A stretch of DNA of 40,532 nucleotides from an uncultured Sulfurovum sp. (GTDB lineage Bacteria; Campylobacterota; Campylobacteria; Campylobacterales; Sulfurovaceae). Below the pieces are notes generated by a model that did not search any database, was not told the DNA's origin, and saw only the letters and a program-made list of their open reading frames with translations. Below, piece by piece: positions 1-40,532 of this stretch. Location of the stretch: NCBI GenBank assembly GCA_902727895.1, contig CACVAP010000032.1:1-40532 (forward strand), in the 5' to 3' direction. A program made the translations under genes and the position numbers. Within the stretch, counting starts at the first letter, position 1, and every line of letters begins with the position of its first letter.

Positions 1-2
1 GT

Positions 3-383
3 TATGATGATGCTATCTATGCAACACTAAGAATGTTAGAACTAATCCATGATGGAATTGACCTAGACAAAGAAATAGATGCTCTACCACAAGTATTTTC
101 AACAGAAGAGATTAAAGTAGAGACTACGGAAGAAGAAAAGTTCTTGTTAATAGATAAAGTTAAAGAACTACTCAAAAACCCACCAGCTGACTTTCCAAAA
201 ATAGTAAATATTATTGATGTTGATGGGGTAAGAATTAACTTTGAAAAAGGTTGGGGATTGGTTAGAGCTAGTAATACTACTCCTGTGCTTGTTACCCGTT
301 TTGAGTCAGTTGATGAAGCACTAGCTAAAGCGTATGAAGTGAGTGTAAATAATCTTATTGCTACGGCACAGGAGGCTTTATAA
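3..383 (+). CDS. Phosphomannomutase/phosphoglucomutase, C-terminal part (cut by window edge)
   Basis: This is the last ~126 residues of an alpha-D-phosphohexomutase, which interconverts hexose 6-phosphates and 1-phosphates for glycan precursors. The reading frame is open from base 3, so the gene starts outside the window. The C-terminal domain shows the family's phosphate-binding loop, RASNTTPVLVTRFES (about residues 89-103 of the visible part). The stop codon overlaps the pgi ATG (TAATG), so the two are translationally coupled. Whether it prefers mannose or glucose phosphates cannot be told from this fragment. Confidence 0.9.
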   Translation, partial: YDDAIYATLRMLELIHDGIDLDKEIDALPQVFSTEEIKVETTEEEKFLLIDKVKELLKNPPADFPKIVNIIDVDGVRINFEKGWGLVRASNTTPVLVTRFESVDEALAKAYEVSVNNLIATAQEAL

Positions 384-1603
384 TGCAAACTAAATTATAT
401 TTTGATACTAATCATATAAAAAAAGAAACAAAAGACAGTTTGTTTGCATGTGTGCAAAAAGAGTCAGAGAGTATTGGGTATTACAACCTTCCAAATCAAG
501 ACACAAGTGAAATCTTAGCTTATGCCGATGGTTTTGATGAAAATATTGAGCATATCGTTGTTCTTGGTATTGGTGGTAGTTCATTGGGTGCTAAAGCAAT
601 TGATGAGTTTTTAAAGCCAGTAAAAAAACCTAAAAGACAACTTCATTTTTTTGAGAGTACAGACCCTATTAATATAGCTGCCAACTTATCTGCTATAGAT
701 ATGGATAAAGCACACTTCTTGATTATTTCTAAGTCTGGAGGAACGGTTGAGACTATTTCTATTTTTAAATATATTTTTGCTCCTAGACCTCAGAGTGAAA
801 ACTATACTTTTATTACAGACGTAGATTCAAACCTTGATAAATTTGCTAAAGACTTAGGTTCTAAAGTATTTTATTTACCTGAAAATGTAGGAGGAAGATT
901 CTCTGTTCTTTCTGTGGTTGGACTTCTACCATTGGCTTTAGCAGGAGTAGATATTACTTCATTATTAAAAGGGGCTAGAGATGTTAAAGAGAGTTTCTTT
1001 GAAAATGGTCACCTTCATACATCACTTCTAGAAAAAGCTGTTTTTTATGCGAAGCACCATACAACTTACAATATAAATTGTCTTTTTGCTTACTCTGATA
1101 CTCTTAAGTATTTTTCAGAATGGTATGTACAACTTTGGGGTGAAAGCTTAGGAAAGAAACAGCGTCATAGTACTTTTCATGTTGGCATGACACCGATTGG
1201 ACTTATCGGTCCTAAAGATCAACACTCTTTCTTACAGCTTATTATGGAAGGTACGAGAGACAAGTCCGTGACCTTCATTAAAATTAAAGATTTTGAGTAT
1301 GAAATGTTTATACCTCCTATTACTTTACCTCATTTAGAGGCGCTGGACAATGTTAATGGTGTGGCTTTCCATGAGTTGATTGACCTTCAATGTACCTCAG
1401 TAATGGAGTCTTTACAAAATAAAGGTGACATTCCTTTAGATGAAATTGTGATTGATCAAGTGAATGAAGAGAGTATTGGTGGTTTGATGTACTACTATGA
1501 ACTTTTAACTTCTTTAGTTGGAGAGCTAATAGATGTGAATACTTATGATCAACCAGGGGTTGAAGAAGGAAAAATTATTTTGAAGAAAAAGCTTACAAAA
1601 TAG
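383..1603 (+). CDS. pgi: Glucose-6-phosphate isomerase
   Basis: Cytosolic enzyme interconverting glucose 6-phosphate and fructose 6-phosphate. At 406 residues it is the short form typical of Campylobacterota rather than the ~550-residue enterobacterial form. Visible motifs are GIGGSSLGA (62-70), the phosphate-binding SKSGGTVET (116-124), GGRFSVLS (170-177), WGESLGKK (252-259) with the catalytic Glu, and DQHSFLQLIMEG (279-290). An AGGAGG-like Shine-Dalgarno lies inside the end of the upstream mutase gene. The two form a sugar-phosphate operon. Confidence 0.95.
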   Translation: MQTKLYFDTNHIKKETKDSLFACVQKESESIGYYNLPNQDTSEILAYADGFDENIEHIVVLGIGGSSLGAKAIDEFLKPVKKPKRQLHFFESTDPINIAANLSAIDMDKAHFLIISKSGGTVETISIFKYIFAPRPQSENYTFITDVDSNLDKFAKDLGSKVFYLPENVGGRFSVLSVVGLLPLALAGVDITSLLKGARDVKESFFENGHLHTSLLEKAVFYAKHHTTYNINCLFAYSDTLKYFSEWYVQLWGESLGKKQRHSTFHVGMTPIGLIGPKDQHSFLQLIMEGTRDKSVTFIKIKDFEYEMFIPPITLPHLEALDNVNGVAFHELIDLQCTSVMESLQNKGDIPLDEIVIDQVNEESIGGLMYYYELLTSLVGELIDVNTYDQPGVEEGKIILKKKLTK

Positions 1604-1663
1604 TTATAGAAAACAATACGTTAATAGTAAAGAAATAATAAATTATAAAATAAAAGGCATAAC

Positions 1664-2797
1664 ATGAAATTAGATACACTGGAATATGAAAAGAAAGAAT
1701 GGCAAATAGAAGAGAATATTGAAGATAAGAATAGTACGGATATTGTTTTTATTTTTGGAGATAGAGAAGCCATTAAAAGTAAAGAGTATTTAGAATCTTT
1801 ACAACAAAAATACCCTAATGCCGAGCTTGTTGGCTGTTCATCAAGTGGTAATATCTTGGGTGAAGAAATCTCTGAAGCACCCATTGTTGCTACAGCAGTT
1901 TCTTTGGAAAAGGGAAGTGTGAAAATCTCGACTAAAGACTTTACAGAAGAAGATGACCAACACTTAATCACCAAAGAATTGGTTGAAGCCCTTCCACAAG
2001 AAAACTTAAAACACATTTTTATTTTATCAGACGGATTAAATATGAATGGCTCTTTTTTAGCAAAAGGTATTAATGAAGCTGTAAAAAATGAGATTTCTAG
2101 TACAGGTGGTTTGGCTGGAGATGGTACAGACTTTCAAGAGACCTATGTTATTGCAAATGGAGAAGTGAGTCAAAATAGAGTAGTTGCTGTTGGCTTTTAT
2201 GGTGAAGATGTTGTTGTGGAGAGTGGTTGTTTTTCTGGATGGGATGAATTTGGTGTCTTTCGAAAGGTAACAAAATCAACCAATAATGTTGTGTATGAAA
2301 TTGATGGAGAACCAGCATTGGATCTTTATAAAAAATATTTAGGTGTCTATGCTAAAGATTTACCTGGTTCAGCTTTAAGTTTTCCTGTGAGTATTAAGAA
2401 AGAGGACAATGATGAGCCAATTATCCGAACTATCTTAGCTGTGGATGAAAAAGAAAAGTCTTTAACTTTTGCAGGGGATGTTCCAGAAGGGTATTCAGCA
2501 AGATTAATGAAGACAGACATTGATGGATTGATTGATGGCTCTGAAATGGCAGCCCAACAGATAAAAAAAATAAATGATAAAAGTGCTTTAGGCTTAGTTG
2601 TGTCTTGTGTTGGTCGACGACTTGTTTTAAAGCAGTTAACAGATGAAGAGTTAGAAAGTATTGGGGAAACATTAGGTTCTAATGTACAACTCGTAGGTTT
2701 TTACTCTTATGGGGAGCTGGCTCCTTTTTCTGGTGAGTTAACATCTTGCTCTTTACATAATCAGACCATGACATTAACTGTTATTTATGAGGACTAA
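1664..2797 (+). CDS. FIST N/C-domain sensory protein
   Basis: A 377-residue cytosolic protein with the two-part FIST architecture: FIST_N about residues 25-220 and FIST_C about 225-365. Hallmarks are the N-terminal segment with [10 protein letters not shown] and the [12 protein letters not shown] stretch, and the C-terminal [16 protein letters not shown] domains are proposed small-ligand (perhaps amino-acid) sensors; this is family knowledge, not shown here. The gene ends two bases before a hybrid histidine kinase, so the two probably form one signalling unit with FIST as a sensing partner. A TATAAAAT-like -10 is visible near 1645, but the shared regulon signature is absent. Confidence 0.88.
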
Positions 2798-2799
2798 TT

Positions 2800-5688
2800 A
2801 TGAACCGTCTTCTAAAGCGACAACTTAAACAAGCCTATCGTAAAGAGTTTGACTGTGATGGCTTAGATGAAATGACAAAAAAATTTATCTCACGTGTTGA
2901 GGATGCTTATACAGAACTAGACAAAGAGAAGACCTCTTTAGAACATACAATTCAAATGAATAGTGATGAGTTGACAGAAGCTTATGAGACCATTGAAAAG
3001 CATAACCTAACGCTAAAAGATGAAATTGTAGAAAAAAAACTGGTTTTTGAACAATATTTACAAGCAATTGATTCTAGTTATTTAGTCTCAAAAAGTGATA
3101 ACAGAGGGGTGATTACTTATGTAAATGATTCGTTTGTTGAAATCTCAGGATTTACACGGGAAGAGCTTATTGGTTCTCCTCATAATATTGTTCGACATCC
3201 TAAAAGTGACTCTTCAATTTTTAAAGATCTTTGGGATACATTAAAAGAAAATAAGATTTGGCGAGGTCAAATTAGAAATAGAACGAAGCTTGGGGAAGAT
3301 TATTATGTTTATGCTACGATATTTCCACTTTTGGACAATAGTGGAAATGTCTTAGAGTATATTGCTGTACGAAATGATATTACGTTACGGGTTGAAGCTG
3401 AAAGAAAACTCAAAAAAGAACGTAAATATAATCAAATGCTTTTTAATGATCAAGAGAACATTGTCTTTACAGCTAATAAACAAGGTCTGGTAGAAGCAAA
3501 TCAAAAGTTTTTTGAAACACTTGGTTTTAATTCTATGGAAGAGTTTAAAAGAAAACATGAATGTATTTGTGAACTTTTTATTGAAAAAGAGGGTTATCTT
3601 GAATCCACAACAGATGAAAAGCATTGGACAGAAGCTATTTTTTCTTCTCCTGATAAACAACATAAAGTTTTAATTAATGATACGGAAGATATTGAACGAA
3701 TTTTTACTGTTAATTTAAAGTTGGTAGAGTTTGATGATGAGAGGATTGTTATTGGAAGTTTTACTGATATTACAGAACTTGAACAATCACGTATAATGGC
3801 AGAAGCTTCAGAAAAAGCAAAATCAGAATTTATGGCAAATATGAGTCATGAAATTCGTACACCCATGAATGGTATTGTTGGGTTCACAAACTTATTGTCA
3901 AAGAGTGACTTAACACCAAAACAAAAACAATTTACACAATATATTCAAGGTTCAACCTCTATATTACTTCAAATTGTTAATGATATTTTAGACTTTTCAA
4001 AAATAGAGAGTGGACATCTTGAATTGGACCTAATAGAAACAAACCCATTTGTAGACTTAAAAAATGCAATGCATGTTTTTAAGGCACAAGCAGCGCAGAA
4101 AGAGATTTCTTTTATTATTAATATTGATTCAGAAATTAATGAATATTTACTCATGGATAGATTAAGAGTAATTCAAATTTTAACAAACTTGATTAACAAT
4201 GCCATTAAGTTTACGCCAACCAATGGAACAGTTGAACTCTGTTTAAAGTCTCTTTCTAAAACAAAAGACAAAGAGAAAATTAGTTTTTCAGTAGTAGATA
4301 CAGGTATTGGTATTCCTAAAGATAGACAAGAAAGTATTTTTAAGGCATTTCTTCAAGCTGACAATAGTACCACTCGTAATTTTGGAGGAACAGGATTAGG
4401 ACTAAGTATTGGATCTTCATTGTGTGAACTTATGGGTTCTAAGTTAGAGATTGAAAGTGAAGAAGGAAAAGGAAGCCGTTTCTTCTTTGAACTTGAACTA
4501 GGAATATCTAAGACAAGCTCAAATCTAGCAACACGCGTTAAATATACACCTATTTATGTATTAGACTACGACGAAAAAATTTATAATAATGTAATTTCTC
4601 AGTTGAGACATTTTAAACTTGATGTAATTACTTGTTCTTTTGAAGACATTTTATATGATGAAGTAGATGAAAATACGATTATTATTAGTTTTAATCATCG
4701 TCAATATCGAGCATTATCAAGAATTTCGTCAAAGATTATTTTGATAGATGAGTCAAAGGCAGCACATAAGTTAGTGGACGATGAGAATATTCTTTACCAT
4801 ATTGGTATTTATGATGAAGCACCATCAATACTTTATAATGCAGTATTAGATTACAATCTTCAGGGTGAGATAGAAACAGATATCGTAGAAAAAGAAAATT
4901 TAAGTTTAAAAATATTAGTGGCTGAAGACTATCCTTTAAATCGTATTTTAATTGAAGAGATGTTGGCTGAATATGACATTAAACCAGATTTTGCATTTAA
5001 CGGTGAAGAAGCCGTAGAACGTGTTAAATCAAAGAATTATGATGTTGTTTTCATGGATATCAACATGCCAATAATGAATGGTACAGATGCAACCAAAGCC
5101 ATAAGAGATGCAAATATTGATGTACCAATCATTGCCCTAACAGCGAATGCACTTGAAGGAGATAGAGAACGTTATTTAGGACAAGGTATGAATGATTACA
5201 TTTCAAAACCTATTGACCCTGTAGCACTAAATGTTTTGTTGAAAAAATACAAAGCTTTAGTGGGTGAAAGTGAAGAAGGAGAAGTTGTAATGGAAAATAA
5301 TATTGAAAAAGAAGAAGTCATAGAAGAATTCACTGTTCAAATGTTTGTAGATTCATTATCTGAAGCAAAAGATGCTCTTCAGTTTAGTGCACCTATTATT
5401 GTTCGACTTTTTGACAGTTTTTTAACTTCTGCTGTAGACAATGTTGCAGAACTTGTTGTTGCTGAGAGAGAAGGAGACCTAGAAAAGCTTTATCAAAAAG
5501 CACATGTCTTACGTGGTATTACCATGTCTCTAAAGCTTGCAAGTATTAGTGAATTGTGTGGAACCATTGAATACAGTGCGCTTGATAAAAAAGAGATGGA
5601 TTATGCTATACCTGTTCAGGCGTTAGAAAAGGAAGTTAATTATATTGTAGCACATAGTAAAGAAATTACTGAAGCGTTACTAGTTTAG
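2800..5688 (+). CDS. Hybrid histidine kinase (PAS-PAS-HisKA-HATPase-REC-HPt)
   Basis: A 962-residue kinase with no clear membrane segment, probably cytosolic. Order: coiled coil (~25-85); PAS1 (~88-200) with the Aer-like [10 protein letters not shown] motif; a second PAS (~208-330); HisKA with phospho-His350 in [11 protein letters not shown]; HATPase with N box near 464, DTGIGIP near 500 and GGTGLGLSI near 529; a degenerate receiver-like stretch (~585-690) lacking a clear phosphoacceptor; a true receiver (~700-820) with Asp753 in FMDINMP; and a C-terminal HPt with His902 in HVLRG. It lies two bases after the FIST gene. The output regulator is not encoded nearby. The Aer-type PAS makes a flavin/redox signal plausible (inference). 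Confidence 0.93.
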
Positions 5689-5698
5689 ATACTTCTTC

Positions 5699-5721
5699 AA
5701 GAACCGTATTTTACGGTTCTT
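5699..5721. terminator. Bidirectional terminator hairpin
   Basis: A perfect 10-bp stem (AAGAACCGTA and its complement TACGGTTCTT) with a 3-base loop lies between the convergent kinase and thioesterase genes. It contains the thioesterase stop codon. It can serve both strands, although the following T-tracts are short. Confidence 0.65.
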
Positions 5722-6094
5722 CTAATATAGAATAAGTTGCTGTAGCAAAAGCGACAAGTTTACCATCACATTTCATGTCTATGGTTACAAATGAGGTGGT
5801 TCTTCCTTGACTTTTCACAGTAGCTATGGCTTCTAAGTATTTACCTTTTGCTGGTTTAAGATAGTTAATCTTCATTTCCATCGTTACAGCTGTATAACCT
5901 TTCTCTACATTTGAGACGGCAGCATACCATCCTGTATTATCCAGAAGCGTTGCAATAACTCCTCCATGAATAAAACCTAAATGTTGAAAATGAAAAGGTT
6001 CTGTATAAAGTCCAACTTCAGCTTTCCCTTCTTCAATATGTTTGAGTTTAGCACCTGTATGTTCTAAAAATGGAATGACTATATCTTTTAACAT
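5711..6094 (-). CDS. PaaI-family hotdog thioesterase
   Basis: A 127-residue single hotdog-fold protein with the PaaI/4HBT signature HGGVIATLLDNTGW (43-56), including the HGG loop and the acidic residue at 52. The family hydrolyses acyl-CoA thioesters; the substrate cannot be read from the sequence. It follows the epimerase gene on the same strand with an 80-base gap and no copy of the regulon promoter of its own, so it may be transcribed by read-through from the epimerase promoter. Confidence 0.85.
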   Translation of the reverse strand: MLKDIVIPFLEHTGAKLKHIEEGKAEVGLYTEPFHFQHLGFIHGGVIATLLDNTGWYAAVSNVEKGYTAVTMEMKINYLKPAKGKYLEAIATVKSQGRTTSFVTIDMKCDGKLVAFATATYSILEEP

Positions 6095-6174
6095 GATTCT
6101 CTTCTTTAGTGTTTATTGAAGTTTACTGAAATCTTATAGCATTCGAGTCGCATCGTTTAAAAATTTCATTTCTT

Positions 6175-7029
6175 TTAGAGTAAATCATTCAAAACCTCAT
6201 CAATTGTCTCAAATTTAAATTTAAAACCACTCTCTAAAACACGTTTTGGTCGGATACTTTGTCCTTGAGTTAGTATAGATGCACCTTCTCCAAAAATTAG
6301 CCTTACTATGAAAGTAGGTAGGGGTAAAATAGTGGGTCTGTTAAGTGCTTTTCCAAGTGCTTTAGTTAAGCTCCTATTTGTTGTGGGATAGGCAGTTGTC
6401 ATGTTATAGATACCTGCAACTTCATTGTTTGTTAGGGCATGAAAATAAAAACGTTTTAAATCTTCAATATGAATAAAGGAAACACTTTGTTGCCCTGTAC
6501 CAATGATTCCTCCTAATCCTAATTTAAAGGGTGGAATCATTCTTTGTAAAGCACCACCATCTGAGCTTAGCACAATACCAAAACGACAAATGACAGTTCG
6601 AACATTAATCTTTTCTGCTTTTTTAGCTTCAAATTCCCAGTCTTTACAGAGGTTGGCTAAGAAGTTATTTTCAAATGTATCAGAAGTTTCATCGTAAGCT
6701 TTATTGTCTTTATAGATTCCAATTGCAGAGGTTGAGATAAATACTTTAGGAGGATTTTGCGTTTTGGACATTGCTTCAACCAGAGACTTCGTTGTGTCAA
6801 TACGGCTAGAATAAAGTATTTTTTTATAAGCTTTACTCCATCGTTGAAGAATATTTGCACCAGCTAGATTTATAAGTGCTTCTGTCCCTTCTAATTTCTG
6901 CGTTAAAGTATTTAAGTTTTTTAGGTCTTTACGTTCTATTTTTATTACGTTATAACCTTGGTCATTAAAGAACTGAGTTAGGTGCTGACCCACAAATCCA
7001 GATGCACCTGAGATGGCTATGCTTTTCAT
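6175..7029 (-). CDS. TIGR01777-family NAD-dependent epimerase/dehydratase
   Basis: A 284-residue extended-SDR protein with N-terminal Rossmann loop GASGFVG (8-14), the ALINLAGANI segment, and a C-terminal DUF1731-like tail (RPKRVLESGFKFKF). This is the YfcH/SulA-type family, whose substrate is unknown. Relatives are often found near photolyase genes. It has its own copy of the shared promoter signature immediately upstream (7047-7092) and a good AAGGAG ribosome site, which places it in the same regulon as the photolyase operon. Confidence 0.88.
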   Translation of the reverse strand: MKSIAISGASGFVGQHLTQFFNDQGYNVIKIERKDLKNLNTLTQKLEGTEALINLAGANILQRWSKAYKKILYSSRIDTTKSLVEAMSKTQNPPKVFISTSAIGIYKDNKAYDETSDTFENNFLANLCKDWEFEAKKAEKINVRTVICRFGIVLSSDGGALQRMIPPFKLGLGGIIGTGQQSVSFIHIEDLKRFYFHALTNNEVAGIYNMTTAYPTTNRSLTKALGKALNRPTILPLPTFIVRLIFGEGASILTQGQSIRPKRVLESGFKFKFETIDEVLNDLL

Positions 7030-7046
7030 AGTAACTCCTTTTTATT

Positions 7047-7092
7047 TATTATATACTTTTTTACTTCTTTTGGTAGCTTTAAAGTGTCACTT
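7047..7092 (-). promoter_or_regulatory. Regulon promoter copy K (epimerase)
   Basis: On the minus strand: AAGT, GACACTT, five bases, CTAC, eighteen bases, ATATAATA. The ACATT core carries one mismatch (GACACTT); spacing is identical to the other ten copies. It overlaps the stop codon of the LytTR gene. Confidence 0.7.
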
Positions 7093-7802
7093 CATAAACT
7101 AACTTTTTCCAAATATTCCCGAAAAACCTTCGCTCCATCTTTAGAACTCGTCACGATGGTGGAGATGTCTTTAAAAGATATCTCTAATTTTGACTGTTCT
7201 ACACTTTTCATGGACTTTATTTTGTCAATGTTTACAATGTATGAGCGATGAACCCTAAAAAAGTTTGGCGTATCTAAAAGTATTTCAAGGTCTCCAATTT
7301 TTTTACGCACATAGACATCAGCTTCTTTTATTTTGACGATGACTTCATCTAAATCGGCTTTGATATAGAAGATGTCATCGGTATTTATAATGTAAAGTCT
7401 GTTTCCACTTTTACCCACTATCTTTTTGTCAACTTCAGTGTTACTACTGGCTAATGTCTTTACTTTTTCTAATATATTTTGAACCTCTTCAAGACGTACA
7501 GGTTTTAACAAGTACCCAACCCCACCATTTTGAAAAGCTTCTAAAGCATACTCAGAATAGGCTGTTTGAAAAACAATAAAGGTTTTAGGAGAGACTTCCA
7601 TAATGTGGTTTGCGAGTTCTAAACCAGATATTTGTGGCATGGAGATGTCTAAAAAAGCCAAATCAAAACTATTTTTTCCAATCTCTTTCATGGCTTCTAA
7701 GCCATTTTCACAAGCTGTAATGTCTGTTATACCAGCTTCATTAAGGAGCCGTTTTAATCTACCTAAGGCTAAGTTTTCATCATCAACTATGAGTACTTTC
7801 AT
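7092..7802 (-). CDS. LytTR-family response regulator
   Basis: A 236-residue regulator: an N-terminal receiver (1-~120) with acidic pocket DDEN (7-10), phosphoacceptor Asp52 in FLDISMP and the conserved Lys in YLLKPVR, followed by a LytTR DNA-binding domain (~130-235) with FFRVHRSYIVN. LytTR proteins bind paired direct repeats near -35 boxes (family knowledge). It starts four bases after its cognate LytS-type kinase and is the last gene of the photolyase operon. It is the only transcription factor inside the putative regulon, hence the best candidate for reading the shared promoter signature (inference). Confidence 0.93.
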   Translation of the reverse strand: MKVLIVDDENLALGRLKRLLNEAGITDITACENGLEAMKEIGKNSFDLAFLDISMPQISGLELANHIMEVSPKTFIVFQTAYSEYALEAFQNGGVGYLLKPVRLEEVQNILEKVKTLASSNTEVDKKIVGKSGNRLYIINTDDIFYIKADLDEVIVKIKEADVYVRKKIGDLEILLDTPNFFRVHRSYIVNIDKIKSMKSVEQSKLEISFKDISTIVTSSKDGAKVFREYLEKVSL

Positions 7803-7806
7803 GTTG

Positions 7807-8796
7807 CTATCCTTTTAATTTAATACTAAAACTCATGAGGCTTTCGTGGGAGTTATGTATTAGTTCTCCTACGTTTAAAAGTCTTAATCTGTCTTCTAGA
7901 TTGGCTAGACCTGTACCATGCTTTAGTTTTTTAGTTATTTTACCATTATTCGTCACAGTAATTTGCTTTTCACTGCTATAAATATTAATTTCTAAACCTT
8001 TTTGTAAGTAGCCGTGTTTAATGGCATTTTCTACTAAAAGTTGAATGGAGAACTTAGGCACAAGTACTTCACTCAGTGAGTCTTCAATGTCTATGTTTAG
8101 CTTAATCTGATTGTTAAAGCGTATGTTTTCTATGTCCACATAAGTTTGTACCATTTTAAGTTCTGTTGCTAAAGAGATGAGACTCTCTTTGTTAATGGCA
8201 TTCCGTAAAAAGCTAGAAAGGTTTAAAATGGCATCTTCTGCTTTTTTAGCATCAACATAGACCAATTCACTCATAGAGTTTAAAGCGTTAAACAAAAAAT
8301 GAGGGTTTAATTCATTCTCCAAGGCTTTGAGTCTATTTTGACTCATTTGAACTTTGACACTTTCATGTCGGTATTTCATGGCAATAAACTGATGTAAGAT
8401 TAAGCCTATTAAAAAAGTTAGAAACCCTAAAGTAATGCTTAGACCAAGAGACCATGGTGCTAAGAGTAAGGCAATAGGAAGCTCTAAGGTATGCGCAATA
8501 ATAAAGCTTAAAAAGAAGCCTAATGCACCTGAAGCAAAAGAAAACAGAAAACTAATGATGTACCAAAATTTCTCATTGACCTTAGGTAAAATGTAGTTGT
8601 TAGAAAGGCTAATAAAGAGTGATGAAAAAAGTGCAATACTTACGGCTGTTAATACAGAGAAAACAATGGTAGAAAAGTGTTGAATCTCAGGAATTAAAAA
8701 GTAGAAAACGATGGAGATGAAAAAACCAAATAAAGCCCCAATGATTGTAATGTAAAACCAGTCATTTCGACTAATTTTTAATTGCATTTTATCCAT
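7807..8796 (-). CDS. LytS/AlgZ-type membrane sensor histidine kinase
   Basis: A 329-residue kinase with four hydrophobic segments (about residues 15-36, 43-64, 78-101 and 108-135), then a His_kinase (PF06580-type) domain with phospho-His166 in ELNPHFLFNALNS and the ATP-binding N box VENAIKHG (255-262), and a short HATPase end. No separate sensor domain is visible, so the signal must act through the membrane part. Its start overlaps the upstream FAD oxidoreductase gene by 8 bases and it is paired with the LytTR regulator. It belongs to the same operon as the photolyase. Confidence 0.92.
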   Translation of the reverse strand: MDKMQLKISRNDWFYITIIGALFGFFISIVFYFLIPEIQHFSTIVFSVLTAVSIALFSSLFISLSNNYILPKVNEKFWYIISFLFSFASGALGFFLSFIIAHTLELPIALLLAPWSLGLSITLGFLTFLIGLILHQFIAMKYRHESVKVQMSQNRLKALENELNPHFLFNALNSMSELVYVDAKKAEDAILNLSSFLRNAINKESLISLATELKMVQTYVDIENIRFNNQIKLNIDIEDSLSEVLVPKFSIQLLVENAIKHGYLQKGLEINIYSSEKQITVTNNGKITKKLKHGTGLANLEDRLRLLNVGELIHNSHESLMSFSIKLKG

Positions 8797-10210
8797 TATT
8801 AAATTCCTTATTTAGTACGTCAACACCAAGTGCTACACCAGCCCAACCTTGACCTGCAAAAACTGTGTCGCCTATGTTGTAAAGACCTTTAAAGGGTGTT
8901 GTACAAGTCGGGATAGAGAGTATATTTTTAATTTTCAAGGCTTCTCCTCCACAGTTTTGACGACCAATGTAACTTTGAAAGGTTTTGGCTGTTGATGAAA
9001 AGGCTCTGCTGATGTCTTCTTCTTGTATGGTATCAAAATAGTTCAAAAAAGCCCTTGTTATATGTTCTTGAGTGAGTAGTTTTTTTGTTTCATATTCTTT
9101 TTTTGAAAGTCCTTCCCAGATACTTGCTTTTGTATGGGTTGAAATGGTGATGGAATAGCCATCTTTTGAAAGTTTTTCATCATCCTTATCCGAAAAAGAG
9201 ACAAAAAAAGAATTTGAAATACTATTAGGAATTTGTTTGTCTAAGATAATCTGGTAGTGGTGTAAAAAGTCTGCTTTACTTTTGACCTTTAGGTAAAGCA
9301 CAAAAGCACTTTGGTCATTAAATTTGAACTTTTTATAATATTTCTTGATGGCTTTGTCGTCAAAAAGTTGGCTACTTTGGTAAATGGTGGAATTAAGCAC
9401 AACATTCTTAGTATGGTATATACCTTTAGTAGAATGAACTTCATAGTAATCAGCATGTCTTTTAATTTCTAGAATGCCTTCATTCTTCTTATAAGGGACA
9501 TCCTTCAAGAGTCCTTCTATAAGTTCGCCTATTCCTCCTTGAACATAATAAGTCTTATGAAAAGGATAGGCTAAACCTAATGCCATGGTAAGTAGAGAAA
9601 GCTCTTTTGATTTTGTTTGCAAGGTAATAAGTAGTTGAGCATCTATAAATGCTTGGTATTCACTTGAAATCTCTCCTAAACTTTTTTTAATAAACCCATC
9701 AGCAGACATAAAAAGTTGATCCTTATAGGTTTTTAAAATCTCAGTAACACAAGCGATACTTTGTTTATAAGCCGACCATGAATATTTGGCATAGTAGAGC
9801 TTTTTAAGTTCCCAAAATTTTTCATCTATCTCTTTAATCGTTGCCCAAAAATGTCGATTGTTAGCATTGGGGTAGGTTTTTTCAATATTTTCTAAAAAGC
9901 TTTCAAAGTCTTGAACCCTATCAACTTCTTTTTCATCTTGTACAATTCTAACACCGACTTTAGTTTGTATAAGATTGGGTTTATAATCAACTTCATCAAA
10001 AAATCGTTTGACTATATGACCTTCTTCGTAGCCTACAAAGGTGGTAGCTCCTGTATTGTAGTAATTATTGAAACGTTTAAACGTAGAGCTACAACCTCCT
10101 AAATTATTATCTTTTTCAAAAAGGAGTAAGTCATGTTTTTTATGATTAAGTGAAGCAAAGAGTGTGCCTCCTATGCCTGAACCAACGACGATTACATCAT
10201 ACATTTTCAT
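8789..10210 (-). CDS. CrtI/retinol-saturase-like FAD oxidoreductase
   Basis: About 473 residues. The start is taken at MKMYDVIVVG, preceded by an AAGG site six bases upstream; an upstream ATG at 10246 would intrude further into the photolyase gene. The N-terminal FAD-binding loop is GSGIGG (10-15) followed by a phytoene-desaturase-style FEKDNNLGG. The C-terminal FAD contact is NIGDTVFAGQGWAGVALG. Family members desaturate or isomerise polyenes; no carotenoid biosynthesis gene lies in this window, so the substrate is open. It overlaps both neighbours in the photolyase operon. Confidence 0.85.
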   Translation of the reverse strand: MKMYDVIVVGSGIGGTLFASLNHKKHDLLLFEKDNNLGGCSSTFKRFNNYYNTGATTFVGYEEGHIVKRFFDEVDYKPNLIQTKVGVRIVQDEKEVDRVQDFESFLENIEKTYPNANNRHFWATIKEIDEKFWELKKLYYAKYSWSAYKQSIACVTEILKTYKDQLFMSADGFIKKSLGEISSEYQAFIDAQLLITLQTKSKELSLLTMALGLAYPFHKTYYVQGGIGELIEGLLKDVPYKKNEGILEIKRHADYYEVHSTKGIYHTKNVVLNSTIYQSSQLFDDKAIKKYYKKFKFNDQSAFVLYLKVKSKADFLHHYQIILDKQIPNSISNSFFVSFSDKDDEKLSKDGYSITISTHTKASIWEGLSKKEYETKKLLTQEHITRAFLNYFDTIQEEDISRAFSSTAKTFQSYIGRQNCGGEALKIKNILSIPTCTTPFKGLYNIGDTVFAGQGWAGVALGVDVLNKEFNNG

Positions 10211-11537
10211 AGTGTGCCTTTTTAAAAGTTTCGCTAACACGATCACGAGATATTTTAATGGAAATTATTTGTTGAGGATAGTTTAAAAATAGATTTGATT
10301 GAACACCATTTTCTTTATGCAATAGTTTAGCATCAATCTCTTTTAATTGAGGGAGAACGGATTTAATAAAAAGACCTTCTTTATCAAACTTTTCACTTTG
10401 TAAATAAGGGTTGAAAACTCTAAAATAAGGAACAGCATCACTTCCTGTACTCGCTGCCCATTGCCATGAAGCCACATTAGATGAGGCTTCATAGTCAAGT
10501 AGTTTCTCTGCAAAGTATGTTTCACCCCATCGCCAATCAATTAATAGATTTTTAGTTAGATACGAAGCAACAATCATCCGTAGTCTATTGTGCATGAGTC
10601 CTGCTTTATTTAAGTGTTGCATTGCTGCATCGACAATGGGAACACCTGTCTTTCCCTCACACCATTTTTTAAAATGCTCTTTATTATTGTTCCATTCAAC
10701 TTCAATAGGCTTATGGTTTTCAAATTGACTTTTAGGAAAATGATAAAGTAGGTAGTTATAGAATTCTCTAAAAAAGAGTTGCCTTATATAGGGTTTACTC
10801 TCAGAATAAGGACGCATAGCATTAAAAATCTCTTTAGGAGAAATAAGACCAAAACGTAGATGAACACTAATTTCTGACGTACCATTTATGGCAATAAAGT
10901 CTCGATAATGCGTATAGTTAGCCAACCTTTCTGAAAAGATTTTTAAAAGTTGATGAGGATCTTGCATTAAAAAGTTAGGGAGTGGTTGCTCTGTAAAGCC
11001 CATCTCTTCAAGTGTGGGTATATGCCTATGGTTAAACTCAACTAAGCTAAGGTTTTGATTGGTTGTAAATTCTGTAATTTTATTGGCTTCCCAAAGATAG
11101 TGTAAAGCATTGTAAAAAGGAGTAAAGACTTTATAAGGCAAATTACTTTTGTTCAAAACTTCTTTGGAATCAATTAAAAAGCTATCAGAAAAACGTTCTA
11201 GAGGCATAATACTTGCTATATTTTTATCACGCTTCTTAGCATAGTGGTCATTGTCAACAGAGCATAAGACAGAAGTAAAACCTTCCACTTTTAAATTTTG
11301 AAAAACAGTTTCAGGGTCTCCGTAAAAAATGGCTAAATTAAGCCCTAAGCTTTGCAGTTCTTTTTTTAGATTTAAAACACTTTGGTAGATAAAGGTAACA
11401 CGTTTGTCGTTAGAGGGTAGTTTGTTTAAAATATTTGTATCGAAAATAAAAATGGGCAAAACCTCACCTTTAGCATGCGCTAAAATAGCATTGTCTTTAA
11501 TACGTAAATCACGTCTAAACCAAAGTATTTGCTTCAT
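10197..11537 (-). CDS. phrB: Deoxyribodipyrimidine photolyase
   Basis: A 446-residue class I cyclobutane pyrimidine dimer photolyase, which repairs UV damage using blue light and FADH-. The N-terminal antenna domain opens with LWFRRDLRIKDN. The FAD-binding domain carries GVPIVDAAMQHL, HNRLRM and WRWGETYFAEKLLDYE, followed by the WQWAASTGSDAVPYFR signature. Length is normal (E. coli enzyme ~470). It starts at the last base of the DUF523/DUF1722 gene; the ybgA-phr pairing in E. coli parallels this. The operon is driven by regulon promoter copy A. Confidence 0.95.
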   Translation of the reverse strand: MKQILWFRRDLRIKDNAILAHAKGEVLPIFIFDTNILNKLPSNDKRVTFIYQSVLNLKKELQSLGLNLAIFYGDPETVFQNLKVEGFTSVLCSVDNDHYAKKRDKNIASIMPLERFSDSFLIDSKEVLNKSNLPYKVFTPFYNALHYLWEANKITEFTTNQNLSLVEFNHRHIPTLEEMGFTEQPLPNFLMQDPHQLLKIFSERLANYTHYRDFIAINGTSEISVHLRFGLISPKEIFNAMRPYSESKPYIRQLFFREFYNYLLYHFPKSQFENHKPIEVEWNNNKEHFKKWCEGKTGVPIVDAAMQHLNKAGLMHNRLRMIVASYLTKNLLIDWRWGETYFAEKLLDYEASSNVASWQWAASTGSDAVPYFRVFNPYLQSEKFDKEGLFIKSVLPQLKEIDAKLLHKENGVQSNLFLNYPQQIISIKISRDRVSETFKKAHYENV

Positions 11538-12490
11538 TACTTATACGCTTTAATGTTTGAACGAAGTCCAAGTTCTGCTGGATAAGGATTAAGAAATTTT
11601 TGTACTTTTAAATAATCCATATTAAAACGTTTTACATGAAGGTTGAGTAGTTTAATAACAGCAATCAAAGGAATGACACCTTGTTTAAACTCTTCAATGG
11701 CTGTCAACATGTGTTCTTTTTCATCGGCTGAAATAAGTTTTTTGAAATACCCATAAATGTGTAGCAGTACATTGTAAGTTTTGGAAATATTACCTTTTTC
11801 ATTAATGGCAACTAGAAATTCATGATAGTAGTCATTTAATAGTTCTTCTAAACTTTGTTTTTTATTATTGGCAACAATATTTCCTAAGATTTTATAAGCA
11901 ACGGTTGATTTAGCATAGATGAGGTATTTATAAGAAGTATGAAAGGCAATCAAGTCTTTCATTTTAGGCTTAGTTTTCATAAATTGATGAATACCTTTGT
12001 AGGCAAAGATTTGCATCAAAAAGTTTTCACGTAACCATGCGTCTTCAAGTCGCCCTTCTTCTTCCATGGGTAAATAGGGATAACGTTCTCTAAGTGCTTT
12101 GGCAAAAAGACCAACTCCTTTTTTTTCATTTGGAGCATTGACGATGGGCTGGTAAACTTTAACCCGTTCCATACCACAAGTGGGTGATTTGGATTTAAGT
12201 ATAAATCCACAAAGTTCTTCTTCTAGCGCTTCATCGGCTAATTCATTAGAAATTTTTGCTAACTCTACTGTAACATTTTTCTTGCTTTGATTGGTATGTA
12301 TTTCAATATTATTGTCAACCTCAACCTGTCGAATGGTTTCACGAGGTGTACCAAAGATGATTTTTTCAGGACAATATGCTTCAAGTTCAAAATAGTTTTG
12401 TAAGATATTGACAACATATTTATCTTTAGCTCCTGTGCCATCATAACGACACTGTGTGCCAAGAAGACACTCCGATACACCTAATTTCAT
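11537..12490 (-). CDS. DUF523-DUF1722 fusion protein (YbgA-like)
   Basis: A 317-residue two-domain protein. The N-terminal DUF523 domain (1-~155) has the cysteine motif ECLLGTQCRYDG (7-18) and a later SPTCGME; relatives include thiouracil desulfurases (TudS) that hold an iron-sulfur cluster. The C-terminal DUF1722 domain (~185-310) is the YbgA domain (AFHTSYKYLIYAKS and related motifs). DUF1722 proteins commonly sit beside photolyase. As first gene of the five-gene operon it follows regulon promoter copy A. The exact biochemical role is unknown; repair or recycling of photodamaged or thiolated bases is only a suggestion. Confidence 0.9.
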   Translation of the reverse strand: MKLGVSECLLGTQCRYDGTGAKDKYVVNILQNYFELEAYCPEKIIFGTPRETIRQVEVDNNIEIHTNQSKKNVTVELAKISNELADEALEEELCGFILKSKSPTCGMERVKVYQPIVNAPNEKKGVGLFAKALRERYPYLPMEEEGRLEDAWLRENFLMQIFAYKGIHQFMKTKPKMKDLIAFHTSYKYLIYAKSTVAYKILGNIVANNKKQSLEELLNDYYHEFLVAINEKGNISKTYNVLLHIYGYFKKLISADEKEHMLTAIEEFKQGVIPLIAVIKLLNLHVKRFNMDYLKVQKFLNPYPAELGLRSNIKAYK

Positions 12491-12518
12491 GATTACATCC
12501 TCGTTGATTATTTCTACA

Positions 12519-12564
12519 ATAATAACGGAAGTAAATGTTTTTTAGTAGGCTTTAAATGTTCGTT
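12519..12564 (-). promoter_or_regulatory. Regulon promoter copy A (photolyase/LytS-LytTR operon)
   Basis: On the minus strand: AACG, AACATTT, five bases, CTAC, eighteen bases, GTTATTAT. A second AACATTT occurs 22 bases after the first, within the spacer. It lies about 30 bases upstream of the DUF523-DUF1722 start. Confidence 0.78.
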
Positions 12565-12591
12565 GGTTTTTTTGTAAAAGAAGAGGGGAGA

Positions 12592-12804
12592 TTAACAACT
12601 TGGTGTTGAATCTACTCTTTGTCTTGATTCACGTGTACGATCACTTCTTTCACGTGTTTCTTTTACTATTAATCTATAATCAGGTATTGCCTCACCAAAA
12701 AGCATTTCAAATCTTTCTTCTTGTGTTAAAGACTTTTCTGCATTCATGTCTTCAGCCATAATGTTTGTTGTAAAAAGTAAAGTTAAAGTTAATAATAGTT
12801 TCAT
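12592..12804 (-). CDS. Small secreted hypothetical protein
   Basis: A 70-residue protein I do not recognise. Residues 1-17 are a clear Sec signal peptide ending near IMAED. The mature part is short and charged, with an Arg/Glu-rich segment (ETRERSDRTRESRQRV, ~50-65) and a C-terminal Cys. An AAGGAC ribosome site precedes the ATG. It is divergent from the MscS-like gene, with a 27-base palindrome between them. It lacks the regulon promoter signature. Function unknown. Confidence 0.6.
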   Translation of the reverse strand: MKLLLTLTLLFTTNIMAEDMNAEKSLTQEERFEMLFGEAIPDYRLIVKETRERSDRTRESRQRVDSTPSC

Positions 12805-12871
12805 AATAAGTCCTTTAGTTTATGTGTTTTCTTAAAGGTAGTATAAGATATTTTGATTGTAAAGTATACAA

Positions 12872-12898
12872 TATATTGATTAAATTTTAATCAATATA
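12872..12898. promoter_or_regulatory. 27-bp palindrome in divergent intergenic region
   Basis: A perfect dyad of 13+1+13 bases (TATATTGATTAAA and its complement around a central T) lies between the divergent small secreted protein and MscS-like genes. Its position and size suit an operator for a dimeric regulator acting on both. It has no T-tract and is AT-rich, so a terminator is unlikely. Confidence 0.45.
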
Positions 12899-12974
12899 CA
12901 AATAATGAATAATTATAGACCATATTGTTTTTTCGATACAATACAGTTTCTTAACCTTTTAAATAGGATTCTTC

Positions 12975-14597
12975 ATGTTAAAATACCTTCTTCTTTCTTT
13001 TACCTTTTTATTCTTTTTATCTAGTAATGCTTTTGCTGATGAAGAAACACTTTACATGCTTAATGAATTAAAAATCTCTAAACAAACCCTAGAGAAAGAG
13101 CTTAAATTAAAGAAACTAGCCATAAAAAAGCCTTTATCTGAAAATGAAAGTGAACAATTAAAGAAAAGTATTAAAAGATTAAATACCCAAATAGATGATT
13201 TAACAACAAAATTTTCAAAAATTGCAACAGGGATAGAACTAACGGTTGTTCAGCGTAATCCATTACAAGTCGAAACAACTTTAAGTGAAGACTTTCAACT
13301 TTTACTCAAGCCTTTAATTCAAAGTGCTAAGAATGGAACCAAAGGGATGCGTGAAAAAGCTTATCTTCAAGAAGAGATAGAGCATTATAAGTCTATTTTA
13401 CCTCAAGCTAGTAAAGCTTATCAGAATGTTCAAAACCTTTTGTCTACTTCAAAAGATAAAGAACTAACCCAAGAGTTAAAAAAATTAGAAAAGTATTGGA
13501 AACAACAAGTACAATTACTTTCGAGTAAACTCAATGCATCATTGCATCAAGTAGCTATTTTAGAAAAAAATGCTGTCTCTTTATCTTCAACATTCAAAGA
13601 GAATAGTAAAAACTTTTTTCATGAGCGAGGGTTAGTACTGTTTAAAGGAATTATTGGAACGATTGTAGTTCTAACTTTCATGAGAATCATCTATTTTTTA
13701 GTTCTTAAGCTTTTTCCTATTTTTACCAAACCAAGTAGAAGCTTCTATATTAGACTTATGGACTTGTTTTATAAGATTATTACGATTACTTTAGCAATCA
13801 TCATACCTATGGCAATTTTTTACATAGAAGAAGACTCTTTTCTATTTAGTATTGGTGTTTTACTTTTTCTAGGAATGCTTTGGGCATTTCGTAATCTCAT
13901 TGCTAATCTTTGGCAACAAGCGAGACTTTTTTTAAATATTGGTTCTGTACGTGAAGAAGAAAGGATATTTTTTGAAGGGCTTCCATGGAAGGTAAAAAAT
14001 ATTAATGTTTTTACCATTATTGAAAATCCAACGACAGGGATGAACCTTCGTGTCCCTATTGAACGATTGGTTGGATTGAATTCCAGACCTTCACATGAAC
14101 ATGAACCTTGGTTTCCTTGTAAATTAGAAGACTGGGTCATACTTTCGGATGGTTATTATGGAAAGATGACAGGTATCTCTTTAGAGTTTATAGACTTAGA
14201 AAACTTAGGAGGAGGTCGTAAAACATATTTAGTAGCTAACTTCTTAGCACTCTCTCCATTAAATCTTTCAAGTGATATGCGATTGGTTGAAACATTTGGT
14301 ATAAGTTACAAACATCAAAAAGAAAGTACTACGATAATTCCTAATCTATTACAAGAATTTTTATTAGAAAAGTTTGAAGAAGAAGATTATACCCATGGGC
14401 TTATAAAACTTCTTGTACAGTTTAAAAGTGCTGGTGATTCATCCTTAAACCTTGCGATTATAGTTAACCTTAGTGGGGATATGGCTCCTTTATACTATCG
14501 AATACAACGAGACATTCAGCGTTGGTGTGTGGAAGCTTCTACCCAATATAATTGGGAAATACCATTTCCACAACTTACCGTTCACCAACCCCGTTAA
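12975..14597 (+). CDS. MscS-family mechanosensitive channel protein
   Basis: A 540-residue inner-membrane protein. A signal peptide (1-21, ending NAFA) is followed by a long periplasmic helical/coiled-coil region (~22-210), three membrane segments (~217-240, 262-283, 288-312), then the MscS pore-lining and cytosolic beta/vestibule domain (~315-535), ending with the typical WEIPFPQLTVHQ. It resembles the larger MscS relatives with periplasmic extensions. It would open on membrane tension and relieve turgor. It stands alone on the plus strand with no regulon promoter. Confidence 0.88.
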   Translation: MLKYLLLSFTFLFFLSSNAFADEETLYMLNELKISKQTLEKELKLKKLAIKKPLSENESEQLKKSIKRLNTQIDDLTTKFSKIATGIELTVVQRNPLQVETTLSEDFQLLLKPLIQSAKNGTKGMREKAYLQEEIEHYKSILPQASKAYQNVQNLLSTSKDKELTQELKKLEKYWKQQVQLLSSKLNASLHQVAILEKNAVSLSSTFKENSKNFFHERGLVLFKGIIGTIVVLTFMRIIYFLVLKLFPIFTKPSRSFYIRLMDLFYKIITITLAIIIPMAIFYIEEDSFLFSIGVLLFLGMLWAFRNLIANLWQQARLFLNIGSVREEERIFFEGLPWKVKNINVFTIIENPTTGMNLRVPIERLVGLNSRPSHEHEPWFPCKLEDWVILSDGYYGKMTGISLEFIDLENLGGGRKTYLVANFLALSPLNLSSDMRLVETFGISYKHQKESTTIIPNLLQEFLLEKFEEEDYTHGLIKLLVQFKSAGDSSLNLAIIVNLSGDMAPLYYRIQRDIQRWCVEASTQYNWEIPFPQLTVHQPR

Positions 14598-14605
14598 TTT
14601 TTTAC

Positions 14606-14639
14606 AATCTATGAGGATTTTTTCATATCTTCATAGATT
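14606..14639. terminator. Possible bidirectional terminator between mscS-like gene and hemH
   Basis: A 12-bp imperfect stem (AATCTATGAGGA against TCTTCATAGATT, one G-T pair) overlaps the last codons and stop of hemH, nine bases after the MscS-like stop. It sits where two convergent transcripts meet. The T-tract lies in the loop, so this is tentative. Confidence 0.35.
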
Positions 14640-15550
14640 CCTCTCAAAGCATCAACAAACATCGGATGGTCATTAGGTGCTTTAGCAACCTTATACTCTT
14701 CAAAGTTTAATTCATCAGCAATCTCTTTGTATTCAATGTCAAGTTCAAATTCTGTTTCTGAATTGTCTACCGTAAACGCAATAGGAAATATAATAACTTT
14801 CTTTTTCGTCAAGGCTTTTAATTTGTCTTCTAAATAAGGACGAATCCACTCCATAGGTCCTAAGCGTGATTGGTAAGCTAAATGTGTTTTATGAAAGTTG
14901 ATTTTTTGTAGCATCAACTCTTTTCTGGCATAAAAAAGGGTATAACGAATTTGACGTTGATATTGGTCACCTTGGTCAATAATTTTTTGAGGTAGTCCAT
15001 GTGCTGAAAAAACAAGCTCATAGTCACTTGGGTCTTCATTTCCTAAAGTTTCTTTAACACGTTCTACAATGGAGCTAATGTAAGCAGGGTCTTTGTAGTA
15101 ATTGTCAATGGTTTTGATTTTATGTTCAATACCCAACTTTTTCGCTTCATGCATTAAATCTTCATAAGAAGAAAGTGTGGTGGTTGATGAGTTATGAGGG
15201 TACATAGGAATGGCATAAATTTCATCATAATCTTTTACACCTTCTAAAACATCTTTACTGAAAGGTGCGTTATAACGCATGGAATAATCAACTTTGGCAT
15301 CTATTTTTGCTTCTAATGCTTCAACAAGTTTTTTAGTATAAGCCACGATGGGTGACTTCCCTCCTAATTGAGCATAGTTTCCTTGTGCCTCTTTTAGTCT
15401 GGTCTTTGTAATAAACCAAGCAATCATGGCTCGAATAGGTTGTGGCGCAGGAATAATATGTTTGTCATTAAACATGTTGGTTAAAAAGGTTTTGACCTCA
15501 TCAAGATTATTTGGACCTCCCATATTTAATAGTATCACACTTCTTTTCAT
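14609..15550 (-). CDS. hemH: Ferrochelatase
   Basis: A 313-residue enzyme inserting ferrous iron into protoporphyrin IX, the last step of protoheme synthesis. Visible signatures are the N-terminal LLNMGGPNNLDEV, the catalytic-His motif VFSAHGLPQKII (His near 183), and a C-terminal FTVDNSETEFELDIEY with the conserved acidic residues. It has its own copy of the regulon promoter 37 bases upstream, between it and the 61-aa gene. Placing hemH in a photo-oxidative regulon makes sense because it removes a photosensitising porphyrin (inference). Confidence 0.95.
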   Translation of the reverse strand: MKRSVILLNMGGPNNLDEVKTFLTNMFNDKHIIPAPQPIRAMIAWFITKTRLKEAQGNYAQLGGKSPIVAYTKKLVEALEAKIDAKVDYSMRYNAPFSKDVLEGVKDYDEIYAIPMYPHNSSTTTLSSYEDLMHEAKKLGIEHKIKTIDNYYKDPAYISSIVERVKETLGNEDPSDYELVFSAHGLPQKIIDQGDQYQRQIRYTLFYARKELMLQKINFHKTHLAYQSRLGPMEWIRPYLEDKLKALTKKKVIIFPIAFTVDNSETEFELDIEYKEIADELNFEEYKVAKAPNDHPMFVDALRGIYEDMKKSS

Positions 15551-15586
15551 AATAATTGACCTTCTTCGTATTTTAATTTATGTCAA

Positions 15587-15632
15587 ATTTTATAGAAAAG
15601 AAGGGTTTGTTCGTAGGGTTTAAATGTCAGTT
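15587..15632 (-). promoter_or_regulatory. Regulon promoter copy F (hemH)
   Basis: On the minus strand: AACT, GACATTT, five bases, CTAC, eighteen bases, TATAAAAT. It is a canonical match and sits just after the stop of the 61-aa gene. Upstream bases resemble the A/T stretch seen before copies C and D. Confidence 0.85.
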
Positions 15633-15640
15633 AAAAAATT

Positions 15641-15826
15641 TTACTTTGAAGTGTCTTCATCGTCATCATAAATAGTGAAGATAGGTGCGTAACCCATTGC
15701 TATTAATTTTCTATCCATTTGTTTAGCATCAAAGCCATCTCTTTTAATTGCATTGGTTAGTTTTGTAATTTGACCGATGCTTAGCCCTGTTAATTCTAAT
15801 TCAAACTTTATCTCTTCTATTTCCAT
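15641..15826 (-). CDS. Small hypothetical protein (61 aa)
   Basis: A 61-residue cytosolic protein I do not recognise. It has no signal peptide or membrane segment. It is predicted helical, with an LSIGQITKLTNAIKRDGFD segment, a KLIAMGYAP turn and an acidic tail (DDDED). A GGA-type ribosome site precedes the ATG, and a canonical regulon promoter copy lies 26 bases upstream, which strongly supports a real gene. It lies between hemH and the SOUL gene. Function unknown. Confidence 0.72.
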   Translation of the reverse strand: MEIEEIKFELELTGLSIGQITKLTNAIKRDGFDAKQMDRKLIAMGYAPIFTIYDDDEDTSK

Positions 15827-15851
15827 AGGTAGTCCTTAATTTTTTTATTTT

Positions 15852-15897
15852 ATTCTATAGTAAAAACATGTTTTTTAGTAGTCAAAAAATGTTCATT
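15852..15897 (-). promoter_or_regulatory. Regulon promoter copy G (61-aa gene)
   Basis: On the minus strand: AATG, AACATTT, five bases, CTAC, eighteen bases, TATAGAAT. A second AACAT occurs 22 bases after the first, as in copy A. Confidence 0.85.
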
Positions 15898-15915
15898 GAT
15901 AAGATTTATTTCTAA

Positions 15916-16533
15916 CTACTCAATCTCAATCATCACTTCATTTCTACGTAAAAACCATAATGAAAAAGGAGAGTTATAGCGTGCAAAACTTGCTTCTCCA
16001 ATGGTTTGAATCTTTGCCTTTTTAAGTGCTTCAAGTAAGAGAATTTTATTTTCGTTAAATCTATCTTGACTCCAAGTTCCAGAGTATTCTCGTACAGCAA
16101 TGGTTCTTTCTGGAATTTCTTTAATGTTGATACGTTTGTCAAGTGGAATTGGAAGTGTTTCGAGTGTAAAGTTTTCAGGCATTACAAAACTAAAAGTACT
16201 GCTTTGGGTGTTATTGTTATCTATCTCTTGTATCACGGGAGCTGTCATCTTTATTTTTTGACTGGGCTGTTCTTGATCTTTCTGTATAACAGGTGAGGTC
16301 ATCGCTATTTCACTGCGTTCTTGATTTTCTCCAGAGATGTATTTAAAAAGAATTTTAAATGCTTTCTTTCCCATTTCATCAAATTCACCAGAAACTTCCG
16401 TTTCTGCTACCAAATAAGAGCTGTACTTTCTAATTTCAAAGGTATCATTTTTTTCAATAACCGTAAATTTGGGTTCTTCAATCGCCATAAGTGTTCCTTG
16501 TAATATAAGTGATATCATAAATATTTTTAACAT
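15916..16533 (-). CDS. SOUL-family heme-binding protein
   Basis: A 205-residue protein with a short signal peptide (1-17, ending TLMA), so probably periplasmic. The SOUL/HBP fold shows in EEPKFTVIEKNDTFEIRKY, IAMTSPVIQ, IKMTAPVIQ and the C-terminal FARYNSPFSLWFLRRNEVMIEI. The family binds heme and other tetrapyrroles. It follows the FAD oxidoreductase gene on the same strand with a strong hairpin in the 50-base gap and an AAGGA ribosome site. It has no regulon promoter of its own and would depend on read-through from copy H. Confidence 0.92.
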   Translation of the reverse strand: MLKIFMISLILQGTLMAIEEPKFTVIEKNDTFEIRKYSSYLVAETEVSGEFDEMGKKAFKILFKYISGENQERSEIAMTSPVIQKDQEQPSQKIKMTAPVIQEIDNNNTQSSTFSFVMPENFTLETLPIPLDKRINIKEIPERTIAVREYSGTWSQDRFNENKILLLEALKKAKIQTIGEASFARYNSPFSLWFLRRNEVMIEIE

Positions 16534-16563
16534 GAATTATCCTTTTAATAATAAATTATATAA

Positions 16564-16601
16564 GTAGAAGCGTTAGCATAAGCCTATGCTAACGCTTCTA
16601 C
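16564..16601. other. Perfect 17-bp inverted repeat spanning a stop codon
   Basis: GTAGAAGCGTTAGCATA and its exact complement flank a 4-base loop. The right arm encodes the last residues (VEALA) and stop of the FAD oxidoreductase gene; the left arm lies in the leader of the SOUL gene. There is no clean T-tract on either strand, so it may attenuate or stabilise mRNA rather than terminate fully. Confidence 0.6.
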
Positions 16602-18011
16602 ATTTCGATTTGCCAACACTTTAGGATAGTCCCTTAGTTTTGCAATCGTCTGAGCATGTTGTGCGATGCTATGTTCATCAAGATAGTTTAGGCTTACTCT
16701 TTTGGCTAGACTAGGTTTGATATGTTGAAGCTCTATCAAGTTTTTGATAATCCTATTTGCCATATCAAGTGATGAAGATACTTTAACAATTTCACAACGT
16801 GCATAGTTTTTACTTGGAAATGATACTTCAGCTACACGAAGCGTTGGGTCATCTCCTGGAATCTGTTGGGCTCCAAAAAGAGGTTTTGCCCCAACATTTG
16901 CTTCTCTAAAACTGGGTAAATAATTTGCTAAGTGTTCTATGGCTTTATGTGTACGCATTTCAACTTCCTCTTTTTCCCACTGTTTGTCCAACTTAGTAAT
17001 AAAATGTCCATTTAATTTGGCTTGAGAACTCTCATTACTACTGCTTACTAGACCATCTTTATAAAGTGTAATATCTTCAGTCATTCCATGAAGTTGAAAA
17101 TATCCTGCTGGGTAAGGGGTGAGTTGACCCATGCCTTTTGGGGTTCCCCTTTCACCATGAATAATAATTTCAGGAAAAAGTATGTCCTCTTTTTGTTCCC
17201 AATGACTTACATAAGAAGCTTTAAATTCAACCATCTTTTCAGAACGAACATCTAGCATGTCATCAATGCTTCCTGTCTTATAACCTGTGGCATTAATAAG
17301 GTAATCAAAAGTCTCTTTCTCAACTCTATTATCAGTAGCATAAGTCACTTCCCATCTATCGCTTTTGTTTTGAATATTTTGAACTGTTGTGTTTCCATGA
17401 TAATGAACATTGGTAAATTTGTCTAATGCCAATTCAAGACCAGAGGCATAACGAAATAAATTAATACCATACTCCTGTACCAATACAAGTGGGAATTGAA
17501 GTTTATTCAAGTCAAGATGTTGTATGGCAGGTAGCATCCACTCATCTAAGCTACTTGGATTCTTTTGAATGGCTAAATTTTTGAGTGCTTCTATGTCATC
17601 TTTTTCATAAAGTTTATAGTAGAACTCACTTTCACCCAATACTTTGTTCTCTTTGTCTTCTTCAATCATTCCTTCATAGGCTTTTTTAAGAAGTTTTAAA
17701 CGAGGTAGTAAGGCATTGGGTGAGAGTTTATCCGTTAAGGGAACAGCAATCACGGTAGGTCGATAATCAATACAAAATGGATAAGTACGCACGAAGTCAA
17801 TAGATTGTTTAAGTAGTGTTAAGCATTGTTGATCGGATATCTCACGGTAAAGGTTACCTCCTGCATGTAAATGACAATAGGGTGGACCAGATGAGATACT
17901 CGACTGTTTTTCAAATAAACTAACTTCTAATCCTAATTCTGCTAAATGAAGTGCTGTCGTTGATCCTGCAACCCCTCCACCTACAATGGCTATTTTTGTT
18001 TTATGTGACAT
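16584..18011 (-). CDS. FAD-dependent oxidoreductase
   Basis: A 475-residue cytosolic flavoprotein. The dinucleotide-binding loop is IVGGGVAGSTTALHLAELG (9-27) followed by an acidic VSLFEKQ, with a second motif DYLINATGYKTG near residue 245. Its substrate family is not clear to me; it looks like a DAO-type or NAD(P)-binding oxidoreductase. It has a canonical regulon promoter 22 bases upstream of the ATG and is probably co-transcribed with SOUL. Its C-terminal codons form half of a perfect hairpin. It is one of three FAD enzymes in the regulon. Confidence 0.85.
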   Translation of the reverse strand: MSHKTKIAIVGGGVAGSTTALHLAELGLEVSLFEKQSSISSGPPYCHLHAGGNLYREISDQQCLTLLKQSIDFVRTYPFCIDYRPTVIAVPLTDKLSPNALLPRLKLLKKAYEGMIEEDKENKVLGESEFYYKLYEKDDIEALKNLAIQKNPSSLDEWMLPAIQHLDLNKLQFPLVLVQEYGINLFRYASGLELALDKFTNVHYHGNTTVQNIQNKSDRWEVTYATDNRVEKETFDYLINATGYKTGSIDDMLDVRSEKMVEFKASYVSHWEQKEDILFPEIIIHGERGTPKGMGQLTPYPAGYFQLHGMTEDITLYKDGLVSSSNESSQAKLNGHFITKLDKQWEKEEVEMRTHKAIEHLANYLPSFREANVGAKPLFGAQQIPGDDPTLRVAEVSFPSKNYARCEIVKVSSSLDMANRIIKNLIELQHIKPSLAKRVSLNYLDEHSIAQHAQTIAKLRDYPKVLANRNVEALA

Positions 18012-18032
18012 TCAATACTCTTTTTTTATTTT

Positions 18033-18078
18033 ATTTTATAAAGAAAGTCTGTTTTTTAGTAGAGTTAGAATGTTAATT
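18033..18078 (-). promoter_or_regulatory. Regulon promoter copy H (FAD oxidoreductase/SOUL)
   Basis: On the minus strand: AATT, AACATTC, five bases, CTAC, eighteen bases, TATAAAAT. The far end touches the stop codon of the upstream SRPBCC gene. Confidence 0.85.
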
Positions 18079-18533
18079 CATCCTAAAATCTCTTTTGTTT
18101 GTGCATGTCGATAAGTAAACATTTTTTGCATGTCTTTTTTGATGAACGGTAAAGCAACAATACTTAAGGGATAAAGAGGCAGTTCAAAAGTAATGGTATC
18201 GCTAAGTGTTGACGTTGTTCCATTAATGGTCTTAAAAGAACGTTCATGATAAAAACTTTTAAAAGGACTTTTTAAAGCAATATCACAAATCTGATTATAA
18301 GCTTGCATTTTATCAATCTGCATCACCCAACGGTTGCTTAAGCCATATTGTTTAATGTCAAGGGTTATCATACTTTTTTCTTCCAATGGAAGTGTTAAAT
18401 CAATAATCTTAACATCAATCCACGGTGGGGTAATCTTGGGTAAGTTGTTTGTATCAGAATGAAATTCAAACAACTTTTCAATATTTGTCTCTATCGTACT
18501 TGTAAAAGTGAACGAGAACTTTTTAGAAAACAT
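18078..18533 (-). CDS. SRPBCC-family (START/Bet v1-like) protein
   Basis: A 151-residue single-domain protein of the SRPBCC ligand-binding superfamily: an N-terminal strand (KFSFTFTSTIETNIEKLFEFH), the central strands, and a helical end (LPFIKKDMQKMFTYRHAQTKEIL). The family binds hydrophobic ligands and is often annotated as cyclase/dehydrase or ligand-binding. Relatives often sit beside epimerase and photolyase genes. It lies 11 bases after trpB, last in the thiD-trpB operon. The ligand is unknown. Confidence 0.82.
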   Translation of the reverse strand: MFSKKFSFTFTSTIETNIEKLFEFHSDTNNLPKITPPWIDVKIIDLTLPLEEKSMITLDIKQYGLSNRWVMQIDKMQAYNQICDIALKSPFKSFYHERSFKTINGTTSTLSDTITFELPLYPLSIVALPFIKKDMQKMFTYRHAQTKEILG

Positions 18534-18544
18534 TTTAACTCCTT

Positions 18545-19759
18545 TTATAATCTATCTTTTAAAATATCCATCGCCTGAATCATGTCTTTGTCTCCTCGAC
18601 CTGAAAGGCTGATGATAATCGTTTTACCTTTTATTTCCTCTTTAGGTATTTTTTTGAGGTAGGCAATGGCATGAGCAGATTCAAAAGCAGGAACAATTCC
18701 TTCTTCTCGACTTAACCATACAAAAGCTTCTATGGCTTCATCATCGGTTACATTATCGTATTTAACCTTGCCTTGTTCCATGAGGTAAGAGTGTTCTGGA
18801 CCAATTCCTGGGTAGTCTAGTCCAGCTGAAATAGAATAAGCTTCTTCCACTTGCCCTTCATCACTCTGTAGTAAATAGCTGAGTTGTCCATGTAGGATCC
18901 CTGGTTTACCTAAGGCTAAACTCGCACCATGCTCACCACTCTCTAAGCCTCTTCCACCTGCTTCTATGCCGATGCATTGGGTTTTTTCTTCTTCTATGAA
19001 ATGGGCAAACATCCCTAAAGCATTTGAACCTCCACCAATACAAGCAAGAACATAATCAGGCATATCATAGTTTTGAGCGATAACTTGTTTTTTAGCTTCA
19101 TCACTGATAATTCCTTGAAAGTCACGTACCATCAATGGATAAGGGTGAGGACCAGCAGCTGTACCAATAACATAAAAGGTATCACGTGCATGGGTGACCC
19201 AATGACGTATGGCATCATTCATTGCATCTTTTAGGGTAGAACTTCCAGACTCAACAGCATGGACTTTTGCCCCTAAAAGTTTCATTCTAAAGACATTGAG
19301 TTTTTGACGTTCTACATCTTTAGCACCCATAAAAACTTCACACTCTAAACCCATAAGCGCTGCAACTGTAGCCGAAGCAACACCATGTTGTCCAGCACCT
19401 GTTTCTGCAATAATCTTTGTTTTTCCCATACGTTTTGCCATAAGACCTTGGACGATGGTATTATTGATTTTGTGTGCTCCTGTATGGTTGAGGTCTTCAC
19501 GCTTGAGTAAAATGGTTGCATCCAACTCTGCTGAAAGTTTTTTAGCATGATAAAGAGGTGATGGACGACCCACATAGTGTGAGGAGAGTTCATGAACTTC
19601 ATCCCAAAATGTCTTATCAAACCTTATGGTTTTGTAAAACTCATCAAGTTCAATCAGAATGGGCATAAGTGTCTCAGGAACATAACGTCCACCAAATTTA
19701 CCAAAGTGACCTCTCTCATCTGGATCAGATAAGAATGCTTTAGGAATATACGTGTTCAT
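18545..19759 (-). CDS. trpB: Tryptophan synthase beta chain
   Basis: A 404-residue PLP enzyme condensing indole with serine. The PLP lysine is Lys97 in [19 protein letters not shown] binds the cofactor phosphate, and the N-terminal [15 protein letters not shown] is TrpB1-like. Its start overlaps the thiD end by 20 bases. There is no trpA or other trp gene beside it, which is unusual: trpB here is separated from its pathway and sits in a thiamine-gene operon with a stress-type promoter. Whether a second trpB exists elsewhere cannot be told from the window. Confidence 0.95.
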
Positions 19760-20549
19760 TTACAGCTCCTTTAGATAATTCTACAGCTAATTTATGAGCT
19801 ATTGGTCCTTTTCCATGACCGATATTAGGGGCATTTTTAATGCCTAAATAAATAAAGTTCTTTGAAATCTCAATAGACTCTTTTAAACTTTTTCCCAATG
19901 CCAAGTTAGCAGCAATGGCAGAAGAGAAACTACAACCTGTTCCATGCGTATTTTTTGATTGAAGTGAGGGTGTTCTAAAATGATACATCTGATTTTTGTT
20001 GTAAAGGGTGTCTACGGAGTGAAATACTTGATGCTCTTCTGTACTTTCATGCTTTACTAAAATTTTATAAGGTTGATTAAAGAGAGATTTAATGGATGAT
20101 TCATCATCTTTTTTATACCCAAAGAGTGCTTCTGCTTCAAATCTATTTGGGGTAATGAGTGTTGCATAAGGGAAGAGGGTCTTCAAATTTTCTATGGCAT
20201 CATCATTAAGTAATTTTGAACCAGCCTTAGAAATAAATACGGGATCCACAACAATAGGAATATCAAGGTTTTTAATAATTTCACGAACAACATCAATAAT
20301 CTCATTAGAAAACAGCATACCAACTTTAATGGCAGCTACATCAAAATCTTCTAAAACAGCGTTAATTTGTTCTTTAACAAAGAGAGGGCTAACTTCATGA
20401 ATATCTGTTACGCCTTTTGTATTTTGTGCAGTGAGTACCGTAATGGCAGTTGTTCCAAAAAGTCCAAATGCTTCAAAACTTTTTAAGTCAGCTTGGATTC
20501 CAGCACCTCCTGAAGAGTCACTACCTGCAATTGATAATACTACTTTCAT
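19740..20549 (-). CDS. thiD: Hydroxymethylpyrimidine/phosphomethylpyrimidine kinase
   Basis: A 269-residue ribokinase-fold enzyme phosphorylating HMP and HMP-P in thiamine synthesis. The substrate loop is [18 protein letters not shown] (6-23) and the anion-hole motif is [20 protein letters not shown] (near residue 200). It is the first gene of a thiD-trpB-SRPBCC operon behind regulon promoter copy C. The 43 bases around that promoter are identical to those in front of thiE 14.5 kb away. No TPP riboswitch fits in the short leader. Confidence 0.95.
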
Positions 20550-20579
20550 GTTCTACCTTTTCTAATATAAGTTAAGAGA

Positions 20580-20625
20580 AGTTTAGCTCTAATGGTACTT
20601 TTTTAGTAGGTAGAAAATGTCAGTT
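20580..20625 (-). promoter_or_regulatory. Regulon promoter copy C (thiD operon)
   Basis: On the minus strand: AACT, GACATTT, five bases, CTAC, eighteen bases, GCTAAACT (a weak -10). It stands back to back with copy B, with 29 bases between the cores. Confidence 0.8.
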
Positions 20626-20641
20626 TAAAAATTTTATGGGT
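20599..20641 (-). repeat. 43-bp repeat, copy 1 (upstream of thiD)
   Basis: Forty-three consecutive bases are identical to 35094-35136, in the same orientation relative to the downstream thiamine gene. The repeat covers the regulon core plus an upstream A/T-rich stretch ending in ACCCAT. Identity stops abruptly at both ends. Confidence 0.9.
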
Positions 20642-20654
20642 CAATTAAAAAATC

Positions 20655-20700
20655 AATCAACATTTTTTACCTACAAAGTTCCTCATTATTGGGTTAAGCT
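20655..20700 (+). promoter_or_regulatory. Regulon promoter copy B (SDR operon)
   Basis: AATC, AACATTT, five bases, CTAC, eighteen bases, GTTAAGCT. The -10 at the expected place is weak; TATGAA lies a few bases further. It is almost the same as copy E, sharing the bases just after CTAC (AAAGTTC) and GGGTTAA. Confidence 0.78.
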
Positions 20701-20720
20701 ATGAACATAAAGGATTTACC

Positions 20721-21476
20721 ATGTCACTAAACGTTTGGATTATTGGTGCGAGTCAAGGTATTGGCTTGGAACTTGCAAAATATTATTTAAAACATAATCA
20801 TAGCGTCATCATAAGTGCAAGAGAAATAGAAAAGTACCCAATACTCTCTTCATTGAAAAATGAATACCAAGAACAAGTGGACTTTATAAATATGGATGTG
20901 ACCAATACACTAAGTGTAAAACTAGCCATGCAAAAAGCATGGAAGTGCTATGGTCATTTAGATATTTGTATTTACAATGCTGGTATTTATGAAGCCATGC
21001 CCATAGATGAGTGGAATTTAGAACATTTTGAAAACATGAACCAAGTTAATCATATGGGTGCTATACGAGTGCTTACCGAGATTGTGCCTCTATTTAAAGA
21101 GCAAGCTAGAGGGCATTTAGTTTTTAATGCGAGTATTTCAAGTTATTTGGGTTTACCCTATGGAGGAGGATACTCTGCTCCTAAAGCTGCTTTGTTAAAC
21201 TTTTGTGAATCCATAGAACCAGAGCTTGCTACTTTTAATATTAAAGTTCAAGTCATTAACCATGGATTTGTAAAAACACGACTAACTCAAAAAAATGATT
21301 TTAACATGCCACAACTTTTAGAACCCAAAGAAGCTGCTGTAAAAATTTATGAAGGTGTAATGCACTCAAAAAAATTTGAAATCAAATTTCCTTGGGCATT
21401 AACACGTTTCTTAACTTTTTTACAAATGCTTCCTTATGGTATATCGTTAAATCTAACAAAAAAGGCACTTAAATGA
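20721..21476 (+). CDS. Short-chain dehydrogenase/reductase
   Basis: A 251-residue classical SDR. The cofactor loop is GASQGIG (9-15), the NAG motif lies at 86-88 and the catalytic Tyr151 and Lys155 are in YSAPK. It acts on a hydroxyl or keto group of an unidentified substrate. It is the first gene of an overlapping operon with an NTF2-like protein and an MFS transporter. SDR plus NTF2-like genes recur beside the FAD/DUF1365/Cfa module in other proteobacteria (family knowledge). An AAGGA site precedes the ATG; promoter copy B drives it. Confidence 0.92.
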   Translation: MSLNVWIIGASQGIGLELAKYYLKHNHSVIISAREIEKYPILSSLKNEYQEQVDFINMDVTNTLSVKLAMQKAWKCYGHLDICIYNAGIYEAMPIDEWNLEHFENMNQVNHMGAIRVLTEIVPLFKEQARGHLVFNASISSYLGLPYGGGYSAPKAALLNFCESIEPELATFNIKVQVINHGFVKTRLTQKNDFNMPQLLEPKEAAVKIYEGVMHSKKFEIKFPWALTRFLTFLQMLPYGISLNLTKKALK

Positions 21477-21904
21477 GTACAGTACTATTTGCAGAAGCTT
21501 ATGCAGGCTTCTATGAGGAACTCTCTCCTAACTTTAGTAAAACAGAGTATGGACTCTTCTTTGATGATTATTCACGATTTGAAGATCCCTTTCAAAAAGT
21601 AGAAGGTCTTGAGGCGATAGAACATATATTTGTTGATATGTATGAAAAATTGCATGAACCACGTTTTGTGGTTGATGAAGTAATTTGTTCTAAAGAGGTT
21701 GCTTATTTAAAATGGCAATTTATTTATGCTATGAATCCTAAAGAAGAAACACAAACTTTTACAGGGGTTTCACGCGTAACCTTTTCAACATTGGGTAAGG
21801 TATTGACCCATACCGACTATTGGGATGCTGCTCAGCATGTTTATGAAAAAATACCAATTTTAGGAAGTATAATACGACTGATAAAAAGAAAACTTCATGC
21901 TTAA
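21473..21904 (+). CDS. NTF2-like (SnoaL-type) protein
   Basis: A 143-residue protein of the cone-shaped NTF2/SnoaL fold, suggested by the FEDPFQKVEGLEAIEHIF segment, central strands (YLKWQFIYAM) and the TGVSRVTFSTLGKVLTHTDYWDA end. Family members are small-molecule isomerases, hydrolases or binding proteins; the role here is unknown. It overlaps the SDR stop by four bases (ATGA), which suggests the two act together. Confidence 0.85.
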   Translation: MSTVLFAEAYAGFYEELSPNFSKTEYGLFFDDYSRFEDPFQKVEGLEAIEHIFVDMYEKLHEPRFVVDEVICSKEVAYLKWQFIYAMNPKEETQTFTGVSRVTFSTLGKVLTHTDYWDAAQHVYEKIPILGSIIRLIKRKLHA

Positions 21905-23132
21905 ACAAAAGAAGTATCTTTTTTATGCCACACCAGCTTTACCCTTAGCCCTTTTGGGCTTACCTCTCTATGTTTACTTACCAACCTACTATGCACAAGA
22001 TGTTGGTTTGGGTGTTTTTGTTGTAGGGGCTATTTTACTTTTAGCCAGAATATTAGATATGTTTTTAGATCCACTCATTGGTTACTACAGTGACCGTTAT
22101 GCTTCACGAAAAAGCATGATGTTTTTTGGAATGTTCTTACTTCTTACAGGTTTTTACTTTTTAACCAATCCCTCCATAAATGCTGATGCTTGGTGGTTAC
22201 TACTCTTTTCCATACTTGTTTATTTTGGTTGGAGTTTAATGACCATTCCCTATTTGGCTTTTGGTGCTGATCTAGGTCAAGACTATAAAGAGAACAGTAG
22301 CTATGCCTCTTATAGAGAAGTTTTTAATATACTGGGCGTACTTTTAGCACTCATTTTACCTTATGCTTTAAATGTGGCTGACAAAGCAGATGAATCACTG
22401 GCATTAATGAATCAAGTTATTTTGGTTTTACTGCCATTGCTATTTTTATTTTTTGTGCTAAGTACAAAAAAACAACACATCGAAAAGCGTCAACAAAAAT
22501 TTAAAGTGTTTTATGTTTCATTTGTGCAACGCTTAAAAAAATCACGACATCTTTTTGGAGCATTTCTACTCAACAACTTTGCCAATGCCATACCTGCGAC
22601 ACTTTTTTTACTCTATGTCGAATTTGTTATTGGGAGTGTGGAACAAACAGGTTTGTTACTTATTATCTATTTTTTAGCAGGGATTATAGGGCTTCCTTTT
22701 TGGAACTATGTGGCTGGGAGAACCTCTAAAAAACAAGCATGGATTTATTCTATGATGAGTGCTTCTTTCTTTTTCGCTTTTGTCCCTTTTTTAGGTGCAG
22801 GTGACTTTAATGCTTTTTTACTCATTAGCATCTTTACAGGATTTAGTTTAGGTGCAGACATGGCATTACCAGCTTCAATGCAAGCTGATGTTGCACAAGA
22901 AGGAAACAAAGACGTTTCGGGAACACTGTTTGGGTTCTTTGCCATGTTAACTAAACTCTCTTTGGCATTGGGAGTTGGGGTGAGTTTTGGTATCTTGGGA
23001 GTTTTTGAATTTTCTACTGAAAATCCTACAGCAGATTCATTGCTAGTACTCTCTTTGATTTATGCTTTGTTGCCCATTATTTTAAAGTTTGTTGCTATTT
23101 TGATGCTTTCAAAGTATAAGGAAACACTTTAA
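21897..23132 (+). CDS. MFS transporter (GPH/MelB-like)
   Basis: A 411-residue inner-membrane protein with about twelve hydrophobic segments. It has the loop motif PLIGYYSDRYASRK (about 57-70), typical of the glycoside-pentoside-hexuronide:cation symporter branch of MFS. Relatives are found in SDR/FAD/Cfa gene clusters; the substrate is unknown and need not be a sugar. It overlaps the NTF2-like gene by 8 bases. Confidence 0.9.
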   Translation: MLKQKKYLFYATPALPLALLGLPLYVYLPTYYAQDVGLGVFVVGAILLLARILDMFLDPLIGYYSDRYASRKSMMFFGMFLLLTGFYFLTNPSINADAWWLLLFSILVYFGWSLMTIPYLAFGADLGQDYKENSSYASYREVFNILGVLLALILPYALNVADKADESLALMNQVILVLLPLLFLFFVLSTKKQHIEKRQQKFKVFYVSFVQRLKKSRHLFGAFLLNNFANAIPATLFLLYVEFVIGSVEQTGLLLIIYFLAGIIGLPFWNYVAGRTSKKQAWIYSMMSASFFFAFVPFLGAGDFNAFLLISIFTGFSLGADMALPASMQADVAQEGNKDVSGTLFGFFAMLTKLSLALGVGVSFGILGVFEFSTENPTADSLLVLSLIYALLPIILKFVAILMLSKYKETL

Positions 23133-23199
23133 GTAGGTCAAAATCTATTAGATGTTATTTTTCGAGAAAAATTTTTTTAACTATAAAATGGGGAAAGAA

Positions 23200-25089
23200 G
23201 TGAAAAAAATAGCGTTTGTTTATGGTAAATCCAGTTTAAGACTTATTGAAGAAATTAAAGAATATCCGATAACATCAGCCTTGACATTTATGGAGATGGA
23301 GGTTTTTTTTAAAGAAGAGAAAAAGTATGATCGTGTTATCGTTTCTGGTGATATTGACGAAATTAAAACAGTTTTGCTAAAGGCTATTAGCCATGACTTT
23401 GAAGTGGCTATTATTCCCAATGCTTCACAAACATCACTTCAAAACTCTTTTTCGCTCCATAAAGGTATTTCAGAAAATCTCAAAGTTGCTTTAAATAATG
23501 CTGCAAAACCAATGGATGTTTTGTTTGCCAATGATGAACTTGTTTTGCATACAGCACTTGTGGGTGATGCTCCTCCATTAAATTATCATATAACAAAGTA
23601 TCGCAACAAAAGTTTGAAAGAACGTTTACAAGCACTATATGAGTCATATCTTAAAATTAAAACCATGAATCATACAAGGCTGACCTTTAAAACCAGTAAG
23701 TCCAATGTTATTGATACCGTAGCTACAGGGGTAATTGTTATTGAGCATGATAATAAGACGTTTGCTTCTAAATTCATGAACCATACATCTTCGACCAATA
23801 ACGAACAACTCAATGCACTTATTATTTCACCGAATTCTATTATGGAGTATTTGCAACTCATGACCAATGCTATTTTTAACCGAAACAAAAAAGCTACCTT
23901 GCCTAATACGATTGGTTATATTAAAAGTCAAGCGTTAACATTGGAAAGTAAAGTACCTTTACCTTTAATTATTGATGGAAAAGAGTTAGGGAAAACACCA
24001 GTCAATTTTATGGTTAAACCAAAAGCATTGAAAATTGCGTTATCAGATTGTTTTTGGGAAAGAGTACCTGAAAAATTAAATCTTAAAGAGACCGTGAAGG
24101 TAGATAAACTACCTCATACGCATGAAAAAATGCATTATTTACAAAAACAATTGCCTTTTTTTACGCATGCAAGTGAATATCAGTACAAGACACTTTTTTC
24201 TTCTTTAAGGGAAGAGGGGCGATTAAGTTCGATTTTTATGGTACTCATGTTGCTTAGCAGTGTATTGGCAACGGTTGGACTTTATTTGAACAGTGCTTCC
24301 GTGGTCATTGGGGCTATGGTTTTAGCCCCTCTTATGAACCCCATTGTTGTTTTTTCAATGGCATTACTAAGGCAAGATGAATTATTGTCTTTAAAAAGTT
24401 TGAAGACAATTTTGGTTGGTATCTTAATTACGTTGTTAACGGCAGCATTCATTGCAGGTGTATTGCCTTTTGAACACATGACAGAAGAGATGGAGGGACG
24501 TATTAAACCTTCTATTTTAGACATGATTGTTGCTTTTGTATCGGGAGTGGCTGCAGCTTATGTGAAAAATAATTCTAAAATTGCCAATACCATAGCTGGT
24601 GTTGCCATTGCTGTAGCCCTTGTTCCTCCTCTAGCTACTGCTGGAATTGGTTTAGGGTGGAACGATTGGGAAATGTTTTATCAAGCATTTTTACTCTTTT
24701 TAACCAACTTGGTTGGGATTGTTTTTGCTGTATCACTTGTTTTTTTTGTCAAAGGGTTCGCACCACTTAAACGAGCACAAAAAGGTCTTTTTTATACTTT
24801 ACTTTTTTCTATTTTGATTACGATTCCACTTTTGGATTCTTTTGTGACCATTGTGGAAGACTCTAGGGTAATTTCTCGTTTAGAACATCATCGATTTGAA
24901 GTTGAAGGTAAAACAATCATTCTTCAAAATGTATCACTTTCAAGAGATGAAAAAGTGGAAGTCATTAAATGTGAACTCTTACTTGCCGAATCACCCACAA
25001 AGCAAGAGATAAAGAAACTAAAATTAAAGATAGAAGAGAGAGTGGGAAAGAGCGTAGAGTTAGAAGCATTGGTACGCTTACGTTTTTAA
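23200..25089 (+). CDS. DUF389 (TIGR00341) membrane protein with degenerate diacylglycerol-kinase-like N-terminus
   Basis: About 629 residues from a GTG start preceded by GGGGA at good spacing; ATGs at 23152 and 23188 are alternatives with weaker ribosome sites. The N-terminal ~300 residues look like the DAGK/YegS lipid-kinase fold: a Rossmann-like start, VIVSGDIDE where GGDGT is expected, IPNASQTS where GTxND is expected, and LIIDGKELGKTPVNFMVKPKA... typical of the C-terminal beta domain. The catalytic motifs are missing. The C-terminal part (~345-545) is the multi-span DUF389 domain (VIGAMVLAPLMNP, VALVPPLATAGIG). Last gene of the SDR operon. Confidence 0.82.
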   Translation: MKKIAFVYGKSSLRLIEEIKEYPITSALTFMEMEVFFKEEKKYDRVIVSGDIDEIKTVLLKAISHDFEVAIIPNASQTSLQNSFSLHKGISENLKVALNNAAKPMDVLFANDELVLHTALVGDAPPLNYHITKYRNKSLKERLQALYESYLKIKTMNHTRLTFKTSKSNVIDTVATGVIVIEHDNKTFASKFMNHTSSTNNEQLNALIISPNSIMEYLQLMTNAIFNRNKKATLPNTIGYIKSQALTLESKVPLPLIIDGKELGKTPVNFMVKPKALKIALSDCFWERVPEKLNLKETVKVDKLPHTHEKMHYLQKQLPFFTHASEYQYKTLFSSLREEGRLSSIFMVLMLLSSVLATVGLYLNSASVVIGAMVLAPLMNPIVVFSMALLRQDELLSLKSLKTILVGILITLLTAAFIAGVLPFEHMTEEMEGRIKPSILDMIVAFVSGVAAAYVKNNSKIANTIAGVAIAVALVPPLATAGIGLGWNDWEMFYQAFLLFLTNLVGIVFAVSLVFFVKGFAPLKRAQKGLFYTLLFSILITIPLLDSFVTIVEDSRVISRLEHHRFEVEGKTIILQNVSLSRDEKVEVIKCELLLAESPTKQEIKKLKLKIEERVGKSVELEALVRLRF

Positions 25090-25107
25090 ATTAATCGTTT
25101 CACGATG

Positions 25108-25153
25108 AACTAACATTTAAGCACTACCAACAAAGCATTACATGTTATAAAAT
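25108..25153 (+). promoter_or_regulatory. Regulon promoter copy I (lipocalin-FAD-DUF1365-Cfa operon)
   Basis: AACT, AACATTT, five bases, CTAC, eighteen bases, TATAAAAT. A canonical copy. The -10 box ends exactly where the first ATG of the lipocalin gene begins, so transcription should start within or just before the second ATG at 25160. Confidence 0.88.
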
Positions 25154-25678
25154 ATGAGTATGAAAAATTTACTTTTAATATTTTTAATATCTACTACTGT
25201 TTATGCCAATAGTTTAAATCCCATAAGTTATGTTGACGACAAAAAGTTCTCTGGTTTATGGTATGAGATTGCAAGAACTTATAATGAGTATCAAGAAAAA
25301 TGTGTGGCTTCCTCTGTTGAGTATGAACTTGTTGAACCTTTAGAGTATAAAGTGTTTAATCGATGTTTTGATAGCAAAATAGGAGCTGAACTTATAGAGT
25401 ATGAAGGAACAGCCAGTTCAGTAGATGGAAAAAGTATGGCTTCTCTTGATATGACTTATTTTTGGATATTTACAGAGAATTATAAAATTTATTATCTTGA
25501 TAAGGCATATCAGTATGCACTTATAGCAGATGATTCATTTGAACAAGTCTGGATTATGTCACGTAAACCTTCCATGCCTCAAAATATATTAGAAGAAATC
25601 AAAAAACAACTCTCTGGTGTAATGAAAATTAAAGACCTCATTTACACGCTTCAAGATGAAGAAGGAAAATACAAATGA
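25154..25678 (+). CDS. Lipocalin family protein (Blc-like)
   Basis: A 174-residue secreted lipocalin. The signal peptide (to VYA, about residue 18) has no lipobox Cys, so it is likely periplasmic. The lipocalin G-x-W motif is GLWYEIAR (35-42). The later strands include TYFWIFTENYKIYYLD and the closing VWIMSRKPSM. Two Cys in the N-half may pair. Bacterial lipocalins bind lipids or heme-like ligands. The second ATG (25160) is the likelier start because the promoter -10 abuts the first one. It is first in a five-gene overlapping operon. Confidence 0.9.
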   Translation: MSMKNLLLIFLISTTVYANSLNPISYVDDKKFSGLWYEIARTYNEYQEKCVASSVEYELVEPLEYKVFNRCFDSKIGAELIEYEGTASSVDGKSMASLDMTYFWIFTENYKIYYLDKAYQYALIADDSFEQVWIMSRKPSMPQNILEEIKKQLSGVMKIKDLIYTLQDEEGKYK

Positions 25679-26910
25679 AAATAGCTGTACTCGGAGCAGG
25701 AATTAGTGGACTAGGTACTGCCTATCTTTTAAGTCAAAAACATGAAGTTGATCTTTATGAAAAAGAAGGTCGTTTGGGTGGACATGCTAGAACCACTCAA
25801 ATAGAAGAAGAGGGTAAAACGTTTGGGGTTGACACAGGTTTTTTAGTCTTTAACCATGAGACTTATCCTCTTTTAACCAAACTTTTTGAGAAACTGGATG
25901 TAAAGATAGAGAACTCCGACATGAGTTTTGGATTTTGGGATAAAAGAACCCATAAAGCCTACAACGCACAAACCCTTGGTGGACTCTTTTTCCAGAAGAA
26001 AAACCTCTTTTCTTTGAGCCATTACAAAATGATTTATGACATTATGCATTTTAATAAAAAAGCCAATTATGATGTAGACAATAAAACTCTTGAACTTGAT
26101 AAAAGTTTAGGTGAGTATTTAGAGCCTTATGGAAAAACTTTTAAAGAACAGTACATTTTACCCATGGGTGCTGCCATTTGGTCAACACCAAGTGATGAAA
26201 TGCATAATTTTCCAGCAAAGACATTTTTACAATTCTTTAAAAATCATGGTCTTTTAGGGGTTAGTACCCAACATCAATGGTTAACGGTCAGTAATGGTTC
26301 GGTTAATTATGTTAATAAAATCAAAGAGCATATTTCAGGAAATATTATTTTAAATTCAGATGTGGTAGCTATCACACGTCAGGAAAAAGGCGTTGTCCTA
26401 CATCATGCTAATGGTCATATGTCTGAATATGATAAAGTGGTACTCGCCATGCATGCTCCTGATGCCTTAAAACTTTTAAATGATGCTTCAAGTGATGAGT
26501 ACCAAACACTTTCTAAATTTTCTTACAAACAAAATGATGCACTTTTACATAATGATGAGAAAGCACTTTACCCTAATGAAAAGATTTATGCTGCATGGAA
26601 CTATAAACAAAATGATGACAAAGGTACGGTTACCCTTTCGTATTGGATTAATCGTTTACAGAACTTAAGTTCTAAAAAGAACTATTTCGTCTCTTTAAAT
26701 GAGACAGAAAACATCGACCATGTGATTGAACGTATTGCTTATGAACATCCACAGTTTAACAAAGAAGCCATTGACGCTCAATCGAAACAATGGTTAATAT
26801 CTGGTGTAAATCATACCTATTATGCTGGTGCTTACTGGCGTTATGGTTTCCATGAAGATGGACTTTGGAGTGCTAATAGTGTTGCAAAAGACTTTGGTTG
26901 TGGCTTATGA
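25675..26910 (+). CDS. FAD-dependent amine-oxidase-like oxidoreductase
   Basis: A 411-residue flavoprotein with N-terminal FAD loop GAGISGLG (7-14), acidic DLYEKEGRLGGHAR and a conserved GVDTGFLVFN. It belongs to the protoporphyrinogen-oxidase/amine-oxidase superfamily. It is the recurrent partner of DUF1365 and Cfa genes. In other bacteria similar modules carry out fatty-acid tailoring, such as 10-methyl and furan fatty acids (family knowledge), so a lipid desaturase or saturase role is likely but not shown. It overlaps the lipocalin stop by 4 bases (ATGA). Confidence 0.9.
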   Translation: MKIAVLGAGISGLGTAYLLSQKHEVDLYEKEGRLGGHARTTQIEEEGKTFGVDTGFLVFNHETYPLLTKLFEKLDVKIENSDMSFGFWDKRTHKAYNAQTLGGLFFQKKNLFSLSHYKMIYDIMHFNKKANYDVDNKTLELDKSLGEYLEPYGKTFKEQYILPMGAAIWSTPSDEMHNFPAKTFLQFFKNHGLLGVSTQHQWLTVSNGSVNYVNKIKEHISGNIILNSDVVAITRQEKGVVLHHANGHMSEYDKVVLAMHAPDALKLLNDASSDEYQTLSKFSYKQNDALLHNDEKALYPNEKIYAAWNYKQNDDKGTVTLSYWINRLQNLSSKKNYFVSLNETENIDHVIERIAYEHPQFNKEAIDAQSKQWLISGVNHTYYAGAYWRYGFHEDGLWSANSVAKDFGCGL

Positions 26911-27650
26911 GTCATCTATTTTACGAAGGAACGGTTTACCACAAACGCTTTATACCCAAGAAGCATGATTTTACTTATCCTTTTTTTCTTCTTGACATTA
27001 ATATGAGTGATTTAAAAAGTTTAAAAAATAAGTTTTTTTCTTCCAAGAGCTTTGGTCTTTTCACTTTTAATGCCAAAGACCATTTTGGTAGCTCTAAAGA
27101 TTTTGAAGAGAATGTAGAGCAACTTTTAAAAACTTTTGACATTAGCACCCCTGCGTCCATGCGTTTTTTAACCCTTCCTCGTATGTTCAATTATGTATTT
27201 AATCCTATTTCAGTGCTTGTGCTTTTTAATGAAGCCAATAAACCAACCGAAATACTGGTAGAAGTACACAATTACAATGGAGGACGAATCGTTTACCCTG
27301 TGCTACTTGAACAGACTGAAGGCACACAGTACAAAGGGTCTGTTAAAAAAGACATGTATGTTTCACCTTTTTTAAAACGTGATGGGGTTTATGACTTTAG
27401 GCTTGACTATGACAATCAGCATTTAAATATAAGTATCACCCTTTATGAGGACAATGAAAAAACACTCATTGCTTCATTGCAAAGTAAGTCTTTGGTGTTT
27501 AATTCAAAAAATAGTGTAAGTATATTTTTTCGTCATATTTTTTTAACATTTAGAGTCGTTACCCGAACACTTTGGCAATCATTAAAGCTTTATATAAAAG
27601 GCTTAAAACTTAACAGCGTTACAGCAAAAGATCAAATAAGGAGATATTAA
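26898..27650 (+). CDS. DUF1365 family protein
   Basis: A 250-residue protein with the DUF1365 signatures RFIPKKHDFTYPFFLLDI near the N-terminus, FGLFTFNAKDHFGS, FLTLPRMFNYVFNPISVLV (about 90-108) and EVHNYNGGR. Its biochemical role is unknown. It is almost always coupled to the FAD oxidoreductase and a Cfa-like enzyme. It overlaps the FAD gene by 13 bases, and the Cfa start follows one base after its stop codon. Confidence 0.92.
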   Translation: MWLMSHLFYEGTVYHKRFIPKKHDFTYPFFLLDINMSDLKSLKNKFFSSKSFGLFTFNAKDHFGSSKDFEENVEQLLKTFDISTPASMRFLTLPRMFNYVFNPISVLVLFNEANKPTEILVEVHNYNGGRIVYPVLLEQTEGTQYKGSVKKDMYVSPFLKRDGVYDFRLDYDNQHLNISITLYEDNEKTLIASLQSKSLVFNSKNSVSIFFRHIFLTFRVVTRTLWQSLKLYIKGLKLNSVTAKDQIRRY

Positions 27651-27651
27651 A

Positions 27652-28878
27652 ATGAAAGGTTTTTGGAATAAAATAGGACATAACTATTTTCAAAAAATTG
27701 AACAAGGAACACTAACGGTGATTTATCCTTGTGGAACAACGCATACTTATGGAAACAAAGGTCTACCTGTGGTAGACGTAACCGTACACTCTCATAAGTT
27801 TTTTCAGCGTCTAGCACTTTATGGAGACATTGGTTTTGCAGAAAGCTATATGGATGCTGATTTTGACACCCCTATGCTTAGTGATTTAATTACTTTGGCA
27901 TTGATTAACTCGCATAAATTAGGAACTAAGAGTGAGGACTATTCTAAAAATAGGGTACAAAACATTTTTCCTTTTGTGAATCGTATTAAACATTTATTAC
28001 GTAAAAATTCAAAGACCCGTTCACAAAAGAATATTGCTGAACATTATGACTTGTCGAATGATTTTTTCAAATTGATGTTGGACGATACCATGATGTACTC
28101 TTCGGCTATTTTTAAAAATAAAGAAGATGACTTATATACAGCACAACAATATAAGATTCAACATCTTGCCAATAAGTTAGGCATACAAAAAGGTGCAAAG
28201 GTTTTAGAGATTGGTTCTGGTTGGGGTGCGATGGCAATTTACTTAGCCAAAGAACTGAACTGTGAGGTGACAACGGTTACGCTTAGTGTGGAGCAAAAAG
28301 CACTTTGTGAAGAGCGTTTTAAACTCGCAGAAGTAGAAGAACAAATAGATATTTTACTCAAAGACTACAGAGACATTGAAGGAACTTTTGATGCTATTAT
28401 TTCTGTTGAAATGTTTGAAGCTGTAGGAGCAGAGTATTTTGCCACGTTCTTTTCTAAGTGTGAAAGCCTACTAAAGCCAAGTGGTGTATTGGCAATGCAA
28501 GTGATTACCATTCCCGACCAGCGTTATACTGCTTATTCAAAAAGTACTGACTTTATTCAAAAGTACATTTTCCCAGGAGGACACCTTCCAAGTGTCAACA
28601 AAGTCTTAGAGATAACAGCTAGAAATACACGACTTAATCTTCTACACTTAGAAGAGTTTGCTGAGGACTATGCCAAAACTTTAAATATTTGGGACAAAAA
28701 CTTTACAGACCAACTCGATGAGGTGAAAGCTTTAGGTTTTGATGACTACTTTATCCGTATGTGGAAAATGTATCTTAGTTATTGTGAGTCTGCCTTTACT
28801 ACTAGAAATATTGGTCTGGTTCAACTGGTTTTTTCACGCGACCAAAACATGCATCTTAACAAAGGATTAGTATCATGA
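27652..28878 (+). CDS. Cyclopropane-fatty-acyl-phospholipid synthase family methyltransferase
   Basis: A 408-residue SAM-dependent enzyme acting on membrane phospholipid acyl chains. The N-terminal domain (~1-120) is followed by NIAEHYDLSNDFFKLMLD, the SAM loop VLEIGSGWGAM (184-194), ISVEMFEAVG with the catalytic-type Glu, and FIQKYIFPGGHLPS. AAGGAG precedes the ATG. In this gene context the product may be a cyclopropane, 10-methyl or furan-precursor fatty acid rather than the plain Cfa product; sequence alone cannot decide. It sits within the operon of promoter copy I. Confidence 0.93.
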   Translation: MKGFWNKIGHNYFQKIEQGTLTVIYPCGTTHTYGNKGLPVVDVTVHSHKFFQRLALYGDIGFAESYMDADFDTPMLSDLITLALINSHKLGTKSEDYSKNRVQNIFPFVNRIKHLLRKNSKTRSQKNIAEHYDLSNDFFKLMLDDTMMYSSAIFKNKEDDLYTAQQYKIQHLANKLGIQKGAKVLEIGSGWGAMAIYLAKELNCEVTTVTLSVEQKALCEERFKLAEVEEQIDILLKDYRDIEGTFDAIISVEMFEAVGAEYFATFFSKCESLLKPSGVLAMQVITIPDQRYTAYSKSTDFIQKYIFPGGHLPSVNKVLEITARNTRLNLLHLEEFAEDYAKTLNIWDKNFTDQLDEVKALGFDDYFIRMWKMYLSYCESAFTTRNIGLVQLVFSRDQNMHLNKGLVS

Positions 28879-29408
28879 TTTTAAAAAGCTTAATCATTTC
28901 TTTTACAGCCATATCTTTCATGGCTTGCTCTTCAATGAATATTGATGATTTTAAAGAGAGTAAACCAGCATTTGTTCCTCAAGAGTATTTCAACGGTAAA
29001 ATGACAGCTTATGGTATTGTTAAAGATTACAACGGTAAAATTATTCGTAGTTTCAAAGGCGATTTACTAGGAAGTTGGGATGCCAAAGGCATTGGAACTT
29101 TAGATGAACACTTTGTTTATAATGATGGTGAAAAGCAACATCGTGTTTGGACATTAACCCCTACATCTGACCCTAAAAAGTTCATAGGTACTGCTGGAGA
29201 TATTGTAGGAGATGCTCCTATGGTGGTTAATGGTAATACCGTCATGATAGATTACACCATGCGAGTACCTTATGGTGATGACACCATAGACATTGCTGTA
29301 CAAGATTGGTTGCATTTACAAGAAGACGGAGTGATTATTAACCATTCTAAAATGAAAAAATTTGGGTTTACGGTGGGTGAATTGGTTATTACTATTGTTA
29401 AAGAGTAG
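28875..29408 (+). CDS. DUF3833 lipoprotein
   Basis: A 177-residue lipoprotein: a signal sequence with lipobox FMAC (Cys18), then the DUF3833 domain with FNGKMTAYGIVKDYNGKI, TLDEHFVYNDGE and a WLHLQEDGVIINHSKMKKFGF close. Function unknown. It is a regular last member of FAD-DUF1365-Cfa operons. It overlaps the Cfa stop by four bases. Anchored in the envelope, it may help present or protect the modified lipids (speculative). Confidence 0.9.
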   Translation: MILKSLIISFTAISFMACSSMNIDDFKESKPAFVPQEYFNGKMTAYGIVKDYNGKIIRSFKGDLLGSWDAKGIGTLDEHFVYNDGEKQHRVWTLTPTSDPKKFIGTAGDIVGDAPMVVNGNTVMIDYTMRVPYGDDTIDIAVQDWLHLQEDGVIINHSKMKKFGFTVGELVITIVKE

Positions 29409-29435
29409 AAGGATGAATTAAAACTTTAAATTGTT

Positions 29436-30476
29436 CTACCCAACATCCAAGAAGTCAAATAAACTACCTTGTTTAGGTTGCTCAGTGTAGTTTAGTAAAA
29501 ATTTTTCATTCAATAATTGAATATTTACTTCTTTTGCAATGGCTTCAACCATTGGAATAACAATTGAGTTACCAATACGATTATACAATTTAGATTGACC
29601 ACCAATTAATTTAAAAGTATCAGGGAAACCCATTAGTCTAAAACACTCTTTTTGTGTCAATTTTCGTACTTTGCCATCATGATAGATAAAATATCTTCCT
29701 GATGATTCTTGGGAAGAGAGCGTAGGGTGTGTACCTTCTGATGAATAGATGCGATTTGGTTGTTTATGTACTCTTGAAAGGTGCTCTGTATTTTCTCTAA
29801 CCCCTTTAGTACGTATATTTTTATTTCGATATCCGTTAAAAATTAGTCCAGAAAGTTGTTTTTTAGGATTTTGAATAATGGTATATTCACTCTCATCCAA
29901 GTAGTCAAATTCTCCAAGTTCTAAAATATCTTTTAAAACAACTCCCGTATTTGTCTCTAAACGATTAAAATCAAAAGCTACGCCATTTAATGCTCCAACA
30001 ATAATGGTTCGTTCTCTGTTTTGAGGAACACCAAAATCTTTTGCGTTCAATACCTTCCAGTTTGTTGTATATCCTAACTCTTCCAATGTTTGTAAAACAA
30101 TTTTTAAGGTATTCCCCTTATCATGACTTTTAAAATGTTTTACATTTTCAAGAACTACTACTTTTGGTTTTTTATCTTTTAAAATTCTCACAATATCAAA
30201 AAAAAGTGTTCCTCTTGTATCGTTAAATCCTTTCTTCTCACCTGCAATACTAAATGGTTGACATGGAAAACCTGCTAATAAAATATCATGATTTGGAATA
30301 TCTTTAACCTCTATTTTAGTGATATCTCCATAAGGCTTTTCCCCAAAATTGGTATAATACATCTCCTGTGCATGTTTATCCATTTCTGAACTAAAAACAC
30401 ATTCAAAACCTATTTTTTCAAAACCTTGTCTAAAACCACCAATGCCAGCAAATAAATCAATAAACTTATAATTCAT
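29436..30476 (-). CDS. DNA (cytosine-5-)-methyltransferase
   Basis: A 346-residue C5 methyltransferase with the full motif set: FAGIGGF (9-15, SAM), GFPCQPFS with catalytic Cys72, ENV (110-112) and QNRER (152-156), a target-recognition region (~180-270), and the C-terminal RLMGFPDTF and RIGNSIVIP. It overlaps the upstream endonuclease gene by 4 bases, so it is the modification half of a type II system. The recognition sequence cannot be predicted. No regulon promoter lies in front of this pair. Confidence 0.95.
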   Translation of the reverse strand: MNYKFIDLFAGIGGFRQGFEKIGFECVFSSEMDKHAQEMYYTNFGEKPYGDITKIEVKDIPNHDILLAGFPCQPFSIAGEKKGFNDTRGTLFFDIVRILKDKKPKVVVLENVKHFKSHDKGNTLKIVLQTLEELGYTTNWKVLNAKDFGVPQNRERTIIVGALNGVAFDFNRLETNTGVVLKDILELGEFDYLDESEYTIIQNPKKQLSGLIFNGYRNKNIRTKGVRENTEHLSRVHKQPNRIYSSEGTHPTLSSQESSGRYFIYHDGKVRKLTQKECFRLMGFPDTFKLIGGQSKLYNRIGNSIVIPMVEAIAKEVNIQLLNEKFLLNYTEQPKQGSLFDFLDVG

Positions 30477-31576
30477 GATGACAACTCCAATACAAATTCA
30501 TTCCACTTTTCTTTATGGATTGTTTTGAGTTCTGTATCTTTTTCTATTAAGTTTGAATAGATAGTTATAAATTTTTCTAAGTCTGATATTAATCGCATGT
30601 AATATTTTAAGGTTGATAGAACGCCATTAACTACAATTTGACAACCATGTGTATTCTTTACTTCCTCAATAATTTCATTTATCGCAGTTTTATCTTTTTC
30701 ATTAATTTCAGAATAGGAAAGAATATAATATCGTTTTGGATCATACCTTACAATTTTTTCTCTAGCAATTCTAAGAATATTTGAGTTAATGGCTTTATCA
30801 AGTTTAATCTCTATTGCTTCAAAAAGTTTTTCATTTTCAAATAACTCTATGTCTCCAGCACTTTTAGAAGTTTTATCACTTGCTGTATGACTTCCAAGCT
30901 TTTTTAAATGACAACGATTGTATCTTGATACTTCATCAATAAGTATCTGATAAACAGCATAAAATGCTAAGACAGGTAATTTAGAACCTGAAGTAGCTTT
31001 ATAGTTAAAGGAAAATTGTTTATCTAATATCTCTATGGTTTTAGAAATAGTCAGTTTTTCAGGATTTTGAAGGGGGTTAATGGTTATTTTACTAGCTTGT
31101 TGAATAATAATAATTTGTCGTAACAGTTCAACTAATATGTATTTAGGATTATTTTTTTGAACTTCAATCGTATCCAATAATTCTAAGAAAGCTTTTTTAA
31201 CTTTTTTATTACTAATCTTTCCTTCATAGTCTAGTGTATAAGGGTAAGGTTGTTCTAACGAGCGAGTAAGCCAACCAGTCTCTGCCATAGATGGTAGACC
31301 TAATGCTTTTAATGTTGGTGTAATGTAATTTGTATCTATCGTACGTGCAGAGAACCCATTAGCAATTTGCGTTTGATGGTTCCTAATATCCTGTTGCTTA
31401 TGAAGAATTTTATAAATACTCAATGTTACAAAAACAGTATAGACACCTTTCTGACTGAAACATTTTTCTGATAGTATAGTAATGTTCTCTAATACTTCTT
31501 TCGTTAACTTTTCACGATAATTAATCTCTTTTACTGCTTCATCATAAATTTCTAATAGCTTATTTTTATAATCCAT
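30473..31576 (-). CDS. Putative type II restriction endonuclease
   Basis: A 367-residue protein coupled to the C5 methyltransferase. It carries a PD-(D/E)XK-like active-site pattern: Asp242 in SAGDIELF, then Glu256 and Lys258 in EAIEIKLD. Preceding FSARTIDTNYITP and GWLTRSL segments remind me of the SacI-type endonuclease family, but this is from memory and tentative. A TATAAT-like -10 is visible about 30 bases upstream of its ATG. The pair interrupts the regulon region and is probably laterally acquired. Confidence 0.75.
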   Translation of the reverse strand: MDYKNKLLEIYDEAVKEINYREKLTKEVLENITILSEKCFSQKGVYTVFVTLSIYKILHKQQDIRNHQTQIANGFSARTIDTNYITPTLKALGLPSMAETGWLTRSLEQPYPYTLDYEGKISNKKVKKAFLELLDTIEVQKNNPKYILVELLRQIIIIQQASKITINPLQNPEKLTISKTIEILDKQFSFNYKATSGSKLPVLAFYAVYQILIDEVSRYNRCHLKKLGSHTASDKTSKSAGDIELFENEKLFEAIEIKLDKAINSNILRIAREKIVRYDPKRYYILSYSEINEKDKTAINEIIEEVKNTHGCQIVVNGVLSTLKYYMRLISDLEKFITIYSNLIEKDTELKTIHKEKWNEFVLELSS

Positions 31577-31679
31577 ATTTTTCCTAATCTATACTCTTAC
31601 TAATGTATTATATCGCGTTTTATTTTGGAGCTTATAAAATATGTCAAATTGTAATATATTGTAGCTCTAGTATAAAGGC

Positions 31680-33176
31680 TTAAACCCTATAAAAAACCCT
31701 AACAACCCCCAACCCAAACAAAACCAAAGCAATCTCTTTCAAGTCCTTATCATAAAGCAAAACAAAAAAACTACTAAGCATCAACACAAAACCTTGAACC
31801 AAAGGACGAAAATACTCTTTAAGCTCTTTGGCTATCCATGTGAGTTGATCTCTTGAGGCATTAACGGTTATTTCTCCTTGTGCCATTTTTTGTACAGAAG
31901 TTTGTAAATCTTGTAAAAAGAAAGGGGTTTGTTTTATGCCTTTTTCTATTTGATCTTTAAAGCCGTCTTTTGCTCCTAAAGCTTTTGGGATGTTCTCTTG
32001 AAGTATGGGTAAAATGTCTTTTATACCATTGAAGTTTTCAATGTAGGTTGTTCCTAAACCTTCTATAATAGCACTAACCCGTAAAATATAAATGGCATCA
32101 GAGGGAAGTTTAAATGGTAAATCTTTGGTCGATGACAATACATCAAACGCAAGTTCTTGCATGGATTCGCTGTTAAGGTTTTCATTTGAAAATATACTGA
32201 ACATTTTAGAGGTAAATTCTGCTAGTTCTGCTGTGGGTGCTTCATAAGCAATCGTACCTAAACGTTTGTTAGCCGAGATATAAAGTTCATAGTCTTGTTC
32301 ATTAGCTGCTTTGATGAGTTCAATAATAGCGATACGTGTGTCATTAGGCACACGTTTAACCATACCAAAGTCAAGTAAAATAAGTTCGCCACTTTTAGAA
32401 ACCAGTAAATTACCAGGATGAGGGTCAGCATGAAAATAACCCTGAATTAACATTTGCTCTGTATAAAAGTTTACTAAGTTCGCAATTAGGGGCTTAAAGT
32501 CAATGTTATGTTCTAAAAGTCTCTCTTTATCATCAAAACGAAACCCTTCTTCAAAACTCATTACCAAAGCTTCATTACTACAAAACGCTTCATAAGGTTT
32601 TGGAAATCTAATGTTACTCTCTTTATAAACCTCTGAAAAAGTTTTTAGGTTTTGAAGTTCATGATTAAAGGAGACCTCTTGGAGAATCATTTTAGAGAAC
32701 TCATTAACAACAGCATCAATGGAGTTTTTTGTATAGGTACTAAAAAGAGGTTGAAAAATATTGTTAAAAAAGTTAATAATACGAATGTCAGCTTTTACTT
32801 GTGTTGCAATGTTATAACGCAAGAGTTTTACAGCAACTTTAGTACCATCCATTAGAGTTGCAGCATGAACTTGTCCTACTGAAGCAGAAGCGATGGGCTG
32901 GGTATTAAAAGTTTTAAAGCTGTTCTTATCAGCGAAAGCCTTGTCATAAACTTTTTTAAATTCATCATCCTTCATGGCTGGAAGTTGGTCATGTAGTTCT
33001 TTAAGTTCGACTAGATAATGTTCAGGAAAAAAGTCTGATCGTGTTGCAAGTACTTGAGCCAGTTTAATAAAACTAGCCCCCAAAGTAATAACACTTTGTT
33101 TTAATGCAATGGGTTCTAGGGGTTTCATGCCCCAAAACTTTTCTTTACGTTTTATAATTAAATAGAGGGTTAACAT
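31680..33176 (-). CDS. ABC1/UbiB-family atypical kinase
   Basis: At least 498 residues; a UbiB/ADCK-type kinase-like ATPase linked to quinone synthesis or lipid homeostasis. Motifs: FIKLAQVLATRSDFFP where the family KxGQ is expected (Gly replaced by Ala), ASVGQVH, VAVKLLR (ATP Lys), HADPHPGN and LLDFGMVKR (metal-binding Asp). Hydrophobic segments lie at the C-terminus. No ribosome site precedes the ATG at 33176; the frame stays open and protein-like back to an ATC codon at 33230 preceded by AGAGGA six bases upstream, which may be the true start. It follows the phasin-like gene. Confidence 0.88.
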   Translation of the reverse strand: MLTLYLIIKRKEKFWGMKPLEPIALKQSVITLGASFIKLAQVLATRSDFFPEHYLVELKELHDQLPAMKDDEFKKVYDKAFADKNSFKTFNTQPIASASVGQVHAATLMDGTKVAVKLLRYNIATQVKADIRIINFFNNIFQPLFSTYTKNSIDAVVNEFSKMILQEVSFNHELQNLKTFSEVYKESNIRFPKPYEAFCSNEALVMSFEEGFRFDDKERLLEHNIDFKPLIANLVNFYTEQMLIQGYFHADPHPGNLLVSKSGELILLDFGMVKRVPNDTRIAIIELIKAANEQDYELYISANKRLGTIAYEAPTAELAEFTSKMFSIFSNENLNSESMQELAFDVLSSTKDLPFKLPSDAIYILRVSAIIEGLGTTYIENFNGIKDILPILQENIPKALGAKDGFKDQIEKGIKQTPFFLQDLQTSVQKMAQGEITVNASRDQLTWIAKELKEYFRPLVQGFVLMLSSFFVLLYDKDLKEIALVLFGLGVVRVFYRV

Positions 33177-33217
33177 AAAGGCAAAAACAGCATAGACCCG
33201 TCTGGGACTATAGTATT

Positions 33218-33490
33218 TTAATTTTTTGATGTTAAATCCTCTTTGAGTTTTTCAATGTCTGCTTTAGTGGCTAAATCTAACTCTGCAATAACCTCTTTAA
33301 GGGCTGTTTTGATAGCATCTTTAACACGTTCCTCTTCTTCTTTTCCCTTAGTCTCAATAGATTCTAAAAAACTTTTGGCATCATCTGTTTTAATTTTGCC
33401 ATTCTCTTCAAGTTTTTTTATCTCCTCTTCAACTTTGTCTTTAAAGAGTGAAGCTGCACCAATTCCTGTGTAAAGTAATTTTTCTAACAT
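33218..33490 (-). CDS. Phasin-like coiled-coil protein
   Basis: A 90-residue, strongly charged, helical protein: a short hydrophobic start (MLEKLLYTGIGAASL) then a continuous Lys/Glu-rich coiled coil. It resembles small phasin or PhaF-N-like proteins that often pair with UbiB-like kinases. No signal peptide. An AAGGA site precedes the ATG. It is the first gene of a two-gene unit with the UbiB-like protein. A role in granule binding is not established here. Confidence 0.75.
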   Translation of the reverse strand: MLEKLLYTGIGAASLFKDKVEEEIKKLEENGKIKTDDAKSFLESIETKGKEEEERVKDAIKTALKEVIAELDLATKADIEKLKEDLTSKN

Positions 33491-33539
33491 AGAATATCCT
33501 TGTTTGGTTTTTTTATTATAATGCTATTTTCATATGTTC

Positions 33540-34412
33540 TTACCAAATCTTATCATAAGCTGTATTATCTAGCTTTACAATGTCCAGCTCAGCTAAGAAA
33601 TCAGCCAAATCTTTCCAACGCACAGCATCGCTTTTTAAGTACTCAAAACGTTCTAAAGTGTCATCAATAATTTTATCCATTAACTCTGACTTCTCTTGTT
33701 TACTGTAGTCATAGAAAACTGTTTTGGCAAACTCACTGTTTTTTTGACAGTAACGTGTCATCTCATTGGTTACAGCCACAAATTTTTCTATGGCTTCGCT
33801 TTTATTGTTTAACGTTGCTTCGCTGGTCATTAACTCTAACGCTGAAAAGTTTGGATAAGGTGAGATGAGTTGGTCTATAAATAGATTTTCAAACCCTTCA
33901 TGTTCAGCTTCAATTCCTTCAAAGTTATAAAAACATAACCAAGCACCATCAAAGTCTTGCTCTTTCATATTTTTTATGTGGTAAAAGTCAGTCTCTATAA
34001 AGTCTACATTTTCTTTGTCTAAGGCAAAACCTTCTTTGTTGGCATAACGTTTTAAAATCTCAAAACCAATGGTATTGGTAATTTTATTTGATGCAGGTGT
34101 GGTGATGCGAATTGGTTCATTGTTACGTAGCTTTTCAATACTTGATTTTCGAATCATAACCCCACCACGTGTTTCAAAGTAACAACCTAAAGATTTGATG
34201 CCATCGAAATGATGTTCAAAAAGATGTAAAGGCTCGTTAATGTGTAAGTCAATTTCACCTTTTTCTAAAAGTTCAAATCCATCATAATGATCTTCGGGTT
34301 CTATAAGGTTAATGTCTAAACCAACTTCTTTGTATTTTCCTGTTTGAATTCCAGCGATAATAGGTAAATGATCAGGGTTTAAGAACCACTCTAGTGCAAT
34401 TGATAATTTCAT
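33540..34412 (-). CDS. ThiY/NMT1-like substrate-binding protein without signal peptide
   Basis: A 290-residue periplasmic-binding-protein fold of the NMT1/THI5-like family, beginning MKLSIALEWFLNPDHLPI after a GGAAAC-type site; an upstream in-frame ATG at 34484 would overlap thiE by 62 bases and is unlikely. Relatives bind the thiamine pyrimidine (HMP/FAMP). No signal peptide or lipobox is visible, no ABC permease or ATPase gene is adjacent, and the Thi5 CCCFC motif is absent. It follows thiE by ten bases in one operon. It may be a cytosolic pyrimidine-binding protein or enzyme (inference). Confidence 0.82.
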   Translation of the reverse strand: MKLSIALEWFLNPDHLPIIAGIQTGKYKEVGLDINLIEPEDHYDGFELLEKGEIDLHINEPLHLFEHHFDGIKSLGCYFETRGGVMIRKSSIEKLRNNEPIRITTPASNKITNTIGFEILKRYANKEGFALDKENVDFIETDFYHIKNMKEQDFDGAWLCFYNFEGIEAEHEGFENLFIDQLISPYPNFSALELMTSEATLNNKSEAIEKFVAVTNEMTRYCQKNSEFAKTVFYDYSKQEKSELMDKIIDDTLERFEYLKSDAVRWKDLADFLAELDIVKLDNTAYDKIW

Positions 34413-34422
34413 GTTGTTTCCT

Positions 34423-35040
34423 TTAAAATAGTTTTGTGTAGTTTTGGGCTTGTTGTTTAATGTCATCGGTTGACCATATGTCACTAATGACTGAAATCAT
34501 GTCGGGTTTATGGTTAAGTAGTTCTTGCACATTGGAAAGGTTAATCCCACCAATGGCACAAACTGGAATATTTAACTGTTCATGTGCTGTTTCTAGTACA
34601 CGTAGGTCAATGACATTTGAATTTGGTTTTGTGGGTGAGTGAAAAAAAGAGCCAAAAGCAGCATAGTCAGCACCCATCTTTTCAAACTCTTTTGCCATGC
34701 TTATGGAGTCATAACAAGAGACACCTATAATGCCTTTAAAGTCTTTACGAATTTCTTCAAAACGATGATGGTCACTTCGACCAATATGCAGTCCATCAAC
34801 ATCTAATTCTATGGCAAGTTCTATTTGGTCGTTGAGTACAAAAAGGGCATTGTGCTTGTGACAAAGCTCTTGTACTTCAATACTCAATGCTTTTATCTCT
34901 TCTAAGGTGCCTTGTTTGTTCCGTAACTGCACAATTCTTGCACCACCCTCAAGTGCTTGGGTTATCTGCTCTATAATTGTTTTATTAGGGGTTAAAACAT
35001 CATCACTAATAACATAGAGACCTTGTAGCTTGTGTGACAT
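34423..35040 (-). CDS. thiE: Thiamine phosphate synthase
   Basis: A 205-residue TIM-barrel enzyme joining HMP-PP and the thiazole phosphate to thiamine phosphate. Motifs: GLYVISDD at the start, GGARIVQLRNK, VDGLHIGRSD, GVSCYDS, AAFGSFFHSPTKPN and the phosphate-binding AIGGIN. It is first gene of an operon with the ThiY-like protein and is driven by regulon promoter copy D, whose surroundings are a 43-bp exact duplicate of the thiD promoter. No TPP riboswitch is visible in its short leader. Confidence 0.94.
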   Translation of the reverse strand: MSHKLQGLYVISDDVLTPNKTIIEQITQALEGGARIVQLRNKQGTLEEIKALSIEVQELCHKHNALFVLNDQIELAIELDVDGLHIGRSDHHRFEEIRKDFKGIIGVSCYDSISMAKEFEKMGADYAAFGSFFHSPTKPNSNVIDLRVLETAHEQLNIPVCAIGGINLSNVQELLNHKPDMISVISDIWSTDDIKQQAQNYTKLF

Positions 35041-35074
35041 AGTTTTCCTTTTATACGCTATTTTTATGAGAAGT

Positions 35075-35120
35075 ATTTTATAGCGAAAAGGAGTTTTTTA
35101 GTAGGTAGAAAATGTCAGTT
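35075..35120 (-). promoter_or_regulatory. Regulon promoter copy D (thiE operon)
   Basis: On the minus strand: AACT, GACATTT, five bases, CTAC, eighteen bases, TATAAAAT. A canonical match that lies just after the stop of the upstream lipocalin gene. Confidence 0.88.
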
Positions 35121-35136
35121 TAAAAATTTTATGGGT
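35094..35136 (-). repeat. 43-bp repeat, copy 2 (upstream of thiE)
   Basis: Identical over 43 bases to 20599-20641. Here it also includes the stop codon and last base pairs of the lipocalin gene; the other copy is intergenic. The matched sequence extends well beyond the promoter core. Confidence 0.9.
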
Positions 35137-35647
35137 TTTGAGGTGTCCAGATGAGTGGTTCTATAGCATAACCTAAGATGGGTAGTTTCTCTAAAATCAT
35201 ATCTAAGGTTTTTTGTTCCATCTTTTGGGTTCGTGAAAGTATCCATAAGTATTCACGTGAAGGTTCACCAATAACAACGTATTTATAATCTTCATCTAAC
35301 ATCAAAATCCAGTAGTCACCATAAAAAGGTCCAAAGAAACTTACTTTGAGTTTACTATTATTTTCATCTACAGGGTAAGCTTTTCCAATGGCTTCAGTCA
35401 TCTTCCCCTCTTTGTCACAACGGTTTTGAATATGAATCTTCCCATCATCTCTCATACTGTAAGTAGCATTAACATTACTACAACCTTTTTCAAAAAAGTG
35501 TTCATAACGGGCAATTTCATGCCACGTTCCTAAATATTTTTCCAGTTCTACTTTTTCAACCGTAGGAAGAGGTTCGTGCTTTTTGTTACTACATCCTATA
35601 AAGATTAATGTTGTAAGTATGCTAAGTAGTATCAATAGTTTTTTCAT
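35129..35647 (-). CDS. Lipocalin lipoprotein (Blc-like)
   Basis: A 172-residue outer-membrane lipocalin: lipobox FIGC (Cys19), the G-x-W motif LGTWHEIARYEHFFEKGC (40-57), the conserved central strands (VSFFGPFYGDYWILMLD) and the closing YLWILSRTQ. Bacterial Blc binds lysophospholipids and fatty acids (family knowledge). Regulon promoter copy J lies about 30 bases upstream. Together with the periplasmic lipocalin at 25154, two lipocalins of the regulon are likely to handle damaged or modified lipids. Confidence 0.93.
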   Translation of the reverse strand: MKKLLILLSILTTLIFIGCSNKKHEPLPTVEKVELEKYLGTWHEIARYEHFFEKGCSNVNATYSMRDDGKIHIQNRCDKEGKMTEAIGKAYPVDENNSKLKVSFFGPFYGDYWILMLDEDYKYVVIGEPSREYLWILSRTQKMEQKTLDMILEKLPILGYAIEPLIWTPQNP

Positions 35648-35678
35648 AATGTGTCCTTTAATAACTTATGTCACTTAG

Positions 35679-35724
35679 AGTATATAGGAAAAATTAATGT
35701 ATTGGTAGTTTAAAAATGTCAGTT
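35679..35724 (-). promoter_or_regulatory. Regulon promoter copy J (lipocalin lipoprotein)
   Basis: On the minus strand: AACT, GACATTT, five bases, CTAC, eighteen bases, TATATACT. Confidence 0.83.
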
Positions 35725-35739
35725 GAAGGGATAAAACTT

Positions 35740-35782
35740 AAAAAAGATAGCCAAATTTATAATTTTTATTATAAATTTGGCT
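35740..35782 (-). terminator. Rho-independent terminator after sbtB
   Basis: A perfect 15-bp stem (AGCCAAATTTATAAT and its complement, 35749-35782) with a 4-base loop is followed on the minus strand by ATCTTTTTT. It lies 22 bases after the sbtB stop and before the lipocalin promoter. Confidence 0.85.
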
Positions 35783-35804
35783 TAGAGATGTAGTAGTGAA
35801 AGAA

Positions 35805-36125
35805 TTATTTACAGATTTGTATTTTATCAGAGTTTAAAACTTCTGCAATATGGGTGTATACAAAGATATGGTAACCCATATTTCTGTATTTATTTAATTC
35901 TTCTATTAAAGTAGCAGCAGCATTATCAGAGGCTAAGACAATGAACATCACATTCGATTCTCCTTCAGAGTGTCCATCTTGAACACCTGACTCACCATCA
36001 CCACGCGCACTTAGTTGCGTGTAGCCTGTGAGACCATTTTTTTTAAGAATTTGAATCAGTTTATTTTCAAAAGTACTATTGATAACAATCTGTATTGATT
36101 TTCCTGTACACATTTTTATTGACAT
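35805..36125 (-). CDS. SbtB-like PII-family regulator
   Basis: A 106-residue PII-like protein: ferredoxin-like beta-alpha-beta pattern, a flexible T-loop region (SARGDGESGVQDGHSEGES, ~39-57) and the family strand MFIVLAS. Cyanobacterial SbtB binds adenine nucleotides and gates the bicarbonate transporter SbtA. The gene follows sbtA by 33 bases on the same strand. The C-terminal tail ends in a single Cys rather than the CGPxGC redox motif of some homologues. Confidence 0.82.
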   Translation of the reverse strand: MSIKMCTGKSIQIVINSTFENKLIQILKKNGLTGYTQLSARGDGESGVQDGHSEGESNVMFIVLASDNAAATLIEELNKYRNMGYHIFVYTHIAEVLNSDKIQICK

Positions 36126-36158
36126 TTTTTACTCCTTTTATTCTAATAAATTACTTTT

Positions 36159-37145
36159 TTAAGTTCCAATATACCAAATTGTCATTTGATAGAAAAGTGG
36201 GATTCCAATAACCACGTTGAATGGAAAAGTAACACCTAAAGACAATGTTAAGTAGTAAGATGGATTTGACTCTGGTACACCATAACGCATTGCTGGAGGT
36301 ACAGCAATGTATGAAGCACTAGCAGACAAAATAGCTAATAGGAAAGTTCCTCCTACAGAGAAACCTAACATTGTTCCACCTATAATAATACCAAGACTCC
36401 CTCCAATTAATGGCATGATCACACCAAAAGCAACAAGTGTAACTCCTGCTTTTTTAAGAGTGTCCAATTTCTTCGCAGCTTCCATACCCATGTCCAATAA
36501 GAAAAGACATAAAACACCCATGAAAATATCTTGTGTGAACGGCATAACTTTTGTAAGAGATTCAGGAGATGCTGTAGCCCCAATAATAAGTGCACCCAGT
36601 AAAACAACAACACTACCATTTGTGAAGGCTTCATGTAAAAGTGGTCCCCATTCTGTTTTAACTTTTCCTGTTCCTTCTTTGGCTGCCAAGCGTTTTCTAG
36701 TAAAGGCTGCAATCATCAGTCCCACAATAATCGCTGGAGATTCCATAATAACCATCATTACAATTGGATAACTTTCGTAAGTAACGCCAGACATTTCTAA
36801 AAATGCTACAGCTGTTAAAAATGTTGCTGCACTTACTGAACCATAGTGTGCAGCGATGGCTGCAGCATCAAATGGATTTATTTTATTTCTAAAACGTAGT
36901 AAACCATAACCGATAATTGGTAAAATAAAACCTATGATTGTTGCCCAAATAATTGACTCGACAGCCAGTTGAAAATCTGCCTTACCAAGTGCCATACCAC
37001 CTTTTAATCCAATTGCCATTAGCAAATAAATACTGATACCTTTGGTCATTCCCTCAGGAAACTTAAGATCTGAATTTATAAGTTTTGCAGTAACACCCAG
37101 TGCAAAAAACATTACGGCTGGTATTAATAAACTATCTATTCCCAT
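36159..37145 (-). CDS. sbtA: Sodium-dependent bicarbonate transporter SbtA
   Basis: A 328-residue inner-membrane protein with about ten hydrophobic spans, consisting of two similar halves. Typical SbtA segments are visible: LKFPEGMTKGISIYLL, IGLKGGMALG, AAHYGSVSAATF, LLDMGMEAAKKL and SYIAVPPAMRYGVPESNPSYYL. It imports bicarbonate with sodium, supporting carbon fixation. SbtB follows it. This supports an autotrophic host. No regulon promoter lies upstream. Confidence 0.92.
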   Translation of the reverse strand: MGIDSLLIPAVMFFALGVTAKLINSDLKFPEGMTKGISIYLLMAIGLKGGMALGKADFQLAVESIIWATIIGFILPIIGYGLLRFRNKINPFDAAAIAAHYGSVSAATFLTAVAFLEMSGVTYESYPIVMMVIMESPAIIVGLMIAAFTRKRLAAKEGTGKVKTEWGPLLHEAFTNGSVVVLLGALIIGATASPESLTKVMPFTQDIFMGVLCLFLLDMGMEAAKKLDTLKKAGVTLVAFGVIMPLIGGSLGIIIGGTMLGFSVGGTFLLAILSASASYIAVPPAMRYGVPESNPSYYLTLSLGVTFPFNVVIGIPLFYQMTIWYIGT

Positions 37146-37463
37146 TATTTTATCCTTAAATTAAAGTTGTTAATTTAGCTTTTTGTAGTTTCCAAAATAA
37201 ATTTGAATAAACAGCAAGACTATTTTTGGATACTCATATTTTTCATGTTAATTCTAACTTTAAAGGTTATTTATAATTATAAATACTTCATATAGATGTG
37301 TCAAAAGGTTTCATATCCTCTTTAGTTAAGATAAGGTTATAATTATAAATCAACATTTTTTACCTACAAAGTTCTTCATGTTTGGGTTAAACTATTAAAA
37401 TTAAAAAATCTAATTAGTAGTATAAAAGAGTAAAATACTAGGCTAATTACAGAAGGAAAGAAC
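37146..37463. other. Intergenic region between sbtA and the MipA/OmpV gene
   Basis: This 318-base divergent region is very AT-rich. It holds a short direct repeat around TTATAATTATAAAT (near 37270 and 37336), promoter copy E at 37348-37393 serving the right-hand gene, and, on the minus strand, the sbtA leader with an AAGGA site. I see no coding sequence or hairpin of note. Confidence 0.6.
37348..37393 (+). promoter_or_regulatory. Regulon promoter copy E (MipA/OmpV-flippase)
   Basis: AATC, AACATTT, five bases, CTAC, eighteen bases, GTTAAACT (weak), with TATTAA just after. The first 27 bases are the same as copy B, and the GGGTTAA before the start region is also shared. Confidence 0.78.
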
Positions 37464-38237
37464 ATGAAAAATATATTTTTATCTCTACTCTTATTCTCTA
37501 CATTGCATTCAAGTGAGAGTAAGTATGAACTTGGTTTAGGAATGGGTGTGGTGACTTACCCCAGTTATATTGGTTCAAAATCTAGCAATGAGTTTATTTC
37601 ACCTTTACCGTATATTCGTTATGAAAGTGGCAAGACAAAGCTTGGAAGAGGGGGACTGCAATACAAGTTCTTTGACAGTAAAGACTTAACATTAGATTTA
37701 AGTTTAGGAGGTTCTTTACCTGTAGACAGTGAGAATGCAAAATCAAGAGAGGGTATGAACGACTTAGATTTTGCTCTTGAAGTTGGTCCTCGTTTAAATT
37801 ATAGGTTTTATAAAGATGAACATCATAAAGTATCTTTTAAATTACCACTAAGAGCTGTAATTTCTACAGATATTAAAGAGTATGAGAGCCAAGGTTTCCT
37901 CGTTGCTCCCAATTTGAATTATAGGTATAAACAAGACAAGTTTCAATTTAAATTAAAAACAGGTCCTATTTGGGCAGATAAAACTTACCATAATTATTTT
38001 TATGGGGTAACGCCAAATTATGCAACAGCACAAAGACAAGCTTATGATGCTGAAGCTGGTTACAATGGTTACCGTAATACCATTAGTTTTAAATATAAAC
38101 AAGACAGATGGAACTATGGTGCTTTTGCATCGCATTTTAATATTGATGGAACGAGTTTTGAAGATTCACCTTTGGTTGAAACGAAGAGTGCACTTTTTTT
38201 AGGAACATTTATTTCCTATACTTTTTATAAGAACTAA
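37464..38237 (+). CDS. MipA/OmpV-family outer membrane protein
   Basis: A 257-residue outer-membrane beta-barrel: a signal peptide (1-~17) followed by alternating strands with many aromatic residues, starting YELGLGMGVVTYPSYIGS and ending in a membrane strand LGTFISYTFYKN. MipA/OmpV members act as scaffolds or small porins; role unknown here. A GAAGGAAAG ribosome site precedes the ATG. Promoter copy E lies ~70 bases upstream. It is followed after 5 bases by a flippase gene. Confidence 0.9.
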   Translation: MKNIFLSLLLFSTLHSSESKYELGLGMGVVTYPSYIGSKSSNEFISPLPYIRYESGKTKLGRGGLQYKFFDSKDLTLDLSLGGSLPVDSENAKSREGMNDLDFALEVGPRLNYRFYKDEHHKVSFKLPLRAVISTDIKEYESQGFLVAPNLNYRYKQDKFQFKLKTGPIWADKTYHNYFYGVTPNYATAQRQAYDAEAGYNGYRNTISFKYKQDRWNYGAFASHFNIDGTSFEDSPLVETKSALFLGTFISYTFYKN

Positions 38238-38242
38238 AAATC

Positions 38243-39493
38243 ATGGGAACAGAGATGACAAAAACAATACAACAACATTTTTATGCAGCCATTTGGATTG
38301 CACTCTTTTCAGTACTTTTAGGTTTGGGCTTAAAAGTTTATCTTGCCATGGTTATAGACAAAGAGAGTTTAGCCCTTTACTACACAGCCATTGATATTTT
38401 TTCTTTTTCTCTTTTAGTCCTTATTGGCTTTCGCTCTTCCATGGTAGTGAGTTATAACAAAATCAAAGATGACAGAGGAATTGTTAATATCTTCCGTTAT
38501 TTTATTTTAGTAGCCATGCTGGTAGCATGGGCATTTGTCATTCCTTATGTCAAACATGAACTGGGTGTAAACATTGACTACTGGTATTTGGTAGCGACAG
38601 TATTTTCAATGAGTCTTTACCTTTACCTAAGTAACCAACTTGCCATGTATCGACTCTATAAAGTCATGAACCGTAGCAGTTTTATAGAACCATTATTGTC
38701 CATATTTTGGTTTGCAATGGCATTTTATGTGGCAGAAGTTAAAGGGATTCAATCACTTTTTATTATGAGTACCATGGCTTCTTTCTCACTTTCTATTTAT
38801 ATTTTTATATTAAAATCAAAGAAGAGTAAAGAACCTGTTATTAAAAGGGTTATTATAGACTCAGATATGCGTCAGTTCATTAAAAAGTCACTTATCTCAA
38901 CCTTAGAGTTTAGCTCAGGGATGATGCTTATTTATATGTCAGTTTTCTTTTTTAGTCATTACTACTCTTTAGATGAACTAGGTGACTTTCAAGTTGTAAC
39001 CAAACCCATACTCATAGCCATGATTGCACTTTTTGTTTTTCCTGTATTTCGTTTTTTGTTACCAGAATTGAGTAAATTGTTTTATCAAAAAGACAAAGAA
39101 GAAATAGCAAAACTCAAAAAATGGTTTTACCGTTTCAGTTTTATAGTGAGTTTGTCTTTTATTGTCATCTTTTATCTCTTAGGAGAGTACCTAATAGCAT
39201 TAATTTTTCCAGCGAACTATGCAGATGCCTATTTATACCTAAGCCATTTAAGTTTTTTCTTCGTCTTCATCATGCTAAATGCTTATCAAGTAGCGTTCAT
39301 TAAAGCCTCTGGAGCATTTACTTCGGCACTCTTTATTCGTTTAAGTGGGTTAGGCTTCTTTTTAGTGTTTTTCTATGTAACCCGTTATTTTTCAGAGAGT
39401 TCGATTGCTGTTATATTTGGATTGGCTATGGCTTACTTGGGAATGTTTTTATTGTCTTGGATTATTGAGAAGAAGATTTATGGGGAGATGTGA
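38243..39493 (+). CDS. Polysaccharide/lipid flippase-like (MATE/Wzx superfamily) membrane protein
   Basis: A 416-residue inner-membrane protein with about twelve hydrophobic segments, of the Wzx-like/MOP flippase type (start TIQQHFYAAIW...LGLKVYLAMVIDKESLALYYTAIDIF). The ATG at 38255 (MTKTIQ) has a GGGA site and is a good alternative start. It follows the MipA gene directly, and both are under copy E. Probably moves a lipid-linked glycan or lipid across the membrane; substrate unknown. Confidence 0.82.
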   Translation: MGTEMTKTIQQHFYAAIWIALFSVLLGLGLKVYLAMVIDKESLALYYTAIDIFSFSLLVLIGFRSSMVVSYNKIKDDRGIVNIFRYFILVAMLVAWAFVIPYVKHELGVNIDYWYLVATVFSMSLYLYLSNQLAMYRLYKVMNRSSFIEPLLSIFWFAMAFYVAEVKGIQSLFIMSTMASFSLSIYIFILKSKKSKEPVIKRVIIDSDMRQFIKKSLISTLEFSSGMMLIYMSVFFFSHYYSLDELGDFQVVTKPILIAMIALFVFPVFRFLLPELSKLFYQKDKEEIAKLKKWFYRFSFIVSLSFIVIFYLLGEYLIALIFPANYADAYLYLSHLSFFFVFIMLNAYQVAFIKASGAFTSALFIRLSGLGFFLVFFYVTRYFSESSIAVIFGLAMAYLGMFLLSWIIEKKIYGEM

Positions 39494-39557
39494 GAATAAT
39501 ATAGGAATTTTTTCACCAGAATATGAAAAAGATATTAATTTCTTTGGTTGATAAATT

Positions 39558-39612
39558 ACAGAGAAAGAATATCTAAGTATTCATGAAGTGTATATAAACT
39601 TTCTCTGTTTTT
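39558..39612 (+). terminator. Probable terminator after flippase
   Basis: A 10-bp perfect stem (ACAGAGAAAG, 39558-39567, with CTTTCTCTGT, 39599-39608) with a 31-base loop, followed by a run of five T. The long loop lowers confidence. Confidence 0.45.
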
Positions 39613-39628
39613 AGTAAATTAATAAAGC

Positions 39629-40532
39629 TTATAAGTAAACTCTTATATTAATACTAGGTGATCTTGTAATCTGTCCATTATCATGTATTCCTATGGCATA
39701 AAATTCATTGTTTCCAGGCTTGAGTTTTTGTGCACCTATCCAATGCTCTGTTACTTTTGGAAGATCATCTGTTCCAATAATTTTACCGTTTAAAACATAT
39801 TGAACTTTTTGAACTTTATTAATAATATTTAGAGGATTAACAAGTTCAACTTCTACAAAAACAGCTTTTTTTCTAATAGGTTCGTGTGTAGAAGGGGTAA
39901 TAATTCTTAAGGTTGGAATGTCACTTGCAGGAGTTCCATCATATCCATAAGCACCGACATCAAAGAGATTATTGCGTCTACTTGAACGATTATAATCAAA
40001 TGCCAATTGGGTGTTTATACCTGTACCTACAGCCATCGAATTATGCTGTAAACGAAAATCTTTATTTACTAAATCAACAAAACCTACTAAAGACAAATTT
40101 TGTTCATATATATTTGAAACATCAAGTACTGAAGTAGGAGAAGAGATACTTGGTTGTGCCATATATCCTGTAAATATGTTATTTTTTAATTCGATATCTT
40201 GGGGTGTATAGGCTTCAAATGCATGATCTTGAGCACCCACGAAGGTATTGTTATAAATTTTAAACGTATCATTTTTATCGTTTGAAAATGATGAACTGTT
40301 ATTGTTAATATAGAGACTACTTTTTTATTAAATGGTGCTGTACGTCCTGTTCTATTTTCATCTATTCCTAAATTTACAACCACATTGTTAAACATATGTG
40401 TATTCCCAAAACCATTAAGTTGAACCCCATGACCTTTTTTTATACTTGAACCATTCTCAATCCAGTTGTTATAAATAAGAGCTTCTGTTCCATCTCCTAC
40501 CAATAACCCTTCATCATGTTGACCATTTTCTC
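39629..40532 (-). pseudogene. Parallel beta-helix repeat protein, frame-disrupted and cut by window edge
   Basis: The minus-strand reading is a right-handed parallel beta-helix (PbH1-type Asn-rich repeats: IYNNWIENGSS, MFNNVVVNLG, IYNNTFVG, LKNNIFTG) followed by an Ig-like C-terminal domain (KKAVFVEVELVNPLN, ENPLN-like). The frame is continuous from the edge to about 40327 and then from about 40320 to 39629, with a one-base shift at the A6/T6 run 40321-40326. Joined, it reads ...TAPFNKK/SSLYINNNSS.... Either a sequence error or a genuine broken/phase-variable gene. Likely secreted, surface or polysaccharide-related; function unknown. Confidence 0.75.

Follow-up and report, generated by a model that had tools for sequence, protein, structure and literature searches.

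A LytS-type membrane histidine kinase and a LytTR response regulator, encoded together in the photolyase operon of an uncultured Sulfurovum sp., in all likelihood work as a two-component system that regulates its own operon and activates a regulon of the photo-oxidative-stress type. The pair is located in a 40,532-nucleotide stretch (hereafter the window) of a draft genome estimated to be 96% complete with 4% contamination. The predicted targets correspond to those of the known σE–ChrR/MerR photo-oxidative regulon, so that the response seems to be the same one with another controller, LytS/LytTR very probably switching on light-damage protection genes that other bacteria put under entirely different regulators. 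Proteobacteria run the same protective set by ECF sigma–ChrR or MerR, and LytS/LytTR appears to do so in several Campylobacterota families; if true, this would be a clear example of a conserved regulon that has changed its regulator, and would provide a candidate light or photo-oxidative stress controller for the Campylobacterota with approximately 12 defined promoters for direct tests. A literature search, with most subscription journals outside its scope, found no link between LytTR proteins and photolyase control.

The operon has the order DUF1722/TudS–photolyase–flavin oxidoreductase–LytS–LytTR, and Pfam agrees with the gene calls on which the original prediction of a LytS/LytTR pair in a photolyase operon was based:

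7092..7802 (−), LytTR response regulator (REC + LytTR); Pfam Response_reg 2.7e-25, LytTR 3.2e-21
7807..8796 (−), LytS-type membrane histidine kinase; Pfam His_kinase 4e-22
8789..10246 (−), CrtD/CrtH-like flavin amine oxidoreductase (AmOx1); Pfam Amino_oxidase/NAD_binding_8
10197..11537 (−), DNA photolyase; Pfam FAD_binding_7 5e-67, DNA_photolyase 5e-28
11537..12490 (−), TudS/2-thiouracil desulfurase + DUF1722 fusion, operon gene 1; by Pfam

AmOx1 matches NCBIfam CrtD at 2e-42, which is under the cut-off. LytS and LytTR are coupled to this oxidoreductase, because only 4 bp separate the LytTR and LytS genes and LytS overlaps the oxidoreductase gene by 8 bp. The coupling to photolyase that was originally claimed holds only by way of the oxidoreductase gene in between, which overlaps that of photolyase. 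The regulator is the sole LytTR-domain gene of the genome and has a REC and a C-terminal LytTR domain, both above Pfam cut-offs, with the phospho-Asp D52 and residues D7, D8 and K100 invariant among 32 orthologues. The kinase has the multi-TM N-terminus, H-box (PHFLFN) and N-box (VENAIKH) of the LytS type (PF06580), and H166 and N257 of these boxes are invariant among 35 orthologues.

A shared element, ATNAAYTRACATTT-N5-CTACNAA, precedes this operon and others in the window. Exact matches to ACATTYNNNNNCTACNAA number 11 in the genome, 10 of which fall inside the window, all intergenic; the window is 1.4% of the genome, and this concentration is far above chance (binomial 2.5e-18). The eleventh exact match (C68) lies inside an ORF and was rejected as a regulon site, and most one-mismatch matches in the genome were likewise discarded as ORF-internal or low scoring. 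The motif is confined to regulon promoters in this genome, with one copy on another contig, before ThiD/FAD/UbiD-like genes, and 11 copies in the window, listed here with position weight matrix (PWM) scores and conserved counterparts:

7070..7095 (−), one mismatch in the core match at 7070-7087, before an epimerase-family gene (6175-7029); PWM 25.3; orthologous exact site in G085 (L079:9081)
12542..12567 (−), copy A, predicted operator/promoter of DUF1722-Phr-AmOx1-LytS-LytTR; PWM 27.3; −10 TATTAT
15610..15635 (−), before ferrochelatase (14609-15550); PWM 29.9; kept before ferrochelatase in G121, G123, G126 and others
15875..15900 (−), before a 61-aa ORF (15641-15826); PWM 25.0; similar site at L077:4198
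18056..18081 (−), before an FAD oxidoreductase (DAO, 16584-18011); PWM 26.0; kept at L073:9984
20603..20628 (−), before ThiD-PALP-SRPBCC (18078-20549); PWM 29.9; kept before ThiD in G126, G133, G124, G142 and G100
20652..20677 (+), before SDR-SnoaL-MFS2-DUF389 (20721-25089); PWM 28.3
25105..25130 (+), before lipocalin-amine oxidase-DUF1365-CFA synthase-DUF3833 (25154-29408); PWM 29.6; kept in L298
35098..35123 (−), before ThiE-NMT1-phasin-ABC1 (31680-35040); PWM 29.9
35702..35727 (−), before lipocalin (35129-35647); PWM 29.4; kept in L078, L303, L304 and L311
37345..37370 (+), before MipA + orf416 (37464-39493); PWM 27.1

Copy A, with its exact match at 12542-12559 (−), 69 nt upstream of the DUF1722 start, heads the photolyase operon as had been proposed. 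In the motif promoters the element stands in for the −35 box: TACNAA, a poor match to TTGACA, sits at −35, followed after 17 bp by a conserved, sigma70-like −10 box (TAWAAT).

LytTR-family proteins bind paired direct repeats of 9–10 bp with 11–13 bp between them, at positions that overlap −35 or lie upstream of it. The motif holds a degenerate 21-bp direct repeat from approximately −55 to −30, the second half-site of which is weak. Identity at the 21-bp offset is 46.6%, the top of 23 offsets, and over 36 sites this offset is the best of 25 at nominal significance only (z = 2.4, p = 0.018). The AACAT repeat reported earlier for copy A does recur, at a spacing of 21 bp and not 22. In known LytTR sites the direct repeats are 9 bp long and separated by 12 bp, giving 21 bp (PMC2766830, PMC2714321, PMC11347149), and the predicted operator geometry fits these family sites. 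YpdB of E. coli binds a direct repeat of GGCATTTCAT (PMC4847170), the two best matches of which on the motif lie on the reverse strand, 21 bp apart; the 9-bp AlgR site, reversed, matches both half-sites. For the published YpdB half-site and for that of AlgR, the two best motif positions are exactly 21 bp apart. The PlnC/D half-site picks out the same best 21-bp pair; the predicted half-site orientation is opposite to that of PlnC/D sites, which speaks against the proposed binding.

Orthologues of the LytTR regulator were present in 22 of 150 Sulfurovaceae genomes and in 18 of 64 sampled genera. Among the 150 Sulfurovaceae, photolyase was found in 19 of the 22 LytTR-positive genomes versus 8 of the 128 LytTR-less ones (Fisher p = 5e-15). 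LytS, LytTR and AmOx1 stay together in the Sulfurovaceae, in Aliarcobacter-type genomes and in other Campylobacterota families. A PWM trained on Sulfurovaceae sites and applied to the other, held-out Campylobacterota families at a score of at least 10 identified 29 of 57 regulon operon heads versus 3 of 125 others (p = 8e-16), and the PWM promoters outside Sulfurovaceae serve the same gene set, beside LytTR orthologues. In some LytTR-positive genomes, for example G030, G084, G106 and parts of G067, a number of orthologous promoters have no recognisable site. LytTR-less Sulfurovaceae genomes contain approximately 50 exact matches, almost all ORF-internal; the few outside ORFs stand before no regulon gene, save in G122 and G100. 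At the level of sequence, this co-occurrence, the cross-family PWM result, the site geometry and the lack of ECF, LitR or CarH rivals argue for LytS/LytTR as controller of the regulon, as originally suggested.

For this controller we infer DNA binding, activation and not repression, phosphorylation and the signal. A membrane-level signal would cause the four-TM LytS to phosphorylate LytTR at D52, and LytTR~P would bind a pair of degenerate half-sites, ATNAAYTRA from approximately −55 and ACNAA from approximately −34, that are 21 bp apart. These half-sites would replace the −35 box, and the bound regulator would bring RpoD-RNA polymerase to the TAWAAT −10 box, which is well placed. Binding at copy A would create an autogenous loop. 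The predicted regulon would comprise photolyase, two lipocalins, CFA synthase, DUF1365, DUF3833 and flavin oxidoreductases, and further ferrochelatase, a SOUL haem protein, an ABC1 kinase, SDR/SnoaL/MFS and thiamine genes.

It is unlikely that LytTR instead binds the motif as a repressor, blocking −35 until a signal relieves it. The LytTR protein CoxC does repress from direct repeats overlapping −35, and the proximal element here overlaps −35 too, but the majority of LytTR regulators are activators with sites upstream of −35 (PMC11347149). A repressed promoter, moreover, need not lose its −35 box, whereas TACNAA remains a poor −35 sequence at ideal 17-bp spacing.

We consider it quite improbable that the motif is read by a different regulator whose gene lies elsewhere in the genome, with LytS/LytTR a mere regulon member or passenger. 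The observation in its favour is one that the original prediction had named as counting against LytS/LytTR, namely motifs in genomes without a LytTR-domain gene. Two such LytTR-less genomes each keep one strong motif (G122, a single contig, and the 99% complete G100, where the site is on a 3.1-kb contig), and G120 keeps a decayed one; the expected co-occurrence of motif and LytTR gene holds across genomes and families with G122 and G100 as exceptions. In G122, however, a block including LytS-LytTR was deleted between conserved flanks, and deletions also removed AmOx1 and most targets; the remaining motif can therefore be a relic of deletion, which is its best reading although not proof. Checks for alternative regulators covered sigma70-region-2 proteins, MerR proteins and the photolyase neighbours in G122, the last of which (PNPOx, NmrA/DUF2867, PRPP synthase and LepA) include no regulator. 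The genome encodes two MerR proteins (124 and 237 aa), both outside the window, and these do not track the motif: G100 has a single one, of 124 aa, and the kinds present in genomes without the motif are no different. No ECF sigma was found genome-wide, and the motif follows LytTR across families and has LytTR geometry.

It is extremely improbable that the motif serves as a promoter for an ECF sigma or for LitR/CarH (MerR), as happens in the Vibrio, Rhodobacter and Pseudomonas equivalents with the same target genes (PMC5241685, PMC5507510), since predicted genes of either kind were looked for in the genome and are absent: its one sigma70-region-2 protein is of primary type and size (a 624-aa frame), the −10 box is sigma70-like, and the 237-aa MerR has no B12-binding domain and belongs to a family that does not co-vary with the motif. 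The original statement that the window contains no LitR, CarH, ChrR or ECF gene was correct. A MerR-type promoter, with a dyad in a 19–20 bp spacer, was rejected on the 17-bp spacer and the motif position at −35 and upstream, and ACAT/CTAC as an ECF −35/−10 pair on their 11-bp separation and the σ70 −10 box that follows.

Considering known systems, the σE–ChrR core regulon of Rhodobacter sphaeroides, and of PSPTO_1043 in Pseudomonas syringae, shares photolyase, CFA synthase, flavin amine oxidase, SDR, lipoprotein and small conserved genes with the present one (PMC5507510), in which the phr, cfa, flavin amine oxidase, SDR and small conserved gene set was recovered. That system uses an ECF sigma and the anti-sigma ChrR, in contrast to the sigma70-type promoters with a predicted operator replacing −35 found here. 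Blue light in Vibrio cholerae co-induces the photolyase operon and CFA synthase via MerR/ChrR, and the gene for the MerR protein VCA0056 adjoins phr and affects its own expression (PMC5241685). The regulator gene beside phr and the joint control of phr and CFA synthase resemble the arrangement predicted here, but the Vibrio regulator is MerR with anti-sigma ChrR and not a two-component system. AlgZ/AlgR of Pseudomonas aeruginosa likewise pairs a membrane LytS-like kinase with a LytTR regulator, but controls alginate and pili from scattered sites, some far upstream, with no fixed −35 replacement (PMC4064291). The same kinase and regulator types form YpdA/YpdB and BtsS/BtsR of E. coli, and BtsR is the best NCBIfam match for the present system, under cut-off. 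Those two systems answer pyruvate or nutrients and have very few targets; here the promoters of light-damage genes number approximately 12, and the sensor part of the kinase is short, with 4 TM helices.

LytS has four TM helices and no extracytoplasmic or PAS/GAF domain, raising the new question of what a four-helix membrane kinase without a chromophore domain detects. AlphaFold2 places helices at 10-34, 41-72, 75-103 and 107-181 (mean pLDDT 83.5). Sequence and fold searches of the PDB returned nothing clear for the sensor helices and matched the kinase core only (GanS, DesK), the GanS kinase domain being the nearest solved structure by sequence. More speculatively, and in our view rather doubtfully, AmOx1-LytS-LytTR might be a three-part light/singlet-oxygen sensor that replaces ECF-sigma/MerR control in Campylobacterota, the kinase sensing photo-oxidative damage inside the membrane and AmOx1, as a partner responsive to light or redox state, producing or altering the signal. 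No gene is linked to LytS more constantly than AmOx1, the two lying no more than 60 bp apart in 37 of 43 loci.

The 2.96 Mb draft genome containing contig C32 (CACVAP010000032.1) has uncultured Sulfurovum MAGs as its nearest named relatives, with LytTR identities of 78-90%. The operon claimed in the original prediction for the kinase, regulator and photolyase is borne out by the gene calls, which place five genes on one strand with overlaps or few-base gaps.

Genes of the photolyase operon
11537-12490, minus, TudS/DUF1722
10197-11537, minus, photolyase (Phr)
8789-10246, minus, flavin amine oxidoreductase (AmOx1)
7807-8796, minus, LytS-type kinase
7092-7802, minus, REC-LytTR regulator

Judged by domain content, LytS/LytTR is a two-component system; the expected catalytic residues are present in both proteins and invariant across 32-35 orthologues. 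Apart from the regulator, no protein encoded in the genome has a LytTR domain.

Exact copies of ACATTYNNNNNCTACNAA number 10 in the window versus one elsewhere in the 2.96 Mb (binomial 2.5e-18), the latter inside an ORF. Scanning with a motif profile based on 36 non-redundant sites brought in a window copy at 7087, 5' of an epimerase-family gene and orthologous to an exact site in genome G085. A twelfth copy, on contig C44 (L394:647-664, G000:C44), heads ThiD-like kinase, FAD oxidoreductase, UbiD-like and CbiX-like genes (names in this unit follow our own reading of the translations), so the regulon reaches past the window. The 11 good copies within the window all lie between genes and are oriented toward the downstream gene; three further weak profile matches there are all ORF-internal.

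Motif-headed units in the window
DUF1722-Phr-AmOx1-LytS-LytTR
epimerase
ferrochelatase
15641-15826, minus, 61-aa ORF, own motif copy at 15875-15892
FAD oxidoreductase
ThiD-PALP-SRPBCC
SDR-SnoaL-MFS2-DUF389
lipocalin-amine oxidase-DUF1365-CFA-DUF3833
ThiE-NMT1-phasin-ABC1
lipocalin
MipA

The previously unannotated 61-aa ORF, between SOUL and ferrochelatase, has no Pfam match and is a candidate small regulon protein; locus L077 has a motif copy at the same place. Two genes in the regulon island (29436-31576, minus) lack the motif, one for a C5-cytosine DNA methylase and the other a 367-aa ORF assigned to no family; they are possibly a restriction-modification pair.

The consensus over the 36 sites, ATNAAYTRACATTTTNNNCCTACNAAAA, has TAWAAT (fixed positions T 33/36, A 34/36, A 33/36, T 34/36) 17 bp downstream of TACNAA, which therefore occupies the -35 position at ideal spacing, with poor likeness to TTGACA. 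The regulon promoter thus has the look of an activator-dependent σ70 promoter. The genome encodes a single σ70-region-2 protein, which is the size of a primary sigma.

The recognition sites of LytTR regulators pair two 9-bp direct repeats across a 12-bp spacer, so that their starts are 21 bp apart (PMC2766830, PMC2714321); the repeat spacing is also given as 10-13 bp (PMC11347149). Among offsets 6-30, self-similarity of the motif profile was highest at 21 (z 2.4, nominal p 0.018), where identity within sites also peaks (0.466). Published half-sites were slid along the motif sites over 44 positions; those of YpdB GGCATTTCAT and AlgR CCGTTCGTC, taken in reverse orientation, each have their two top-ranking positions exactly 21 bp apart, in agreement between the regulators within one base, and with the PlnC/D site that same pair is the best at 21-bp spacing. 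The antisense TCAGTT singled out originally is the distal predicted half-site, and AACAT does recur at copy A, heading the photolyase operon, at 21 bases rather than the proposed 22. Since the proximal half-site is weaker, this geometry is supporting evidence for LytTR as motif reader, not proof.

Among 150 Sulfurovaceae genomes, 22 have a LytTR orthologue, 27 a photolyase and 19 both (Fisher p 5e-15). In LytTR-less members, exact motif matches prove on inspection to be nearly all ORF-internal. The suggested co-occurrence of motif and LytTR gene thus holds in general and fails in G122 and G100, the only LytTR-less genomes where an exact match (one each) precedes a regulon gene; the G100 copy is on a 3.1-kb contig. 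Six of eight photolyase-positive LytTR-less genomes do not carry the motif at their observed regulon genes (PWM -15 to 1.4), the contig ending within photolyase in two of the six; G120 has a weak motif and G122 a strong one. A second reader besides LytTR, for instance behind the G122 copy, is possible. Comparison of the single-contig G122 (L089/L262, G122:C1:886000-917000) with G126 and G133 by blastn revealed three deletions with flanks 82-90% identical, removing ThiD-ThiE-NMT1, the PALP-to-DUF3833 block and epimerase-FeCh (ferrochelatase)-AmOx1-LytS-LytTR. Because LytS-LytTR went with them, the one strong copy left in this stripped regulon is plausibly a relic, which makes G122 a natural experiment in how the motif decays once its regulator is gone.

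A PWM trained on 24 Sulfurovaceae sites was used to score operon heads at 22 held-out loci that surround LytTR orthologues, almost all of them in other Campylobacterota families; scores of at least 10 were found at 29/57 regulon-gene heads versus 3/125 others (Mann-Whitney p 8e-16). From the sequence evidence, LytTR is quite probably the direct regulator acting through the motif; if it binds, it very probably activates rather than represses.

Across the 347 Campylobacterota genomes sampled, 41 (in 18/64 genera) carry the LytTR orthologue. LytS and LytTR are consecutive on the same strand in 45/45 loci. Of the 43 loci with sufficient DNA, 42 have AmOx1 upstream of LytS on that strand and 37 have it within 60 bp, though a few loci may be duplicates from a single species. 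Photolyase frequently, but not invariably, shares the operon, so AmOx1 is the most constant partner of LytS-LytTR, a linkage hinting at a functional tie to sensing. The models nearest to AmOx1, a CrtD/CrtH-like flavoprotein, are those for carotenoid desaturases/isomerases, whose cut-offs it does not reach. Thiamine genes (ThiD, ThiE, NMT1/THI5-like; window 19740-20549, 33540-35040) recur in the regulon in several genera.

The σE-ChrR core regulon includes photolyase, CFA synthase, amine oxidase and SDR genes (PMC5507510), and the blue-light response of V. cholerae is run by a MerR, encoded beside phr, and ChrR (PMC5241685). By output (phr, CFA synthase, amine oxidase, SDR), the LytS/LytTR regulon would work like such photo-oxidative responses. 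Membership in either system is ruled out, however, because searches of the genome found neither an ECF sigma nor a LitR-type MerR. No paper tying LytTR to photolyase control was found in a literature search covering few of the subscription journals.

LytS has four predicted TM helices, whose connecting loops span 2-6 residues and of which the last is continuous with the dimerisation helix. Since a domain search found no PAS, GAF, LOV or BLUF domain either, LytS probably senses within the membrane, as an intramembrane-sensing kinase. The presence of ferrochelatase, a SOUL protein and CFA synthase in the regulon suggests membrane or porphyrin photodamage as a candidate cue.
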